From contig CAJQLF010000004.1 in assembly GCA_905479115.1 (NCBI GenBank), positions 1-64,000 of the forward strand: a stretch of DNA of 64,000 nucleotides, given 5' to 3'. A program made the translations under genes and the position numbers. Of this stretch, positions 1 to 64,000 are shown one piece after another. The notes beneath the pieces were generated by a model, which was not told the DNA's origin, did no database searches, and was given only the letters and a program-made list of their open reading frames with translations. The stretch is from an uncultured Flavobacteriales bacterium. GTDB taxonomy: Bacteria > Bacteroidota > Bacteroidia > Flavobacteriales_D > Sanyastnellaceae. How positions within the stretch are numbered: the stretch's first letter is position 1; each line of letters starts with the position of its first letter.

Positions 1-2414
1 TAGGGCACAAGCTCTCCATTAAAATCACGGGTATCCCAGACGGCTCTTCCTCCCTCTGATTGTAATTCAGCTACGGCACGGCCCGATAGGGTTGTAACGT
101 GAATGGTCGACTCATAAGCTAGTCCTTCGAGGGTGACCCAACCTTCAAAATCGGATCGAACAGGATTGGGATAAATACGTAAGTCTGTGATTTCCGATTG
201 GAAATTATTGGCATCACTTCGCCATCCCATGAGCCCACGCTGTGTGCCAATCAGGACTTCTCCGTTGCGGTGATTGATTGCGATGTCGGTGATTTGATTG
301 CTAAGCAGCGGACTATTCCGTTCGGTGAAATGAGCGACTTGATCAATTCCATCTGCGCTCAGCAAATAAGCACCGGAGTTTTGGGTGCCAAGCCATTTGC
401 GGTTGCCACCGTCGATGCAGATGCTCTCGATGACCTCGGTTTCGAGGAGCAATTGATAATTGCCGTCTTGTTCAATGAGAATTTGGGATGCAACAGGGTT
501 TTCGTTCGCATCGTCAAAAACGACGGAGGGCAGATAGATCACACACGGTCCGGCCGAGGTTCCAATCCAGATTTCGCCATCCAAATCCTCTTCGATGGAG
601 TAGATGTCATCGGATGGAAGCCCGCCTTTCGATTCGCTGGTGGTCAGAATTCGCCAATCGTCATCCCCTGTTTCGGCGGGCGTATTGTTCGTGTCATAGA
701 CCAGTAAGCCATAACCACGTGGCAAGACACACCAAACATAGCCATTGCGCGCTGCCAAGACGTCGCCTAGCCACCGCTCATTTCCCAGGGCATTTCCGAG
801 CGGCATGGAATGGAAGGTTCCGTCAGCGAGCCTCACATGGAGCGGATCTTCAGCATGCGCATTGGAAATCCACAAGTTCCCAGCATCATCGAAATCCAAT
901 CCGCCAATGCCGCAGCGAGGTGAACCGCCAAAATCACCCAGCTGCAAAGTGCTATTCGTTTCATTGTGAATGGCAACAATAGCTGGTGGCCCCGTCTCTG
1001 GGGATGCCTCATTTTGAACTTCAATGAGCCCTTCTTCCCACGACCCAAAAAACACATGATACGGGTTCAATGGATCAATGGAAACCACCATTGGATCATT
1101 GATGCCTAAGAGGTCATTTTCCCCGTCCTCATTCGGAATCCAATTCCAACGTACCCCGCTCATTCCATAAAACCCGTGCTTATGGTACATGCCCGTCCAC
1201 GTTTCATCGATGCCACCCGACGCCACCCAGATTTGATCATTCCAGGCATCAACATCGCGCACCAGCGCAACCGGTGGACCTTCGGGGGTCCAATGTGCAT
1301 CCTGCTCATCTCCTGTGATGTCCATTTTCAAAAGGCCTTGCTCGAAATTGGCAATGAAAACATCTTGGAAGCTCATCTGCATGACATTGCCGAAAACCTC
1401 AGTCCGGTGGCTAAATGCCATGTCCCTGACCCGCAAAGGCACCCCGTCAGCGGCATAATCCAATTGGACTTCTTCCCACGTGTGATCAAAAATGCGAATG
1501 GATTGGTGATCGGCAATGGCAATGCGCCAATCCTCCGGGTTGGATCCAATGGCATCTGCTTCGATATCGAGAATTTGAGCGCTCTCGGAGGCCTGGAAGG
1601 GCTGCCATATGCCCTCCATTTTTAGCCATAAGTCATCTGGGGCGTTCGAGTCGCCGGTCTTCATGTGAAGCAAAATCGCATTGTCGGGGGCAAAAACAAG
1701 GTGCGCGTAGTAGCCCGACTCGAGAGGGATATCCTCCCATCGACTCCAGGCATCTGGAGAACTAAGAAATGGATGCTGCACATCGGCCTCAAAGACACCC
1801 GCGTCAGTCCAAACGACAAACTTTCCCTCATGCTCCGCAAGCCCAAGGCACTTGCGCAAGGACTGTTGGCCCTCCAGGTACCAGGTGTCCCGGATATCCA
1901 ACTCTCGCAGGTTTACGATCACCACACCAAAACCGGTGGTAACATAAATCAGATCCGGATCAATGCTTTCCAGCCAGTTCAATGACACGATGGACTTGTC
2001 CCCGATGAGGTTGCTTTCAGCGATATCATTCAACGTGTAAAGCCAATCGCCGGTATTGGAGAAAAAATCGATGATGCCACTTGCATGACCTACGATGAGC
2101 ATTTCTCCTTTGGCATCCCACGCCAGTGCAGTCGGCTGGCTTCCACTAAGCCCATGAACAGTGGAGATGCGCTCCACGGTGTTTTGCCATTCTTCCACTT
2201 TAAACAAGGCATGTTCTGTCCGAACAGCCCAAAAGCCGCTGTCTGCTGCGGAGGTGCAATGAACCAGCTCCTCTGTTTGATAATATGGCAGGTAGTCTGT
2301 CCATGTTCCCACAGGCCGGTTTTCTTGCACTTCCTCCGATGCGATGAGTTGCTGGGCTTTGAGCTGAAGCACTGCACTCCCGATACACGCAAAAAGCACC
2401 AAGCCACGGAGCAT
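1..2414 (-). CDS. porZ: PorZ-like T9SS two-component-regulator-type beta-propeller protein, 3' end cut by window edge
   Basis: I translated the minus strand by hand from ATG at 2414: it stays open for 804 codons and runs off base 1 with no stop. A signal peptide (MLRGLVLFACIGSAVLQLKA, then QQ) leads into GTWTDYLPYYQTEELVHC, the typical N-terminus of PorZ proteins. WxGT-type propeller blades follow (EIWIGTSAGP and KWLGTQNSGAYLLS). A T9SS-type C-terminal domain begins near residue 745 (LRIYPNPVRSDF) and is broken off at GELVP, so perhaps 20-30 residues are missing. PorZ of Porphyromonas is about 776 residues, surface-exposed, and works with the T9SS attachment complex that links cargo to A-LPS. 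All plus-strand reading frames here are shadows of this gene. The PorZ call rests on the N-terminus, propeller layout and sorting domain. Another propeller protein of the same family is possible. Confidence 0.82.
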   Translation of the reverse strand, partial: MLRGLVLFACIGSAVLQLKAQQLIASEEVQENRPVGTWTDYLPYYQTEELVHCTSAADSGFWAVRTEHALFKVEEWQNTVERISTVHGLSGSQPTALAWDAKGEMLIVGHASGIIDFFSNTGDWLYTLNDIAESNLIGDKSIVSLNWLESIDPDLIYVTTGFGVVIVNLRELDIRDTWYLEGQQSLRKCLGLAEHEGKFVVWTDAGVFEADVQHPFLSSPDAWSRWEDIPLESGYYAHLVFAPDNAILLHMKTGDSNAPDDLWLKMEGIWQPFQASESAQILDIEADAIGSNPEDWRIAIADHQSIRIFDHTWEEVQLDYAADGVPLRVRDMAFSHRTEVFGNVMQMSFQDVFIANFEQGLLKMDITGDEQDAHWTPEGPPVALVRDVDAWNDQIWVASGGIDETWTGMYHKHGFYGMSGVRWNWIPNEDGENDLLGINDPMVVSIDPLNPYHVFFGSWEEGLIEVQNEASPETGPPAIVAIHNETNSTLQLGDFGGSPRCGIGGLDFDDAGNLWISNAHAEDPLHVRLADGTFHSMPLGNALGNERWLGDVLAARNGYVWCVLPRGYGLLVYDTNNTPAETGDDDWRILTTSESKGGLPSDDIYSIEEDLDGEIWIGTSAGPCVIYLPSVVFDDANENPVASQILIEQDGNYQLLLETEVIESICIDGGNRKWLGTQNSGAYLLSADGIDQVAHFTERNSPLLSNQITDIAINHRNGEVLIGTQRGLMGWRSDANNFQSEITDLRIYPNPVRSDFEGWVTLEGLAYESTIHVTTLSGRAVAELQSEGGRAVWDTRDFNGELVP

Positions 2415-2513
2415 GGCATTCCCTTGCAGAAAATTTACCGGATGAAGATGGGTAACGGGAAGTTCCATAGGCGTGCTTTGCTTACGTGGCTAAGTTCGGA
2501 ATATTGTGAAGGC

Positions 2514-3203
2514 TCAAGAATAATTTTTATAACGAAAACGCTCAGCTCCTTGGGTTTCCAATTCATCCAAGGCCGAGGCATCGGAAAGACCATAGAGCAA
2601 ACCACGCGGGCCTCGTTCCCAACGCACAATGCCCCAGACCACGAGCAAGCACAATAGATCTTCGGTATCTTCGAAAGAGAGCCGCGCCATTCGAACCACT
2701 TGACGAAAGGCCAACTGCCTTCCATCCCGCCAGGCATTGAACAGCTTTCCAATGAATTGGTCATACCGAAACTCCGCACGGTCCATCCGCATTTCATACT
2801 GCCAGACCTTCACTTGCACAGGGCTTGCCTTGTGGATGCGGTCGCTCTGTCTTAGATAGGCTCGCCATTGACCCGATTCGTCTTCGCAGAAATGGGGCCT
2901 GCTCGCTGAACGAGGGACTTGCACTTCCAAAACAGATCGACCTTCCGCTTTCCAGACCTGCACATCAAAAGCGATGGGGGGCTTGCAATGCGATTGGCAA
3001 GCCATGTCAATCATGTGGTATTCCTCTTCCGCATTGATTCCGGTTATGGCGCCATTGTCCTTCACACCCACCAGCAGTCGTCCACCATCGGAGTTCGCAA
3101 AGGCCACCAAGGTCCGAGCGATTTTTGACGCATCATCGATGCGCATTTTGAAATCCTGGGTTTGGTGCTCCCCTTCCTCAATCATTTGCTGCACGTACGA
3201 CAT
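2514..3203 (-). CDS. AlbA_2 (Schlafen-type) domain protein
   Basis: 229 residues. Residues 1-125 match the AlbA_2 domain: an E-x3-QDFK motif near residue 12, then ARTLVAFANSDGGRLLVGVKD with the characteristic N-x-x-GG-x-L-x-x-G-V pattern, then GI and a region ending in YLRQSDR. The C-terminal 100 residues look like a small helical, winged-helix-like region. Proteins of this type are annotated as putative transcriptional regulators or ATP/nucleic-acid-binding proteins, and the biochemical role is not established. It is divergent from rimP with 136 bases between the starts, and porZ follows 99 bases downstream in the same direction. The start ATG at 3203 lies only 6 bases after a TAACTTCG box on the minus strand, so the message may have almost no leader. 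Confidence 0.8.
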   Translation of the reverse strand: MSYVQQMIEEGEHQTQDFKMRIDDASKIARTLVAFANSDGGRLLVGVKDNGAITGINAEEEYHMIDMACQSHCKPPIAFDVQVWKAEGRSVLEVQVPRSASRPHFCEDESGQWRAYLRQSDRIHKASPVQVKVWQYEMRMDRAEFRYDQFIGKLFNAWRDGRQLAFRQVVRMARLSFEDTEDLLCLLVVWGIVRWERGPRGLLYGLSDASALDELETQGAERFRYKNYS

Positions 3204-3209
3204 GGCTCA

Positions 3210-3217
3210 CGAAGTTA
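3210..3217 (-). promoter_or_regulatory. Candidate -7 box (TAACTTCG) for the AlbA_2 gene
   Basis: On the minus strand this reads TAACTTCG, one mismatch from the Bacteroidota -7 consensus TAnnTTTG, and it ends 6 bases before the ATG at 3203. No clear TTG -33 element is seen at the right distance. This is inference from the sequence only. Confidence 0.35.
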
Positions 3218-3236
3218 CATGTAGAACCGGATTTTA

Positions 3237-3270
3237 TTGGTGGAAGTTCATTCGGATTCACCTATCTTTG
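3237..3270 (+). promoter_or_regulatory. Promoter of rimP-nusA-infB
   Basis: TTG at 3237-3239 and TATCTTTG at 3263-3270 are separated by 23 bases, matching the Bacteroidota sigma-ABfr promoter (TTG, about 19-23 bases, TAnnTTTG). Transcription should start near 3274, leaving a leader of about 65 bases that holds a terminator hairpin before rimP. Confidence 0.7.
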
Positions 3271-3297
3271 CGGCGACAATAAGAAGAGCGAAACAGA

Positions 3298-3324
3298 AGA
3301 GGGGCCTCCACCCCTCTTTTTTTT
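3298..3324 (+). terminator. Terminator-like hairpin in the rimP leader (possible attenuator)
   Basis: AGAGGGG (3298-3304), loop CCTCCA, CCCCTCT (3311-3317) form a perfect 7-bp GC-rich stem followed at once by a run of eight T (3317-3324). It lies between the promoter at 3237-3270 and the rimP start at 3340, so it can only act on transcripts of the operon itself. The operon encodes NusA, a factor that changes pausing and termination, so autoregulation by attenuation is a natural reading. That function is inference; the hairpin is seen directly. Confidence 0.7.
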
Positions 3325-3339
3325 ACCTACTTTCTCACC

Positions 3340-3813
3340 ATGATCAGCGCATCACACATCCAAACTTTGGCCAAGCCTTTCCTCGAGGAGGGTTCGGGTT
3401 TTCTCGTGGACGTGCGCGTGCGTGAGGGGAATGTGATTTCGGTTTTACTGGACGATGATGAAGGCACGAGCATTGAAAAATGCATGGCGTTGAGCCGTCA
3501 TTTGACCTCTCTTCTCGATCGGGACGAGGAAGACTTCTCACTGGATGTGAGTTCTCCTGGGCTCGACCAGCCGCTCAAACTGCATCGCCAGTATGTCAAA
3601 AACATCGGCCGCAATGTGCAACTGAAGTTAACCGATGCGGGCAAGGTGGAGGGGAAGTTGACGAAGGCCTCAGAAGAATCCGTGACCATTGTCATTCGTG
3701 AAAAGCGCCGCATTGAGGGGCGCAAGGCGAAGGAATGGGTAGAAGAAGAACAGACTTATCCGTTGAGTGATTTGGACTGGACCAAGGTTCAGGTTTCATT
3801 CAAGGGAAACTGA
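3340..3813 (+). CDS. rimP: Ribosome maturation factor RimP
   Basis: 157 residues, the normal size for RimP, a cytoplasmic factor needed for assembly of the 30S ribosomal subunit. The N-terminal alpha/beta domain carries the family pattern SLDVSSPGLDQPL (residues 65-77) and RNVQLKL. The C-terminal Sm-like domain ends with LSDLDWTKVQVSF, as in other Bacteroidota RimP. ATG at 3340 follows the leader hairpin. It is the first gene of the classic rimP-nusA-infB operon, with 41 bases to nusA, and shares its regulation through the upstream promoter and terminator. Confidence 0.95.
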   Translation: MISASHIQTLAKPFLEEGSGFLVDVRVREGNVISVLLDDDEGTSIEKCMALSRHLTSLLDRDEEDFSLDVSSPGLDQPLKLHRQYVKNIGRNVQLKLTDAGKVEGKLTKASEESVTIVIREKRRIEGRKAKEWVEEEQTYPLSDLDWTKVQVSFKGN

Positions 3814-3854
3814 AATAGAACAATCAATAACCGAGAGCTGCAAATAACCAAGCC

Positions 3855-5090
3855 ATGACACAGCTGAATTTGGTGGATTCTTTCAAAGAATTCAAGGAGT
3901 TTAAAAACATCGACCGCGAGGTGATGATGGGCATATTGGAAGACGTTTTCCGCGCCATGATTCTTAAGAAGTACGGAGACGACTCCAACTTCGATATCAT
4001 TATCAACCCGGACAAAGGTGATTTGGAGATTTGGCGCAACCGCAGCATCGTTGCGGATGATGCTGTAGAAGATGAAAATCAAGAGATTGCCTTATCTGAA
4101 GCCTTGAAAATTGAGGATGACTTTGAGGAAGGGGAAGAGGTTTCAGAAGAAATCAAGTTGGAATCCTTTGGTCGACGAAATGTTTTGTCGCTGCGCCAAA
4201 ATTTGGCAGGCCGAATCATGGATCTCGAGAAGGATGCCATTTATCAGAAGTACAAGGAGCGCGTGGGTGAAGTAGTTTCGGCTGAAGTCTACCAAATTTG
4301 GAAGCGGGAGATTTTATTGGTGGACGATGAGGACAATGAAGTGGTGATGCCTCGAGAGAACCAAATCCCGGGCGACTTCTTCAAAAAAGGGGATTCCATC
4401 CGAGCGGTGGTTTCAGCTGTTGAGATGAAGAATAACAACCCTCGGATTGTCTTGTCGCGTACAGCACCGGAGTTTTTAGAGCGGTTGTTTGAGCAGGAGG
4501 TGCCCGAGATCTTTGACGGTCTCATCACCATCAAGCGCGTGGTTCGTGCACCGGGTGAGCGGGCCAAAGTGGCCGTGGAATCTTACGACGAGCGTGTAGA
4601 CCCTGTCGGCGCGTGTGTCGGTATGAAGGGCTCCCGAATCCATAGCATTGTGCGGGAATTGAAAAACGAAAACATCGACGTTATCAACTTCACTGAGAAC
4701 GAGCAACTGTTGGTGACACGTGCACTGAGCCCTGCCAAAATAACCTCCATCGAACTCAATCAAGAAACCAGAGAAGCGAAGGTTTACTTGAAGTCTGATC
4801 AAGTGAGTTTGGCCATCGGAAAAGGGGGGAACAACATCAAATTGGCGGGTTTGCTGACCAATTACGAAATCGACGTTTACCGGGATGAAGAGGATGCAGT
4901 GGATGACGTTGAATTGACAGAGTTCAAGGACGAAATCGATGCTTGGATTCTGGATGAATTCACCAAAATCGGATTGGAGACGGCACGGTCTGTCTTGAAC
5001 CGCGATGAGGATTTCTTAGTGAATCGAACCGACTTGGAATTGGAGACAATCCGAGAGGTCCTGAAAATCTTGAAAGACGAATTGTCTTAA
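3855..5090 (+). CDS. nusA: Transcription termination/antitermination factor NusA
   Basis: 411 residues. An N-terminal RNA-polymerase-binding domain (about 1-130) is followed by an S1 domain (about 135-200) and two KH domains. KH1 carries DPVGACVGMKGSRIHSIV (about residues 250-267) and KH2 carries VSLAIGKGGNNIKLA (about 317-331). A C-terminal helical extension of about 65 residues follows, shorter than the acidic repeats of E. coli NusA but normal for Bacteroidota. NusA binds elongating RNA polymerase and promotes pausing, intrinsic termination and antitermination. It lies 41 bases after rimP and 60 before infB. Because it is a termination factor, it may act on the hairpin in its own operon leader. 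Confidence 0.96.
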   Translation: MTQLNLVDSFKEFKEFKNIDREVMMGILEDVFRAMILKKYGDDSNFDIIINPDKGDLEIWRNRSIVADDAVEDENQEIALSEALKIEDDFEEGEEVSEEIKLESFGRRNVLSLRQNLAGRIMDLEKDAIYQKYKERVGEVVSAEVYQIWKREILLVDDEDNEVVMPRENQIPGDFFKKGDSIRAVVSAVEMKNNNPRIVLSRTAPEFLERLFEQEVPEIFDGLITIKRVVRAPGERAKVAVESYDERVDPVGACVGMKGSRIHSIVRELKNENIDVINFTENEQLLVTRALSPAKITSIELNQETREAKVYLKSDQVSLAIGKGGNNIKLAGLLTNYEIDVYRDEEDAVDDVELTEFKDEIDAWILDEFTKIGLETARSVLNRDEDFLVNRTDLELETIREVLKILKDELS

Positions 5091-5150
5091 TTCCTTCCCG
5101 AATCATACGTTTCCCCTTTAAATTCGCACTTATAACGCCCAAGATTGCCA

Positions 5151-7997
5151 ATGGCCGACGCTAACAAACCCGTACGACTGAATAAAATTGCCCGCGAATT
5201 CAATTTGGGAATCCAAACGATCGTTGATTTTTTGGGTAGCAAAGGCATGGAGGTGGACGCCAAGCCCACGACCAAGATAGACGCGGACGCGTACGGACTC
5301 ATCCGTGCGAATTTTCAGGATGAGAAGGCGGCGAAAGAAAAAGCGGTGAGCTCGGCGAACCGAGCAGTTACGGAGCGTGAAAGCGTAACCCTGGCGTCAG
5401 CGCGCAGGAGCCCTGAGGTCAAGGAAGCCGAAGAGCCGGAAATTGATCTTTCCGTTTTTCAGAAGAGCCAACAGCAGCCGGTCGTGGATCGAATCGAGCC
5501 AGAGGTGCCGAAAGTTGCAGACCCCGCACCAAAGGCTGAACCAAAGGCGGTAGAAGCGCCGGAACCCGCTGAGACCCCTAAGCCATCGGCTCCTGTTGAG
5601 GAACCGAAAGCTGAGCCGAAAGCAGAAGCAAAGACCGCGGCAAAGGCAGAGAGCCCGGTCAAGGTATTAGGAACGGTCGACTTGGACGCACTTGCAAAAA
5701 AGCGAAAACCGAAAACGAAGGCAGAGAAATTGGCTGAAAAGGAAATGCTCGCCAAGAAGTCAGCGGAGATAACCAAAAAGGAATCGGCCTCGCAAGCAAC
5801 GGCAAAGGCAGAAGCTGAGGCGATTGCCAAATCCAAAGCGGAAGAGAAACAGGTTGATGCCCCAAAGGTGTCAGAAAAGCACGAGACGAAGATTGAGAAG
5901 CTATCGGGTCCAACGGTGGTTGGGAAAATTGTTCTGCCGGTAGAAAAAAAGCGCACACCGGCTTCCAAAAGCGAGGATAAGAAGAAGCGAAAGAGAATCA
6001 CCAAGGTGGATGTCGAGAAAACTGCTCGCACTACACCAGGTAGAGCGGATACTCGGGGTCGCGGACGTCGAACGGACGTCAAGAAAGAGGTCAGTCAGGC
6101 GGACATCCAAAAAGAAATTAAGGATACACTCGCGCGGTTAAGTGGGGGAAAAAAGTCAAACTCAGCAAAGTTGCGCCGTGCAAAGCGAAGTGCCGTTGCA
6201 GAGCGACAAGAGCAGGAATTGGCGCGTCAAGAGGAGGAGTCTAAGACACTGCAGTTGACTGAGTTTGTGACGGTGGCAGAATTGGCCAATATGATGAATG
6301 CCAATGTAAACGAGGTGATTTCGGCTTGCATGACATTGGGCATCATGGTCTCGATCAATCAACGGCTGGACTCAGAGACCATCACCATCATTTCAGAGGA
6401 ATTTGGTTATGAGGCCAACTTTGTCAGTGCGGATGTTCAAGAAGCCATTGATGTTGAAGAGGATAGCGAGGAGGATTTGACGAATCGTCCACCTATTGTT
6501 ACCGTCATGGGTCACGTTGACCATGGAAAAACATCGTTGCTCGATTTCATTCGAAAAGCGAATGTTATCGCCGGAGAGTCTGGGGGCATTACTCAACACA
6601 TTGGTGCGTATCACGTGACCTTGCCTCAAGGCGGGCAGATGACTTTCCTGGATACACCGGGGCACGAGGCCTTTACGGCCATGCGTGCGCGGGGTGCACA
6701 GGTGACCGATATAGCGATTATCGTTGTTGCAGCAGATGACGCTGTCATGCCACAGACCAAGGAAGCAATCAACCACGCGCAGGCTGCAGGAATTCCTATG
6801 GTCATCGCCTTGAATAAGATAGATCGACCAGAAGCGAATGCGGATAAAATCCGCCAGGAGCTTTCTGAAATGAATGTTTTAGTAGAAGAATGGGGAGGGA
6901 AATTTCAGAGTCAAGAAATTTCAGCGAAGGAAGGCACCAACATTGAGCCATTGCTCGAGAAGGTGTTACTTGAGGCAGAGATGTTGGATTTGAAGGCGAA
7001 CGCAGACAAACGTGCTATCGGTACGGTTGTGGAGAGCTCGCTGGACAAAGGTCGCGGATACGTCACGAACCTCTTGGTTGAAGGCGGGACATTGCGCGTT
7101 GGTGATGCGGTTTTGGCTGGTCAATATTCTGGCAAGGTCAAAGCGATGTTCAATGAGCGGGGAACCCGAGTTGAAGAAGCGGCTCCTTCCGTTCCTGTCT
7201 CGATCTTGGGCTTTGATGGCGCTCCCAATGCAGGAGATAAATTCCATGTTTTTGATGATGAACGTGAAGCACGGAATATTGCGATTAAGCGGCAGCAGCT
7301 GCAAAGGGAACAAGGCGTTCGGTCGCAGCGCTCGGTGACATTGGAGGAGTTGGGACGGCGAATTGCGGTAGGAGAATTCAAGGAATTGAATTTGATTGTG
7401 AAGGGAGACGTGGATGGATCCATCGAGGCGCTGAGCGATTCTTTGCAAAAGCTTTCAACCGAAAAAGTTCAGGTCAACATCATCCACAAAGCGGTGGGAC
7501 AGGTCTCTGAATCGGACATTCTTTTGGCATCGGCCTCGTCAGCAATCATCATCGGTTTCCAAGTGCGACCAAGTGCTGCGGCGCGTCGATTGGCAGAAAA
7601 AGAATCCGTGCAGATCAAGCTGTACTCGGTCATTTATAAGGCCATCGAGGAAATGAAGGATGCGATGGAGGGACTCCTCTCGGCCAAAATCGAAGAAAAC
7701 GTGGTGGGCTCTGCGGAAATCAGGGAAACCTTCAAGATTTCAAAGGTGGGCACCATTGCCGGTTGCTTCGTTTTGGATGGGAAGATCAAGCGAAACAACA
7801 AAGTGCGCGTGATTCGAGAAGGTGTGGTGGCTTACACCGGCACCTTGGGATCACTCAAGCGCTTTAAGGATGATGTGAAAGAAGTAGCAAAAGGATTCGA
7901 GTGCGGTCTGAATGTGGATCGTTTCAACGACATCAAAGTTGGAGACGTCATCGAGGCCTATGAACAAGTCGAAGTCAAACAAACATTAGAAGATTAA
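5151..7997 (+). CDS. infB: Translation initiation factor IF-2
   Basis: 948 residues from ATG at 5151. A TTG two codons upstream is in frame but less likely, since [19 protein letters not shown] matches the family start. An IF2_N helix-turn-helix (1-55) is followed by a long Ala/Lys/Glu/Pro-rich linker (about 80-365), a second IF2_N (about 370-420) and the G domain, with G1 GHVDHGKT at 454-461, G3 DTPGHEAF and G4 NKID. Domains II, III and C2 follow. The protein delivers fMet-tRNA to the 30S subunit and promotes subunit joining. It is the last gene of the rimP operon. Its TAA overlaps the stop codon of the convergent SPOR gene inside a perfect palindrome, leaving no room for a separate terminator. 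Confidence 0.97.
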
Positions 7998-8611
7998 TCT
8001 TCTTGCTTTTTGAGGTCGGGGAGGTTGATTTCCATCGGCACTACGATGGACATAGGGTACTCCTCGAGCCAATCATCTCGGTCTTTTTGAGCATCCCATT
8101 TCGAGCGGTAATCTCCGATTGCTACCCGGTAATTCGGCGGCAGCGCTGACAGATACACGGGAATCTTGGGCGCATTTCGACGAATAGTGGAACGCACTTC
8201 TCGCGCCTGTTGAAGGCTGCCTGAGAAAATTTGAATGCGGAATCCGCTTAAAGGGTGTGCCGCAGTCTTCCAGGCGAGCTCCAATTCATCCACACGGGAG
8301 TCCCATTGAAACGTTACGGAGCCTTGGGGACGAACTTCTTGTTCCCGATTAGCGTCTTCACTGCTTTGATTGTTTGGCATGGGAGCAGAATCCGGCAGGG
8401 CAGGAGCGGTATTTTCGAAGGGTGCAGTCGATTCCGATTCGGGCGTTTGATCAAGCTGACGATCTGGCGACTCTCGTTGCTGGGTTCCTCGGAAAAGAGA
8501 CTTCCACCAAGGCGCGCTCTCTTGCCCATGCAATGCACCGAATGAGCTGCAAAGACTAAGCAAAGTTAAAACCAAAAGTGGCCTCACGGATGGGTGCTTT
8601 AGGAGGTTCAA
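7994..8611 (-). CDS. Exported SPOR-domain protein
   Basis: About 205 residues from TTG at 8611. In-frame alternatives are GTG 8587 and ATG 8716, but the ATG would put nearly 50 residues before the signal peptide. I chose TTG because it gives a textbook signal sequence: a basic start (NLLKHPSVR), a hydrophobic core ([14 protein letters not shown]) and cleavage after GALHG. A Pro/Glu/Ser-rich linker follows. The C-terminus is a SPOR fold ([18 protein letters not shown] ... [14 protein letters not shown]), a domain that binds peptidoglycan lacking stem peptides. It is probably periplasmic. A SPOR gene beside infB is common in Bacteroidota. The role is unknown beyond likely cell-wall binding. Confidence 0.8.
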
Positions 8612-8811
8612 AAGGATTTCGATTCGTGCGAATTTAATTCGATGCGGTCCATGAAGGGGAGTGGATTGTAAGAAAAAAGTAAAATTTCGAACGGTAAAAC
8701 GATGAATCGGATTCATCACAAAATCAACGAGATACGAATTAAGATATATATTCATGAACAAGGAATAGGGAAATTGGCTGGTTTCTTCCTTATTTATTGG
8801 CCTTCTATGCT

Positions 8812-8819
8812 TAATTTTG
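8812..8819 (+). promoter_or_regulatory. Candidate -7 box for the act-cox operon
   Basis: TAATTTTG matches TAnnTTTG exactly and ends 27 bases before the chosen actA ATG. No good TTG is seen 19-23 bases upstream (TTG triplets lie at 12 and 35 bases), so the -33 element is weak or an activator may be used. The rest of the 8612-8846 gap is AT-rich with no other recognised site. Confidence 0.45.
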
Positions 8820-8846
8820 CGCGCGAAAAGCGTGATTTTTCCCGTA

Positions 8847-10271
8847 ATGCGAAAAGCAAATTCCATGATAGCTGATTTGGGTTTCAAGGCCACTAAATCC
8901 TTTTTGACCGCATGCCTCGTTTTATTTGCAGTGCAAGGAACTGCGGGCATTTGGGATGATGGTAACATTGAGGAGGGTCAAGCATTGTTCAATGCGAACT
9001 GTGCATCCTGTCACAAAGTGACAAATGAAGTGTTGGCCGCACCGGGATTGGCGGGCATTGCGGACCGCTGGGGCGCAAGTGAGGAGTTGTTGGTTCAATG
9101 GATTCAAAATCCACAGGGAGCAGCGGAATCTGGTGACAGTTACATTAAATCTCTTGTAAGCCGTTATGTCCCAACGTACGGATGGATGACCGCTCAGGCA
9201 GTCTCGGCGGAGGACGTAAAAAACATCATGGCTTATGTTCAAAATCCACCTGATGCGGCCCCTGTCGCGGATTCGGGTTCTGATTGCATTACCGTCGATG
9301 AGTTGCCCATAGAGGAGGCGAACAATGATAGCGGTGTATGGTTTGTGATGCTGCTGGTGTTGTTCTTGATCATTGCCATGGCAGCGGCAGGAGTGAATCG
9401 TTCCTTGACCAATGCAAGCCGAGAAAAGGATGGGGGAGCTCTTCTAGAGGATTTGCCCTACGGACAGCGAGTCAAAATGTGGGCCTGGGAGAATCGCGTC
9501 GCGGTTTCCTTGATTGGCGTATTTATTGTTGCGTATGGTGCGGTTTTAGGGTATCAGGGTTTGATGCGCGTTGGGGTGGTGGAAGGTTACAAGCCGAATC
9601 AGCCCATCCAGTTCATCCACAGTGTGCACGTTTGTGAGAATGAAGTGGATTGTAAATACTGTCATCACAGTGCTTATGAGTCCAAGCATGCCGGAATCCC
9701 ATCGACGAATGTGTGCATGAATTGCCACAAAGCGGTCAAGAAGGGCCGCCGCTATGGAGAAACAGAAATCGGGAAAATTTACGAAGCCATTGGTTTTGAC
9801 GCGACATCCGGCACGTATGTTGATGGGGAGGGGAAGAATGGATATGCCTCGCCACAGGACACGTATGACGGTGATCCAATCCGATGGAACAAAGTACATA
9901 ACTTACCTGACCACGTATTCTTTAGTCACCAGCAGCACGTCGTCGTCGGTGGTCTGCAATGTCAGAATTGCCACGGTGATGTAGAGACTTACACGGTAGG
10001 CCGAGTAGCGAAGGTTGAGGACATTAACCAATTGGTAGACAAGTACCCCGGATTGATTGAGCTTTCGAAGCCGACGCTCACAATGGGCTGGTGCATCGAA
10101 TGCCACAACAAAGCCGAAATTGATTTGGCAAGCAGCGGTTATTACGAAGAAATTCACCACCGACTCAAGGATCATCTTCGTGGAAACGAGGAGCTCCGGA
10201 TGTACATGGAGGATGATAAAATCACTGTAAAGGAACTCGGCGGATGGGAATGCGCCAAGTGTCATTATTAA
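8847..10271 (+). CDS. actA: Alternative Complex III subunit ActA, hexaheme cytochrome c
   Basis: 474 residues from ATG 8847; a TTG at 8817 is in frame but would add ten residues before a good signal region. Six CXXCH heme motifs are visible: CASCH (52), CKYCH (269), CMNCH (290), CQNCH (372), CIECH (416) and CAKCH (469). Thus a monoheme domain precedes two membrane spans (about 165-185 and 218-238), and a pentaheme cytochrome c7-like domain follows. ActA carries electrons within the quinol:cytochrome c/oxidase oxidoreductase on the periplasmic side. Fusion of a monoheme domain to the pentaheme core is usual in Bacteroidota. It is first in an eight-gene operon that runs to coxA. Confidence 0.95.
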   Translation: MRKANSMIADLGFKATKSFLTACLVLFAVQGTAGIWDDGNIEEGQALFNANCASCHKVTNEVLAAPGLAGIADRWGASEELLVQWIQNPQGAAESGDSYIKSLVSRYVPTYGWMTAQAVSAEDVKNIMAYVQNPPDAAPVADSGSDCITVDELPIEEANNDSGVWFVMLLVLFLIIAMAAAGVNRSLTNASREKDGGALLEDLPYGQRVKMWAWENRVAVSLIGVFIVAYGAVLGYQGLMRVGVVEGYKPNQPIQFIHSVHVCENEVDCKYCHHSAYESKHAGIPSTNVCMNCHKAVKKGRRYGETEIGKIYEAIGFDATSGTYVDGEGKNGYASPQDTYDGDPIRWNKVHNLPDHVFFSHQQHVVVGGLQCQNCHGDVETYTVGRVAKVEDINQLVDKYPGLIELSKPTLTMGWCIECHNKAEIDLASSGYYEEIHHRLKDHLRGNEELRMYMEDDKITVKELGGWECAKCHY

Positions 10272-10308
10272 CAGCAAATAATCGCGAACCCCTTATCGCA
10301 ATAGCCTC

Positions 10309-13300
10309 ATGGCAAATACAAAGCGTTATTGGTCCGGACTGGACGAGCTTCAGGAAACAGAAGCATTCAAGACGATTCAGGAACAAGAGTTTCCTGGAGC
10401 GCAGTCGGTCGACGAGTTTTTGACCGACGATCGACTGGAGTCGACGCACACCGGTCGACGAGACTTTTTGAAATTTATGGGGTTCAGCCTCACGGCGGCC
10501 ACCTTGGTGGCATGTGAGACTCCTGTAATTAAGAGCATCCCTTACACCAACAAGCCAGAGGAAATCACTCCGGGCGTTGCGAATCACTACGCCAGCACCT
10601 ACTATGATGGCCAGGATTACGTCAATGTCTTGGTGAAGACCCGCGAGGGACGCCCGATTTTCGTAAAGTCCAATGCGCAAACAGGTGTAGGCCGTGTCAA
10701 TGCGCGGGTGAATGCATCCGTTTTATCCTTGTATGATAGTGCGCGTTTGACCGCTCCTCAAGTAGATGGTGCAGACAGCGATTGGGCAACTGTTGACCAA
10801 CGCGTATCGACTGCTATGGCCAAAGAAGGCCGAAAGGTGTTGTTGACCAATACGGTTTTGAGTCCTTCGCTCAAGCGCGCAATTGCGACTACAGGGTTGG
10901 AACACGTTCAATATGACGCGATAGACTACAGCGCCTTTGTCAAGGCATCAGAGATGAATTTCGGAGTTGCAACATTCCCGTCATTCAAGTTCGACGCGGC
11001 TACTGCGATTGTGACCATTGGAGCGGATTTCCTAGGAACTTTCGGAGACTCGGTATACTACGCTGAAAATTGGGCCAAGAACAGAAAGCCAGAGAATGGC
11101 AGCATGTCCCGCATGCACGCTTTCGAGACCAATATGAGCTTGACGGGATCTAATTCCGATTACCGGACCATGGTGAAGCCTTCTGAGCAAGGGAAAGTGG
11201 CGACGGCGCTCCTCCAGGCGATTACCGGCCAAGGCGGTTCCAGTTCCTTGCCCGAAGCAGTGCAAGCTGCGGTAGCAAGTGCAGCACAAGATTTGAAAAA
11301 GGCAGGATCAAAAGGGCTGGTCTTAGCAGGGTCCAATGAATTGGATGTGCAACGCGTTGTAAATGCCATCAACAGTGCATTGGGAAGCGTTGGCACAACC
11401 GTGACATACGATGGAACTGACTTATTTAAAGGAAGCGCTGGGGCTGTGCAATCATTGACGGCGGATATGCAAAACGGTGGCATCGAAATGCTGATCATCG
11501 CCGATTGCAACCCCGCATACGACGCGCCAGATGCTGACAAATTTGTGGCCGCCCTGGCCAAGGTGAATACCACAGTCAGCACGTCCATGTTCAACGACGA
11601 AACAGCTTCACGTTGCTCAATCATTGCGCCAACCCATCATTGGCTTGAATCATGGGGAGACCTGGCGATTGATCGCTACCGCATCGACCTTGTTCAACCA
11701 ACAATTTCACCCTTGCATGCTTCGCGTGGCTGGGGCGAGAGTTTGTTGACATGGACAGGCAATGCAGTGGATTGGTATACATTCGTTCGTCAAACACATG
11801 CTTCCGATTATACGTCAGAAGCGATGTACACGAATGCTGATTGGAATAAATCGGTGCACAATGGCTTCTTAGGCTGGAACGAACAAGTACCTGAAACCCC
11901 AGCATACCGTTCTGAAGGTGTGGCTGATGCGGTAGGCAGGTTGAACAGCCAAGTTGGCGGAACATTCGAGTTGGCGCTGTACCAGAAGACAACGATGGGA
12001 GCGGGGCAGCACGCCGCCAATCCAATGTTGCAAGAAACGCCAGACCCATTGACCAAGGTAACTTGGGACAATTATGTGACCATGTCCCACGCGGATGTGG
12101 ACGCGATGGGACTGAATGGTTTTATTGGTCAAGAAAAACCGGCAAGCGTGGTCAAGGTCACGCTGAACGGCGCTTCTTTGGAGCTGCCTGTCTTCCCGAT
12201 GCCGGGACAAGCGCCAGGAACAATTGGAATTGCCTTAGGTTATGGTCGCGGAGCGAACGGTGAGACCATCGGCAAGGCTGCTTTCCAAACGGGCGAAAAC
12301 GGGTCATTCCTCACGGACAGTGAAGGTCAAATGGTGCCAGTTGGGAAAAACGTCCATCCTTGGATGAACGTTTCCCAAGGCATGAGCCACACGCATCAGT
12401 TTGACGTTCAAGTGGAATCAACGGGCGGTGAATATGCCCTTGCGTGCACGCAAATTCAAAACACCTTCATGGGGCGTGACAGCATTGTGAAGGAAACGGA
12501 TTTCACGAGCTTTTTCGCTGAACGCAATGCAGATAAGGGGGAAGCATCTTGGAACAAGGTTATCAAGTTGGCGGTGCACGAAGATGTCAACGGAGACGGC
12601 ATTATCAATGCGCAAGACGCTAAGCCTGCAGAAGCTTTTGATCTCTGGCACGAACATGCGGTTGAAAACGTAGGACATCGGTGGGGAATGGCGATTGACT
12701 TGACCACCTGTACAGGATGCAGTGCGTGCGTAACGGCCTGCCACATCGAGAACAATGTGCCGGTAGTTGGAAAGGACGAAGTGCGACGGCACCGGGATAT
12801 GCACTGGATGAGAATCGATCGATTCTTTGCATCGGATTACAGCTTGGAGCGCGGAGAAGAGGAGGGTGAAAGCGTCATTGGGACTTACCGTAAGATGGAA
12901 GATCCTTCGGGCAATCCACAAACGGTGCACATGCCAATGATGTGCCAGCATTGCAACCACGCACCATGTGAGACGGTTTGTCCAGTAGCTGCAACAACGC
13001 ACTCCAATGAAGGACTGAACCAAATGACGTACAACCGGTGCATCGGCACACGGTACTGCGCGAACAACTGCCCCTACAAGGTTCGGAGGTTCAATTGGTT
13101 TAATTACCCGGGCTACAAGAAATTTGCAAACTTCAACCCTGCCCAAGACAGCCTGATGCGGATGGTGCTGAACCCAGATGTTACGGTGCGAAGTCGTGGC
13201 GTTATGGAGAAGTGCAGCATGTGTGTACAGCGCTTGCAAGCGGGTAAATTGGAAGCTAAAAAAGTGGGAGCGCCGCTGGTTGATGGAAGCGTCGTGACGG

Positions 13301-13479
13301 CATGTGCAGAGGCTTGCCCGACGCATGCGATCACGTTTGGCGACTTGAATGACACAAAATCTTCGGCGCGCTTGACGTCAGAAAATAACCGTGCATACCA
13401 TGCATTGGAAGAAGTGGGTGTGAAGCCCAACATCTTCTACATGACGAAGGTGCGCAATGTAGAACCAACCCAAGCCTGA
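10309..13479 (+). CDS. actB: Alternative Complex III subunit ActB, molybdopterin-like/iron-sulfur fusion
   Basis: 1056 residues. A twin-arginine signal (RRDFLKFMG, Arg50-Arg51) lies behind an unusual 49-residue N-terminal extension, as in other Bacteroidota ActB (TAT-variant). Residues 60-740 resemble a molybdopterin oxidoreductase domain; in characterised ACIII this part holds no Mo cofactor. The C-terminal part (from about 790) is a four-cluster ferredoxin: CTGCSACVTAC from residue 801, CQHCNHAPCETVCP, CIGTRYCANNCPY and CSMC...CAEACP. Between the two lies a loop, DVNGDGIINAQD (759-770), that looks like an EF-hand/dockerin calcium site. ActB passes electrons between the quinol site of ActC and the hemes of ActA/E. 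It lies 37 bases after actA. Confidence 0.95.
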   Translation: MANTKRYWSGLDELQETEAFKTIQEQEFPGAQSVDEFLTDDRLESTHTGRRDFLKFMGFSLTAATLVACETPVIKSIPYTNKPEEITPGVANHYASTYYDGQDYVNVLVKTREGRPIFVKSNAQTGVGRVNARVNASVLSLYDSARLTAPQVDGADSDWATVDQRVSTAMAKEGRKVLLTNTVLSPSLKRAIATTGLEHVQYDAIDYSAFVKASEMNFGVATFPSFKFDAATAIVTIGADFLGTFGDSVYYAENWAKNRKPENGSMSRMHAFETNMSLTGSNSDYRTMVKPSEQGKVATALLQAITGQGGSSSLPEAVQAAVASAAQDLKKAGSKGLVLAGSNELDVQRVVNAINSALGSVGTTVTYDGTDLFKGSAGAVQSLTADMQNGGIEMLIIADCNPAYDAPDADKFVAALAKVNTTVSTSMFNDETASRCSIIAPTHHWLESWGDLAIDRYRIDLVQPTISPLHASRGWGESLLTWTGNAVDWYTFVRQTHASDYTSEAMYTNADWNKSVHNGFLGWNEQVPETPAYRSEGVADAVGRLNSQVGGTFELALYQKTTMGAGQHAANPMLQETPDPLTKVTWDNYVTMSHADVDAMGLNGFIGQEKPASVVKVTLNGASLELPVFPMPGQAPGTIGIALGYGRGANGETIGKAAFQTGENGSFLTDSEGQMVPVGKNVHPWMNVSQGMSHTHQFDVQVESTGGEYALACTQIQNTFMGRDSIVKETDFTSFFAERNADKGEASWNKVIKLAVHEDVNGDGIINAQDAKPAEAFDLWHEHAVENVGHRWGMAIDLTTCTGCSACVTACHIENNVPVVGKDEVRRHRDMHWMRIDRFFASDYSLERGEEEGESVIGTYRKMEDPSGNPQTVHMPMMCQHCNHAPCETVCPVAATTHSNEGLNQMTYNRCIGTRYCANNCPYKVRRFNWFNYPGYKKFANFNPAQDSLMRMVLNPDVTVRSRGVMEKCSMCVQRLQAGKLEAKKVGAPLVDGSVVTACAEACPTHAITFGDLNDTKSSARLTSENNRAYHALEEVGVKPNIFYMTKVRNVEPTQA

Positions 13480-13486
13480 TAGGACC

Positions 13487-14866
13487 ATGCAAAAGGAAGC
13501 TGCCATTCGGGAACCTCTGATCTTAGGGGACAAGTCATACAAAGACATCACCGATGATGTCGTTGGCCCGATCGAGGGTCCAGCACCCATCGGTTGGAAA
13601 ATCATGATAACCATCTCCAGCATCGTCGCCGTTTATGGTGTTGGAAGTATTCTGTACCTGCTAGGCACGGGCATTGGAGTGTGGGGATTGAACAAAACGG
13701 TTGGCTGGGCCTGGGACATCACCAATTTCGTTTGGTGGGTCGGTATTGGTCACGCTGGAACATTGATTTCGGCGGTTTTGCTGTTGTTCCGTCAAAAGTG
13801 GCGCATGGCGATTAATCGCTCTGCGGAGGCCATGACCATCTTCGCGGTAATCATGGCGGCCATCTTCCCCGGTATTCACATGGGAAGGATTTGGGTCAGC
13901 TACTGGGTTTTGCCTCTTCCGAACCAATTTGGTTCGTTGTGGGTCAACTTCAACAGCCCCTTGCTGTGGGACGTATTTGCCATTTCGACATATTTCTCTG
14001 TGTCTTTGGTGTTTTGGTACATCGGCCTCATCCCTGATTTTGCGACCATCCGAGATCGAATGACGAAGCCCTTGTCCAAGAAGATCTATGGTCTCTTGAG
14101 CTTCGGGTGGAGTGGTCGCGCGAAGCATTGGAATCGCTTTGAGGAGGTGTCGTTGGTGTTAGCGGGTATCGCTACGCCATTGGTTTTCTCAGTTCACTCC
14201 ATTGTATCGATGGACTTTGCCACGTCAATCGTACCGGGATGGCATACTACGATCTTCCCTCCATACTTTGTTTCTGGCGCTGTATTCTCTGGCTTCGCCA
14301 TGGTGCAGACGCTTTTGCTCATTATGCGAAAGGGGATGAAATTGGAAAATTACATCCATGTGAAGCACGTGGAGTACATGAACATTGTCATCATCGTCAC
14401 GGGCTCAATCGTTGGAGTCGCGTACTTGACCGAGCTGTTCATTTCTTGGTACTCGGGCGTAGAGTACGAAAGCTATGCTTTCATCAACCGTTTCAGCGGA
14501 CCCTACAGCTGGGCCTACTGGATTATGATGACGTGCAACGTAATCAGCCCACAACTCTTTTGGTTTAAGAAGATTCGACGAAGTTTAATTGCCACGTTTG
14601 TGTTGTCCATTGTCGTGAACATCGGCATGTGGTTTGAGCGCTACGTTATCATTGTCACGTCGGTTCACCGAGATTATGACCCATCGAGTTGGGGAGAATT
14701 TCACCCAACGAGTGTGGATGTGGGGGTGTTCATAGGGACGCTGGGAATTTTCTTCACCCTCTTCCTTGGCTTTGCTCGATTCTTCCCTGTCTTGGCCCTC
14801 AATGAGCTCAAGACGATTCTGAAGTCGAGCGGAGAGAATTTTAAGAAAAAGCAAGCTAACCACTGA
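13487..14866 (+). CDS. actC: Alternative Complex III subunit ActC, NrfD/PsrC-like membrane quinol-binding protein
   Basis: 459 residues, nearly all membrane spans (about ten), with the NrfD family layout: WWVGIGHAGTLISAVLLL near residue 82, HMGRIWVSYW near 135 and VFSVHSIVSMDFATSIVPGWH near 225-245. ActC holds the quinol oxidation site and is thought to take part in proton translocation. It starts 7 bases after actB. The C-terminus has a short basic tail (ENFKKKQANH). Confidence 0.95.
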   Translation: MQKEAAIREPLILGDKSYKDITDDVVGPIEGPAPIGWKIMITISSIVAVYGVGSILYLLGTGIGVWGLNKTVGWAWDITNFVWWVGIGHAGTLISAVLLLFRQKWRMAINRSAEAMTIFAVIMAAIFPGIHMGRIWVSYWVLPLPNQFGSLWVNFNSPLLWDVFAISTYFSVSLVFWYIGLIPDFATIRDRMTKPLSKKIYGLLSFGWSGRAKHWNRFEEVSLVLAGIATPLVFSVHSIVSMDFATSIVPGWHTTIFPPYFVSGAVFSGFAMVQTLLLIMRKGMKLENYIHVKHVEYMNIVIIVTGSIVGVAYLTELFISWYSGVEYESYAFINRFSGPYSWAYWIMMTCNVISPQLFWFKKIRRSLIATFVLSIVVNIGMWFERYVIIVTSVHRDYDPSSWGEFHPTSVDVGVFIGTLGIFFTLFLGFARFFPVLALNELKTILKSSGENFKKKQANH

Positions 14867-14877
14867 CCCTTACAGCC

Positions 14878-15408
14878 ATGAATAAGGTATTCCATGTAAT
14901 GTATGACGATGACGACAAGCTGATGGAAGCTGCGTCGGCATTGGTAGCAAAAGGCATCCGGGTCAAGGATGTATTTTCTCCTTTCCCCGTTCACGGGATA
15001 GACCCCATCATTGGGGTCAAGCGCACACGATTGGGCATCGTTGCATTCATGTTCGCCACGACGGGTACAACGCTCGCGTTGCTCGGGATGTGGTACTTCA
15101 TGATTTCCGACTGGCCAATGAACATTGGCGGAAAGCCAAGCTTTTCGCTGATTGAAAATTTACCTGCGTTTATTCCGGTAACCTTTGAGTTTTCGGTATT
15201 GTGCGGCGCGCACGGAATGGCCATTACCTATTTGCTGCGGAACGGGACACTTCCAGGCATGCCTGCTACAAACCCGGATCCCCGCACAACGGATGACAAG
15301 TTTGTCATTGAGATTACGACTGAGCAAAACGCCCTCTCCGCTGCAGAGATGGAGACGGCGATCAAAGAAACCCAGCTGTTTGAGCTGAGCATCAAAGATT
15401 ACGAATGA
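14878..15408 (+). CDS. actD: Alternative Complex III subunit ActD (DUF3341)
   Basis: 176 residues. A soluble N-terminal alpha/beta part (FHVMYDDDDKLMEAASAL...VKDVFSPFPVHGID) is the DUF3341 signature. Two membrane spans follow (about 56-80 and 98-120), then a C-terminal soluble tail (FVIEITTEQ...). ActD is a structural membrane subunit of ACIII without cofactors. It lies 11 bases after actC, and its TGA overlaps the actE ATG (ATGA), suggesting coupled translation. Confidence 0.93.
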   Translation: MNKVFHVMYDDDDKLMEAASALVAKGIRVKDVFSPFPVHGIDPIIGVKRTRLGIVAFMFATTGTTLALLGMWYFMISDWPMNIGGKPSFSLIENLPAFIPVTFEFSVLCGAHGMAITYLLRNGTLPGMPATNPDPRTTDDKFVIEITTEQNALSAAEMETAIKETQLFELSIKDYE

Positions 15409-16106
15409 TGAATATCCGGAATTCCATTGTTTTATCAGCGGTGGCAACGGTTCTGGTTGCTACGACGGGTTGTGTGAACAATCCGGACAGCTCTGGTTTG
15501 GAGTACATGCCGGACATGTACCGCTCTCCAGCGGTTGAAGCGTACGTTGACTATGGTCAGGACCCTTACCAAGTTGGGGAAGAAGTAGCCAGCTCTCAAC
15601 GCATGGTACAATCCGCTCGAAAACCGGTGGCTGGAACCATCGCCTTCCATCCCGAAGCCATGGATTTTGTCATGCCTTACCCCTATCCAAACACAGTGGA
15701 GGGGTACGAAGCTGCAGGATTGGCCTTGGCTTCTCCGTTAACCCAGATAGGCCAGGCGGAGATAGAGGCGGGACAAGAGATTTATACGTTGATGTGCACC
15801 CAATGTCATGGTGAAGAAGGCAAAGGCAATGGCGCCTTGAGTCGAAATGGACACATCCAAGGGATTCCGAGTTACAGCGATAAGCTGAAGGACTTGCCTG
15901 AGGGGAAAATGTACCACACCTTGACCTACGGTAAGGGCTTGATGGGGTCACACGCCTCACAGCTGTCGCAAAAGGACCGTTGGTTGGTCATTGAATACAT
16001 CAAGGTATTGCAACAAGGTGGTGAAATGCCGGAATTCGACGAGAACGGCAATGTGGTGAAATCGGCGTCTACTGAAGCAGGAGATGCCATGGCTATGAAT
16101 AATTGA
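15405..16106 (+). CDS. actE: Alternative Complex III subunit ActE, monoheme cytochrome c lipoprotein
   Basis: 233 residues. The signal peptide ends in a lipobox (VATTGC, Cys23), so the protein is probably lipid-anchored in the periplasm. Residues 24-110 contain the Bacteroidota motif EYMPDMYRSPAVEAY. A class I cytochrome c domain follows with a single heme site CTQCH (131-135) and GKGNGALS; a possible axial Met is in KGLMGSH. ActE hands electrons toward the oxidase in the ACIII-aa3 supercomplex. The start is ATG 15405 (a second ATG follows directly), overlapping the actD stop by four bases. Confidence 0.94.
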   Translation: MMNIRNSIVLSAVATVLVATTGCVNNPDSSGLEYMPDMYRSPAVEAYVDYGQDPYQVGEEVASSQRMVQSARKPVAGTIAFHPEAMDFVMPYPYPNTVEGYEAAGLALASPLTQIGQAEIEAGQEIYTLMCTQCHGEEGKGNGALSRNGHIQGIPSYSDKLKDLPEGKMYHTLTYGKGLMGSHASQLSQKDRWLVIEYIKVLQQGGEMPEFDENGNVVKSASTEAGDAMAMNN

Positions 16107-16108
16107 TC

Positions 16109-17368
16109 ATGGAATTCAAATTCGAAGGACGCACGAAATTGATCACCCAAATCCTAATGGGAATTGGGTTGATCGCACTCATCGGCGGATTTATGGCCGA
16201 CGGGACGGATCACCACCAACGATGGTGGGCGAATTTGCTCGTTAATGGATTCTTTTGGTTTTCCATTTCATTGGCGGCATTATTCTTTTACGCATTGAAT
16301 TATGCAGTTGAAGCTTCCTGGTCTGCATTGATAAAGCGATGCTTCGAGGCCATGTGGCATTTTCTTCCCATAGGCGGAGGTGTCATTATTGTTGTCTTGG
16401 CGGCGGGGCACTTTTTCCATGCACATCATTTATATCATTGGATGGACAATAGCTTGTACCACGAATACATGGTGGTAGAAGGGGACACCATCGAGTTCAT
16501 GGATGAAGCGACAGAGGGTGCTGTGGCCAACCCGAATTATGATCACATCATCGCGGGCAAGCAACCGTACTTCGTGACATGGTTCTTCTGGTTGCGAACG
16601 CTAGGATACATCGGGACGTTCTTGATTTTCGCTCGATTGTTCCGAAAGTGGTCGCTCCTCGAGGATGAACAGCCGAGTTTGGATTTGCACTACAAGCAAT
16701 TTAAACGCAGTGCGGTTTTCCTAGTGGTTTTTGCTGTCTTTAGCTCCATGTTAGCTTGGGATTGGGTGATGTCAATTGATGTGCACTGGTTCTCGACACT
16801 TTTTGGATGGTACTTATTTTCGGGCATGTGGGTCAGCTTTATGATCATGCTCAACTTGGGATTGATTTGGCTTCGAAGCAAAGGATACTACCAGGAGGTT
16901 TCGTCCAGTCACATGCACGATATTTCCAAGTGGATGTTCGCTATTTCAATGCTTTGGAGCTACTTGTGGGTAAGCCAGTTCTTGCTCATTTGGTACGCGA
17001 ACATTCCGGAGGAGGTAACGTATTACACCCAGCGTTTTTTCTCAGATTACCAGGTGCCTTTCCTGATCACCTTCTTCGTGAACTTCGCTGTTCCTTTCTA
17101 CACATTATTGCCGAGAGACACCAAGCGCAATGCGAATTTTATCGTTCCAGTGGGGTTGCTCATCTTTATTGGGCATTTCGCGGATGTTTATCTGCTTGTC
17201 ATACCCGGAACGCTTTTTGACCACAATGAATTCGGTATTTTTGAGGTGGCGTTGTTCCTTGGATTCCTTGGTCTTTACTTAAATCGCACGCTGAGTGCAT
17301 TGAGCAAAGCCCCGTTGATTCCCAAGAATCACCCCATGTTGCAAGAGTCGAAGGAATTACACTATTGA
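16109..17368 (+). CDS. actF: Alternative Complex III subunit ActF, membrane quinol:cytochrome c oxidoreductase subunit
   Basis: 419 residues from ATG 16109; the in-frame TTG at 16103 overlaps the actE stop and is less likely. About ten membrane spans, related to ActC but lacking some quinone-site residues. Recognisable segments are LAWDWVMSIDVHWFSTLFGWY (about 211-231) and WVSQFLLIWYANIPEE (about 290). It completes the six-subunit ACIII set in the order A-B-C-D-E-F. It is followed 20 bases later by coxB, so ACIII and the oxidase are made from one message. Confidence 0.94.
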   Translation: MEFKFEGRTKLITQILMGIGLIALIGGFMADGTDHHQRWWANLLVNGFFWFSISLAALFFYALNYAVEASWSALIKRCFEAMWHFLPIGGGVIIVVLAAGHFFHAHHLYHWMDNSLYHEYMVVEGDTIEFMDEATEGAVANPNYDHIIAGKQPYFVTWFFWLRTLGYIGTFLIFARLFRKWSLLEDEQPSLDLHYKQFKRSAVFLVVFAVFSSMLAWDWVMSIDVHWFSTLFGWYLFSGMWVSFMIMLNLGLIWLRSKGYYQEVSSSHMHDISKWMFAISMLWSYLWVSQFLLIWYANIPEEVTYYTQRFFSDYQVPFLITFFVNFAVPFYTLLPRDTKRNANFIVPVGLLIFIGHFADVYLLVIPGTLFDHNEFGIFEVALFLGFLGLYLNRTLSALSKAPLIPKNHPMLQESKELHY

Positions 17369-17388
17369 TCGCAAGAACTTTTTAAGTG

Positions 17389-18837
17389 ATGAAATTGCTC
17401 ATTCTCCTCGTTGTTGTTCTCGGTTTGGTGGCTGCGGTGCAGTTGTCCAAAGTTTACCAGCTTTCCATTTCCTTGCGAGGAAAGCGGGAAGAGGACATTT
17501 CTGAAGCAGACAACCGAATGAACGGTGGCGCTTGGTTGGCGTTCATGGTCGTTTTTTACGCGTCCTTTATCTGGTTGTTGGTGCGTTATGGATCGTACGG
17601 AACACCTCCTGCATCTGAACACGGACTGGTGGTAGATCAATTGATGAACTTCAATATGGCCATCATCTTTGTGGTATTCTTCATTGTCAATACCCTGCTA
17701 TTCTGGTTTTCCGCCAAGTACTATTACCGAGCGGACCGGAAAGCGAGGTTTTTTGCACACGACAACAAATTGGAATTGGTTTGGACGGTAATTCCATCCG
17801 TCGTTCTTGCCGTGATCATTGCCTATGGGCTTCGAACTTGGAACCAAATGACGGGTCCTGCAGCGGATGACGCACTGCGCGTTGAGTTGTACTCCAAGCA
17901 ATTTGATTGGACGGCGCGCTACGCAGGAAATGACGGTGAATTTGGGTTGGCCAATTACAACCTGATTACCCCTTTGAATGCATTGGGCATCGTGACAGAG
18001 GATGGAATTGAGTCCGCACTAGAGGAGATTGAAGGCAAGATCATCAAGGTAGAGAATGAAATTGCCTATGAAAAAGGACATTTGCTAGCTGAGCGCGAAG
18101 CGTTGATGGCGCAGTTGGATGAAGGCCATGGCCATCACGGCCACGCAGATCATGCGGAGCACTCGGATGAAGATCATGGTCACGCCGATCACGAGGACCA
18201 CGGTCATGCAGACGCGGATCATGCTGGTGGAGAATTGAAGGCGGTAATCGAATCCCGAATTCATGAAATCGAAGGCATGTTGGAGTCTGATCAGTTGACG
18301 ATTCTCACAGATGCCGCATACGAAGCCAAGGAAGACAAGCTTTACCGACTGCAACGTCACCGGCAACGAATTCAGGAAATCCGTGAATTTAATTTCGAAG
18401 GTGAGATGAGTGCTTGGGAAGTAGGCATGGATGATCAAATTGTCAAAGGAGAATTTCATTTGCCTGTGGGCCGTGAAGTGGAGTTTGTATTCCGTTCACG
18501 GGATGTCATCCACTCTGCTTACATGCCGCAGTTCCGGGCTCAAATGAACACAGTGCCAGGTGTCCCGACTCGGTTTAAAATGACTCCGACCATCACGACA
18601 GATTCCATGAGGACGGTTTTGGAAGATCCGGATTTTGACTACGTGCTGCTCTGCAACAAAGTGTGCGGTGCCTCCCACTTCAATATGCAAATGAAGTTGG
18701 TCATCGATACGAAGGAAGAATTTGAAGCTTGGCTTTCCGAGCAAGATGAATTTTTGGTCAAGGATGGAGTTGAAGAACCTGAATCGGAGCAGGCCACCAA
18801 CACCGACGAATCTACTAACGTAACTGCATCGCTGTAA
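17389..18837 (+). CDS. coxB: Cytochrome c oxidase subunit II (CuA)
   Basis: 482 residues from ATG 17389, against about 230-400 for most CoxB. Three N-terminal spans are visible (residues 1-20, 48-66, 86-106, with a further one near 125-145). The cupredoxin domain carries the CuA ligands in LLCNKVCGASHFNMQMK (about 422-438). It is split by an insert of roughly 140 residues (about 195-335) that is mostly charged helix and contains a strongly His/Asp-rich block at 246-280 (bases 18124-18231). Such an insert is known in Bacteroidota CoxB, but the His-rich block is striking. The CuA site accepts electrons from ActA/ActE hemes. CoxA follows two bases downstream. Confidence 0.95.
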   Translation: MKLLILLVVVLGLVAAVQLSKVYQLSISLRGKREEDISEADNRMNGGAWLAFMVVFYASFIWLLVRYGSYGTPPASEHGLVVDQLMNFNMAIIFVVFFIVNTLLFWFSAKYYYRADRKARFFAHDNKLELVWTVIPSVVLAVIIAYGLRTWNQMTGPAADDALRVELYSKQFDWTARYAGNDGEFGLANYNLITPLNALGIVTEDGIESALEEIEGKIIKVENEIAYEKGHLLAEREALMAQLDEGHGHHGHADHAEHSDEDHGHADHEDHGHADADHAGGELKAVIESRIHEIEGMLESDQLTILTDAAYEAKEDKLYRLQRHRQRIQEIREFNFEGEMSAWEVGMDDQIVKGEFHLPVGREVEFVFRSRDVIHSAYMPQFRAQMNTVPGVPTRFKMTPTITTDSMRTVLEDPDFDYVLLCNKVCGASHFNMQMKLVIDTKEEFEAWLSEQDEFLVKDGVEEPESEQATNTDESTNVTASL

Positions 18838-18839
18838 TC

Positions 18840-20597
18840 ATGGGAGCACAAGCACATCATCACGAAGAGAGCTTCATTTCGAAGTATGTTTTCTCGCACG
18901 ATCACAAGATGATCTCTAAGCAGTTCTTAGTGACAGCCATTGTCATGGGAATTGTAGCTGTTATGTTGTCGGTGTTTTTCCGATTGCAGCTTGGTTGGCC
19001 TGGAGAGAGTTTCGCGATTCTCGAAACGTTCCTTGGTAAGTGGGCCCCTGGTGGCGTACTGGATCGCAACGCCTACCTCGCGCTGGTGACCATTCACGGG
19101 ACCATCATGGTCTTTTTCGTTCTAACGGGAGGGCTATCAGGGACGTTTTCAAACCTCTTGATTCCATTGCAAATTGGCGCTCGGGACATGGCTTCCGGTT
19201 TTCTCAATATGTTGAGCTACTGGTTCTTTTTCTCTTCGAGCGTTATCATGCTCCTCTCCCTGTTTGTGGAAGGTGGGGCAGCTTCCGGGGGATGGACTGT
19301 TTATCCGCCATTGAGTGCTTTGCCGCAGGCGATGCCTGGATCAGGCATGGGCATGACGCTGTGGTTGATTTCGATGGTTCTCTTCGTCGTGAGTTCGCTA
19401 CTAGGTGGTTTGAATTACGTTGTGACCATCATTAACCTCCGAACGAAGGGCATGTCCATGACGCGAATGCCTTTGACCATTTGGGCGTTTATGGTGACGG
19501 CAATTTTGGGCGTTTTGAGTTTCCCGGTTTTGGTTTCTGCAGTTGTCTTGCTGCTCATGGATCGAACAATGGGAACCGCATTTTATCTTTCAGATATCTT
19601 CATTGGAGGAGAAGCCCTGGATGTTACTGGAGGCTCTCCTGTCCTATACCAACACTTGTTTTGGTTCTTGGGTCACCCTGAAGTGTACATCGTACTGTTG
19701 CCAGCATTGGGCATCAGCTCGGAGGTAATTGCGACCAATGCGCGTAAGCCGATCTTCGGATACAAGGCGATGGTGGGCTCACTCTTGGGCATTGGTTTCT
19801 TGAGCTTCATCGTATGGGGTCACCACATGTTTGTGACCGGTATGAACCCTTTCTTGGGATCCGTATTCGTATTTACAACGCTCTTGATTGCCATTCCTTC
19901 TGCTGTAAAAGCGTTTAACTACGTAACAACGCTGTGGCAGGGCAACATCCGGTTCACACCTGCTATGCTGTTCAGTATTGGTTTAGTGAGCACGTTTGTT
20001 ACCGGAGGTTTAACTGGGATTATTCTGGCGGATTCGGCTTTGGACGTCAATGTTCACGACACCTACTTTGTCGTAGCGCACTTCCACATCGTTATGGGCA
20101 TGTCAGCGATTTTTGGAATGCTGGCAGGAATCTACCATTGGTTCCCCAAAATGTTCGGACGCATGATGAATACAAAATTGGGTTATGCCCACTTCTGGGT
20201 TACCATTGTCGCAGGATATGGAGTGTTCTTTCCGATGCACTTCGTGGGCATTGCGGGAGCTCCCCGTCGATACTACGAGTACAGCAACTTTGACTTTCTG
20301 GGCTCAGTGATGGATCTCCAGCCCGTGATTTCAACCTTTGCGATTGTAGGTGCAGTAGGGCAGTTGTTCTTCTTGTTCAACTTCTTCTACAGCATTTTTT
20401 ATGGTCAAGAATCGGTTCAAAATCCTTGGAAGTCGAATACGCTTGAATGGACGACACCGGTGCGTCACCTTCATGGAAACTGGGACGGTCCGCTTCCTGA
20501 GGTACATCGCTGGGCATACGATTATTCCAATCCGGTGCACGAGAGTGATTTTGTACCCCAAACCACGCCAGCATTGGCAGGGGAGGAAATTCATTGA
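18840..20597 (+). CDS. coxA: Cytochrome c oxidase subunit I (heme a/a3-CuB)
   Basis: 585 residues, twelve membrane spans expected. The low-spin heme His is in LVTIHGTIMVFF (about residue 86). The CuB His and cross-linked Tyr are in FLGHPEVYIVLLP (about 280-292), further CuB ligands in WGHHMFVTGM, and the heme a3/a ligands in HDTYFVVAHFHIVMG (about 407-421). It reduces oxygen to water and pumps protons. A His-rich start (AQAHHHEESF) is typical for Bacteroidota. There is no subunit III or IV gene nearby. The operon ends at the strong hairpin 19 bases downstream. Confidence 0.97.
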   Translation: MGAQAHHHEESFISKYVFSHDHKMISKQFLVTAIVMGIVAVMLSVFFRLQLGWPGESFAILETFLGKWAPGGVLDRNAYLALVTIHGTIMVFFVLTGGLSGTFSNLLIPLQIGARDMASGFLNMLSYWFFFSSSVIMLLSLFVEGGAASGGWTVYPPLSALPQAMPGSGMGMTLWLISMVLFVVSSLLGGLNYVVTIINLRTKGMSMTRMPLTIWAFMVTAILGVLSFPVLVSAVVLLLMDRTMGTAFYLSDIFIGGEALDVTGGSPVLYQHLFWFLGHPEVYIVLLPALGISSEVIATNARKPIFGYKAMVGSLLGIGFLSFIVWGHHMFVTGMNPFLGSVFVFTTLLIAIPSAVKAFNYVTTLWQGNIRFTPAMLFSIGLVSTFVTGGLTGIILADSALDVNVHDTYFVVAHFHIVMGMSAIFGMLAGIYHWFPKMFGRMMNTKLGYAHFWVTIVAGYGVFFPMHFVGIAGAPRRYYEYSNFDFLGSVMDLQPVISTFAIVGAVGQLFFLFNFFYSIFYGQESVQNPWKSNTLEWTTPVRHLHGNWDGPLPEVHRWAYDYSNPVHESDFVPQTTPALAGEEIH

Positions 20598-20615
20598 GTA
20601 ACAACATTGAACAGA

Positions 20616-20649
20616 AAGCCTCATCGGGATTGCCGGTGGGGCTTTTTTT
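20616..20649 (+). terminator. Rho-independent terminator of the act-cox operon
   Basis: A 12-bp stem (AAGCCTCATCGG 20616-20627 with CCGGTGGGGCTT 20633-20644, two G-T pairs) closes a GATTG loop and runs into seven T. It lies 19 bases after coxA and 27 before ruvB, separating the respiratory operon from ruvB. Confidence 0.92.
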
Positions 20650-20675
20650 ATGCGCAACGGCGTTAAATTGCAACC

Positions 20676-21704
20676 ATGATCGAGGACTTTGATTTGCGTA
20701 ACGAGGCTGAACAGCCAACAGATGGGGAATTGGATCGCGTCCTCAGGCCGGCTCGATTTGATGACTTTACGGGACAGCGGGCGGCGATGGAGAATTTGGG
20801 GGTTTTTGTTCAAGCGGCAACCCGGCGTGAGGAAGCGCTCGATCATACGTTGTTGCATGGCCCTCCTGGTTTAGGGAAAACGACCTTGGCCAATATCATC
20901 GCCAATGAATTGGGGGTGTCCATTCGAACCACTTCAGGCCCCGTCTTAGATAAGCCCGGTGACCTTGCAGGGTTGCTGACCAACCTCGAAGTCAATGACG
21001 TACTCTTCATTGATGAGATCCACCGGCTATCCCCGGTTGTTGAGGAATATCTCTACAGTGCCATGGAAGACTACCGAATTGATTTGGTAATCGATGCCGG
21101 GCCTAACGCACGGACAGTTCAGATTGAATTGAATCCATTCACATTGGTGGGCGCTACAACACGTTCTGGTCTTCTAACGGCTCCCTTAAGAGCGAGGTTC
21201 GGCATCAACCTTCGGCTTCAGTACTATGACGCCAAAACGTTGACGGACATCGTAGAGCGCAGCGCTGGAATTTTGAACATGCCCATCGACCATGCGGCAG
21301 CATACGAAATCGCGTCCCGCTCCCGAGGGACACCCCGAATTGCCAACGCCTTGTTGCGACGAGTTCGCGATTTCGCGGAAATCAAAGGCGACGGCACCGT
21401 CAATCCTTCCATCACGGAATTTGCGCTAGACGCCCTGAACGTGGATAAGAAGGGATTGGATGAGATGGATAACCGTATTTTATCTGCTTTGATTGATAAA
21501 TTCAACGGGGGCCCAGTGGGGGCTTCCACCATAGCGACGGCAATTGGTGAGAACCCGGGCACCTTGGAGGAGGTGTACGAGCCTTACCTGATTCAGGAGG
21601 GCCTTTTGATGCGCACGCCGCGAGGACGGCAGGCGACTCCAGCGGCCTATGCGCATCTGGGAAAGAAGCCCAATGCACAATCAGGGTCTCTATTTAACGA
21701 GTAA
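20676..21704 (+). CDS. ruvB: Holliday junction branch-migration helicase RuvB
   Basis: 342 residues. Walker [10 protein letters not shown] is at 62-70, Walker B in [11 protein letters not shown] (about 110-120), sensor 1 in [18 protein letters not shown], and the winged-helix C-domain ends with [16 protein letters not shown]. RuvB is the AAA+ motor that drives branch migration with RuvA, whose gene is also in this window at 49161. A degenerate promoter box (20664-20671) lies 4 bases before the ATG. queG follows with one base between stop and start. Confidence 0.97.
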
Positions 21705-21705
21705 G

Positions 21706-22644
21706 ATGTCGAGAACACGGCACTTGGCGAGCACTCGAAAGGATGCTTTTGTACGAGAAGCGAAGGCATTGGGGTTTGCGGAAGTGGGTGTTGCAGTAGC
21801 TGGATTCCTGGAGGAAGAAGCACCCAAACTGGAGGAGTGGCTCAAGCGCGGGTACCAAGGTGAAATGGCTTATTTGGAGCGGAATGCGGAGAAACGTTTG
21901 GATCCGCGATTGCTTGTTCCGGGCGCGAAAACGGTGGTTTCACTGCTTTTTAATTACCACGTTGAGGAAGAAGAGATGGACGAGGAAACACCTCGTATTG
22001 CGAGCTATGCCCGAGGTCAGGATTATCATCATGTGCTGAAATGGAAACTCAAGGAACTGATGAAGTGGGCTCAGGCGACTTGGGGTGACGTGAACGGTCG
22101 GGTTTTTGTGGATTCAGCTCCCGTCCACGAGCGCGCGTGGGCGGCACGAAGTGGATTGGGTTGGGTGGGAAAGAATAGCCTGCTGCTCAACCAGCGAATG
22201 GGGAGTTTCTTTTTCATCGCCGAATTGATCATCGACGTGGATTTAGAGCCTGACGCACCAACGGCCGATCATTGCGGGACCTGCACGCGTTGCATAGATG
22301 CTTGCCCAACGGGTGCCATCATTCAGCCGGAAGTTGTCGACGGCTCCAAGTGCATCAGCTATTATACCATCGAATTGCAAGGTGCCATCCCTGAACCCGT
22401 CCACAAGCACTTGAAGCCATGGGTTTTTGGATGTGATATTTGTCAGGATGTATGCCCTTGGAATCGCCATGCGACTCCGAATACGGAACCGAAATTTTCA
22501 GCACATCCCCAGTTGGCCTCCATGGGCCGCAGCGACTGGAAAGAAATGACAGAGGAAGTCTTTCAAGAGGTTTTCCGCGGAACGGCTGTCAAACGTACGG
22601 GGTATGAAGGGTTGATGAGGAACCTTCAAGCGGCCTTCAAATAA
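21706..22644 (+). CDS. queG: Epoxyqueuosine reductase QueG
   Basis: 312 residues from ATG 21706, directly after the ruvB stop; an earlier in-frame start at 21649 would overlap ruvB and is rejected. The N-terminal cobalamin-binding region holds VDSAPVHERAWAARSGLGWVGKN (about 130-152). Two [4Fe-4S] motifs follow, CGTCTRCIDACPTGAI (about 188-203) and CDICQDVCPWN (about 245-255). It reduces epoxyqueuosine to queuosine in the anticodon of tRNA, using B12. It probably forms an operon with ruvB. Its 3' end overlaps the convergent small gene by 8 bases. Confidence 0.95.
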   Translation: MSRTRHLASTRKDAFVREAKALGFAEVGVAVAGFLEEEAPKLEEWLKRGYQGEMAYLERNAEKRLDPRLLVPGAKTVVSLLFNYHVEEEEMDEETPRIASYARGQDYHHVLKWKLKELMKWAQATWGDVNGRVFVDSAPVHERAWAARSGLGWVGKNSLLLNQRMGSFFFIAELIIDVDLEPDAPTADHCGTCTRCIDACPTGAIIQPEVVDGSKCISYYTIELQGAIPEPVHKHLKPWVFGCDICQDVCPWNRHATPNTEPKFSAHPQLASMGRSDWKEMTEEVFQEVFRGTAVKRTGYEGLMRNLQAAFK

Positions 22645-22831
22645 GGGCGTTTTGCATAAAAGTCTGCTCGATGAGTTCGGAATGGACATGGGCAAATTGC
22701 TGCATGCACCAAGATTTTAATTTCTTCAAGTCTTCGCCTTTCAGTTGCCGCACGGATTTTCCCAATTCACGTGCAAAGAGCTTGTGATTGGTGCTCACAC
22801 GGAGCAGAACTTTTTTGCATAATTCAAGCAT
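22637..22831 (-). CDS. Small conserved hypothetical protein, 64 residues
   Basis: Starts MLELCKKVLLRVSTNHKLF and is rich in Lys, Leu and Cys, with predicted helices. I recognise the pattern of a short Bacteroidota protein of about 60-70 residues: MLELCK..L..VS, L..F..EL.K, then W...FGH-like (here SWCMQQFAHVHSE). No function is known to me. There is no signal peptide or membrane span, and it is probably cytoplasmic. The gene is convergent with queG, overlapping its last codons by 8 bases. It could be a chance frame, but the family resemblance and a proper ATG argue for a real gene. Confidence 0.6.
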   Translation of the reverse strand: MLELCKKVLLRVSTNHKLFARELGKSVRQLKGEDLKKLKSWCMQQFAHVHSELIEQTFMQNALI

Positions 22832-22900
22832 GGCTCAAGTCGATTTGAAGGTGATTGACGCGCCGGCGCCTCATGTATAACGCGGCTATTTCGGTTATCG

Positions 22901-22908
22901 TATCTTTG
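22901..22908 (+). promoter_or_regulatory. Candidate -7 box for trhO
   Basis: TATCTTTG matches TAnnTTTG exactly. It lies 56 bases before the trhO ATG, and no clear TTG is seen at the -33 distance. The short intergenic region 22832-22964 holds no other recognised feature. Confidence 0.45.
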
Positions 22909-22964
22909 TTTGACTAATCAGTATTGACCCTCCGCGCTGGAGAGGCACGGTGACATGAAATCGC

Positions 22965-23996
22965 ATGAAGCAACAACTGCGCAACTTGGTCGATCGAAAG
23001 GTGCTATTGAACCGCATGCACGGGGATAAAGTGAATCGAACGACGGTTTCTTTTTATCAATATGCGCGCATCCTGAATCCGCCTTTCTTTCGAGATTATC
23101 TCTTCCTTCACTGGAACGCACTTGGTGTGCGGGGCCGGACCTATGTTGCGCATGAAGGGATCAATGCGCAAATATCCATTCCCACCGAACAGTTTGAGGA
23201 ATTCAAGGATCATCTGTACAGCATTTCTTTTCTGGAAGGAGTTCGCTTGAACGTCGCGGTGGACGAGGGCAAATCTTTTTTCAAATTGGCTGTTAAGGTG
23301 CGCGATAAAATTGTCGCGGATGGATTGAATGACGCAGCATTCGACGTGCGCAACACCGGCGTGCATTTGGATGCGGTAACGTTCAATGAAATTACGGCCA
23401 AGGACGACACGATTTTGATTGATATGCGGAATCACTACGAAAGTGAGGTAGGCCATTTCAAAGGAGCGATAACGCCGGATGTTGATACGTTTCGGGAAGA
23501 GATTGAACTGGTAGAAGGCATGTTGAAAGGCCAAGAAGACCGCAACATCGTTATGTATTGTACGGGCGGTATTCGGTGCGAAAAAGCATCGGCTTGGCTC
23601 AAGCATAAGGGGTTTCCCCATGTGCATCAGCTGGAAGGAGGAATCATAGAATACACGCGTCAGGTCCGAGATAAGGGCCTCGAAAACCGTTTTGTCGGGA
23701 AGAACTTTGTGTTCGATGAGCGATTAGCAGAGCGCATCTCAGACGACGTCATTGCCGAATGTCATCAATGCGGATCGCCTTGTGACGACCATACAAATTG
23801 CATGAATGTGGCATGCAATCTGCTGTTCATTCAGTGTCCTGCATGCAAAATGAAGTATGAAGAAACGTGCGGGAGCCGTTGCCAGGAGATCATTCGTTTG
23901 CCTGAGGAAGAACAGCGTGCTCTGCGCAAAGGGAGCAAAGAAAGTGCGCGAATTTTCAATAAGGGCCGACTAAAAGATCGAGAACAGGAGGGTTAG
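22965..23996 (+). CDS. trhO: tRNA uridine 5-oxyacetic acid hydroxylase TrhO (rhodanese family, YceA)
   Basis: 343 residues. An N-terminal ferredoxin-like domain (about 20-120, with VRGRTYVAHEGINAQ) is followed by a rhodanese domain. Its catalytic Cys199 is in MYCTGGIRCEKASAWL. A Cys-rich C-terminal tail (CHQCGSPCDDHTNC and CPACKMKYEETCGSRC, about 265-310) probably binds zinc. TrhO makes 5-hydroxyuridine at position 34 of tRNA using oxygen. Its stop overlaps that of the convergent DUF3299-like gene by four bases. Confidence 0.93.
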   Translation: MKQQLRNLVDRKVLLNRMHGDKVNRTTVSFYQYARILNPPFFRDYLFLHWNALGVRGRTYVAHEGINAQISIPTEQFEEFKDHLYSISFLEGVRLNVAVDEGKSFFKLAVKVRDKIVADGLNDAAFDVRNTGVHLDAVTFNEITAKDDTILIDMRNHYESEVGHFKGAITPDVDTFREEIELVEGMLKGQEDRNIVMYCTGGIRCEKASAWLKHKGFPHVHQLEGGIIEYTRQVRDKGLENRFVGKNFVFDERLAERISDDVIAECHQCGSPCDDHTNCMNVACNLLFIQCPACKMKYEETCGSRCQEIIRLPEEEQRALRKGSKESARIFNKGRLKDREQEG

Positions 23997-24601
23997 GGCG
24001 TGTATTCAACAGCACCGTCCAAGATGTAGTTCATTTGGTAAACATCATCGGCATTGAGCCGAAACTTTCCGGCAAAGGTCAACCGCTCATCCGTTTGATA
24101 TACGCGTGGAGATTTGCCCGTAAACCGGAGATCAATGACGGATTCTGGCCCAGCACCACCGCAAAAGAAGCAGTTGGCGAAAGGATATCGACTCAACACA
24201 TAAAAATCTTCATCCAAATCGACGGGAATCATGTATCCCGTGATGTGTACCTCCTCTCCTTCCAATTCGTTGACCGCGGTGCCAAAGGAAGGTTTCCAGT
24301 AATAGGCGTCAAGTTCTTCGACATAGACATCCTTAAATTCTACATCCTCCAAGGTCCGCCAGGTGAGCTCATTGTAGACGGCAGTTCCTTCAGCCGAAGG
24401 AAGATCAACTAGGGCTTCACCGGATGCCCGGACGCTCGGAAGCAAGGAGGCGGTCTTGACGGCTGTGGCCGTTCGTTCCCCTTCAAGATCCGGATGACAA
24501 TACGAGCTCAGGTCCACCATGCTCAGGGCGATGAGCCCAAGGAGTCCCATCCACCCGAAGGTGCTTTTTCGTGGAAGTCGTGATGTAGGTTTCTGTTGCA
24601 T
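23993..24601 (-). CDS. Exported DUF3299-like protein linked to the ABC transporter
   Basis: 202 residues from ATG 24601, 20 bases after the permease stop; a longer frame to 24730 would overlap the permease and is rejected. An N-terminal membrane span or signal (about 16-30) is followed by a Cys at 35. The conserved part is WRTLEDVEFKDVYVEELDAYYW ... ELEGEEVHITGYMIPVD ... FANCFFCGGAGPESVIDL, with a CxxC at 144-147. This corresponds to the DUF3299 layout of a beta-rich domain with a Cys motif. It is probably periplasmic. In gamma-proteobacteria similar ATPase-permease-DUF3299 sets have been linked to zinc uptake. Whether that holds here is inference. Confidence 0.7.
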   Translation of the reverse strand: MQQKPTSRLPRKSTFGWMGLLGLIALSMVDLSSYCHPDLEGERTATAVKTASLLPSVRASGEALVDLPSAEGTAVYNELTWRTLEDVEFKDVYVEELDAYYWKPSFGTAVNELEGEEVHITGYMIPVDLDEDFYVLSRYPFANCFFCGGAGPESVIDLRFTGKSPRVYQTDERLTFAGKFRLNADDVYQMNYILDGAVEYTP

Positions 24602-24621
24602 GCCAGATGATGTATGCTTGA

Positions 24622-25806
24622 TTAGAGCGCTTCGGTGAGGGTGCGTGATGTATCCAATTTCATCGCGGAACGGCCCGGGATGGCTGAAGCGACAAGTCCG
24701 ACAAAGATAGCCATTCCGACAAGGAGCCATTCACTTGGGAGCAACCCCATGCTGCTCCAATCATAACGGAACTTATCTTCAATCAATTGCGCCAAGGTAA
24801 ATATCCCAATTCTGCTCAGAACGATGCCCAGCAAGGAGCCACCCGCACTGAGCAACCCCCCTTCGAGAATCAATAATAAGAAAAGCCCTCCTCGTGACCC
24901 CCCCATGGTTCGCATCAAGGCCAGTTCGTATTTGCGGGCGAGTAAATTATCGTACACCGAAATGAAGATGCTCGCGAAACTGATGAGCATTATGAGGAAC
25001 GCAATGGAATGCAGGGTGCGCATACCGATGCCAAAATTCTGGGTCAATCGATTAATCTCAATCGCCGGAAGAGCCACCTGCATGTTGGTTTCCCGGATGG
25101 TATTTGGAATCGTCAGCACGGCCAATGGATTGCGCTTTTTCAATAGAACAGCTGTGATTTCACGGTCTTCAGTTGCGATTACTTCTCCGGGTTTTTCGTG
25201 CACGCCCCAAATCGTTTCGATGTTGCACAAGAGCAGCTGATCGAGGACGGTTCCGCTCGATTCCAAGGTGCCTACGACGGTGAAAGTTTTGTCGGTATGG
25301 ACGTCTGTTTCATCCTGCAGTCCATGCGAGCTGAAGAACTCATCGCCCAATTTCAAGCCAGTTGATTCTGCAACTCGGGCACCAACGACCACTTCAAATG
25401 CCGATTCAATGCCGCGACCAGATTTCCAGGCCACTCCGTAGTGATCGGTGTATGCTGCCGTACTTCCTACAATTCTAAAGCCGCGGTAGTTGTCTCCGTA
25501 GGCAAGGGGGATGCCCTCATCGATGTAGGGATGACGAATGACTTTTTCGGCATCTGCAAGCCGGATGTTTCCCGTTGGGGCATCCACGTGGTATACGTTG
25601 GCAAGAATCAATTGCAACGGGCTACCCTTTGCGCCCAGCACCAAATCGATGTCTTGGATATTGCGATCAAAGGTGTCACTGAGTTGCTTCTCGGTTAACA
25701 TCAGGAGGCTGACGAGACCTACCCCAAAAGCAAGAAGGATCAGGCTCAAAGCCGTTTGGAGCTTTTTCAAGCCGAGGTTTCGCCAAGCGATGTAGATCCA
25801 ACTCAT
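24622..25806 (-). CDS. ABC transporter permease, FtsX/MacB type
   Basis: 394 residues with the MacB-fold layout: one N-terminal span (LSLILLAFGVGLVSLLML, about 18-36), a large periplasmic domain (about 40-260), then three C-terminal spans (about 268-290, 308-335 and 360-382). The FtsX core motif is LALMRTMGGSRGGLFLLLILE. Such permeases usually work in lipoprotein or peptide handling, or as mechanotransmitters, rather than as channels. The ATG at 25806 overlaps the ATPase stop (ATGA), and the DUF3299-like gene follows 20 bases on. These three genes look like one transport unit. Confidence 0.87.
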   Translation of the reverse strand: MSWIYIAWRNLGLKKLQTALSLILLAFGVGLVSLLMLTEKQLSDTFDRNIQDIDLVLGAKGSPLQLILANVYHVDAPTGNIRLADAEKVIRHPYIDEGIPLAYGDNYRGFRIVGSTAAYTDHYGVAWKSGRGIESAFEVVVGARVAESTGLKLGDEFFSSHGLQDETDVHTDKTFTVVGTLESSGTVLDQLLLCNIETIWGVHEKPGEVIATEDREITAVLLKKRNPLAVLTIPNTIRETNMQVALPAIEINRLTQNFGIGMRTLHSIAFLIMLISFASIFISVYDNLLARKYELALMRTMGGSRGGLFLLLILEGGLLSAGGSLLGIVLSRIGIFTLAQLIEDKFRYDWSSMGLLPSEWLLVGMAIFVGLVASAIPGRSAMKLDTSRTLTEAL

Positions 25807-26462
25807 GACACAAGGGAATTTGTCACCGTGTCGGTGAGTTCGATGCGTCGCTCGTACCGGTCTTTTAATCGTTGGTCGTGCGTTACGATGACCAACGTGG
25901 CACCCAGTGTTTGCGCCTGTTCTTCCAAGAGAGCAACGACTGCTTGGGTACTTTGATCGTCCAGTGCGCTCGTGGGCTCATCAGCGAGGACGATGTCGGG
26001 CTTGTGAATCAACGCTCGCGCAATACCTGCCCGTTGCTGTTCACCCGTGCTTAAATCCCGGGGCCTGTCGTGGGCTTTGTGTCCGATTCCAAGCCGATCC
26101 AACAAAGCCTGAGCTTCCTGCGGGTCGAACGCTTCACCAAGTAAAAATGCCGGGATGGCTAAGTTTTCCAAAACAGTTAAGCTCTGCACAAAGTGGGATT
26201 TCTGAAAAACAATTCCAAAGTGCCTTCCTCGAAAAGCATCCCGCTCGCGCTCCGTCATGGTGACGAGGTTTTGGCCCTGGATGCTGATCTCTCCAGCAGT
26301 TGGCTGAAGCATGCCACAGAGCAAATGCAGCAAGGTGGTTTTGCCTGAGCCCGATTGTCCAAGTAACAGCAGTTGAGACCGTTCAGGACATTCGACGTCG
26401 GGAAAGGACATCATGGGGGTTCCCACTCGGTATTGAAATTGGATGTCTCGGCACTGAATCAT
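25803..26462 (-). CDS. ABC transporter ATP-binding protein, LolD/MacB type
   Basis: 219 residues from ATG 26462; a TTG at 26534 is in frame but would overlap the divergent gene. Walker A GQSGSGKTT is at 35-43, the signature motif is LSTGEQQRAGIARALIHKP, and Walker B is DIVLADEPTSALDD, with the H-loop in VIVTHDQRL. It is the ATPase partner of the FtsX-type permease it overlaps by four bases. The substrate cannot be read from the sequence; the DUF3299 neighbour is the only hint. Confidence 0.9.
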   Translation of the reverse strand: MIQCRDIQFQYRVGTPMMSFPDVECPERSQLLLLGQSGSGKTTLLHLLCGMLQPTAGEISIQGQNLVTMTERERDAFRGRHFGIVFQKSHFVQSLTVLENLAIPAFLLGEAFDPQEAQALLDRLGIGHKAHDRPRDLSTGEQQRAGIARALIHKPDIVLADEPTSALDDQSTQAVVALLEEQAQTLGATLVIVTHDQRLKDRYERRIELTDTVTNSLVS

Positions 26463-26507
26463 GAAGTTCGAATTTACGAAGGGAGTGCACACCTCGGTGG
26501 GTTGGTT

Positions 26508-26515
26508 TACTTTTG
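26508..26515 (+). promoter_or_regulatory. -7 box 4 bases before a GTG start
   Basis: TACTTTTG matches TAnnTTTG exactly and is followed by AAGC and then the GTG at 26520. If transcription starts at the usual distance, the first transcribed base is at or next to the start codon, so the message would be leaderless. Confidence 0.5.
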
Positions 26516-26519
26516 AAGC

Positions 26520-26951
26520 GTGAATTTTCGTCAACGGTTTTTGCGCTACGGCATCGGTGTTTTCATCGGAGTAATTTTAAGCGCCCTATTTTTCAGTGGT
26601 CGCAGTTGCAATGACTGGCTTCCGGCCAAGCGGATCAAAGCCCGGATGCAATTGGACGGGGTTTCTCCGGATGCCTACCTGAGTTGTCTGATGCAGTGTG
26701 AAGGTCCAACGGCAGCTTCCCGGGAAGTCTTAATGACGTGGCTGCTCGACTCGGAGATCCAATGGTCCTTGAGTGAGCCACGTGGAAGCCAACCTTGCTA
26801 TCACCTTAAGATGCCATTGGATTGTCCGTTTTCCTCCATGAAAATCTGCTTTTCAAATGATGAGGGAGAGCTGAGTCAAGCCGTGTTAAGCGAAGACATC
26901 GCGCTCAACTCCGCCTGTTCTTGTGCCTTGGCTACGGACGCAGGACAATGA
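26520..26951 (+). CDS. Small membrane-anchored protein of unknown function
   Basis: 143 residues from GTG 26520. An N-terminal span (YGIGVFIGVILSALFFSG, about 10-27) follows a basic start, giving an anchored protein with its bulk probably in the periplasm. Cys residues are numerous (SCNDW, SCLMQCEG, CYHL, CPFS, ICF, CSC), nine in all, which suggests disulfides or metal binding. I recognise the general shape of a Bacteroidota DUF4258-like protein with an N-terminal anchor and RIKARM-like segment, but I am not certain. It is divergent from the ABC operon, and its last 20 bases overlap the end of the convergent dehydrogenase gene. Confidence 0.65.
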   Translation: MNFRQRFLRYGIGVFIGVILSALFFSGRSCNDWLPAKRIKARMQLDGVSPDAYLSCLMQCEGPTAASREVLMTWLLDSEIQWSLSEPRGSQPCYHLKMPLDCPFSSMKICFSNDEGELSQAVLSEDIALNSACSCALATDAGQ

Positions 26952-28503
26952 GCTTTCCACGGATGGGTGTTTCGCTTGATGCGACCCATGCTTCGACAAT
27001 ATAGGTCCCCGCTTTCATGCCATTTGTGCTCCATGTGTAGGGAGATGGAGCCCAATAAAATTGAGCGTCATGAATACTGCGTCCCCCGGCATCTGTAATG
27101 CGAATTCGAGACAAAAAGACATCTTCTCCAGCGTCAAGAACCACGCTTTGACCGCCAAGAACGGGATTGGGAGAGAAAATTAATGATTCCGCTGGACTTC
27201 CAGTACCTTCTTGATCCGCTGGATCATACATGAGTTTGTACACGTTCAGCTGCGTGCATAAGTACAACTCACCTTCATTGTTTTCACTGAATGCGAAACG
27301 GGTCTCTTCCCATGGAACAAACCCCCCGGGAACGTCGATTTCCAGCGGTGCATCGATCCAACTTCCGTCTTCCTGCTCAGTGAGAGACCAAAACTTAACG
27401 TCATAAAAACCACAAGCATCCGTGAATACGTAATGTTCGTAGAGCGAGGGAATCGCCTCCCCGCGGTACCGGTATCCTCCTATAACAGAACACCATCCGT
27501 TTTCGTGGGGATAGGAGAAGATGGGCCATTCGAGGTTTCCGTCCGGATCACAGTCCACGATGGGTTCATAACACATGGGTCCTTCCATCAATCGCCAGCC
27601 AAAGTTGAGCCCGCCTTCTGAATCGGCAGATTCCATGTTGATTTCCTCCCAGTCTACCTCGCCCACATCGCCGATGAACTTGTCGCCCGTCAATCGGTCA
27701 AAGCTCCAGCGCCAAGGATTGCGAAAGCCGTAGGCCCAGATTTCATCCAGGGCTTCATCGTTTCCGACGAAGGGATTGGATTCTGGGATGGTGTAAGGTG
27801 CCAATCCATGGACCTCGATTCGCAGCATTTTTCCAAGAAGTGTCTGCAGATTTTGGCCGTTACCAATGGGGCCATGATCATCACCACCGCTTCCTCCGCC
27901 TGTCTCTCCCGTTCCTGTGCCACCGCCGTCTCCCGTGCTGAGGTACAGGTATCCGTCCAGAGGACCAAAATGCAGTTGCCCGCCATTGTGTCCGCGCGCA
28001 GGCTGCACAAGTTCTAACACCTCAAACCACGTCGTCGGATCTGCCTCGGTATGGTCCTCATTGGTTCCAAAGCAGATAAGCCGTTCGTCAATGAATTCGC
28101 CCGTTCCGTCAGGTCGGTACCCATTGTACATGACATAGAATAAACCGTTTTCTTCAAAATCGGGGTCAAGGATCAGGTCATTCAATCCTTGCTCACTCAT
28201 GATGCCGTAATCCACAAGGTCCAGTCCAGTTGAACTCAAATCCAAAAAGGGTTCTTCACGCACTTCTCCTGCCTCTTCATCGAACCACATAACCAGACCG
28301 CTGTGGCAAACAATGAGGAGGTTTGATTCACCAGGGGCATGCGACGCTGGACGCATGGAAACAGGCCATTCCGCGCCCATCAATCGAGTCCCTACGATGA
28401 CTTCTGGAGCTGTTTGCGCCTTGGCTAAAAAAGGCACAATTATCAGCACAAGGGCCATTAAAGCGAATAGGCTCCAAGAACGAAGGGTATGGTTAAGTGA
28501 CAT
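26932..28503 (-). CDS. Secreted PQQ-dependent glucose/sorbosone dehydrogenase-like protein with T9SS sorting domain
   Basis: 523 residues from ATG 28503 (a longer frame to 28551 would overlap the divergent gene's start). A signal peptide ends in FLAKAQ. Residues 35-410 follow the six-bladed GSDH fold: LNDLILDPDFEENGLFYVMY, GHNGGQLHFGPLDGYLYLST (the HxGG-type segment), YGFRNPWRWSFD and NFGWRLMEG. The C-terminal 80 residues are a T9SS type A sorting domain (FSPNPVLGGQSVVLDA ... MKAGTYIVEAW). Family members oxidise sugars using PQQ, with electrons going to a mediator or cytochrome. The true substrate is unknown, and some family members may not be sugar oxidases. It is divergent from a secreted pentaheme cytochrome. 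Confidence 0.87.
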   Translation of the reverse strand: MSLNHTLRSWSLFALMALVLIIVPFLAKAQTAPEVIVGTRLMGAEWPVSMRPASHAPGESNLLIVCHSGLVMWFDEEAGEVREEPFLDLSSTGLDLVDYGIMSEQGLNDLILDPDFEENGLFYVMYNGYRPDGTGEFIDERLICFGTNEDHTEADPTTWFEVLELVQPARGHNGGQLHFGPLDGYLYLSTGDGGGTGTGETGGGSGGDDHGPIGNGQNLQTLLGKMLRIEVHGLAPYTIPESNPFVGNDEALDEIWAYGFRNPWRWSFDRLTGDKFIGDVGEVDWEEINMESADSEGGLNFGWRLMEGPMCYEPIVDCDPDGNLEWPIFSYPHENGWCSVIGGYRYRGEAIPSLYEHYVFTDACGFYDVKFWSLTEQEDGSWIDAPLEIDVPGGFVPWEETRFAFSENNEGELYLCTQLNVYKLMYDPADQEGTGSPAESLIFSPNPVLGGQSVVLDAGEDVFLSRIRITDAGGRSIHDAQFYWAPSPYTWSTNGMKAGTYIVEAWVASSETPIRGKLIVLRP

Positions 28504-28520
28504 CAATCTTTTTTGCGGGC

Positions 28521-28536
28521 TAACTTTGCAAAGATA
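28521..28536. promoter_or_regulatory. Face-to-face -7 boxes sharing the palindrome CTTTGCAAAG
   Basis: TAACTTTG (28521-28528, plus strand) drives the cytochrome gene at 28550. TATCTTTG (28536 to 28529, minus strand) drives the dehydrogenase at 28503. The two boxes abut exactly, their TTTG ends forming CTTTGCAAAG (28524-28533). RNA polymerase could not sit on both at once, and the transcripts would overlap at their 5' ends. Confidence 0.6.
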
Positions 28537-28549
28537 CCCATCTGCACCC

Positions 28550-30490
28550 ATGACGCGTCATACATATATCGCCTTGTTCTTGCCGCTTGTGGCCATTGGA
28601 CTGGGTCAGTTGCTGACGGGTGCTGAAAATCCGCACCTGCGGTATGGCAAAGATGAAGCACAATGGATGCGCTGGCGAATGGGCGAATTGTGCACAGAGG
28701 AGGGGGTGTATTTCACGGGATCGGGCAACTGCGTTAATTGCCATGCTCCTGATCCCGATGGCGAAGCTTTGGTGGATGAACACGGAGCGACAGTAAGCCC
28801 CGTTGCCGATTGGCAGGCCACGTTGATGGCCAACAGTGCGCGCGATCCGTTTTGGCAAGCCAAAGTGGACCACGAGGGATTGGTGAACCCCACCCACCGA
28901 GAATCCATCGAAAACCTGTGCACCGCTTGCCATGCACCGCAAGGTTATCATGAGGCACATTTGACGGGGACTGCAGGGGCGAATGGCTACACCATGGATG
29001 ATCTGATGCAGGATGACTTGGGATTGGATGGAATTGGGTGCACCGCTTGCCACTCCATTGATGATGACAACCTCGCTGGCAGGAGCAACGGCGACTTACC
29101 CATCAACGATGAAAATGTTTCTTGGGGTGGATTTGAGAATCCATGGGATGGCTTGATGAGTGGCCAAACAGGATTCATTCCAGTTTTCGGTGAACACATG
29201 CGCAACAGCGAAGTCTGTGCGAGTTGCCACTCGTTGTATACCCATACGCAAGACCTGCAGGGTGAAGAGACAGGCCAAGTGTTTTTTGAGCAAACCACGT
29301 ACCTCGAGTGGGTGAACTCAGCATTCAATGCAGAAAACGTCCAATGCCAATCGTGCCATATGCCATTGGTTGAAGGAGGGGCCATTGCGGCGACTCAACC
29401 CAATTGGTTGTTCCCACAACGCTTCGGCAAGCACCATTTGGTGGGAGGAAATGCGTTCATGTTGAAATTGATGCGGGACAATGCGGTTCAGCTCAACCTG
29501 AGTGCGACACCTGTGCAATTTGACTCAACCATTGCGCGAACCGTAGCCTCTCTCCAGCATCAAACGGCCCATTTGAAGGTGCGTCAATTGGCCACCAGTC
29601 CAGGCGAGTGGGCTTTTGAAGTGGAAGTCGAAAACCTCGCCGGACATAAGTTTCCAAGCGGTTATCCGGCCCGACTTTCGTTCATTGAGTTCATCTTGAC
29701 AGGACCCGAGGACGATACATTGTTCCATAGTGGCGCTTGGTCTCCAGCTAATGGAATTAACGGACGTGATACAGGCCTGGAGCCTCATTGGAATGAAATC
29801 ACGTCGCCCGATCAAGTGCAGATTTATGAACTGGTTCTCGGTGACGTTGAGGGGGCGACGACGCAGGTGCTGGAAAGGGCTGCTATTTTGTTAAAGGATA
29901 ACCGGCTCCCCCCCCGTGGATTTTCGAGTCAGCATCCAACATACGATACCGTCCAAGTCGGTCCCATGGCCGCACTCGATGCGGACTTTAATCGTCTCAA
30001 TGGAGAAGAAGGGTCAGGTGCGGATCGATTGATTTACCGCATTTCGACGGGGGAAACCTCCACGGTTCACGCCACAGCTCGACTTCATTACCAAGCGGTT
30101 CCGAAGCGGTGGGTGGAAGCGATGTTCGACTTTGCAGATCAAAGTGAGCGGATTGCGGCGTTTGAATCGATGTATGCAGTTTCGGACCGAACGCCCGTTT
30201 TGGTCGCAGAGGCGAGATCAACAGGTTGGCCTGGATTTGATCCCGACGCCACAGATTGGAGAATGGCACCGAATCCCATCTTGTCAGGTCAGCTGCTGCG
30301 GTTGGTTCCTGCTGGCGAGGAAATGCCTTCCGCCATTGAACTCTTTGATTTGTCCGGCCGATTGATTCGAACGGTCGACCTGAGTGACGCGCTCGTGGGG
30401 CATTCGGTAGAAGACTTCGCAGCTGGAAACTACCTGATTCGGCTGGTATTTGAGGACCGGACTCAAAGCATTCGTTGGATGAAAGGCTAA
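28550..30490 (+). CDS. Secreted pentaheme cytochrome c with T9SS sorting domain
   Basis: 646 residues from ATG 28550, with a signal-like N-terminus (YIALFLPLVAIGLGQLL). Five CXXCH sites are seen at about residues 61 (CVNCH), 124 (CTACH), 164 (CTACH), 223 (CASCH) and 266 (CQSCH), with extra His residues able to serve as distal ligands. Residues 330-560 are beta-rich. The C-terminal 80 residues are a T9SS type A domain (MAPNPILSGQLLRLVPAG ... FAAGNYLIRLVF). It should therefore be exported to the surface or released. The likely role is electron transfer outside the outer membrane. The natural partner is the divergent PQQ-type dehydrogenase, which is inference from position and shared export route. 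Confidence 0.88.
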   Translation: MTRHTYIALFLPLVAIGLGQLLTGAENPHLRYGKDEAQWMRWRMGELCTEEGVYFTGSGNCVNCHAPDPDGEALVDEHGATVSPVADWQATLMANSARDPFWQAKVDHEGLVNPTHRESIENLCTACHAPQGYHEAHLTGTAGANGYTMDDLMQDDLGLDGIGCTACHSIDDDNLAGRSNGDLPINDENVSWGGFENPWDGLMSGQTGFIPVFGEHMRNSEVCASCHSLYTHTQDLQGEETGQVFFEQTTYLEWVNSAFNAENVQCQSCHMPLVEGGAIAATQPNWLFPQRFGKHHLVGGNAFMLKLMRDNAVQLNLSATPVQFDSTIARTVASLQHQTAHLKVRQLATSPGEWAFEVEVENLAGHKFPSGYPARLSFIEFILTGPEDDTLFHSGAWSPANGINGRDTGLEPHWNEITSPDQVQIYELVLGDVEGATTQVLERAAILLKDNRLPPRGFSSQHPTYDTVQVGPMAALDADFNRLNGEEGSGADRLIYRISTGETSTVHATARLHYQAVPKRWVEAMFDFADQSERIAAFESMYAVSDRTPVLVAEARSTGWPGFDPDATDWRMAPNPILSGQLLRLVPAGEEMPSAIELFDLSGRLIRTVDLSDALVGHSVEDFAAGNYLIRLVFEDRTQSIRWMKG

Positions 30491-30502
30491 GGGCTGCGAT
30501 TG

Positions 30503-30519
30503 TTTAGAATGATTCTAAA
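30503..30519. promoter_or_regulatory. Fur-like palindromic operator
   Basis: TTTAGAATGATTCTAAA is a perfect inverted repeat (8-base arms around one G), closely resembling iron-regulator boxes found before TonB receptors in Bacteroidota. It ends 5 bases before the TTG of the predicted promoter of the TonB receptor. A bound repressor would block RNA polymerase. The assignment to Fur is inference from the motif and the downstream gene. Confidence 0.65.
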
Positions 30520-30524
30520 TTACC

Positions 30525-30557
30525 TTGTTTAAGGGATTGCCTAGGCTGCTACTTGTG
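30525..30557 (+). promoter_or_regulatory. Candidate promoter of the TonB-dependent receptor
   Basis: TTG at 30525-30527 and TACTTGTG at 30550-30557 (one mismatch to TAnnTTTG) are spaced by 22 bases, leaving a leader of about 25 bases before the ATG at 30587. The palindrome at 30503-30519 sits just upstream. Confidence 0.45.
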
Positions 30558-30586
30558 GTCAATTTTGTGGCTGAAATTGATTCACC

Positions 30587-32830
30587 ATGCGGCGGCGGCG
30601 TTCCTTCATTATCCTCTTGATTTGTTCTTTCACAGGCGGCTTCTTGGCGGCCCAAGATTCAGCGGAATTCAGTGAGGATTCCATTTCCAAAATGCTGTCT
30701 CAATGGCATGCCATCCCCGGTGCGGAGGTAACTTCGGTGGGCCTTGGTGCCGGTGCACGAGGACTGGACGAGGTGCCTGGCGCGTTGCACGTGATTCGAC
30801 CGGCAGAGTTGGAGCGCTATGCTTACACAGATCCTTTGCGAGTTTTGCGATCCGTAAGCGGGGTAAATATTCAAGAGGAAGACGGATTTGGCTTGCGTCC
30901 CAACATTGGCCTGCGCGGTTCTGGTTCGGATCGCAGTGCCCGCATTACGTTAATGGAGGACGGTGTGCTTATTGCCCCAGCACCGTACTCAGCTCCGGCG
31001 GCTTACTATTTTCCTTCAATTGCGAGAATGGAATCTGTAGAGGTCTTAAAGGGGAGCAGCCAGATTGCATTTGGTCCGCAGACGGCAGGTGGCGCAATTA
31101 ATCTGGTCACGCCACAAGCGGCAGGCCCGTCAGGAATATTGTTCCGCTCAGAGCGCAGCAGTTTTGGAGGGCACTTGCGCCATTTGAGGCTTCGCCAAGA
31201 GTGGCAAACGAACAGGGGGACGTGGTCGAGCCTCGTGGAGGCGATTCAATTGGGGAGTGATGGATTTAAATCGCTGCCTAACGCGGACCCTACGGGCTTC
31301 ACCAAGACAGATGGCATGGTGAAGATTCGGTGGGAAGCATCAAAAGATGCACGTTTCAATCAGTCGATTGAAGTCAAAGGCGGTTGGGTACAGGAATTAA
31401 GCCATGAAACCTATGCGGGCCTTGCTGAAGCCGATTTTGTGCAGAACCCTTTCCAGCGTTATGCCGCATCGAGCAATGACCTGATGGAGTCCAAGCATCG
31501 CCAAATGACGTTGCGACACGAAGCTGAATTGACGGCTCGATGGAGTGTACGAACCGATGTGTACCGCATGCGCTTCCATCGGAATTGGTACAAACTTGAT
31601 CGCTACCGAGACGCAAGCGGAAACAGTCAGTCTTTGTTATCTCTGTATGAGTCGGGCCAAACGGCTGTGTTGCAAGAGCCCACGGCACTGGATGCCTTGC
31701 TTCAACTCAAAGCAAATAACCGCGACTACCTTGCTCAAGGAATTCAGCACAGAGGCGTGATCAAAGGTCAATCTGGGAATCAGCTGGTTTATGGTTTGCG
31801 CGTGCACGAGGATGAGGTTGACCGATTCGAATGGCGCGATGGGTACCAGCTAACGGATGGTAGGATGCGCATGGTGCAACCCGGTGAACAGGGCTCAGCA
31901 GGCAATCGATTGGATGGCGCGCGCGCCCTGGCGGGGTATGTTCGCGGCACAATTCGCTTGTCGAACTGGACATTGACCCCGGGTATCCGTACGGAGCAAA
32001 TGGAATTTTTCCGGTTGGATTATGGGGCAGACAATGGTTCCCGAGAGGAGGAACCCGCGAGCCGAAGGACCAATCAGGTGTCTGTCTGGTTGCCCGGCCT
32101 TGGCGTTAACTACTCCCTGTCGGAGGAAGCTCAACTTTTTGCGGGTGTTCACCGGGGTTTTATCCCCCCTGGTAGCGCACCGGGCACTCAATCAGAAACC
32201 AGTGTGAATACAGAATTGGGGTATCGCTGGTCGAGCCGTCGATTCAACGGACAGGTGGTGGCCTTTTACAATTCGTACAATCATTTGATGGGGTCTGATT
32301 TAACGGCGAATGGAGGGGTTGGAACAGGAGATTTGTTCAATGGAGGTTCGGCGAGAACACATGGTGTAGAATGTGAAGTGGCCCTGGATTTGTTAGCTTC
32401 TAGCGACACGTGGTCAGCTCCGTTGCGGCTTACTTATACTTACACAGATGCGCGTTTCACGTCTGATTTTGAGAGCGATTTTGGTCCTTGGGATGCTGTG
32501 AAAGACGGGGATTTTCTTCCGTATTTGGCGCCGCATCAAGGAAATGCTCAAATTTCATTGGTCACGGGCAGGTGGTCGGGCGAGCTGAGCTATCGGTATG
32601 TGGCTGCCATGCGCACCATGGCGGGGAGAGCTTCCATCGATTTAGTGGAGGCTACAGATGTAGCATCGATTTTTGACGCTGTGATTCGTCGGGAATTCGG
32701 GTCCAATTTTTCAGCCTATGCTGGGGTCAATAATGTCTTCGATGCCGTCGTTGTTGTTGCACGCCGGCCTGCCGGCCTTCGGCCCGCCATGCCCAGGTTG
32801 TTCCGTGTGGGAATGAGGTGGTCTATGTAA
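30587..32830 (+). CDS. TonB-dependent receptor, FecA-like
   Basis: 747 residues. After the signal peptide (cleavage near FLAAQ) comes a plug domain (about 55-180) with PGALHVIRPAELERYAY, GLRPNIGLRGSGSDRSARIT and LMEDGVLIAPAPYSAPAAYY. A 22-stranded barrel follows and ends with FRVGMRWSM, whose aromatic end fits the outer-membrane insertion signal. The APAPYSAPAAYYFP motif is typical of receptors annotated as Fe(III) dicitrate/siderophore type (FecA family). It imports ferric chelates using TonB energy, and a TonB-type protein is encoded at 58099. The Fur-like palindrome upstream agrees with iron control. The substrate is not proven. Confidence 0.9.
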   Translation: MRRRRSFIILLICSFTGGFLAAQDSAEFSEDSISKMLSQWHAIPGAEVTSVGLGAGARGLDEVPGALHVIRPAELERYAYTDPLRVLRSVSGVNIQEEDGFGLRPNIGLRGSGSDRSARITLMEDGVLIAPAPYSAPAAYYFPSIARMESVEVLKGSSQIAFGPQTAGGAINLVTPQAAGPSGILFRSERSSFGGHLRHLRLRQEWQTNRGTWSSLVEAIQLGSDGFKSLPNADPTGFTKTDGMVKIRWEASKDARFNQSIEVKGGWVQELSHETYAGLAEADFVQNPFQRYAASSNDLMESKHRQMTLRHEAELTARWSVRTDVYRMRFHRNWYKLDRYRDASGNSQSLLSLYESGQTAVLQEPTALDALLQLKANNRDYLAQGIQHRGVIKGQSGNQLVYGLRVHEDEVDRFEWRDGYQLTDGRMRMVQPGEQGSAGNRLDGARALAGYVRGTIRLSNWTLTPGIRTEQMEFFRLDYGADNGSREEEPASRRTNQVSVWLPGLGVNYSLSEEAQLFAGVHRGFIPPGSAPGTQSETSVNTELGYRWSSRRFNGQVVAFYNSYNHLMGSDLTANGGVGTGDLFNGGSARTHGVECEVALDLLASSDTWSAPLRLTYTYTDARFTSDFESDFGPWDAVKDGDFLPYLAPHQGNAQISLVTGRWSGELSYRYVAAMRTMAGRASIDLVEATDVASIFDAVIRREFGSNFSAYAGVNNVFDAVVVVARRPAGLRPAMPRLFRVGMRWSM

Positions 32831-32848
32831 GACGTGTCAATGGCCCGT

Positions 32849-34033
32849 TCATGTTTGTTTTCTTCGTTCCACCTCGCGTCGAATCAATTCCAATTCGCGT
32901 GAAGTCTGTCCTGCCACAGATGAGTTTTCTTCTGCGCGGCGAATGAGGTACGGGATGGTCTCACGAATGGGACCAAAGGGAACATATTTGGCGACTCGGT
33001 ATCCAGCTGCGGACAAGTTGAAACTAATGTGGTCGCTCATGCCCAACAACTGCGCAAACCAAAACCGACCGTCCGACGGATTAAGTCCGCGTTGGTTCAT
33101 TCGTTGGGCCAGGAGGGCGTTACTTTTCTCATTGTGGCTTCCCGCGCAACAGAATAGGCTTTCCGCATGATCCACACACCATTCTAAAGCGGCATTAAAA
33201 TCGCGATCGGTCGCCTCCTTGTTCGGATGAATAGGGGACGGATAGCCTTTTTCAATGGCTCGGTCCCGTTCTTTTTCCATGTAAGCTCCTCGCACCAGCT
33301 TCACTCCCAATTGCCAGCCCTCCATTTTGGCACGTTCTGTTATGCGCTTGAGATAAGCGAGCCGGTCTGTTCGATACAGTTGGACCGTATTGTACACCAA
33401 GGCTCGGGCCGTGTTGTGCCGTTGCATGGCGGTTAAAGCAAGTTCATCAATGGCCGGCTGAAGCCACGACTCCTCGGCATCGATTAATATAGGTGTTCCC
33501 ATTTCAGCTGCAGCAGAACACAGGGCTACGACGCGTTTTTGCACCCGTGTCCAGGTGATCTGTTCTTGGTCCGAAAGCGAATCGGGGTTGGCTGACACTT
33601 TTTTTAATAGCTCAGTGGGCGCGACTCCGCTGACTTTAAAGACGGAGAAGGCATGGCGGTCATCGGTATGAGTGGCCTGAATTGCGGAGAGGATTTCCCG
33701 ATACGTGGCATCCAAATCAGCTTCGGTTTCTTTGCCTTCTGCACTATAATCTAGAATCGTATGCACATTTCCAGCAGCCAGGCGGGCCATGGTCTGCTCG
33801 CATTGGGCAATCGATTCTCCTCCGCAAAAGTGGGAATAAACGGTGGGTCGGATGGCCCATCCCAAGGGGATTCGGAGTGCAAGTGCCACATGCACGAGTA
33901 CCTTTCCGAGTCGAACCAACCCCCCATTTCCCACCGTTTGAAAAAGCAGGAGGGCCTTGCGGAGTTGCCCAGAACTGAGGTTCGCGAACGCTCGTTCGGT
34001 ATTTTCAAAGTTGGGAAAATGAGACTCGTTCAC
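32849..34033 (-). CDS. putA: Proline dehydrogenase
   Basis: 394 residues from GTG 34033, which gives the family start NESHFPNFENTERAFANLS. The FAD/TIM-barrel domain holds ARALVYNTVQLYRTDRLAYL (about 180), GVKLVRGAYMEKERDRAI (about 230), CAGSHNEKSNALLAQRM and the C-terminal YRVAKYVPFGPIRETIPYLI, with the RR-x-x-E proline-binding segment (RRAEEN). It oxidises proline to pyrroline-5-carboxylate, feeding electrons to quinone. It is a single-function enzyme, not the large bifunctional PutA, so the symbol is used loosely. It is convergent with the TonB receptor gene and divergent from the M20 peptidase. A TATATTCG box (34071 to 34064, minus strand) may be its promoter. Confidence 0.9.
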   Translation of the reverse strand: MNESHFPNFENTERAFANLSSGQLRKALLLFQTVGNGGLVRLGKVLVHVALALRIPLGWAIRPTVYSHFCGGESIAQCEQTMARLAAGNVHTILDYSAEGKETEADLDATYREILSAIQATHTDDRHAFSVFKVSGVAPTELLKKVSANPDSLSDQEQITWTRVQKRVVALCSAAAEMGTPILIDAEESWLQPAIDELALTAMQRHNTARALVYNTVQLYRTDRLAYLKRITERAKMEGWQLGVKLVRGAYMEKERDRAIEKGYPSPIHPNKEATDRDFNAALEWCVDHAESLFCCAGSHNEKSNALLAQRMNQRGLNPSDGRFWFAQLLGMSDHISFNLSAAGYRVAKYVPFGPIRETIPYLIRRAEENSSVAGQTSRELELIRREVERRKQT

Positions 34034-34159
34034 GACTCGAATTTGGGTGCATTGTCCGGTGCACGAATATACGATGTGGTCAGCCGAATTGATGCGTGTC
34101 GACGATCCAACCCAGTTGACTTAAATTCGTGGAATACTCACCTGAAACATCGCTTAGTC

Positions 34160-35554
34160 ATGGCAGCTTGCTCCCCATATATCGAAACACATCGAGACCG
34201 ATTTTTGAATGAATTAATTGATTTGCTGCGAATACCATCGATTTCAGCAGACCCAGCTTACGCAGGAGATGTTGTGCGGTGCGCAGAAGCGGTCGCTCAG
34301 CAGTTAACCGCGGCCGGAGCTGAAAATGTTGAAATCATCCCAACCGAAGGATTTCCGGTTGTGTACGGAGAAAAAATGGTTTCAGAGCATGCCCCTACGG
34401 TGCTGGTGTATGGTCATTATGATGTTCAACCGGCTGTTCCCTTGGAACTTTGGGATTCCCCTGCGTTTGAACCGGTTATCAAGAAGACGGATCTCCATCC
34501 CGAAGGAGCAATTTTTGCAAGAGGTGCCTGTGACGACAAAGGCCAAGTATTCATGCACGTAAAGGCCCTTGAAGCCATGGTGCAATCTGATGCTTTGCAT
34601 TGCAACATCAAATTCATGATTGAGGGGGAAGAAGAAGTGGGTTCAGCGCACTTAGAACCCTTTTTGGAAGCACACAGAGATAAGCTAGCAGCGGACATTG
34701 TTTTGGTCAGTGATACAGGAATCATCGCCAACGATGTGCCGTCCATTACGGTGGGTTTGCGTGGGTTGAGTTATGTCGAAGTGGAGGTCACCGGACCCAA
34801 CCGCGACCTGCACAGCGGATTGTACGGAGGAGCAGCTCCCAACCCCATCAACATCTTGTGTGAGATGATTGCTTCGCTCAAGAACGAAGACCAGCGAATT
34901 TTGGTAGAGGGCTTCTATGAAGATGTGGTTGAGTTATCAGCTGCGGAGCGAAAAGCCATGGCCGAAGCACCCTTTGACGAAGCGGAATACAAACGCAGCA
35001 TCGATATCGGCGCGGTGGAAGGCGAGGAAGGCTACAGCGCCCCTGAGCGCATGAGCATTCGGCCGACGTTAGATGTCAATGGCATTTGGGGCGGATACAC
35101 AGGAGATGGTGCGAAGACTGTGATCGCGAGCAAGGCATCGGCCAAAATCTCCATGCGCTTGGTCCCCAATCAGGACCCCGAAAAAATCACGGAACTTTTT
35201 ACCCGTCATTTCAATGCGATTGCTCCGCCATCCGTAAAGGTGAAGATTACGCCAATGCACGGCGGTCAACCCGCGGTTACACCGACCGATTCAATCGCCT
35301 ACCAAGCCGCTTCTGCGGCGATGGAGGCAACTTTTGGGCGAAAACCTGTGCCATTCCGTGGTGGCGGTTCCATTCCTATTGTTGCCAGCTTTGAACAGAT
35401 TTTGGGATTGAAAACCGTGCTCATGGGATTTGGCTTAGACAGCGATGCCATTCATTCGCCCAACGAACATTATGGCGTTTTCAATTACTTCAAAGGCATT
35501 GAGACCATTCCATTGTTTCACGAGCACTTTGCGCGACTGAGCGCCAAGTCATGA
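34160..35554 (+). CDS. M20 family dipeptidase
   Basis: 464 residues from ATG 34160; the longer upstream frame overlaps proline dehydrogenase and is rejected. Metal-site motifs are all present: YGHYDVQP (His/Asp, about 90-97), GACDDKGQ (about 129), EGEEEVGS (catalytic Glu and metal Glu, about 158-165), a later Asp in VLVSDTG, and a His near the C-terminus (DAIHSPNEHYG). The dimerisation domain contains DLHSGLYGGAAPNP. Members hydrolyse dipeptides with two zinc ions. There is no signal peptide, so it is cytoplasmic. Its stop overlaps the next start (ATGA), so it is coupled to the LEA14-like gene. Confidence 0.93.
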   Translation: MAACSPYIETHRDRFLNELIDLLRIPSISADPAYAGDVVRCAEAVAQQLTAAGAENVEIIPTEGFPVVYGEKMVSEHAPTVLVYGHYDVQPAVPLELWDSPAFEPVIKKTDLHPEGAIFARGACDDKGQVFMHVKALEAMVQSDALHCNIKFMIEGEEEVGSAHLEPFLEAHRDKLAADIVLVSDTGIIANDVPSITVGLRGLSYVEVEVTGPNRDLHSGLYGGAAPNPINILCEMIASLKNEDQRILVEGFYEDVVELSAAERKAMAEAPFDEAEYKRSIDIGAVEGEEGYSAPERMSIRPTLDVNGIWGGYTGDGAKTVIASKASAKISMRLVPNQDPEKITELFTRHFNAIAPPSVKVKITPMHGGQPAVTPTDSIAYQAASAAMEATFGRKPVPFRGGGSIPIVASFEQILGLKTVLMGFGLDSDAIHSPNEHYGVFNYFKGIETIPLFHEHFARLSAKS

Positions 35555-36003
35555 GTCGACTGGGGTATTTTATATTGACCGCGATGTTCATGGGGTGCAA
35601 TGCATTGCAACCTGTTGAAGTCGTGCGGGTTGATGGACTCAGCGATCTTTCAATCTCACGAGGAGGAATTGAGGGAGAGGTGACCCTCGTCTTGGATAAC
35701 CCCAATCCTGTGACCATTCAAGCAAAGACCGTTGACGTTGCTGTAACGATCAATGGGCAAGAGGTAGGGCGGGTAGAACTGCCTTACGCTCAATCAATTT
35801 CCAAAGGAGTAGACCAAACACTCAAGTTGACAGTCCGAACAGAGCCCCGCGCTTTGTTGTCCGTCTTGGAGCAAAATTGGCTGCAAATTTTACAAGGAAA
35901 AGAAGTTGAAGTGAGCCTAGACGGAAGCGTTGAAGGCAGTGCTTTAGGCATCGGGGTGAACATCCCGGTCGTGTCTACTCAAAACATGAAAATACAATTG
36001 TGA
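35551..36003 (+). CDS. LEA14-like (LEA type 2) lipoprotein
   Basis: 150 residues. A lipobox (TAMFMGC, Cys near 16) marks a lipoprotein. The rest is one LEA_2/WHy beta-sandwich: IEGEVTLVLDNPNPVTIQAK (about 40-60, with the conserved NPNP), then VGRVELPYAQSISKG and a C-terminal strand. Such proteins are widespread in Bacteroidota, with no firm function beyond possible stress or membrane roles. It overlaps the peptidase by four bases and the next gene by one base (TGATG), so all three are probably translated in a coupled way. Confidence 0.82.
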   Translation: MSRLGYFILTAMFMGCNALQPVEVVRVDGLSDLSISRGGIEGEVTLVLDNPNPVTIQAKTVDVAVTINGQEVGRVELPYAQSISKGVDQTLKLTVRTEPRALLSVLEQNWLQILQGKEVEVSLDGSVEGSALGIGVNIPVVSTQNMKIQL

Positions 36004-39000
36004 TGGTGCGCATAAACTTTTTAATGGGTGCCGTGGCCGGCACGATGTTGGCCATGCTGGCCTTGGTAGGGAACCTCAATTCTGTGCAGGCGCAAGATGT
36101 GGACGCCATCATAGAAGGAATCAATGTGCGGCACATCGGACCTGGTGCCATGAGCGGTCGTGTGACGACCATTGATGTTCAGCGAGATCGTCCGGAGGTG
36201 ATTTACATCGGAACAGCCAGTGGTGGTTTGTGGCGTTCAGAGACGGCAGGTGTAGCGTGGGAAGCGTTGTTCGACGATCAACCGACTCAAAGTATCGGGG
36301 CAGTCGCCATAGCGCCTTCAAATCCCGATGTGATTTGGGTGGGGACAGGCGAAGGGAATCCGCGCAATTCGCATTCGAGTGGTCGGGGAATCTTCCGCAG
36401 CATTGATGGCGGTGCGACTTGGGAGATGATGGGACTTGAAGGCACGCGAAACATTCACCGCATTATCGTGCATCCTACGGACCACCATACCGTCTGGGTC
36501 GGTGCCATTGGAACCGCCTGGGGAGATAGCCCAGACCGCGGAGTGTATAAGACTACGGATGGAGGCCAAACGTGGGAGCACCAACTCTACATCGATGAGC
36601 GCACTGGGGTAGCTGACATGATCATCGACCCATCCAACCCGGATAAATTGATCGCCGCGATGTGGTCGCATCGGCGAGAGCCTTGGTTTTTTACGAGTGG
36701 CGGCGAAGGGAGTGGTTTACACATCACCTATGATGGCGGACAGAATTGGAAGGAATTTACGGAGGAGGAAGGACTGCCTAGCGGTGAGCTGGGTCGCATC
36801 GGTTTAACGATAAGCGCAGCCAATCCAGATGTCATTTATGCATTAGTTGAATCGGCTAACACAGGACTATACCACTCAAAAGACGGAGGACTGAATTGGT
36901 CGATGATTCAAGGCAAGCAAGTAGGGAATCGACCGTTTTATTATGCGGATATCTACGCAGATCCATCGAATGAAAATCGCCTATTCAACTTGTATTCCAT
37001 GGTGGATATGAGCGAGGACGGAGGCAAGACCTTCCGCACGATTTTACCCTACAGCGGGGTTCACCCGGATCACCATGCGTTTTACATCCACCCCGATGAC
37101 CCCAATTACTTGATAGATGGAAACGATGGCGGACTCAACATCAGCCGAGATGGCGGCCAAACGTGGACATTCGTCAACAATTTACCGCTGGGTCAATTCT
37201 ATCATATTGCGGTGGACAACGCCGTTCCGTACCGGATTTATGGCGGGATGCAGGACAACGGTTCATGGGTCGGCCCCAGCGAAGTTTGGCATGTTGGCGG
37301 CATTCGGAACGAGGATTGGCAGGAGATTTTATTCGGGGATGGCTTTGATGTGTTGCCTGCTGCGAACGATTTGAATACAGCTTATGCGATGTATCAGGGC
37401 GGTTCACTGTCTCGCGTCGATTTGCGCAATGGAGATGCCACATCGGTTCAGCCCGTGCCACCGGACTCAACGGCCCTTCGTTTCGCCTGGAACGCGGCCG
37501 TTGCGGCAGATCCATTCCATCCGGATGGCGTGTATTTCGGCAGCCAATTTTTGCATCATAGCATTGATCGAGGCAATTCTTGGGAGACGCGCAGTCCGGA
37601 TTTGACCACGAATGACCCAGAAAAGCAAGACCAAGCCAATTCAGGCGGATTGACCATTGATGCGACACAAGCAGAAAACCACTGCACGATTTTATGCATT
37701 GCGCCCAATCCGCATCGGGAGGGCGAGATTTGGGTTGGTACGGACGACGGTCGCATTCAGCACACGACAGATGGGGGAGGTACTTGGACGGATCACGCGG
37801 CTTCCATCAAACGCTTTCCCACAGGTGCATGGATTCCTCAGATCCAGGTAAGTCCTCACGATCCGGATGAGGTGTACGTGGTTGTGAACGATTACCGACG
37901 AAACAATTGGCAGCCCTATCTCTACCGCACCATGGACGGCGGAGCGACGTGGGTGCGGTTGGTGCTTGAAACCGGCGAGGTGACGGGCCATGCGCTCTCC
38001 GTTGTTCAGGATCCAGAGGAAGCGTCTTTGTTGTTTTTAGGTACGGAAGAAGGGCTTTTTGTGAGCTTTGACCGCGGGGCCAACTGGAAACGCTGGACCC
38101 ACGATGTGCCTTCCGTTCCAGTGCGGGATATGGTCATTCATCCCCGCGATGGAGACCTGGTGTTGGGGACCTTTGGCCGTGCAGCGTATGTGATCGATGA
38201 CATTGACCCCCTCCGAGTTTTGGCGCGGGATGGCAATGGTATGTTGAGCGAAAGCCTGCACATATTTGACGTGCCGGATGCGTATCAGGTAAATTTTCGT
38301 CGCCACGTTGGTGCACGTTTCCCGGCGGATCATTACTGGAGTGGAGAAAACTACCGAGGAGGCGCACGGGTGCAATGGTACATCCATCCTGACACGGCAG
38401 ACACGTATGAGGAGAATGAGTTGTTATGGGCCGTGCTCAATGCGCAAGGAGATACTCTTCGCAACGGCGCGAAGACTGCCGAAGGGGGCATCCAAGATAT
38501 GAGGTGGCGTTTTGATACCAATGGCATGGACTGGCCCCGCCGTGAAATTCAAAAGAGGAAAGAACAGCCCTCAGGAGGTGGACCGGATGTTGTGCCCGGC
38601 GTGTACACCATTCAACTTGCGTTGGGGGAGCACCGAGCTGAAGCGGATGTGGTGGTGCACCCTGATCCCCGGGTGCCGTATGATCAAAAGGCACATGAGA
38701 TGCGAAATCTGCACCAACGGGTGGTCATGGAGGCGGTGAAACCGATATCCAACGGAATGGATCGGATTCAACGGGCCCTCGCCACAGTAGAAGTCGTAAA
38801 GCAAGAGTTGAAGTGGATACCGGATTCACTGAAGAAGGATGCAACAACGCTGGCAGACTCGCTCAAGTCAACGCTCCAAGGAATCGAGGAGATGTATACG
38901 GAGCCGCGTGATTTTAAGGGAATCGAGAGCGTGACGGAACGGCTGAGTTCGATCATGTGGACAGCATTCTCGATTAACGGCGGAACGGATGCCCCGGGGG

Positions 39001-39167
39001 GTAACGCTCAACGTGCGTTGGAGCGTTTGCATGAGGGTGCATCAGAATTTGCAAAAGCGGTCGATGAGGCGATGGCCGGAGTTTGGATGGATTGGCTGGA
39101 GGCCGTGGAAGCCATAGATCGCTCACCAGCGAGGCTGTTTGAGGCTGCGGGTGAGCAAGAAGAGTAA
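36003..39167 (+). CDS. Large exported VPS10/sortilin-type BNR-repeat protein
   Basis: 1054 residues from ATG 36003. A signal peptide ends in SVQAQ. Ten Asp-box-like motifs (S/T-x-D-x-G-x-T/N-W) are visible, for example SIDGGATW, TTDGGQTW, TYDGGQNW, SKDGGLNW, SEDGGKTF, SRDGGQTW, SIDRGNSW, TTDGGGTW, TMDGGATW and SFDRGANW, forming one or two large beta-propellers over residues 30-740. The C-terminal 300 residues hold a beta domain (VYTIQLALGEHRAEADVVV) and a helical tail. Proteins of this type are often annotated glycosyl hydrolase or VPS10 domain protein. I see no proven catalytic residues, and binding is as likely as catalysis. No T9SS sorting domain is present. Confidence 0.88.
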   Translation: MVRINFLMGAVAGTMLAMLALVGNLNSVQAQDVDAIIEGINVRHIGPGAMSGRVTTIDVQRDRPEVIYIGTASGGLWRSETAGVAWEALFDDQPTQSIGAVAIAPSNPDVIWVGTGEGNPRNSHSSGRGIFRSIDGGATWEMMGLEGTRNIHRIIVHPTDHHTVWVGAIGTAWGDSPDRGVYKTTDGGQTWEHQLYIDERTGVADMIIDPSNPDKLIAAMWSHRREPWFFTSGGEGSGLHITYDGGQNWKEFTEEEGLPSGELGRIGLTISAANPDVIYALVESANTGLYHSKDGGLNWSMIQGKQVGNRPFYYADIYADPSNENRLFNLYSMVDMSEDGGKTFRTILPYSGVHPDHHAFYIHPDDPNYLIDGNDGGLNISRDGGQTWTFVNNLPLGQFYHIAVDNAVPYRIYGGMQDNGSWVGPSEVWHVGGIRNEDWQEILFGDGFDVLPAANDLNTAYAMYQGGSLSRVDLRNGDATSVQPVPPDSTALRFAWNAAVAADPFHPDGVYFGSQFLHHSIDRGNSWETRSPDLTTNDPEKQDQANSGGLTIDATQAENHCTILCIAPNPHREGEIWVGTDDGRIQHTTDGGGTWTDHAASIKRFPTGAWIPQIQVSPHDPDEVYVVVNDYRRNNWQPYLYRTMDGGATWVRLVLETGEVTGHALSVVQDPEEASLLFLGTEEGLFVSFDRGANWKRWTHDVPSVPVRDMVIHPRDGDLVLGTFGRAAYVIDDIDPLRVLARDGNGMLSESLHIFDVPDAYQVNFRRHVGARFPADHYWSGENYRGGARVQWYIHPDTADTYEENELLWAVLNAQGDTLRNGAKTAEGGIQDMRWRFDTNGMDWPRREIQKRKEQPSGGGPDVVPGVYTIQLALGEHRAEADVVVHPDPRVPYDQKAHEMRNLHQRVVMEAVKPISNGMDRIQRALATVEVVKQELKWIPDSLKKDATTLADSLKSTLQGIEEMYTEPRDFKGIESVTERLSSIMWTAFSINGGTDAPGGNAQRALERLHEGASEFAKAVDEAMAGVWMDWLEAVEAIDRSPARLFEAAGEQEE

Positions 39168-39183
39168 TCGGAGAGCCGACGGT

Positions 39184-39825
39184 TCAGCCTAATTTCCAGG
39201 TGAAAAGCCATTGAATGGCCATGTTCATCATAAAGCTGTCCCAACGCTGAACGGGTTGCGCAGGGCGTTCGCTAATGGGCAGCAGGCTTTGAGATAATCG
39301 CGCCTCAATGGCCATGTTTTGGCTCCATTGGAACCCGGCCTGAAGAATTCCTCCGAGGTCGATGGAATTGAGCTCGAGGTAGGTCAAATCAGTATATCCG
39401 TTTCCGTAAAAATCCTCTTCCCCTGCGATTAGAATACTGGGCTGGAGCCCAACACCCCACCACCATTCAGGCTCTGGATTCCAGACCTGGGTCAATGGCA
39501 GATCGATGTAAGTGAACCGATATCGCCAAGAATTGAAGTCCCCATTTTTGGTGTTCGGAACGCGACGGCTGCCTTTTTGGGTATACAAAATTCCCCATTG
39601 CATACCTTTCCTTTCCTTGCGGCGTATGTCCACGGTAGCCCCAGCAGACACCCCGAATTTATTGAAGCCAGAAATTTGATCGCCATAAACTTGGGTGGCA
39701 GAAAGTCCCATGTGAACCCGTGCAGTGAAGGCCAAAGGCTCATCTTGACTCCAAGCGACACTGGCGCAGGATGCGACCAAGCAAATGCCCATGAGCAGGG
39801 CGGGGATGGAGCGAAAGGGCTTCAA
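39184..39825 (-). CDS. PorT-like outer-membrane beta-barrel protein
   Basis: About 213 residues from TTG 39825, which overlaps the stop of the upstream Omp28-like gene (TTGA) and gives a proper basic signal start (KPFRSIP). ATG 39792 is an alternative but leaves a signal without charge. After the signal (VASCASVAWSQ) come alternating beta strands: GVSAGATVDIR, MQWGILYTQKGSRRV, RYRFTYIDLPLTQVW and WWWGVGLQPSILIAGEE. This is the layout of the eight-stranded PorT/OmpW-like barrels common in Bacteroidota. The function is unknown. It is convergent with the VPS10 gene, with 16 bases between the stops. Confidence 0.75.
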   Translation of the reverse strand: MKPFRSIPALLMGICLVASCASVAWSQDEPLAFTARVHMGLSATQVYGDQISGFNKFGVSAGATVDIRRKERKGMQWGILYTQKGSRRVPNTKNGDFNSWRYRFTYIDLPLTQVWNPEPEWWWGVGLQPSILIAGEEDFYGNGYTDLTYLELNSIDLGGILQAGFQWSQNMAIEARLSQSLLPISERPAQPVQRWDSFMMNMAIQWLFTWKLG

Positions 39826-40703
39826 TTCAAATGGATCTCGTCGACGTTGATCACGTACCCATTGGCATCGGTAACCACAGCGAGCACCGTGGAGTTTTCC
39901 AAAACCCAAGCATCTTCCCATGTAAAGGTGACAGATTGCGTGGCAACATCGCCAGCGTTGGCTCCTCCCGAAGCCGCTCCAAATCCAACACCTTCGGCGC
40001 CTTGCACGGATCCCCGTAAGACGTGATTGAATTCATAGTCTTCTACGACTTCTGGACTGGAGGCATAATCCAATTGGTAATCGAGGATGTGGGATTCAAG
40101 AATGAGCCAGGCGATTTGAATGGGCCCATCTACGGTCTCGTAAAATGTGCCGTGCAGGTGCAAATTCAAGTGGTCATTCGCAGGAACCCACTCGAACGCA
40201 TGCTGCAATCCGAGGGAGGGAGTCAATGCGAGCTCTTCCGTAACCTTCTCCTCCCACTGCGCGGGAGCCCAAAAGGAGCCCACGCCGTTGATGCGATTGA
40301 CCCGCCCAACAGGATTGGCTTGGAAGTCCAATTGGTCCCAATACACATCACCTTCTTCCGTCGTCCAATCGGTGTCAAAGTAGCTGTCATCCGTATTGGC
40401 AAGGTTTCCTGCGTGGATGGCCATGACGCTGACCAAGCCGTCGTAGTTTTCGGCGATGCCCTCTGCGATGATTGCTGCTGCAGGGCAATTTCCACATTGA
40501 TGGGCCGTGAAGTCTTCTACCAATACCCGCTTGACCGCTTGAGTTTGCGGCAAGGCGTCAAAGACCGGTGCAGGCCCATACACCGCTTCCAGATAATTCG
40601 TGGTTACGGGAATGACGGGGTCTTCAATTTCGTCGCATCCGCAGAAGCCAAGCACGAGAAGGGGCAGCCACCATCCTCTATTCCGCTCGATTGTTTTTCG
40701 CAT
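39822..40703 (-). CDS. Omp28-related thioredoxin-fold lipoprotein
   Basis: 293 residues from ATG 40703, which overlaps the previous stop by one base (TGATG). A lipobox (LVLGFCGC, Cys near 22) indicates a lipoprotein. The Omp28 domain starts KRVLVEDFTAHQCGNCPAAA (about 60-80), where CGNC resembles a thioredoxin-type active site, and continues with VSVMAIHAGNL and NPVGRVNRING. The C-terminal half is beta-rich. Omp28-type proteins are outer-membrane-associated in Bacteroidota and their role is unclear. The redox motif matches its neighbours, all thioredoxin-fold proteins. Confidence 0.85.
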   Translation of the reverse strand: MRKTIERNRGWWLPLLVLGFCGCDEIEDPVIPVTTNYLEAVYGPAPVFDALPQTQAVKRVLVEDFTAHQCGNCPAAAIIAEGIAENYDGLVSVMAIHAGNLANTDDSYFDTDWTTEEGDVYWDQLDFQANPVGRVNRINGVGSFWAPAQWEEKVTEELALTPSLGLQHAFEWVPANDHLNLHLHGTFYETVDGPIQIAWLILESHILDYQLDYASSPEVVEDYEFNHVLRGSVQGAEGVGFGAASGGANAGDVATQSVTFTWEDAWVLENSTVLAVVTDANGYVINVDEIHLN

Positions 40704-42142
40704 CAGGACCGAATGATTTTCCGGGTTTGATGGCGCTGGCCGTCGACCAAATTCATCACATAGACGCCAGGCTCTAAACCGGTTAAGTCCAGGATCCAGG
40801 TTCCATTGGTTCCTGAACGCTGCTCGGTATGGACACATTTTCCGGCCACATCAAAAATCTGTGCTATTTGCAGATCAGTGGATTGCAGACCAGTAATCGA
40901 CACGTACCCATCGATGATGGGGTTGGGGAATAAGGTCACAGGCACGGCAAATGACTCGCTGATTTCTGTATTGATTTCATTGACAAGAAAGCCTTTGTTG
41001 AGGTTGCTCCAGCTTCCATTGTTATTGACGGTGAAGATGGTATTGATGTTGACGCCGTCGGCATTGAATGAACTGATGTCGCATTCAATGGATCCGCCGT
41101 TCCCAATCAAGTCATACACTTCGAACGTATAGCAGGCGATATCGTCTAAGTTGACCCACCAGTCGTACTCGGTTTGGCTCTCTGTCATATCGCCGAATTC
41201 GATGCCGGCCACTTCATCGCCTGCATCATCGGTGATGGCCCAGCGGTTGTCTCCAGGCATGTTGTCCGTTGTGAAGCGAACACGCACGAGCGAAGTGGCG
41301 ATTTCCGAAGTGAGGTTCATGGTTTCTGATACGCTGTTGTTGCCTTCGTAGTCGTCTTCTGAGGTGACTTCGATGAAGAACATGGAGGTCGAAGGAAAGA
41401 TTGCTTCACCCAACTCGACGACTTCCATTTCATAGGTATCGAGGTTCCCAGTCCAATCGTAGCTGAGGAGTTCAACGCCAAACAAGGTTGAAGCCGTAAG
41501 CGTGAATCCCGTGAGTGGCTCGGTGCCCTGATTCATGACTTTTACAGATAATGGTGTGGGCGTCTCGGGACACGTCCTATTCGGCCCGAGGTATTCGAGA
41601 AGGCTAATGTCGTTGGGGGTGGAAGCCGGCGCACAATCACCCGATTGGAAGTAGCCCGTATGAGCGGCGGCAGTGGCTTGACCGGTCTGTTGCAAAATTC
41701 GATTTGGGCAAACGGTAAAAATGGTGGGATAGTAACCACATTGATACAAGCTAAAGATGTCCCCTCCGTTGTCAATGATGGGATATTCAACGCCGGCGGT
41801 CCAATCTCCCCATGTGTTCGCTCCGGTTCCGTGCAAATCCTCGTCGGTCGTAGAATTGTCCGATTCTATGAAAAGGATGCGCACTTCGTTGGTGCCATCG
41901 GGTCCGTGTGCCTCATAGATTTCTTCAAAAACACCACTCGTGTGATAACTCCAGCATGGCCCACACCAAGTTGCAGAAAAGTCGATGATGACAGCATACC
42001 CCGAGTCGAGATAACTGTACAAATTGTGCTCATCACCTGCGATATCGGTCACAGTAAAATCCGGGGCTACGCTGCCATTCGGTAGTTGGCTTGCTCCAAA
42101 AAAAGGCAGGGCCAGTAGCATCAAAGTGAGGAAGTGTTTCAT
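40703..42142 (-). CDS. Secreted thioredoxin-fold protein with T9SS sorting domain, copy A
   Basis: 479 residues. The signal peptide ends near FFGASQ. A redoxin/TlpA domain (about 20-165) has the active site DFSATWCGPCWSYHTSGVF and the downstream YYPTIFTVCPNRIL. A CARDB/Ig-like region follows (about 180-390), and the C-terminus is a T9SS type A domain (VTLFPNPIIDGYVSITGL ... GVYVMNLVDGQ). The protein is close to the adjacent copy B in length, layout and motifs, so the two look like a tandem duplication. The likely role is thiol chemistry at the cell surface. It forms an operon with the Omp28-like and PorT-like genes, and the terminator of copy B lies upstream. Confidence 0.87.
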   Translation of the reverse strand: MKHFLTLMLLALPFFGASQLPNGSVAPDFTVTDIAGDEHNLYSYLDSGYAVIIDFSATWCGPCWSYHTSGVFEEIYEAHGPDGTNEVRILFIESDNSTTDEDLHGTGANTWGDWTAGVEYPIIDNGGDIFSLYQCGYYPTIFTVCPNRILQQTGQATAAAHTGYFQSGDCAPASTPNDISLLEYLGPNRTCPETPTPLSVKVMNQGTEPLTGFTLTASTLFGVELLSYDWTGNLDTYEMEVVELGEAIFPSTSMFFIEVTSEDDYEGNNSVSETMNLTSEIATSLVRVRFTTDNMPGDNRWAITDDAGDEVAGIEFGDMTESQTEYDWWVNLDDIACYTFEVYDLIGNGGSIECDISSFNADGVNINTIFTVNNNGSWSNLNKGFLVNEINTEISESFAVPVTLFPNPIIDGYVSITGLQSTDLQIAQIFDVAGKCVHTEQRSGTNGTWILDLTGLEPGVYVMNLVDGQRHQTRKIIRS

Positions 42143-42180
42143 GGACTAAAATTTAGAATGTGAATATGCACCTTTTTAAA

Positions 42181-42217
42181 CGAAAAATCCGCACTGCCCA
42201 GAAGGGTAGTGCGGATT
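42181..42217 (-). terminator. Rho-independent terminator of the copy B gene
   Basis: A 14-bp stem (42186-42199 with 42204-42217, one G-T pair) around a four-base loop is followed on the minus strand by ATTTTTCGTTT. It lies 29 bases after the stop at 42246 and separates the two paralogues into different transcripts. Confidence 0.88.
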
Positions 42218-42245
42218 CTTTATCGTTGATTCGCTTCTGGAGCGA

Positions 42246-43721
42246 TTACTTCAAAGTCACGCGCATGGTAGTCGTCTCACCGCCAGCGTTCAATGTTACG
42301 AGGTAAACACCTGCTGTTACGCCGTTAAAGTTCAACACGTGGTTGTGCTCACCGGCAGGCAAAGTGCCCAGATTGTCGTTGATGATTTGCTCACCGACCA
42401 AGTTGTAAGCGGCGATGGTGGCCGCTCCAGCTTGAACTGTGCTGAACTGCAAGTTTGTTCGGTCAACAAATGGATTCGGGAAGACCCGCGTCACATCGCT
42501 TAACGTTTGCTCTTCAACACCCACCGTCATTGTTGAGACACTCATGCCAGCCTGCTCAGTTTCATAATTATATGAACCATCATAGTCATAAATTGTCGAA
42601 ACGTAGACGATGTCATCGTTGTACGTCTTTACAGTGCAGTAACCGTCAATTGAACCCCACTGACTGCCGAAGATGCCGTCGCCGTACGCATCAGAAATTT
42701 CAAATGTGTAGCATCCTGTGGAAGGTGCACTCACCCACCATTCGAATACATCACCTTCTGCTCCATCAATGCTACCTGCTGGCACTGACTCAATCTCGTT
42801 GCCCATGTCGTCGGTGATTGACCATGAGACCTCTTCTGACCAGTTGTCGACCATGATTTCAACGTGGATCAAGGACGTTCCTTCTGTTGCAAGCGCTACT
42901 GATCCCTCAGAGCCATTGTTCACATCGTTGTCGTCTGCTGAAGTGATTTCTATGGTGAAATCGGTGTCCGCATCAAACGCGGCTGTTCCAAGTTGAACAT
43001 TCGTGATTTCATAGGTCTCCAAAGCACCGTTCCAGTCATACGAAAGGATGGAGCTTCCTCCAACCATGACGTCGATGGTAGCGTACTGCAGAGTGGTTAC
43101 ACCCAAGTTCATCATGTCAACGGACATGTTTACGGGCTCACCTGGGCAAGCAGTTGTTCCACCGGTGTAGTTCAACAATGCAGGATCGTTGGCAAGCGTT
43201 GCGGCTGCGCAATCGTTGGCTTGAAAAATAGCTGCATGCTCTTCGACACCCGCTTGGCCCGACTCTGTAAGAATGCGGTTGGGACATACTGTGTAAATTG
43301 TTGGGTAGTATGCTCCGTTGTAATCGTCAAAAATATTCCCACCGTTGTCGATGATCGTATACTCTGTGCCTGTAACCCAGTCACCTTGCGTAGCAGTACC
43401 TGTTCCGTTGAGATCGGCATCAGTAGTAGTGTCGTCCGATTCGATGTAGAAGATGTGCAACTCATCTGTTCCTTCAGGACCATACGTGTTGTGCAATTCT
43501 TCAAAAACACCACTTGTGTGGTAGCTCCAGCAAGGTCCGCACCACGTTGCAGAAAAGTCTAAAATGACCTTCTTTCCCTCGTCAAGGAGGTCATAAAGGT
43601 TGTGCTCCACGCCATTGATGTCGGTGGCGGTGAAGTCTGGCGCGATGCTACCATCTGGCAGCTGTGCAAAGGAGGCAGTCCCCAGCATGAGGGCTGCAAT
43701 CAAGGCGTAAATGTGCTTCAT
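42246..43721 (-). CDS. Secreted thioredoxin-fold protein with T9SS sorting domain, copy B
   Basis: 491 residues, same plan as copy A. A signal peptide ends in TASFAQ. The redoxin domain has LDFSATWCGPCWSYHTSGVF (about 50-70) and YYPTIYTVCPNRIL. A middle beta region follows, and the T9SS type A domain begins at VTRVFPNPFVDRTNLQFS and ends AGVYLVTLNAGGETTTM. Identity to copy A is high in the first 165 residues and weaker after. It has its own exact -7 box upstream and a strong terminator downstream, so it is a single-gene unit, perhaps more highly expressed than copy A. Confidence 0.88.
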   Translation of the reverse strand: MKHIYALIAALMLGTASFAQLPDGSIAPDFTATDINGVEHNLYDLLDEGKKVILDFSATWCGPCWSYHTSGVFEELHNTYGPEGTDELHIFYIESDDTTTDADLNGTGTATQGDWVTGTEYTIIDNGGNIFDDYNGAYYPTIYTVCPNRILTESGQAGVEEHAAIFQANDCAAATLANDPALLNYTGGTTACPGEPVNMSVDMMNLGVTTLQYATIDVMVGGSSILSYDWNGALETYEITNVQLGTAAFDADTDFTIEITSADDNDVNNGSEGSVALATEGTSLIHVEIMVDNWSEEVSWSITDDMGNEIESVPAGSIDGAEGDVFEWWVSAPSTGCYTFEISDAYGDGIFGSQWGSIDGYCTVKTYNDDIVYVSTIYDYDGSYNYETEQAGMSVSTMTVGVEEQTLSDVTRVFPNPFVDRTNLQFSTVQAGAATIAAYNLVGEQIINDNLGTLPAGEHNHVLNFNGVTAGVYLVTLNAGGETTTMRVTLK

Positions 43722-43761
43722 GTTTGTACGAATTGGTTGGTTTGATTTCTCGATATTACCC

Positions 43762-43769
43762 CAAAAATA
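43762..43769 (-). promoter_or_regulatory. -7 box of the copy B gene
   Basis: On the minus strand TATTTTTG matches TAnnTTTG exactly, 40 bases before the ATG at 43721. No TTG lies at the -33 distance. The region lies directly after the stop of the DUF6029 gene at 43790. Confidence 0.5.
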
Positions 43770-43789
43770 AGGTATTGAACCTAAAGTGC

Positions 43790-45475
43790 TTAGAAACTAG
43801 AGGAGAAATTTATCTCAAACCCATTGGAGGCGGGAACTGCGCGGCAGACGCCGCCAATACAGAAGATTCCTTCTCGTCTTTTTCCGTAGCCAATAGATAG
43901 ACGGTGAGGCCCATCAATGCGACCCACTGCACCGTACAAATAATGCACGCGAGCATCTGGATCGGGGTTTCCAAAATTGTACTGGTCGATCACGCTGGCA
44001 AACCAGTGTGGGCTCCACGTGTATTCGGCCAGAACAGTGCCCCAGTCGCCTTTGTCTTGGTCGGTAAACAGGGCCTGGAACTCGGTACGAAGGCTCTGAC
44101 GTTTTCGGGTTTTGACTTGCGTCTCCAGAACGTGAATATCCGCGTAGACAATGCCTTTAAATGTGGTGGTCACCGGAGTGGCAAGGGTGTTAAATTCTAA
44201 ATTGTAGAAGGTGTATTTCCACTTGAAATTCTTGGACTCTTTGCGGCTGATTTGGACGTTGAAGTCTCGAACAAATTTACTTGGTCCAAATCCCCAGGAA
44301 TTGCGCTCATATCCATAAACCAAGCCTTCGACTCCAGCAAGTTGCGTGGTATCTAAGCCATTGGCCGCCGCGAAATTGGCGCTGAGCTTGGTTCCGTATT
44401 TGCCTCCCAGCCTCGTGCCTTTGGGAATGGAATAAAAGATTTCTGCACTGGCACTCGATTCACCGGAAATGACCGTTGCATAGGGATACAGGGTAGCTGC
44501 CAGGTTGTACGTGTGCTGTTGAGTAATGGCAGGGATGTAATTGATTGGCAAGTCAAAGAGCAAGACATCGCGGTCGGAGCGGAAACTCATGTTATCCACG
44601 GTCTTGGCCGAAAGACTGATGCCCAGTCCGCGTTGGGTATACCCGAGGTTGAATAAAAGAGCCTGACCATTGCGGTAGGTGTAGCCGTTGTCCGCATTGG
44701 GGTCGTTGATTTTCCCGGCGTATTCGATGCCCGCAGACCAACCTTTGCGCATTGCATCAATTCGGTAGGACCAGGCTCCGATGTTTTCGGGAAGCTGAAG
44801 CAATAAGGAGTCCTTGGCAATGGTTCCCCCGGATTGAAATTTGCTCACGAAACTTCCTCCCAGCATGATTTTGGTGTCCCAATCCAATCCTCCTTTGGAT
44901 TCCAAAAGACTATTGAAGTCAATCGTGCCGTCCAATGCCCGCACCGTTCCGGGGCCATTGATAAGACGGCTATCAAAATCAAGCCGCTGCATTCCATACA
45001 AAGCCTTGATCTCGATTCCATTGACGGGGCGTAAAATCAACCGGACACCATCCAGGGCGTTGTCGATCCCCAAGGCCCGCTCCTCGTAGGAACGCAAAAC
45101 GATGCCGCTGCCAAATTGCTCGTAGAAATTTCCGACGGTAAAATCCACCTTTCCTGTGGGGTCTGCATAGCGGGCATACCGGTATCCGATACCGCTTCCT
45201 TTGAAGCGTCCGGGAAACCCCAAGACTGCACTGAGGTATGATTCGTATCGCATGCCAGCGCTGAATCCGCCTTGGTTGTAAATGAGGTTGCCGTAAGCGT
45301 TGAACCCTGTTTTTTCAGGCGGTACAATGGCGCCAATGATGGGGTCTTCGCTATACGATTGCCAGAGCATCTGAACATTGCCCGTTACAGAGCCGCTGCT
45401 TTGGTCTTCCAGCTGTCCAAAGGCGACTGCACTGATTCCAACAATGCTTGCTGCGAAAAGAAAAAATCGGGTCAT
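43790..45475 (-). CDS. DUF6029 family exported protein, probable outer-membrane barrel
   Basis: 561 residues. The signal peptide ends in AVAFGQ. The rest is rich in amphipathic strands with many Tyr/Phe/Gly, including GSGIGYRYARYADPTGKVDF, VGNFYEQFGSGIVLRSYEER and IEIKALYGMQRLDF, and ends in NGFEINFSSSF, a C-terminal Phe as in outer-membrane barrels. This matches the DUF6029 family, whose function is unknown. Its start overlaps the TlpA stop by four bases (ATGA), so the two are made together. Confidence 0.83.
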   Translation of the reverse strand: MTRFFLFAASIVGISAVAFGQLEDQSSGSVTGNVQMLWQSYSEDPIIGAIVPPEKTGFNAYGNLIYNQGGFSAGMRYESYLSAVLGFPGRFKGSGIGYRYARYADPTGKVDFTVGNFYEQFGSGIVLRSYEERALGIDNALDGVRLILRPVNGIEIKALYGMQRLDFDSRLINGPGTVRALDGTIDFNSLLESKGGLDWDTKIMLGGSFVSKFQSGGTIAKDSLLLQLPENIGAWSYRIDAMRKGWSAGIEYAGKINDPNADNGYTYRNGQALLFNLGYTQRGLGISLSAKTVDNMSFRSDRDVLLFDLPINYIPAITQQHTYNLAATLYPYATVISGESSASAEIFYSIPKGTRLGGKYGTKLSANFAAANGLDTTQLAGVEGLVYGYERNSWGFGPSKFVRDFNVQISRKESKNFKWKYTFYNLEFNTLATPVTTTFKGIVYADIHVLETQVKTRKRQSLRTEFQALFTDQDKGDWGTVLAEYTWSPHWFASVIDQYNFGNPDPDARVHYLYGAVGRIDGPHRLSIGYGKRREGIFCIGGVCRAVPASNGFEINFSSSF

Positions 45476-45984
45476 TCAGCGAGTTTCAAAAGTTCTTCGT
45501 ACACCTCTTCTTCGTCCCCATCCGAGTAATTGTTGTGCTGCCAGACGACTTGGCCTTCACCGTTCACTAAAAACGTATGCGGCACATTGACAACCTGCAT
45601 GGCACGGGCAAAATCCTTGTTGGGGTCTAGCAGAATCTCGTAATCCCACAGTACGCTATTCACATAAGGTGCAACGCGGCGGATGCTGCGCTGATCATCG
45701 ATGCTCACAGCGACAATATTGACGCCTGTTTCATCCTGCCAATCATCGTAGAGTTCAGCGTAGTTGTTCAATTCCCGCTTGCAGGGGCTGCACCATGTTG
45801 CCCAAAAGCAAATCAGCGTTGGCTGCCCTTCGGTTACAAGTTGAGCCGTGTTAATGGATTCACCGGCTAGATTTTTGAGCTGAACACCCGGCAGGGATTG
45901 GGCAAAAGCCCCTGAGCCACATAGCGTGAGACACGCGACAATGGCAGCGTTTTTAAGTGGAACGGTCATAAGAATGGGCTTCAT
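45472..45984 (-). CDS. TlpA-family thiol-disulfide oxidoreductase
   Basis: 170 residues from ATG 45984; ATG at 45969 is also possible. The signal peptide ends at CGSGAFAQ. The thioredoxin fold has ICFWATWCSPCKRELNNY (about 58-75) with the CSPC active site, IVAVSIDDQRS, and the cis-Pro loop in VVNVPHTFLVNGEG. It is a periplasmic, probably reducing, partner for other envelope proteins. It leads an operon with DUF6029 and lies next to three more thioredoxin-fold genes on the same strand. Confidence 0.9.
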   Translation of the reverse strand: MKPILMTVPLKNAAIVACLTLCGSGAFAQSLPGVQLKNLAGESINTAQLVTEGQPTLICFWATWCSPCKRELNNYAELYDDWQDETGVNIVAVSIDDQRSIRRVAPYVNSVLWDYEILLDPNKDFARAMQVVNVPHTFLVNGEGQVVWQHNNYSDGDEEEVYEELLKLAE

Positions 45985-46064
45985 TTCAGGTTTGGTTGGA
46001 CAAATTAAGATGAATCAGATGAAAGCTTGTCGTTTTGAGGGTACAAATTCCACGCCAATCGAGG

Positions 46065-46072
46065 TATCTTCG
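46065..46072 (+). promoter_or_regulatory. Candidate -7 box 5 bases before an ATG
   Basis: TATCTTCG is one mismatch from TAnnTTTG. It is followed by GCCTC and then the ATG at 46078, so a leaderless or near-leaderless message is possible. Confidence 0.35.
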
Positions 46073-46077
46073 GCCTC

Positions 46078-46848
46078 ATGAATCGGAAAAACATGCCCTA
46101 CATTTTTGCTTTCCTGGGGATTGCATTGACCGCAGGAGTGGCGTTTGCTCAACCGACTTTGGTGGATCCCATCGAGGTTTTTGAAGGGTCGCTGGACGAT
46201 CCAGACACCGAAGAAATCGCGCTGCACTGGGACGTTACCAACTTGACGAACGATACAATGCACCTCATGGTGACACGGTCCATTGTTCAGCTGGTCAGTC
46301 CATATAACTTGCCATATGACGAGGACAATTCGGGCGCTTATGACCGGTTTTGTTGGGGCCCTTTGTGTTACCCTTATGGCACAAACAGCTCGTTTACGAC
46401 AGATGCATACCTGGTGCACTTGCCGCCCAATGAAACGGACACCACGTTCATCGTGGACTATTATCCGGCTGGGGTGGCTGGAGTTACGGCATTGGATTAT
46501 TGTTTTCATCCAGTCGATGACATCGACGCTGGAACATGCCAGCAAGTGCTTTTTTGCTTGGATGCTGCGAATTGCGCATTGAATATTGATGAAACAAGGA
46601 TTGAATCATCGCCGGTTTTCCCTCAACCCGTGACGGGCATTTCTTCGTTTCCGTACCACCTCAATGGTGCCTCGATGGCCACTCTGAGGATCCACAATGC
46701 TTCGGGTCAATTGATGGAGCAAGAAACGCTTAGTGCCCAACATGGTATTGTGTATCTCGACGCAGCTGAGTACGCCCCGGGCATGTACATTTTGACCGTA
46801 GCTACACCCGACGGAGCAAAGGTTTCCGAACGTTTTATAGTGCAATAA
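46078..46848 (+). CDS. Secreted protein with T9SS sorting domain
   Basis: 256 residues. A signal peptide ends in GVAFAQ. Residues 25-165 form a beta-sandwich (EIALHWDVTNLTNDTMHLMV ... LPPNETDTTFIVDYYP), with Cys pairs near residues 95-100 and 140-170. The C-terminal 75 residues are a T9SS type A domain (SPVFPQPVTGISSF ... APGMYILTVATPDG). No enzyme motif is seen; the function is unknown. It lies 42 bases upstream of maeB on the same strand with no terminator between, so it may be cotranscribed. Confidence 0.82.
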   Translation: MNRKNMPYIFAFLGIALTAGVAFAQPTLVDPIEVFEGSLDDPDTEEIALHWDVTNLTNDTMHLMVTRSIVQLVSPYNLPYDEDNSGAYDRFCWGPLCYPYGTNSSFTTDAYLVHLPPNETDTTFIVDYYPAGVAGVTALDYCFHPVDDIDAGTCQQVLFCLDAANCALNIDETRIESSPVFPQPVTGISSFPYHLNGASMATLRIHNASGQLMEQETLSAQHGIVYLDAAEYAPGMYILTVATPDGAKVSERFIVQ

Positions 46849-46890
46849 CCAAGCTGCGCAAACTCAACCGCAGGTAGAAGAACGATTGCG

Positions 46891-49164
46891 ATGAATGCAT
46901 CGAGCAAAAAAGCGGCTTTGGATTACCACAGCCAAGGAAGGAAGGGGAAAATCGAAGTTGTTCCGACCAAACCCTACAGCTCTCAAAAGGACCTTGCATT
47001 GGCATACAGCCCAGGCGTAGCAGAGCCTTGCTTGCGCATTTCCGAGCACAAGGAGGACGTTTATAAGTACACGGCAAAAGGAAACCTCGTAGCCGTCATT
47101 ACCAACGGCACGGCAGTGCTTGGATTGGGAGACATCGGACCCGAAGCAAGTAAGCCGGTAATGGAAGGAAAGGGGGTTTTGTTCAAAGTGTTTGCAGACA
47201 TCGATGTATTCGACATTGAGGTCGATGCCAGTGACGCAGAGGCATTCATCGCGACTGTCAAGGCGATCGCGCCGACTTTTGGAGGCATCAACCTAGAGGA
47301 TATCAAGGCGCCCGAGGCGTTTGAAATAGAGCGTCGCCTCAAAGCAGAGTTGGATATCCCGGTCATGCACGACGATCAGCATGGAACGGCCATTATTTCG
47401 GCTGCTGCATTGCTGAACGCGTTAGAATTGGCCCATAAATCCATCGATCAAGTTCGGATTGTGGTGAGCGGTGCAGGCGCAGCAGCCATGAGCTGCTTGG
47501 ATTTGTATGAGCAGCTTGGAATGTCCGTGGCACAGGTGGATGTTTTTGATAGCAAAGGCCATGTAAATTCTGCCCGTGAAGGACTGGATGCTTCGAAGCA
47601 GAAATATGCAAGCGATCGCCGTTACGATGGACTCGCAGCGGCGATGGAAGGCGCTGATGTGTTTTTGGGATTGAGCAAGGGAGGTTTGGTAGAACCGGAG
47701 ATGGTCAAGAGCATGGCAGAGAATGCCATCGTTTTTGCGCTGGCTAATCCCGACCCAGAAATTGGATACAAAGCTGCCATGGCCGTCCGCGAGGACATTA
47801 TTATGGCGACCGGTCGCTCAGACCACCCCAATCAGGTCAACAATGTTTTGGGCTTTCCCTTCATCTTTCGCGGTGCGCTCGATGTTCGCGCAAGTGCAAT
47901 AAATGATGCAATGAAGCTTGCTGCCGTCCGCGCCATTGCGGAGCTGGCAAAAGAAAACGTGCCCGATGAGGTGTCTGAGGCTTACGGAAATCAATCATTT
48001 GTTTTCGGTAAGGAGCTCATCATCCCAAAGCCCCTTGATCCTCGGTTAATTACCTATGTTGCTCCTGCTGTTGCGAAGGCGGCGATGGAGTCGGGAGTGG
48101 CTCAAAAGGCCATTACCGATTGGGAAGGATACAAAAAGGAGCTGTTGGACCGAATCGGTTATGACACCGGTTTTGCTCGGACCATCGCAGACCGGGCGAA
48201 AAAGTCACCCAAGCGAGTCGTTTTCGCCGAGGCGGATCACTACCGTGTATTAAAAGCTGCAGAGCAAGCGCTGGAGGAGGGCATTGCCCAGCCTATTTTA
48301 TTGGGACGCCGCTCGGTTATAGAAGGATTGATCGAAGAACACAGCTTGGAGCTGGAAGGAGTGGAAGTGATCAATCCCCGTGCGGATGAGGAACATGATC
48401 GCCGGTGTCAATTCGGTGCGGAGTTCTTTCAACTCCGAATGCGCCATGGATTAACGGCAAGGGAAGGCGAACGTTTGATGCGCCAGCGAAATTATTTTGG
48501 AGCGATGTTGGTGAGAAGTGGTCAAGCAGACGCGCTCATTTCGGGTTTAACGCGCACGTACCCGAGTGTCATTCGCCCCGCGCTTCAGGTCATTGGAAAA
48601 GCAGACGGTGTCGATAAGGTGGCCGGCATGTACATCTTGGAAACCAAGCGTGGTCCGATGTTCTTTGCGGACACTACGGTGAACTTAAATCCCACAGCGG
48701 AGGAGATCGTATCCATCGCCGTGTTGACAGCCAAAGCGGTCCGCAACCTGCGGATTGTTCCTCGAATAGCGCTATTGAGCTATTCTAATTTTGGTTCTGC
48801 CGAAGGGGTCGATGCAGTAAAAATGGCAGAAGCTGCCCGAATTTTGAAAGAACGCCATCCGGACCTAATAGTCGATGGGGAAATTCAAGCTAATTTTGCC
48901 TTGAATGAAGAATTATTGGCGGAATCTTTTCCGTTCTCCAATCTCCAGAATAAAAGGGTGAACACGTTGATCTTCCCGAATCTTGCGGCGGGCAATATTT
49001 CATATAAATTACTCCAAGAACTGGCGGGAATTGAAGTCCAAGGTCCAATTCTATTGGGAATGCGCCAATCGTTCCATGTGCTACAAATGGGTTCTTCCGT
49101 CAGAGAAATTCAGGATATGGTGCGTTTGGCCGTTGTCGATGCACAAATAAAAAGCCGCGGATGA
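46891..49164 (+). CDS. maeB: NADP-dependent malic enzyme with phosphotransacetylase-like domain
   Basis: 757 residues, the size of the MaeB type. The malic enzyme part (1 to about 425) has YSPGVAEPCL, FGGINLEDIKAPEAFEIE, IPVMHDDQHGTAI and the NAD(P) Rossmann motif VSGAGAAAMSCLDLY. The C-terminal 330 residues resemble phosphate acetyltransferase (VVFAEADHYRVLKAAEQAL ... FADTTVNLNPTAEEI), usually without acetyltransferase activity but regulatory. It converts malate to pyruvate with reduction of NADP. Its stop overlaps the ruvA start by four bases (ATGA). Confidence 0.96.
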   Translation: MNASSKKAALDYHSQGRKGKIEVVPTKPYSSQKDLALAYSPGVAEPCLRISEHKEDVYKYTAKGNLVAVITNGTAVLGLGDIGPEASKPVMEGKGVLFKVFADIDVFDIEVDASDAEAFIATVKAIAPTFGGINLEDIKAPEAFEIERRLKAELDIPVMHDDQHGTAIISAAALLNALELAHKSIDQVRIVVSGAGAAAMSCLDLYEQLGMSVAQVDVFDSKGHVNSAREGLDASKQKYASDRRYDGLAAAMEGADVFLGLSKGGLVEPEMVKSMAENAIVFALANPDPEIGYKAAMAVREDIIMATGRSDHPNQVNNVLGFPFIFRGALDVRASAINDAMKLAAVRAIAELAKENVPDEVSEAYGNQSFVFGKELIIPKPLDPRLITYVAPAVAKAAMESGVAQKAITDWEGYKKELLDRIGYDTGFARTIADRAKKSPKRVVFAEADHYRVLKAAEQALEEGIAQPILLGRRSVIEGLIEEHSLELEGVEVINPRADEEHDRRCQFGAEFFQLRMRHGLTAREGERLMRQRNYFGAMLVRSGQADALISGLTRTYPSVIRPALQVIGKADGVDKVAGMYILETKRGPMFFADTTVNLNPTAEEIVSIAVLTAKAVRNLRIVPRIALLSYSNFGSAEGVDAVKMAEAARILKERHPDLIVDGEIQANFALNEELLAESFPFSNLQNKRVNTLIFPNLAAGNISYKLLQELAGIEVQGPILLGMRQSFHVLQMGSSVREIQDMVRLAVVDAQIKSRG

Positions 49165-49757
49165 TCCATCACTTGAGAGGAAGGCTGATTGAGAAGACCC
49201 CGACGTATGCGGTCATGGAGTGTGCAGGCGTAGGCTACCAGGTTCATATTAGTTTGAATACGTACGAACAGCTGGGGAGGGATGAAAATGTGCTTCTTCA
49301 TACGCATCTCGTGGTGCGCGAAGACGCGCAATTGCTTTATGGATTTGCCCAACCGGACGAGCGCGAGTTGTTCTTGTTGTTGTTGGGTGTAAGTGGCGTG
49401 GGAGCGAATACCGCTCGGATGATTTTGAGTGCGATGGACGTTTCGCACGCAAGGCAAGCAATTCAGGCTGGGGATGTGGATGCAATGAAGTCGGTGAAAG
49501 GCATCGGGGCGAAGACGGCGCAGCGAATCATCATCGACCTGCAGGATAAATTGGGAGCCTTAGATGCCAGTGGAACAGTCCCTTCTGGAGGAAGTGTAAT
49601 GCAGGGCAATAATTCCAGGCAAGAGGCGTTATTAGCGCTCACAACGCTCGGTTTTGATCGAGGCCGTTGCGAAAAAACATTGGACCAAATTCTCAAGGAA
49701 ATACCGGGGACATCAGCGGTAGAAGACTTGATTAAACACGCATTGAAGCGACTATGA
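49161..49757 (+). CDS. ruvA: Holliday junction branch-migration protein RuvA
   Basis: 198 residues. The OB-fold domain (MIHHLRGRLIEKTPTYAVME, 1-62) is followed by two helix-hairpin-helix motifs (LLLGVSGVGANTARMILS and VKGIGAKTAQRIIIDLQ) and the C-terminal RuvB-binding domain (about 150-198). It forms the tetramer that holds the four-way junction for RuvB. It overlaps both neighbours by four bases (maeB before, sprA after), an order well conserved in Bacteroidota. Confidence 0.97.
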   Translation: MIHHLRGRLIEKTPTYAVMECAGVGYQVHISLNTYEQLGRDENVLLHTHLVVREDAQLLYGFAQPDERELFLLLLGVSGVGANTARMILSAMDVSHARQAIQAGDVDAMKSVKGIGAKTAQRIIIDLQDKLGALDASGTVPSGGSVMQGNNSRQEALLALTTLGFDRGRCEKTLDQILKEIPGTSAVEDLIKHALKRL

Positions 49758-52700
49758 AGGGAGGCAGAAGATTGAATCCGAGTGGATTTCTCTTGATGTG
49801 CATGGGACTTTTGGCCTCTTGTACTGTTGCTGCGCAATCGAATGCTGTTGAAGATTCTATCGAAATCAATCTGCCTTTTCCGTTTGGAGGAGAGGATGCT
49901 TACAACCCGACCGAATCCCCTGCTGGTTTCGACTTTGCTTGGCCAGAGAACTTCACGTACGAGACGCTCTTCGATGAGGCCACCGGGTTGTACAGCATTC
50001 AACAGCGCATCGGAGACACTTTGTTGTACCGTCCCACTACATTTTTGACGCTGGATGAGTTTCTGAACTATGACATTACGGGAAACCTGACGGAGTACTG
50101 GAATGAGCTTCAAACAGAAGACGATGAAGCCGATCGGGCTTTTGCACCCAAATTAACCATTGACAGCGAGCTGTTTGAATCGATTTTTGGAAGCAACGAG
50201 ATCGAAATCAAGCCACAGGGCTCAGCTGAACTGACGTTTGGTGTCAACATTTCGGATACGGAGAACCCTCGAATCCCGGAACGGCAGCGTCGGATTACCA
50301 CGTTTGACTTTGACCAGCGTATTCAATTGAACATTGGAGGAAAAATTGGGGACAAGATTGAATTGGGGACCAATTACAACACCGAGGCGCTCTTCGACTT
50401 TGAGAACCAAATGAACATTGGCTTCCAGGGGGAGGAAGATGATATTTTAAAGAATTTTGAGGCGGGACATATTTCCATGCCATTGCCCGGAACCCTCATT
50501 ACAGGAAGTCAAAGTCTTTTTGGGGTCAAGTTGGAAACCCAATGGGGCCGACTGTACAATACAACCGTTTTTTCTCAGCAAAAAGGGGAGCGCAAGGAGA
50601 TTGAGGTGGAGGGAGGAGCTCAAACGCAAGAGTTTGATATTCGAGCTGACGATTATGAGGCTAACCGACACTATTTCCTTTCCCAGTATTTCTTAGATCA
50701 ATATGATCAAGCCATGCGGAGCTTGCCCGTTCCAAGTTCAGGGGTCAACATCACGCGGATTGAAGTGTGGGTTGTGAACACACAAGCAAATACCCAAGAC
50801 GTTCGAAACATCATTGGTTTCACGGACATGGGTGAACACCCGGATTACATATCCTCCAACTTGCCAGTGGCAGACTTGGTGGATGATCCTGATTTGACCA
50901 TTACCGATGCCCGCAACCCGACAAATGGCAACAACGAACTCTTTGGGATGATGGTGAGTGACCCCAATGTTTTGGGGTTCACCGGCGCCAACGGCGCCAT
51001 CGGGTCCATGAACCTGGGGTTGACCCAAGGCATCCACTATGAGCGGGTGGGGAATGCCCGTAAGCTGGCACCTACGGAGTACACGTATAATTCTCGGCTA
51101 GGATTTATCTCCTTGCGTCAAGCTCTGAATAATGCCGAAGTGCTTGCTGTCTCTTACGAATATACCTTGGGAGGGGAGACCTACCAGGTGGGAACCTTAT
51201 CCCAGGATGGTTACAGCGCTCCGGACGCCTTGATGCTCAAGATGCTCAAATCGAGTATTACCCAATTGAGTTTAAGCAATGGCGATCAGTCGCCACTTTG
51301 GCGGATCATGATGAAAAACGTCTACTCGATGCAGGCGTTCGGGTTGAGCGAGGAAAATTTTCGGTTGAATATTTGGTACAATGATCCCTCAACAGGCGTA
51401 GATCTGAATTACATCCCGCGCAATCCGCTGGACGGCACACTGCTGCTGCAGTTACTGGGGATGGATCGATTGGATATCAATGGAATGAATCAACCGGACG
51501 GTGTGTTTGACTTTGTGGACAATGCGGCGATTTCTGGAGGGACGATTCACAGTCAGAATGGCCGCATTTTCTTCCCATCGACGGAACCTTTTGGCTCCAA
51601 CTTAAAGAGAGAAATTGAAGCCCGCGTTGACGACCCGGATTTGGCGGCGAGCTTAATTCAGACCATTGTTTTTCAACCTCTTTACGACAGCACGAAAACA
51701 GCGGCGCAGCAGATTCCATCACTGAATCGCTTCCGAATCAAAGGAGAGTTCCAAAGTCAGACCAGCAGTGAAATTGCGTTGCAAGCCATGAACATACCGG
51801 AAGGTTCGGTGAACGTCACGGCGGGTGGAGTCCGTTTAATCGAAAACCAAGATTACACGGTCGACTACCAATTGGGGCGCGTCCGAATCATCAACGATGG
51901 ATTGCTGGAATCCGGTCGCAACATTAAGGTGTCGCTGGAGAGCAATTCTCTTTTTAGCATACAGACCAAAACGATGATGGGGACGAGGTTTGACTATGCC
52001 CTCAGCGATCAGTTTAGCATGGGAGCCACCTTGTTGAATTTGCGCGAACGCCCCTTGACACAGAAGGTGAACATCGGGAATGAGCCGGTGAATAATTCCA
52101 TTGTGGGAGCTGACTTCAAGTACCAAGGGGAAAGCCAATTCTTGACCGAATTAATTGACGCGCTGCCTTTTTATGAGACGAGTGCGAGTTCGAGCATTGA
52201 CATTGCGGCAGAAGCCGCCTACCTCATTCCAGGGCACAGCCGGGCGATCGGACAGGACGGGAATGCATACATCGATGATTTTGAAGGCAGTCAATCGGCC
52301 ATTGATATCCGCTCGGTGAACCGGTGGTTCTTGGCATCCACGCCCAAACTGCAGCCGGATTTATTTCCAGAAGGCAATTTTGAGGACAGCCTGCTCTACA
52401 ACTACAACCGAGCTGCACTGAGCTGGTATACCGTCGACCCTCAATTTTTCCGAGGATCGGGATTGCAGGACGGTCAAGTGAGTGCCGAGATCAAGAGCGA
52501 CCACCGAACACGCGAGGTGCTGGAAGGAGAAGTCTTCCCGAACCGGGAGTTACCGACGGGTACCCCACCGAATGTTCCTACCCTGGACCTGACCTTCCGG
52601 CCAGAGAATCGGGGGCCTTACAACTATGAGCAGCCAGAAGGTGCGAATGGAGTTTCTGCGGGTCTCACCCCGGAAGGGTCGCTCGCAGATCCTAGCAGCC

Positions 52701-55700
52701 GTTGGGGGGGCGTCCAACGCGCATTGACGACCACCGATTTTGAATCCGCGAACATTGAATACCTCCAGTTCTGGTTGATGGACCCGTTTAATGAGGATTC
52801 GGAAAATGTCACGGGCGGGGAATTTTACATCAATTTGGGCAATGTTTCGGAGGATGTGTTGAACGACAGCCAACTGTCCTATGAGAATGGATTGCCTTCA
52901 GCCAACAACCCAGATTTGCCCACTTTGGAGGGGGTTTGGGGTGTGTATCCGGACCCTACAACCTTCAACGTTGTCAACGCTTTCGATAATACATCGGGCA
53001 ATTATGATCTGCAGGATGTGGGATTGGATGGTCTTCCCGATAACGAAGAACAAAACTTTTTTGCAGATTGGTTGAGCGCGGTCCAAGACTGGGTAACGCC
53101 AGCGGCTTATTCGGAAATTGCAAGCGACCCTTCTGGCGATAACTTTCGTTATTTCCGAAATCCAGAGGCGCAAGCAGCCGAAGAGACGATTTTGGAGCGA
53201 TACCGTCGTTTTAACGGATACGAGAACAACTCGAATACCGGGTCACCAGATGGCTACCCCATCACATCCACAACGATACCCAATACCGAGGACATCAACC
53301 AAGATATCACCCTTTCCACGATTGAAAGCTACTATCAATACAAGGTGTCTTTGAAGCCACAAGATTTGGGGGAATTCAACATTGGGAGCAACTACATCAC
53401 GGATACCTTCGAGCAGGTTGTAACCACGGCGGATGACCAAGACCGCACGATTCGCTGGTACCAGTTCAAAATTCCTGTTCGCGAATTTGATAAAAGAGTT
53501 GGGGGCATTACCGATTTCCGCTCGATTCGCTTCATCCGCATGTTCATGAAGGGATGGTCTGAGCCGGCTACCTTGCGTTTTGCCCGCCTGGAGTTGATCC
53601 GTGGAGAGTGGCGACGGTACCTGAATTCGTTGGCGGGTCCCCAGGAGGTCGAACCGGATGATCCATCTTCAACATCTTTTGCGATCAGTGCAGTGAACAT
53701 CGAGGAAAACGGAAACCGTGAGCCGGTGCCGTATGTAACTCCTCCAGGCATCCTGCGCGAGATTGACGTGGGAACGGCGAATCAACGGCGATTGAATGAA
53801 CAATCATTGGAGATGGCTGTGTGCGGTCTCAAAGACGGTGATGCGCGCGGTGCGTATCGAAACATCAATTTTGATATGCGGATGTACAAGCGATTGCGCA
53901 TGTACGTTCACGCCGAAGCGGGACCAGACGGGACAACCCTCGAAGATGACGACATGACCTGTTTCATCCGATTGGGCAATGATTTCGAGAACAACTACTA
54001 CGAGTATGAAATCCCAATGAAGGTGACTCCTTGGAATACGGGAGATGAGGACTTGATTTGGCCTGCACAGAACAACATTGACATTGAATTCCGCAAGTTG
54101 CAGAATCTCAAAATTGAGCGTCCATCGGGCTTTCCTCTTTTCGAGGAATACACGGGGATGGATTCTGAATACAATGCACGGCTTGCGGTGAAGGGAAATC
54201 CCAATTTGGCCAATGTGGTGATGGTGATGGTGGGCGTGCGGAATCCGGACAAGGATGACAATGTGTTTGATTCAGAAGATGATGGATTGGATAAATGCGG
54301 GATCGTTTGGGTGAATGAAATGCGCTTGGCAGATTTCAACCAAAAAGGCGGCTGGGCGGTCACGGCCCAAATGAATGCCAAGCTTGCAGACCTGGGAAAT
54401 GTTTCGGTGGCAGCCAACATGTCCACTCCTGGATTCGGAGGTTTGGAGGAGCGAATTCAAGAGCGGCAGCGAGAGACCATCCAAGCGTTGGATGCCTCTG
54501 GTACCATTCAGCTCGGCAAGTTGCTCCCAAAGAAACTGGGTATTTCGTTGCCGATGTACCTCGGTTATTCTCAGCAGGTTTCGACCCCTCAGTTTGATCC
54601 TTTATCTCCCGATATTGAAATGGCTGAACAGCAGGGTTTATCTCCGGATCGACAGAAAAACGCCCAAACGGTGAATCAGCTAAAATCGGTCAACTTCTCC
54701 AACATCAAGATTAACCCGCAAATCGGATCAGGTGGTTCGCGCGACCGAAATCGTGGCCGAGGGGGAGCAGCAGCAGGTGGGCGAGGAGACTTGGGCGCTG
54801 ATATGGGCGGCAAGGGCGGTAAGAATGGAGAGGACCCAAAGGCTGACATGGGAATGGGCTCCGCCCGCGGTGGTGGCTCTGCTCGAGGCGGTGGATCCGG
54901 TCGCGGTGGCGGAGGGAGCAACTTCGGATTGCTCAAGTTGCTGAATCCCGGGAATTTTTCAGCGAATTTTAGCTACATCGAAGCGCTGAATCGGGACGTA
55001 AACACTGAATTTCAGATCAACCGTGAATACCGCGCGGGGTTGAATTACAACTTCTCTCACTCGCCCAAGAATTTTAAACCGTTCAGCAAGATTGGGTTCT
55101 TGAGAAAATTGGAGTCCATGAAGTGGCTGACGGATTTTAATTTTTATTTATTCCCAAAGCAGTTCACCGTCGGGACGCAAATGAACCGAATTTATGAAAC
55201 CAGCCGCGTGCGGAATAACACAGAGGCGCTTTTGGGTGTTGAGACCAATTTGCTCATTAACACGCAGGTCATGAAGACGTGGCAGTGGGCGCGGAATTAT
55301 GCGTTGAAATACGATTTGACCAAAGCCTTGAAATTTGACTACACAGGCACGGCTCAAGCCCTGGTGGGTGAACCTGCGGGAGAAATCAACCGGGAAGATG
55401 CAGATCTGTATGAAGCGTACAAAGATTCGGTTCTTTTCAACCTTCAAAACGGCGGCGAGATTACAACCTATAATCACAATGTGACCGGCTCGTACAAGTT
55501 GCCGTTTGACAAGTTGCCCATTGTAAACTTTATTTCAAGCGACATTCGATACCAAGGGAGTTATCAATGGACCCGAGCGCCCTTCTCGCAGGATAGTTTG
55601 GGCCATACCATTCAAAACTCGCGAAACTTGAGTCTCAATGCCCAAGCTAACTTCACGAACCTTTACAATAAGATACCCGGTGTCAAGGACCTGTTGAATC

Positions 55701-57226
55701 CGCCCCGTCGCGCCCCCTCACGAAGCGACATTCGAAACGAAGACCGGGATGGCTTTGGCAACACCGATGAGGAAGAAAAAGTAAAGCTGGACTTGAATCC
55801 ACTCGCCACCATCGTTCGGCTGATCATGAGTGTTCAAAATGTATCCGGGTCATTCACGCGCAATGAAGGCATTCTATTGCCGGGGTATGCCCAACGAGCT
55901 CGTTTTGTAGGAATGGATGAACAACTGCTGGCTCCTGGAGCGGCATTTGTGCTCGGTCATCAAAACACCAATTGGCAAGGAGTGAAAGTGAACGACTTCG
56001 CACTGGACGCTGCAGAAAACGGTTGGTTGGTTGCGCAGCCGTATCAAAACCAGCAATACAACGAGACGTTCCAAGAGACGTTCAATGTCCGTGCAAACAT
56101 TGAACCGATTAAGCATTTAAAAGTTGAGCTTACAGCGAATCGGAACATCAGTCAGAATTACACCAGTTTTTTCCGATACGATGAGGTTCTTGGGGACTTT
56201 GTAGACGAATCACCGAATGCAACAGGCCAGTTCTCTGCAACGGTTGTGAGTTGGAAGACGGCGTTTGTCGAGGACGATTTGGATAATGAATTCAATTCGG
56301 ATGTTTGGTCTGATTTCTTGCTCAATCGCTTGCAGATTTCAAATCGCCTCAACGATGAGTCGTACCAGCTTGACGAGCCGGAGAACACGGGATATTATGT
56401 GGGTTGGGGCGGAACGAGCCAGGATGTAACCATCCCAGCGTTTGTGGCAGCTTACCTCGGGATTGATGCCAAAGACGTGCCACTTGATGTATTCAATACC
56501 CCCGTGGCACCGAATTGGCGCGTTTCCTATGATGGGTTGACTAAGAATGATTTTTTCAAGCAGTATTTCAAACGGTTTAATTTGAATCACAGCTACCGCT
56601 CGACATTGACTTCGAACTATGTGACTAATTTGAACTACAGCGAAGATGCAAACGGCCTGCCTACTTCGTTGGATCAGAGCGAATTTGGTAATTACATCTC
56701 GGATCGTCAGTTCAATGTTGTTAGCCTGAGTGAGCAGTTATCTCCTTTGATTGGAGTGGACATGACCATCAAGACAGAAGGAGAAAACGAACCGCAGATC
56801 AAGGTAGAATTGAAGCGAGACCGAAACGTAGCATTTGGCCTGACCAACTTCCAAATCACAGAAACGAAGAGCCAAGGGCTGGTCGTGGGCTTTGGCTATA
56901 AGTTCAAAGATGTGCCGAATCCTTTTATCAAAACCTATGGAAAGCTGCCGGTGAAAATGCTCAAGGAGACGGACTTGGTATTGCGTGCGGATTTGAACAT
57001 CCGGGACAACCGCACCATCATTCGCAAAATGGAGGAGCGTCAAAACCAAGTGACAGCGGGTCAAAACCTGGTGTCCATTAAAATGTCTGCGGATCTGGAA
57101 ATTTCGGATAAGATGACCATGCGGGCATTTTACGATCACCAAATTACCAGCCCGTACATATCGACATCTTTTGCTACGTCCAATATTCGTTCTGGCGTAG
57201 CTTTACGTTTCAACTTGAATCAATAA
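49754..57226 (+). CDS. sprA: SprA, outer-membrane translocon of the type IX secretion system
   Basis: 2490 residues, matching the size of SprA/Sov. A signal peptide ends in CTVAAQS. Typical segments are QRIQLNIGGKIGDKIELGTN (about 190), FLSQYFLDQYDQAMRSLPVP, AYLIPGHSRAIGQDG ... YIDDFEGSQSAIDIRS (about 820-850), and CGIVWVNEMRLADFNQKGGW (about 1515). The protein forms a 36-strand barrel through which T9SS cargo leaves; several cargos are encoded in this window. Residues about 1659-1723 (bases 54727-54925) are a low-complexity Arg/Gly/Asp-rich insert, unusual in the strand-rich core. The order ruvA-sprA-gcvH-vanZ is conserved in the phylum. Confidence 0.97.
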   Translation: MKGGRRLNPSGFLLMCMGLLASCTVAAQSNAVEDSIEINLPFPFGGEDAYNPTESPAGFDFAWPENFTYETLFDEATGLYSIQQRIGDTLLYRPTTFLTLDEFLNYDITGNLTEYWNELQTEDDEADRAFAPKLTIDSELFESIFGSNEIEIKPQGSAELTFGVNISDTENPRIPERQRRITTFDFDQRIQLNIGGKIGDKIELGTNYNTEALFDFENQMNIGFQGEEDDILKNFEAGHISMPLPGTLITGSQSLFGVKLETQWGRLYNTTVFSQQKGERKEIEVEGGAQTQEFDIRADDYEANRHYFLSQYFLDQYDQAMRSLPVPSSGVNITRIEVWVVNTQANTQDVRNIIGFTDMGEHPDYISSNLPVADLVDDPDLTITDARNPTNGNNELFGMMVSDPNVLGFTGANGAIGSMNLGLTQGIHYERVGNARKLAPTEYTYNSRLGFISLRQALNNAEVLAVSYEYTLGGETYQVGTLSQDGYSAPDALMLKMLKSSITQLSLSNGDQSPLWRIMMKNVYSMQAFGLSEENFRLNIWYNDPSTGVDLNYIPRNPLDGTLLLQLLGMDRLDINGMNQPDGVFDFVDNAAISGGTIHSQNGRIFFPSTEPFGSNLKREIEARVDDPDLAASLIQTIVFQPLYDSTKTAAQQIPSLNRFRIKGEFQSQTSSEIALQAMNIPEGSVNVTAGGVRLIENQDYTVDYQLGRVRIINDGLLESGRNIKVSLESNSLFSIQTKTMMGTRFDYALSDQFSMGATLLNLRERPLTQKVNIGNEPVNNSIVGADFKYQGESQFLTELIDALPFYETSASSSIDIAAEAAYLIPGHSRAIGQDGNAYIDDFEGSQSAIDIRSVNRWFLASTPKLQPDLFPEGNFEDSLLYNYNRAALSWYTVDPQFFRGSGLQDGQVSAEIKSDHRTREVLEGEVFPNRELPTGTPPNVPTLDLTFRPENRGPYNYEQPEGANGVSAGLTPEGSLADPSSRWGGVQRALTTTDFESANIEYLQFWLMDPFNEDSENVTGGEFYINLGNVSEDVLNDSQLSYENGLPSANNPDLPTLEGVWGVYPDPTTFNVVNAFDNTSGNYDLQDVGLDGLPDNEEQNFFADWLSAVQDWVTPAAYSEIASDPSGDNFRYFRNPEAQAAEETILERYRRFNGYENNSNTGSPDGYPITSTTIPNTEDINQDITLSTIESYYQYKVSLKPQDLGEFNIGSNYITDTFEQVVTTADDQDRTIRWYQFKIPVREFDKRVGGITDFRSIRFIRMFMKGWSEPATLRFARLELIRGEWRRYLNSLAGPQEVEPDDPSSTSFAISAVNIEENGNREPVPYVTPPGILREIDVGTANQRRLNEQSLEMAVCGLKDGDARGAYRNINFDMRMYKRLRMYVHAEAGPDGTTLEDDDMTCFIRLGNDFENNYYEYEIPMKVTPWNTGDEDLIWPAQNNIDIEFRKLQNLKIERPSGFPLFEEYTGMDSEYNARLAVKGNPNLANVVMVMVGVRNPDKDDNVFDSEDDGLDKCGIVWVNEMRLADFNQKGGWAVTAQMNAKLADLGNVSVAANMSTPGFGGLEERIQERQRETIQALDASGTIQLGKLLPKKLGISLPMYLGYSQQVSTPQFDPLSPDIEMAEQQGLSPDRQKNAQTVNQLKSVNFSNIKINPQIGSGGSRDRNRGRGGAAAGGRGDLGADMGGKGGKNGEDPKADMGMGSARGGGSARGGGSGRGGGGSNFGLLKLLNPGNFSANFSYIEALNRDVNTEFQINREYRAGLNYNFSHSPKNFKPFSKIGFLRKLESMKWLTDFNFYLFPKQFTVGTQMNRIYETSRVRNNTEALLGVETNLLINTQVMKTWQWARNYALKYDLTKALKFDYTGTAQALVGEPAGEINREDADLYEAYKDSVLFNLQNGGEITTYNHNVTGSYKLPFDKLPIVNFISSDIRYQGSYQWTRAPFSQDSLGHTIQNSRNLSLNAQANFTNLYNKIPGVKDLLNPPRRAPSRSDIRNEDRDGFGNTDEEEKVKLDLNPLATIVRLIMSVQNVSGSFTRNEGILLPGYAQRARFVGMDEQLLAPGAAFVLGHQNTNWQGVKVNDFALDAAENGWLVAQPYQNQQYNETFQETFNVRANIEPIKHLKVELTANRNISQNYTSFFRYDEVLGDFVDESPNATGQFSATVVSWKTAFVEDDLDNEFNSDVWSDFLLNRLQISNRLNDESYQLDEPENTGYYVGWGGTSQDVTIPAFVAAYLGIDAKDVPLDVFNTPVAPNWRVSYDGLTKNDFFKQYFKRFNLNHSYRSTLTSNYVTNLNYSEDANGLPTSLDQSEFGNYISDRQFNVVSLSEQLSPLIGVDMTIKTEGENEPQIKVELKRDRNVAFGLTNFQITETKSQGLVVGFGYKFKDVPNPFIKTYGKLPVKMLKETDLVLRADLNIRDNRTIIRKMEERQNQVTAGQNLVSIKMSADLEISDKMTMRAFYDHQITSPYISTSFATSNIRSGVALRFNLNQ

Positions 57227-57230
57227 GGCC

Positions 57231-57608
57231 ATGAACATTCCTCAGGTCCTTCTATACACAAAAGAGCACGAGTGGGTGCGTTTGGAGGGTGATGTAGTCA
57301 CCATTGGAATAACAGATTACGCCCAAGGAGAATTGGGTGACATCGTATTTATTGAGGTAGATACCATAGGGGACTCCATCGGAGTAGATGAAGTCTTTGG
57401 AACCATTGAAGCCGTGAAGACCGTAAGCGATATGTTCGCTCCAGTGGCAGGCGAGGTCCTCGAATTCAATGAAAACTTGGAGGACGAACCCGAATTGGTG
57501 AACAGCGATCCATATGGTGCGGGTTGGATCATGAAAATGCGTGTGGAGAACCCAGAAGATTCAGCTTCGTTGCTCGATCATGAGGCTTACGCCAAGTTGT
57601 TGGCTTGA
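57231..57608 (+). CDS. gcvH: Glycine cleavage system H protein
   Basis: 125 residues, the normal size. The N-terminus YTKEHEWVRLEGDVVTIGIT and the lipoyl site GTIEAVKTVSDM, with Lys63 as the lipoylated residue, identify it. It carries the aminomethyl group between the P, T and L proteins; those genes are not here. It starts 4 bases after sprA and is followed 3 bases later by the VanZ-like gene. Confidence 0.97.
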   Translation: MNIPQVLLYTKEHEWVRLEGDVVTIGITDYAQGELGDIVFIEVDTIGDSIGVDEVFGTIEAVKTVSDMFAPVAGEVLEFNENLEDEPELVNSDPYGAGWIMKMRVENPEDSASLLDHEAYAKLLA

Positions 57609-57611
57609 TCT

Positions 57612-58019
57612 ATGCGGGGCGACCTGAACGATAGTGGGATCAGTCGGGACTATCAGTGGAGGCATTCCATTGTTCCTGCGTCATGTGCTTTGCTGATTTT
57701 TGGATTGCACGCCATTCCCGGAGAGGACCTCCCATCATCGACGATGCTCGACATGCTTAACGCTGATAAATTGATTCACCTTGTGATGTTTGGTGTTTTA
57801 TCAGCCAGCGTTTTTGTTGCCCTTGGCAAGTCGGGATCAATTAGGAAATACAAATGGATTGCCGGAGGCGGCCTTCTGATGTACGGAATTGGCCTGGAAT
57901 TTGCACAAGACATTTGGTTCGCAGGTCGGTTCGCGAGCATCGGCGACATGCTCGCTGATGGCTTGGGAATTTTAGCAGGACGCCTAGCTTTTCGCGGTGT
58001 TTATGGTTGCTGGAACTGA
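57612..58019 (+). CDS. VanZ-like family membrane protein
   Basis: 135 residues. Short hydrophobic spans (about 20-35, 60-78, 86-100 and 112-128) and the VanZ-like motif DKLIHLVMFGVLSASVFVAL near residue 55, plus GLEFAQDIWFAGRFASIGDM near 97, with the conserved E-x-x-Q and D residues. The function is unknown, and the link with teicoplanin resistance holds only for distant members. Its position directly after gcvH is conserved in Bacteroidota. Confidence 0.85.
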   Translation: MRGDLNDSGISRDYQWRHSIVPASCALLIFGLHAIPGEDLPSSTMLDMLNADKLIHLVMFGVLSASVFVALGKSGSIRKYKWIAGGGLLMYGIGLEFAQDIWFAGRFASIGDMLADGLGILAGRLAFRGVYGCWN

Positions 58020-58051
58020 CACCTGCGAAGGTTAACTTAAAGAATCATTCC

Positions 58052-58079
58052 TTGGATTGCATTTCGTGATGTAATTTTG
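58052..58079 (+). promoter_or_regulatory. Promoter of the TonB-family gene
   Basis: TTG (58052-58054) and TAATTTTG (58072-58079, exact match to TAnnTTTG) with a 17-base spacer, giving a leader of about 15 bases before the ATG at 58099. Confidence 0.6.
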
Positions 58080-58098
58080 AGGCCCAACAAAGCAAACT

Positions 58099-58797
58099 AT
58101 GCTCAGTCGAAAAACCCCCGAAGCGAATCTGGAAAATAAGCGCGGTGCATGGAAAGCCATCGGCTTTGTGGCATCCTTGTCTTTGCTTCTCAGTGCACTT
58201 GCTTGGACATCGTATGATGTTGCAATCACGCGATCTCTTGATTTTGAGGCAGATCTTTTAGAAGATGAGGAGATTCCAGTCAACATCGTTCAACCCCCGC
58301 CACCGCCGCCGCCTCCTCAACAAACGACCGTCATTGAAATTGTGGACGACGAAGAGGAAATAGAGGAGGAATTGGAAATCGAAGATATCGAGTTAGACGA
58401 GGATACGGAGATTGAAATCATCGAAGACTATGAAGAAGAGGAGGACGTGCCCTTCATGATCGTTGAAAACATGCCGGCAATGGGTGATTGCAAATCACTT
58501 CGGGGAGATGAGCGCCATCAATGCACTCAGATGGAAATTATTCGCTACGTCTCAAAGAATACGAAATACCCCCCCATCGCAAAGGACGCAGGGATTCAGG
58601 GTACCGTCTTTGTTTATTTCGTGGTGGGAAAGGACGGAAAAGTGAAAGACGTGCGCGTCCTGCGAGACGTGGACTCACGACTGGATGCTGAGGCCATTCG
58701 GGTGGTGCAAAGCCTGCCGGAATTTGAGCCAGGAGAGCAGCGGGGAAAGTCCGTTAGTGTGCAGTACACCATCCCCGTAAAATTTATCATCCGCTGA
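58099..58797 (+). CDS. TonB-family energy transducer with acidic linker
   Basis: 232 residues. An N-terminal anchor (about 20-37, AIGFVASLSLLLSALAW) is followed by a Pro stretch (residues 66-73, eight Pro). A linker at 80-117 is almost entirely Glu, Asp and Ile/Leu, with hardly any basic residue. The TonB C-terminal domain (about 140-232) has YPPIAKDAGIQGTVFVYFVV, VLRDVDSRLDAEAIRVVQSL and YTIPVKFIIR. A Cys pair (134, 145) precedes it, as in many flavobacterial TonB proteins. It couples inner-membrane energy to TonB receptors, such as the one at 30587. No exbB/exbD is nearby. Confidence 0.9.
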   Translation: MLSRKTPEANLENKRGAWKAIGFVASLSLLLSALAWTSYDVAITRSLDFEADLLEDEEIPVNIVQPPPPPPPPQQTTVIEIVDDEEEIEEELEIEDIELDEDTEIEIIEDYEEEEDVPFMIVENMPAMGDCKSLRGDERHQCTQMEIIRYVSKNTKYPPIAKDAGIQGTVFVYFVVGKDGKVKDVRVLRDVDSRLDAEAIRVVQSLPEFEPGEQRGKSVSVQYTIPVKFIIR

Positions 58798-58820
58798 TTC
58801 GGTTCAGTCAAGGTGCTGCC

Positions 58821-59369
58821 TCATTCTGAGGTTCCTCCTGAATTGGAAGCGAAGTGTAAGAAGGCTCGTACCGCTTGGTCGAGCCTTTTTTGTGGCGTAG
58901 CGGCATCGACCAACCCCCATGGTCCGGAGGCTTCCACCTGTCGCTGATATTTCTCGTGAAGCGCCCAACGATCGGATTCCAAGGGCAGATTTCGCAGCGG
59001 GTCAGCCACCCATGGTATGGTTGGTGCGCAGAGCAAGGTAAACTGAGGCCATCGAGCGAACGCCTCCAGCCCCGCTAGTTTCTGGCCCCAGGCGTGTTCA
59101 GCCCACAAACTCAATACCGTGGCATCGGTGTCTGTAATGACATGAAAACGACCCGTCTGGCGGGCGCTAACTTCAGCTTCGAGGCACCTCTTGAATTGGA
59201 TGCGTCCCAATCGCTCAAGGGTACTTATCTGCACCCGCCCTGAGATGACCTCTGCATCGAAACGTGCAGCTTCGTCAATCAAAACAGCATTCAAGGCCTC
59301 TGCAAGTCCAGCCGCGAGGGTTGACTTGCCCGTGCACTCGACGCCGGTTATGGCTATGCGATGAAGCAT
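58821..59369 (-). CDS. NadR-like nicotinamide riboside kinase (AAA/P-loop)
   Basis: 182 residues from ATG 59369 (ATG 59375 also fits). The P-loop GVECTGKST is at 9-17. Other segments are LIDEAARFDAE, RIQFKRCLEAE, HVITDTDATVLSLWAEHAWG and a lid-like region, as in the kinase domain of NadR and relatives. It lies 10 bases after pnuC, a nicotinamide riboside transporter, which strongly suggests phosphorylation of imported riboside to trap it and feed NAD synthesis. The longer frame reaching 59522 lies over pnuC and is not used. The kinase role is inference from fold and context. Confidence 0.8.
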   Translation of the reverse strand: MLHRIAITGVECTGKSTLAAGLAEALNAVLIDEAARFDAEVISGRVQISTLERLGRIQFKRCLEAEVSARQTGRFHVITDTDATVLSLWAEHAWGQKLAGLEAFARWPQFTLLCAPTIPWVADPLRNLPLESDRWALHEKYQRQVEASGPWGLVDAATPQKRLDQAVRAFLHFASNSGGTSE

Positions 59370-59379
59370 CCCCATCCCG

Positions 59380-59934
59380 TCAAATCCAATGGAACCAACC
59401 CGCCAATGCGAGCAGTGTATACAGCACAAACAAACCCGTTCCCCAATGCAGTTTCCGACTGGCGTACAGCCACACCGACGCAGCGTTAATGACAATCCAG
59501 TATAGCCAGTTGGCATGAACAAACTGCATCATCCAGTATGTTGCGATGATGCTTCCGATGGTCGTGAATGCATCCAATCCAGGCTTCCAGCTTTTGCCTC
59601 TCAGAGCCATCCAGGCTATTCCCCAAGCCGCGAGTCCTGCACCGATGGATAAGAGGTGTTCGGCAGGCGTTGCGACCGGCAAAGGACTTGGCCAGGCATC
59701 CTGCACGACGAAGGCTCCATACACCGCCATTCCGACGTAATAAACCCAGAGCAATGCTTCAGCTTTCATTTGTCGTTGCCAGCAGATCAGCAGAAAAAGG
59801 GCGGAACCGATGCCGCCCGCTCCAAAAGCCCAAGAGGCGTTTTGTTGATAGCCCACGGTGTAGAGTAGGTTGAGAACTGCTGCGAGCGGTTCGCCCCAAC
59901 GATGCCAATTCCAAGTCATCGATTCCTGACCCAT
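59380..59934 (-). CDS. pnuC: PnuC-type nicotinamide riboside transporter
   Basis: 184 residues with about six or seven hydrophobic spans. PnuC-type residues are seen in LNLLYTVGYQQNASWAFG, WVYYVGMAVYGAFVV and the C-terminal ANWLYWIVINAASVWLYASRKL (about 135-160), with Trp and Asn in the expected substrate region. PnuC lets nicotinamide riboside cross the inner membrane by facilitated diffusion and depends on a kinase to pull the flux, as its neighbour would do. The ATG at 59934 directly follows the stop of the LRR gene. Confidence 0.9.
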   Translation of the reverse strand: MGQESMTWNWHRWGEPLAAVLNLLYTVGYQQNASWAFGAGGIGSALFLLICWQRQMKAEALLWVYYVGMAVYGAFVVQDAWPSPLPVATPAEHLLSIGAGLAAWGIAWMALRGKSWKPGLDAFTTIGSIIATYWMMQFVHANWLYWIVINAASVWLYASRKLHWGTGLFVLYTLLALAGWFHWI

Positions 59935-60585
59935 CTATTCGTCAAATTCGCATCGGCATGGTGCGGACATTCGCACTTCCACCCGTGCGGGCAACCACGA
60001 CTTGAGCATTTCTTGCTCTTCCAACGTCATGTCATTGTATTGAACATCAAGGACTTCCAGCCTCGGTAAATCGCCCAAACTCGCAGGGTAATGCGAGATG
60101 ACATTGGACCACAGGCTCAGTGCTTTTAGCTGAGAGAGGCCGTCAATGCCCAATGGAATGGAATCAATGATGTTGTCACCTAGACGCAGGTTTTCCAGTT
60201 GGCTCCAAGTCAGAGAAGAAAGTGGGAATTGACTTAAATCGTTGGACTCAGCGGAGAAAATCACCAACTCCGACCACGCGCTCAAGTCGATGTCTATGGA
60301 CTTCAGTTTGTTTCGATCGAGGATGACCTCCTTCAATTCGGTCCATTGGGCCAGTTCTTCCGGAACCTCTTTCAAGCGTTTTTTGGTTAAATCCAATCGG
60401 TGGATTGGAAGCCCCTGTGAACGCGCAATGCGGGCTTCGTCTAATTCTGAATACACCGGTGACGTGCGCCAATCATCGGAGGACTGGCCAAAAGACGAGG
60501 AAGCTACAGCGCAGGCGCCTACCATCCATAGTGCAGTGAATATTCTGCCTCTCCCGCATTTGTTATTCATGCCAAGATTCGTCAT
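59935..60585 (-). CDS. Exported leucine-rich-repeat protein
   Basis: 216 residues from ATG 60585, which overlaps the ribF stop (ATGA); ATG 60570 would also keep the signal peptide. A signal peptide ends in ASSSFGQ. About six leucine-rich repeats follow (LDLTKKRLKEVPEEL, LKEVILDRNKLKSID, LENLRLGDNIIDSIPLG, LKALSLWSNVISHYPASL, LEVLDVQYNDMT). A short C-terminal tail with two Cys (APCRCEFDE) ends it. Exported LRR proteins usually bind other proteins. The role is unknown, and no link with flavin or NAD metabolism can be read from it. Confidence 0.85.
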   Translation of the reverse strand: MTNLGMNNKCGRGRIFTALWMVGACAVASSSFGQSSDDWRTSPVYSELDEARIARSQGLPIHRLDLTKKRLKEVPEELAQWTELKEVILDRNKLKSIDIDLSAWSELVIFSAESNDLSQFPLSSLTWSQLENLRLGDNIIDSIPLGIDGLSQLKALSLWSNVISHYPASLGDLPRLEVLDVQYNDMTLEEQEMLKSWLPARVEVRMSAPCRCEFDE

Positions 60586-61544
60586 CCTATCAAACTAGCT
60601 GCTTTGCTTTCCAAAATAGAACGCGCGTGGACGTCATCTTGTTGCAGTTGGTTTTGCAAGGCTTTCAAGCCAGTGAAGGTTTGTTCATCTCGGAGTCGTG
60701 CAATGAACTGAAGCGACACATTTTCATTGTAGCACTGCCGTCCTCCCTCCAGGAAATGAACTTCGAGGGATTCAGTGGTGGCTTTGTCAGCCACCGTAGG
60801 ACGGGTCCCGACATTGATCATGGCAGGTTGCCAATTGGATTCTCCCTCGATGCGAGCCCATGCCGCATAAACACCTCGACCAGGAATCAACTTGAGGGTC
60901 TCGTGAGACCGTAAGTTGGCGGTTGGGTAGCCCATGCGCCTTCCGAGCTGCTCCCCTCGAATGACCGTCCCTGTGAAGGGAAATGGACGGTTGAGCCAAC
61001 GCCGTGCCAGTTCGACTTCACCTGAGGTGATGGCGTCCCTTACTTTGGTAGAGCTTACGCGGGTGTTTTCAACGGTATGTGCAGGCAACTCCTCCACTTC
61101 AAAGCCAAATACTTTCCCCAGGTTGACCAAGCTTTCAAACGAGCCTTCTCGGTTTCTTCCAAACCGGTGGTCATAGCCGACGATGACGGTTGCAGGTCGG
61201 ATTCCCTCGGCGAAAATTTCACGGACATATTCCAGCGGAGTCATCCGCGAAAGTTCTTCGGTAAAAGGTTGAATGACCAAGTTGTCCAGCCCAGCGTCGG
61301 CGAGCAACAGTTCTTTTTCTTCCGGCGTGTTGAGTAGCTTCAGCTGATGGTTGCCTGGGTGCAGGACGGTCCGAGGATGCGGATCAAATGTGAGAAGGAC
61401 TGTTTGTCCGCCTTGTTCCTTCGCACGGGTCTTTAATAAGTCCAGCACAGCTCGGTGTCCGACATGCACGCCATCAAACGTTCCAATGGTCAATACCACC
61501 GGTGCATCAGACGAAAAACTGCGGGCATTCGAAAAGACTTTCAC
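60582..61544 (-). CDS. ribF: Bifunctional riboflavin kinase / FAD synthetase RibF
   Basis: 320 residues from GTG 61544, giving MKVFSNARSF, close to family starts; the longer frame from 61613 lies over the promoter region and is rejected. The nucleotidyltransferase domain holds VVLTIGTFDGVHVGHRAVL (about 18-36) and VIVGYDHRFGRNREGSFE. The C-terminal flavokinase domain holds TGTVIRGEQLGRRMGYPTAN. It makes FMN and FAD from riboflavin. A -7 box TATCTTTG lies 5 bases before the GTG, so the message is probably leaderless. It is the first gene of a four-gene unit with LRR, pnuC and kinase genes. Confidence 0.96.
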   Translation of the reverse strand: MKVFSNARSFSSDAPVVLTIGTFDGVHVGHRAVLDLLKTRAKEQGGQTVLLTFDPHPRTVLHPGNHQLKLLNTPEEKELLLADAGLDNLVIQPFTEELSRMTPLEYVREIFAEGIRPATVIVGYDHRFGRNREGSFESLVNLGKVFGFEVEELPAHTVENTRVSSTKVRDAITSGEVELARRWLNRPFPFTGTVIRGEQLGRRMGYPTANLRSHETLKLIPGRGVYAAWARIEGESNWQPAMINVGTRPTVADKATTESLEVHFLEGGRQCYNENVSLQFIARLRDEQTFTGLKALQNQLQQDDVHARSILESKAASLIG

Positions 61545-61549
61545 TTTTG

Positions 61550-61591
61550 CAAAGATAGGTTGGTAATCTCGCTCAATACCCTGTACTTTTG
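61550..61591. promoter_or_regulatory. Divergent promoters of ribF and atpDC
   Basis: For atpD: TTG (61560-61562), 21 bases, TACTTTTG (61584-61591), an excellent match. For ribF on the minus strand: TTG (61576-61574), 16 bases, TATCTTTG (61557-61550). The two promoters interlock, each -33 element lying between the two -7 boxes. Confidence 0.7.
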
Positions 61592-61603
61592 CGCGGAAAT
61601 TAA

Positions 61604-63124
<1,521 letters not shown>

Positions 63125-63134
63125 TTTAAGTTCC

Positions 63135-63368
63135 ATGACGGTCCACATCCTTACACCAGATGCCACATTGTTCAGCGGAGAAGCGCAGTACGTTGGTCTG
63201 CCTGGATCTGACGGAAGCATGGGCATAATGAACCGCCATGCGGCGTTGATTACGACGTTGCAAACGGGAGAGGTTCTGGTGCGAACAGCTACAGGCGAAG
63301 AGCGGTTTCCTGTCAAGGGAGGAACCGTCGAGGTCTTGAACAACGTCGTTACCGTTTTGGCGGCTTAA
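63135..63368 (+). CDS. atpC: ATP synthase F1 subunit epsilon, short form
   Basis: 77 residues starting MTVHILTPDATLFSGEAQYV, with GLPGSDGSMGIMNRHAAL (about 23-40) and a final strand VEVLNNVVTVLAA. This is the complete N-terminal beta-sandwich domain, which contacts gamma and the c-ring. The C-terminal two-helix domain found in E. coli epsilon (about 138 residues) is missing. Short forms are known in Bacteroidota. It lies 10 bases after atpD. No sequence coding the helices is found in the 142 bases that follow. Confidence 0.93.
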   Translation: MTVHILTPDATLFSGEAQYVGLPGSDGSMGIMNRHAALITTLQTGEVLVRTATGEERFPVKGGTVEVLNNVVTVLAA

Positions 63369-63510
63369 CGAGTACGTTTTTCGGTAAGACTTTTCGGTAA
63401 AATTCTTTTTGGAAGGAATTCTTCTGAGCAACATCATGGGTTGCTGATCATCTGACTTTGGGGGATGCGTCACGCCAAAGCGGATGAGCTGAGAACGATT
63501 TCGGGTTTTT

Positions 63511-63987
63511 TTATTCGTGGTGGTAGGGTTCTCCCTTCAAAATCGTGTGGGCACGGTAAATTTGTTCTGCGGCGAACGGTCGGATCATCTGATGCGAAAA
63601 GGTCAGGGGACCCATGCTCCAAAACGCATCAGCCCGGTCCCGAATGGTTGCAGCAAATCCGTACGGTCCACCAATGACAAACATCGCGTGCTTCAGCCCT
63701 CGGTTTTGCCATTTCTGCAGTTGAGTAGCGAACTGCAGTGAGCTGTGGGCCTTGCCTCGCTCATCCAATAGCACGAGGAAATCAACACTTCCTAAATGTT
63801 TTTCAAGGATTTCGGCCTCCGCCTTTTGGACTGCCTCGGGGTCTTTTTTCGATTGGCGCAACTTGGCATCAGCGGTTTCAACAAAGGCAAATTTCCCATA
63901 ATGCCGGAGCCGATCGACATAGACTTGGGTTCCCTGTTCGATCCATTTTGACTGCGTTTTGCCGATGGCCAATAACGTGATTTGCAC
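63511..63987 (-). CDS. rlmH: 23S rRNA pseudouridine-1915 N3-methyltransferase RlmH
   Basis: 158 residues from GTG 63987, giving MQITLLAIGKTQSKWIEQG. The SPOUT knot holds FLVLLDERGKAHSSLQFA (about 70-87), the S-adenosylmethionine loop FVIGGPYGFA (about 104-113), and the C-terminal HQMIRPFAAEQIYRAHTI ... PYHHE. It methylates pseudouridine 1915 of 23S rRNA in the assembled ribosome. A -7 box TACCTTTG lies only 4 bases before the GTG, predicting a leaderless message. It is convergent with atpC. Confidence 0.97.
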   Translation of the reverse strand: MQITLLAIGKTQSKWIEQGTQVYVDRLRHYGKFAFVETADAKLRQSKKDPEAVQKAEAEILEKHLGSVDFLVLLDERGKAHSSLQFATQLQKWQNRGLKHAMFVIGGPYGFAATIRDRADAFWSMGPLTFSHQMIRPFAAEQIYRAHTILKGEPYHHE

Positions 63988-63991
63988 GTAC

Positions 63992-63999
63992 CAAAGGTA
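63992..63999 (-). promoter_or_regulatory. -7 box 4 bases before the rlmH GTG
   Basis: On the minus strand TACCTTTG is followed by GTAC and the GTG start. The match to TAnnTTTG is exact. The -33 element would lie outside the window and cannot be checked. Confidence 0.55.
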
Positions 64000-64000
64000 T

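Follow-up and report, generated by a model that had tools for sequence, protein, structure and literature searches.

Two genes that lie head to head in a 64,000-nucleotide stretch of DNA from an uncultured Flavobacteriales bacterium (hereafter, the window), one encoding a GSDH-fold protein and the other a cytochrome with five CxxCH motifs, are inherited as a pair by relatives of this bacterium. In the reading that we favor, and which we consider evenly balanced between right and wrong, the pair would constitute a T9SS-exported, two-protein dehydrogenase-cytochrome electron relay on the cell surface.

Layout of the gene pair

A first-pass annotation of the window had described this gene pair, and its existence and location were confirmed. 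However, the starts given in the open reading frame list are too far upstream for both genes. Signal-peptide-like N-termini, which were read from the sequence and not called by a predictor program, begin at ATG 28503 (minus strand) for the GSDH-fold protein and ATG 28550 (plus strand) for the cytochrome, so that the two genes diverge from a gap of 46 bp (Table 1). The 143-aa protein adjoining the GSDH gene was also found in 8 of 11 regions lacking the pair. Elsewhere, the window carries an oxidase-based respiratory cluster (18840-20597); it holds a terminal oxidase, and not a metal-respiring system.

Table 1. Features of the gene pair and its surroundings (positions in the window)
Feature	Position	Strand	Basis
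143-aa protein adjoining GSDH (context only)	26520..26951	+	hydrophobic N-terminal stretch
GSDH-fold, HHIP-like six-bladed beta-propeller protein, 523 aa	26932..28503	-	PF07995, ortholog alignment, fold matches; signal-peptide-like N-terminus, probable T9SS type A tail
Probable T9SS type A sorting domain of GSDH (C-terminal beta domain, PNP invariant)	26935..27195	-	TIGR04183, model
Part of GSDH that the GSDH profile matches, containing the conserved residues	27433..28203	-	profile and alignment
TAACTTTGCAAAGATA, a pair of opposed TAnnTTTG elements that overlap; candidate bidirectional promoter	28521..28536	.	composite TAnnTTTGCAAAnnTA search and linked loci
Five-heme c-type cytochrome, 646 aa	28550..30490	+	signal-peptide-like N-terminus, T9SS type A tail
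Five CxxCH heme motifs (28730, 28919, 29039, 29216, 29345)	28730..29359	+	motif positions
Candidate distal heme ligands (codons 29195, 29432, 29645, 29786, 29933)	29195..29935	+	alignment
T9SS type A sorting domain of cytochrome	30266..30484	+	TIGR04183, 27.8 bits (cut-off 23)
TonB-dependent receptor, FecA-like plug, inconsistently linked (context only)	30587..32830	+	profile/sequence matches
SprA/Sov, T9SS outer-membrane translocon	49754..57226	+	TIGR04189, 2349.6 bits (cut-off 200)

Inheritance of the pair and a candidate shared promoter

Within the genus, an ortholog of the GSDH-fold protein was present in 19 of 22 genomes (two as fragments), and in all 19 it lay head to head with a close cytochrome on the same contig. 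The remaining three genomes lack both genes; adjacent genes can be lost in a single deletion, and the joint absence is therefore weak evidence. A survey of 150 genomes from the order gave 13 orthologous GSDHs, of which 12 were paired. Co-occurrence in relatives had been proposed as a check on the annotation, and by both counts the pair is conserved and co-inherited. Cytochromes linked to a GSDH form a single clade in the cytochrome tree (27 of 48 rows; 100/99), and the GSDH tree has the same main groups. The one unpaired ortholog, from genome G083, is nested together with two named relatives within the paired clade (93/96, slightly below the tool's starred level). In this lineage (G083, UBA974 and UBA2619) the GSDH is kept and the cytochrome is absent, indicating that the GSDH can have a function without it.

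Could the two genes, with separate jobs, be adjacent merely because they sit in a very stable region of the chromosome? The order of the flanking block is conserved over many genes in relatives, so that neighbors of any kind are kept together, and several pair-less genomes retain the flanks around an empty site at the position of the pair. Nevertheless, we regard this explanation as very unlikely, given the opposed promoter motifs in the gap described below, the duplication of the cytochrome in G049, where two tandem five-heme cytochromes adjoin the GSDH at this very site, and the further loci at which members of these two families are paired. In G062 and G074, which belong to one genus, a more distant GSDH gene stands head to head with that of a five-heme cytochrome, and in G011 two such genes follow each other in tandem with 5 bp between them. 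These three rows from two genera compare with a chance expectation of ~0.1 adjacencies in 26 genomes, a rough figure worked out by hand from assumed values (43 GSDH rows, ~2,700 genes and roughly two cytochromes in each genome). In G098 and G044, 13-16 kb separate members of the two families, and no homolog of the window cytochrome was found in the flanks (up to 6 kb) of any of 73 distant GSDH loci.

The 46 bp gap contains TAACTTTGCAAAGATA, whose opposed boxes we take to be Bacteroidota-type -7 boxes. Opposed TAnnTTTG motifs spaced 8-13 bp apart occur in 18 of the 23 linked loci examined; at the pairings in G062 and G074, no such motif pair was seen. From their sequence, the two genes look as though they are under one common promoter, and the element is a candidate for their co-regulation. 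Since the composite TAnnTTTGCAAAnnTA has a single match in the 64 kb window, located in this gap, and the pairing recurs in relatives, the arrangement appears to be more than chance.

The GSDH-fold protein

The protein matches Pfam PF07995 with 99.1 bits (cut-off 25), and scores 36 bits, below the cut-off of 434.55, against the narrow subfamily model NCBIfam TIGR03606. Alignment to YliI identified E104, H172, D192, R261, N262 and G281 (523-aa numbering) in all 13 orthologs; the quinone-side E, H, D, R and N are present in 76/76 rows of the named collection (72 of them distant), and G281 in 75/76. We take their equivalents on the quinone and calcium side of sGDH to be E/Q76, H144, D163, R228, N229 and G247. 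In contrast, Lys377, Arg406 and Arg408 of sGDH have no clear equivalents family-wide: C364 occupies the place of Lys377 (13/13), the places of Arg406 and Arg408 are without a conserved arginine, and R402 (10/13) is one place off. The quinone and calcium side of the pocket is thus retained, its Lys377/Arg406/Arg408 side cannot be recognized, and PQQ use is putative; we infer the 'PQQ-type' label at the level of the family.

The window GSDH shares with sGDH (1c9u), Asd/YliI (2g8s) and Pyrobaculum ASD (3a9g) the six-bladed fold and, on the quinone and calcium side, conserved E/Q, H, D/E, R, N and G. Unlike these enzymes, the window protein has no recognizable Lys377, Arg406 or Arg408, carries a T9SS-like tail and is nearer to hedgehog-interacting protein (HHIP), its closest solved structure both by sequence (1.1e-17) and by fold (Z 29.3, compared with 23.6 for Asd 2g8s and 21.4 for sGDH). 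The fold scores derive from a predicted model with a mean pLDDT of 68.5, in which parts of the propeller fall below 50 and the surroundings of the active site are weak. As judged from sequence and model, then, the protein is nearest to HHIP, above the sGDH and Asd enzymes. Human HHIP shares its 'GG-vYRG' stretch; however, it reads HD where the enzymes have RN, and has thus lost the quinone-side R and N that the window GSDH keeps as R261 and N262. Moreover, HHIP is not a bacterial surface protein, as is proposed for the window GSDH.

This kinship raises the alternative that the GSDH-fold protein is a non-redox surface propeller that binds a glycan, metal or protein ligand in the manner of HHIP, and that the cytochrome is a separate, co-expressed redox protein. 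The rank of HHIP among the matches and the unrecognizable Lys377/Arg406/Arg408 side of the pocket favor this idea, as do the GSDH without a cytochrome in the G083 lineage and the outcome of the proposed search for PQQ synthesis genes. PqqC was found in 0/13 genomes (2/3 added control genomes scored above cut-off), and PqqE exceeded its cut-off in 0/40 genomes, but also in 0/14 control genomes. We nonetheless think this alternative unlikely, as R261, N262, H172 and D192 are kept in 13/13 orthologs, whereas HHIP reads HD for RN, and the more distant GSDHs adjoin five-heme cytochromes as well. For Bacteroidota that possess the importer PqqU, an excerpt of PMC12124388 reports dependence on scavenging alone.

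The pentaheme cytochrome

The five CxxCH motifs (residues 61, 124, 164, 223 and 266 of the 646-aa form) are present in all 48 cytochrome homologs, rows that had been pre-selected for at least four. The candidate distal ligands H216, H295, H366, H413 and H462 all occur in 27/27 linked copies. Among the 48 homologs, H295, H366 and H413 are invariant, H216 is found in 41 and H462 in 45; bis-His ligation of the hemes is putative.

All 13 aligned members match the ExtKL profile NF040886 at E <= 0.1 (best member, E 1.8e-10). Identity with ExtKL itself was rejected: the score of 15.7 bits is below the equivalog cut-off of 250, which makes the cytochrome a relative of ExtKL. The pentaheme cytochrome c552 of Thermochromatium tepidum (5ze8) was matched by profile in four pieces, including a GHKFPSG stretch (E 3.8e-5), and was the top fold match (E 3.5e-6; TM 0.22/0.35) of a poor query model (pLDDT 54.5). 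By these profile matches, the cytochrome is a relative of both ExtKL and c552. An excerpt of PMC11976967 groups ExtKL/Gsu2801 of Geobacter, the PHC of cable bacteria and c552, and reports that they resemble AvECN, an archaeal nanowire subunit. Like these proteins, the window cytochrome has five c-type hemes, and the family in which its kinship lies has been tied to extracellular electron transfer. Unlike the ExtKL/c552 family, it has a T9SS type A tail and adjoins a GSDH, in a genome without an MtrB/PioB match. That barrel (PF11854) was found in 0/13 genomes (the 12 with the pair and G083), with no control genome above cut-off either.

Export by the T9SS

Each protein had been credited with a signal peptide and a T9SS type A domain. 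Both N-termini are signal-peptide-like and the cytochrome tail passes the TIGR04183 cut-off, with 12/13 aligned members matching at E <= 0.1, but the tail of the window GSDH falls below it (14 bits, E 0.038; cut-off 23). Across the GSDH orthologs, however, 13/13 aligned tails (the window included) match at E <= 0.1, the best at 3.4e-10; the PNP is invariant among them, and residues 441-523 are folded in the predicted model, with block pLDDT values of 80-94. The Pfam tail model PF18962 finds neither window protein. The window encodes the translocon SprA/Sov (Table 1), and the genome has 67 sorting-domain matches at E<=0.001. Export of both proteins by the T9SS is plausible from their tails, which are clear for the cytochrome and weak for the GSDH.

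The neighboring TonB receptor

It had been suggested that electrons might pass toward the TonB-dependent receptor at 30587. A related proposal is that the pair is a surface ferric reductase, which reduces Fe(III) outside the cell and so feeds this receptor for iron uptake. In the window, as in G143, G065 and G122, the gene immediately downstream of the cytochrome does encode a FecA-like receptor. However, G146 has no such receptor next to the pair, nor do the six pair-bearing genomes from other genera whose flanks are long enough (G009, G148, G089, G020, G119 and G034), whereas G056 has lost the pair and retained the receptor. The match to FecA (phmmer, 69 bits) covers the plug only, and the iron role of the receptor is putative. 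The suggested electron path is thus not supported, and we consider the ferric reductase highly improbable. Against PqqU, the receptor gave a BLASTP score of 47 bits (23%), which is not comparable with the phmmer score to FecA, and a PqqU search of the genome returned five other places (best, 39.8 bits), with the receptor not among them.

A proposed surface electron relay

In the electron relay that we favor, both proteins would be exported by the T9SS and held at the cell surface, where the propeller would oxidize an extracellular substrate, probably an aldose or other hydroxy compound, using a PQQ-like cofactor taken from the surroundings. Electrons would pass to the pentaheme cytochrome, a presumptive bis-His low-spin carrier, and from there to an acceptor that may be an oxidized metal, a redox compound such as a humic substance, or another surface protein. 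Catalysis, cofactor, direct electron transfer between the two proteins and the acceptor are all inferred, and the pair would amount to a split form of a quinohemoprotein. The original interpretation is thus supported in part, by the conserved pairing, the kinship of the cytochrome and plausible T9SS export; the link to the TonB receptor is not supported, and the PQQ pocket is half kept.

We also entertain a broader idea, which is tentative and on the whole rather unlikely, that the T9SS of Flavobacteriales displays a split quinohemoprotein in which an HHIP-like, cofactor-scavenging class of dehydrogenase is wired to a nanowire-related pentaheme cytochrome, giving an extracellular chain without a porin-cytochrome conduit. 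If so, T9SS cargo would include working surface electron chains in addition to hydrolases and adhesins, cytochromes resembling nanowire subunits would be placed in bacteria that are not known to respire extracellularly and whose respiratory cluster is oxidase-based, and there would be a testable role for the HHIP-like GSDH proteins, which occur in many bacterial phyla (at least 80 loci).

Among the matches listed, literature searches found no description of a GSDH combined with a pentaheme cytochrome, in keeping with the original remark that no described system of this composition was known, although the parts themselves are of known kinds. Nor did one search find a report on the biochemistry of a bacterial HHIP-like GSDH; the match was a fungal enzyme only, the pyranose dehydrogenase of Coprinopsis cinerea (CcPDH; AA12 PQQ and AA8 heme b). 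Excerpts of PMC6881789 and PMC4133262 describe CcPDH as a predicted secreted six-bladed quinoprotein that lacks the Lys377 contact, yet binds PQQ by arginines; in the former excerpt, electrons of the AA12-AA8 quinohemoprotein go from PQQ to heme. As described there, the fungal CcPDH is a single fusion protein with heme b and retains its PQQ-binding arginines, whereas the window has two proteins and five c-type hemes. By analogy, this enzyme is one precedent for the relay, and another is encoded in the same genome (G000:C48, L074:4599-6041): an Asd-type GSDH with a fused N-terminal c-type heme (PF07995, 354 bits; PF13442, 42 bits). There, a GSDH is coupled to a c-type heme as proposed for the pair, but the heme is single and fused, and the protein is closer to YliI than to the window GSDH.

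A divergent gene pair with putative export signals

The genome from which the window derives is 2.27 Mb in size and 99.5% complete, and the window lies on its contig C4. The reading of the first-pass annotation, that a GSDH-fold gene and a gene for a cytochrome with five CxxCH motifs are encoded side by side, was borne out by the Pfam match of the former and the motif count of the latter. The starts given in the ORF list (28551 and 28313) were too long; with revised starts, the N-termini of both proteins, as read from the sequence, are signal-peptide-like, and the intergenic gap measures 46 bp. A phage origin was dropped after a PHROG search gave no match.

Both proteins had been proposed to be T9SS cargo. 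This stands for the cytochrome, whose tail scores 27.8 bits against TIGR04183 (cut-off 23; E ≤ 0.1 in 12 of 13 aligned members), but only in part for the window GSDH, whose tail reaches 14 bits and thus falls below the same cut-off. All 13 aligned GSDH tails, including the window copy, match the model at E ≤ 0.1 (best, 3.4e-10), and the tail region is folded confidently in the predicted model. Neither protein was matched by the Pfam tail model PF18962. The T9SS translocon protein SprA is encoded in the same 64-kb window (2349.6 bits), and there are 67 sorting-domain matches genome-wide at E ≤ 0.001.

Features of the window discussed in the text
Feature	Position	Strand	Details
GSDH-domain protein	26932-28503	minus	523 aa; PF07995 99.1 bits, cut-off 25
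Five-heme cytochrome	28550-30490	plus	646 aa; five CxxCH motifs
TAACTTTGCAAAGATA	28521-28536		two opposed TAnnTTTG copies in the 46-bp gap
143-aa gene	26520-26951	plus	beside the GSDH gene
TonB receptor	30587-32830	plus	downstream of the cytochrome gene
ABC transporter block	23993-26951		lipoprotein-like gene, FtsX-type permease, ABC ATPase, 143-aa protein
Respiratory cluster	8817-20597
Thioredoxin-like proteins	40703-43721		two in tandem, secreted

The cytochrome

Five CxxCH motifs are present in all 48 cytochrome homologs, whose pre-selection required four or more. H295, H366 and H413 occur in all 48, H216 in 41 and H462 in 45, and both of the latter are kept in every one of the 27 cytochromes linked to a GSDH. 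Together with the five motifs, these conserved histidines would be just enough for five bis-His hemes. The window cytochrome shares its five hemes and a profile match with ExtKL and with the pentaheme cytochrome c552 of T. tepidum (5ze8), but the ExtKL cut-off is not reached: the ExtKL profile is matched at E ≤ 0.1 by 13 of 13 aligned cytochromes, the window copy scoring far below the model cut-off. The profile match to 5ze8 has an E of 3.8e-5, and this structure is also the top fold match, on a poor model of the cytochrome. In the sections of PMC11976967 that treat them, ExtKL, Gsu2801 and cable-bacteria cytochromes constitute a single pentaheme family, for which a likeness to an archaeal nanowire subunit is reported. 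We consider it very likely that the protein is a pentaheme electron carrier.

The GSDH protein and its cofactor

The structural relatives of the GSDH protein are, in order, HHIP (Z 29.3), Asd (2g8s; Z 23.6) and sGDH (Z 21.4), obtained with a model that is weak around the active site. For pocket positions we assume the residue numbers of sGDH. The first-pass annotation had called the enzyme PQQ-type, and one side of the pocket agrees with this, in that E104, H172, D192, R261, N262 and G281 align with the quinone/calcium side and are invariant in all 13 orthologs; on the other side, C364 aligns with the Lys377 position and no conserved arginine was found at the Arg406 or Arg408 positions among the 13 orthologs. 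The same residue pattern extends more widely among HHIP-like proteins of bacteria, in a named set of 72 distant and 4 close rows (76 in all) obtained after relatives of ≥1000 aa and three near-copies were left out.

Lys377 and Arg408 are named in the relevant text of PMC6881789, and the corresponding part of PMC1781467 goes no further than listing Arg406 and Arg408 in a neighbouring pocket. As described in portions of PMC6881789 and PMC4133262, a fungal PQQ enzyme that is predicted to be secreted transfers electrons from its PQQ onto a heme domain while lacking the Lys377 contact, so that the missing lysine in the window GSDH does not exclude PQQ. The fungal enzyme retains the PQQ-binding arginines, however (PMC6881789, PMC4133262, same portions), and precedent covers an arginine loss less well than the lysine loss.

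Synthesis genes for PQQ, which had been looked for as a source of the cofactor, were searched as PqqE and PqqC. PqqE was above cut-off in none of 40 genomes, and in no control either; PqqC was found in none of 13 genomes, with two of three added control genomes above cut-off. On these two markers, own synthesis was rejected as the source. Bacteroidota with PqqU are reported, in the part of PMC12124388 concerned, to depend solely on scavenging. Overall, we lean towards the GSDH protein being redox-active, and regard the case for PQQ as its cofactor as evenly balanced.

Two observations concern other GSDH proteins of the order (G handles denote its genomes, G000 being that of the window; L and C denote extracted loci and contigs). 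A second GSDH of the window's genome (L074:4599-6041; G000 C48) resembles YliI, carries a c-type heme domain fused to its N-terminus, and shows no T9SS tail in a Pfam scan. Matches to a PqqU-like TonB receptor adjoin GSDH matches at G083:C31:44208-46385 (59 bits) and G009:C16:3070-6485 (104 bits), and these neighbours are possible PQQ import/use pairs.

Conservation of the pairing

A GSDH ortholog is present in 19 of 22 genomes of the genus (two as fragments), and in the same 19 a close cytochrome lies head to head with it on the same contig. Among 150 genomes of the order, an orthologous GSDH was found in 13 (48-100% identity), and is paired in 12, so that the pair recurs in relatives; the locus of G049 has a tandem of two five-heme cytochromes. 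Among the best 80 GSDH loci of the named collection, seven are close (46-78%), at least three being the same assemblies as genomes of the order set, and the cytochrome is present in five of the seven; the remaining 73 (≤45%) have no cytochrome homolog in flanks of up to 6 kb.

Both genes are absent from the other three genus genomes, G056, G140 and G162. In G056, a 60-aa ORF (L186:10227-10409) with 42% identity over 45 aa to the GSDH tail sits at the expected place beside the 143-aa gene, and is likely a relic remaining after loss of the pair. Proline dehydrogenase is the immediate neighbour of the 143-aa gene in G140 and G162, where neither the pair nor the TonB receptor intervenes. Joint absence was set aside as proof of coupling, since a single deletion can remove both genes.

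The cytochrome tree was built from loci L001-L030, L061-L073, L090-L104, L107, L111, L196 and L197, and does not include the cytochromes of G062:C127 and G074:C14. An ORF needed four or more CxxCH to be taken; homologs aligned over <400 residues were removed, as were identical copies. The linked copies constitute one clade (27 of 48 rows; support 100/99), and the main groups are repeated in the GSDH tree (16 GSDH-clade rows with six distant relatives as outgroup). The unpaired GSDHs of G083, UBA974 and UBA2619 are nested among the paired ones with a support of 93/96, slightly short of the starred level, and the cytochrome was therefore probably lost in this lineage. A TonB-linked receptor (CarbopepD_reg_2, Plug) and a DUF4249 protein have taken its place there, head to head with the GSDH, at L072:5303-8637 (G083), L109:2637-5968 and L110:2649-5965. 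The domain scan was made on L072, and the other two copies are 79-98% identical.

A promoter-like element in the gap

The gap holds two opposed copies of TAnnTTTG, which we take to be the Bacteroidota -7 element; TAnnTTTGCAAAnnTA occurs once within the 64-kb window, in this gap. Twenty-seven loci were named for the survey, of which L063 and L099 gave no row and L199 and L200 have another GSDH type, leaving 23 linked rows. The GSDH-side motif is present in all 23 and the cytochrome-side motif in 19, and the opposed motifs are spaced 8-13 bp apart in 18. The motif pair was not seen at L199 or L200, where a GSDH of that other type is paired with a cytochrome.

A proposed surface relay

The most likely mechanism is a two-protein relay, in which the GSDH would oxidise a substrate at the cell surface and pass electrons to the pentaheme cytochrome, which would deliver them to an acceptor outside the cell. 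Its export route, hemes, co-inheritance and co-regulation motif are supported by data; catalysis, cofactor, direct transfer and acceptor are what we infer. Functional coupling of the two proteins is likely, and we would give the chain as stated an even chance. An MtrB/PioB conduit was matched in none of 13 genomes.

Each component is of a known kind, and what is new is the T9SS-exported pairing. The first-pass annotation knew of no described system of this composition, and our literature search likewise gave no report of the combination among the matches listed, most subscription journals lying outside its coverage.

Further pairings and neighbourhood

A wider survey took in G083 and 25 genomes that have the cytochrome family and lack this pair, 26 in all, and gave 43 GSDH rows. 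In G062 and G074, the genes for a five-heme cytochrome and a YliI-like GSDH stand head to head, and the GSDH of G062 has a T9SS tail above cut-off. In G011, which belongs to another family, the two genes follow each other in tandem with 5 bp between them, and both T9SS tails are above cut-off. The two families lie 13-16 kb apart in G098 and G044, which counts against consistent pairing. Other five-heme cytochromes of the family are followed by a protein of 911-913 aa, at L199:11628-14369 (G062), L205:6484-9222 (G098) and L197:5793-8528 (G009); the one copy scanned (L199) has FG-GAP, UnbV_ASPIC and T9SS domains.

The suggested link of the pair to the neighbouring TonB receptor was not upheld: across the regions compared, the receptor is not a constant neighbour, and the idea that it belongs firmly to the system was rejected. 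Nor is a role as PQQ importer supported, the receptor being not recognisably PqqU. The ABC transporter block is kept in most regions with or without the pair. In 11 regions without it, the 143-aa gene was found in eight and the ABC permease in nine, from an ORF set that missed genes found by genome search in G080 and G113; the permease was matched in 22 of 23 genomes without the pair. Elsewhere in the window, the respiratory cluster, whose first gene has several CxxCH motifs, resembles alternative complex III with a cytochrome c oxidase behind it. One of the thioredoxin-like proteins (42246-43721) has a T9SS tail, and the other a sorting-domain hit.
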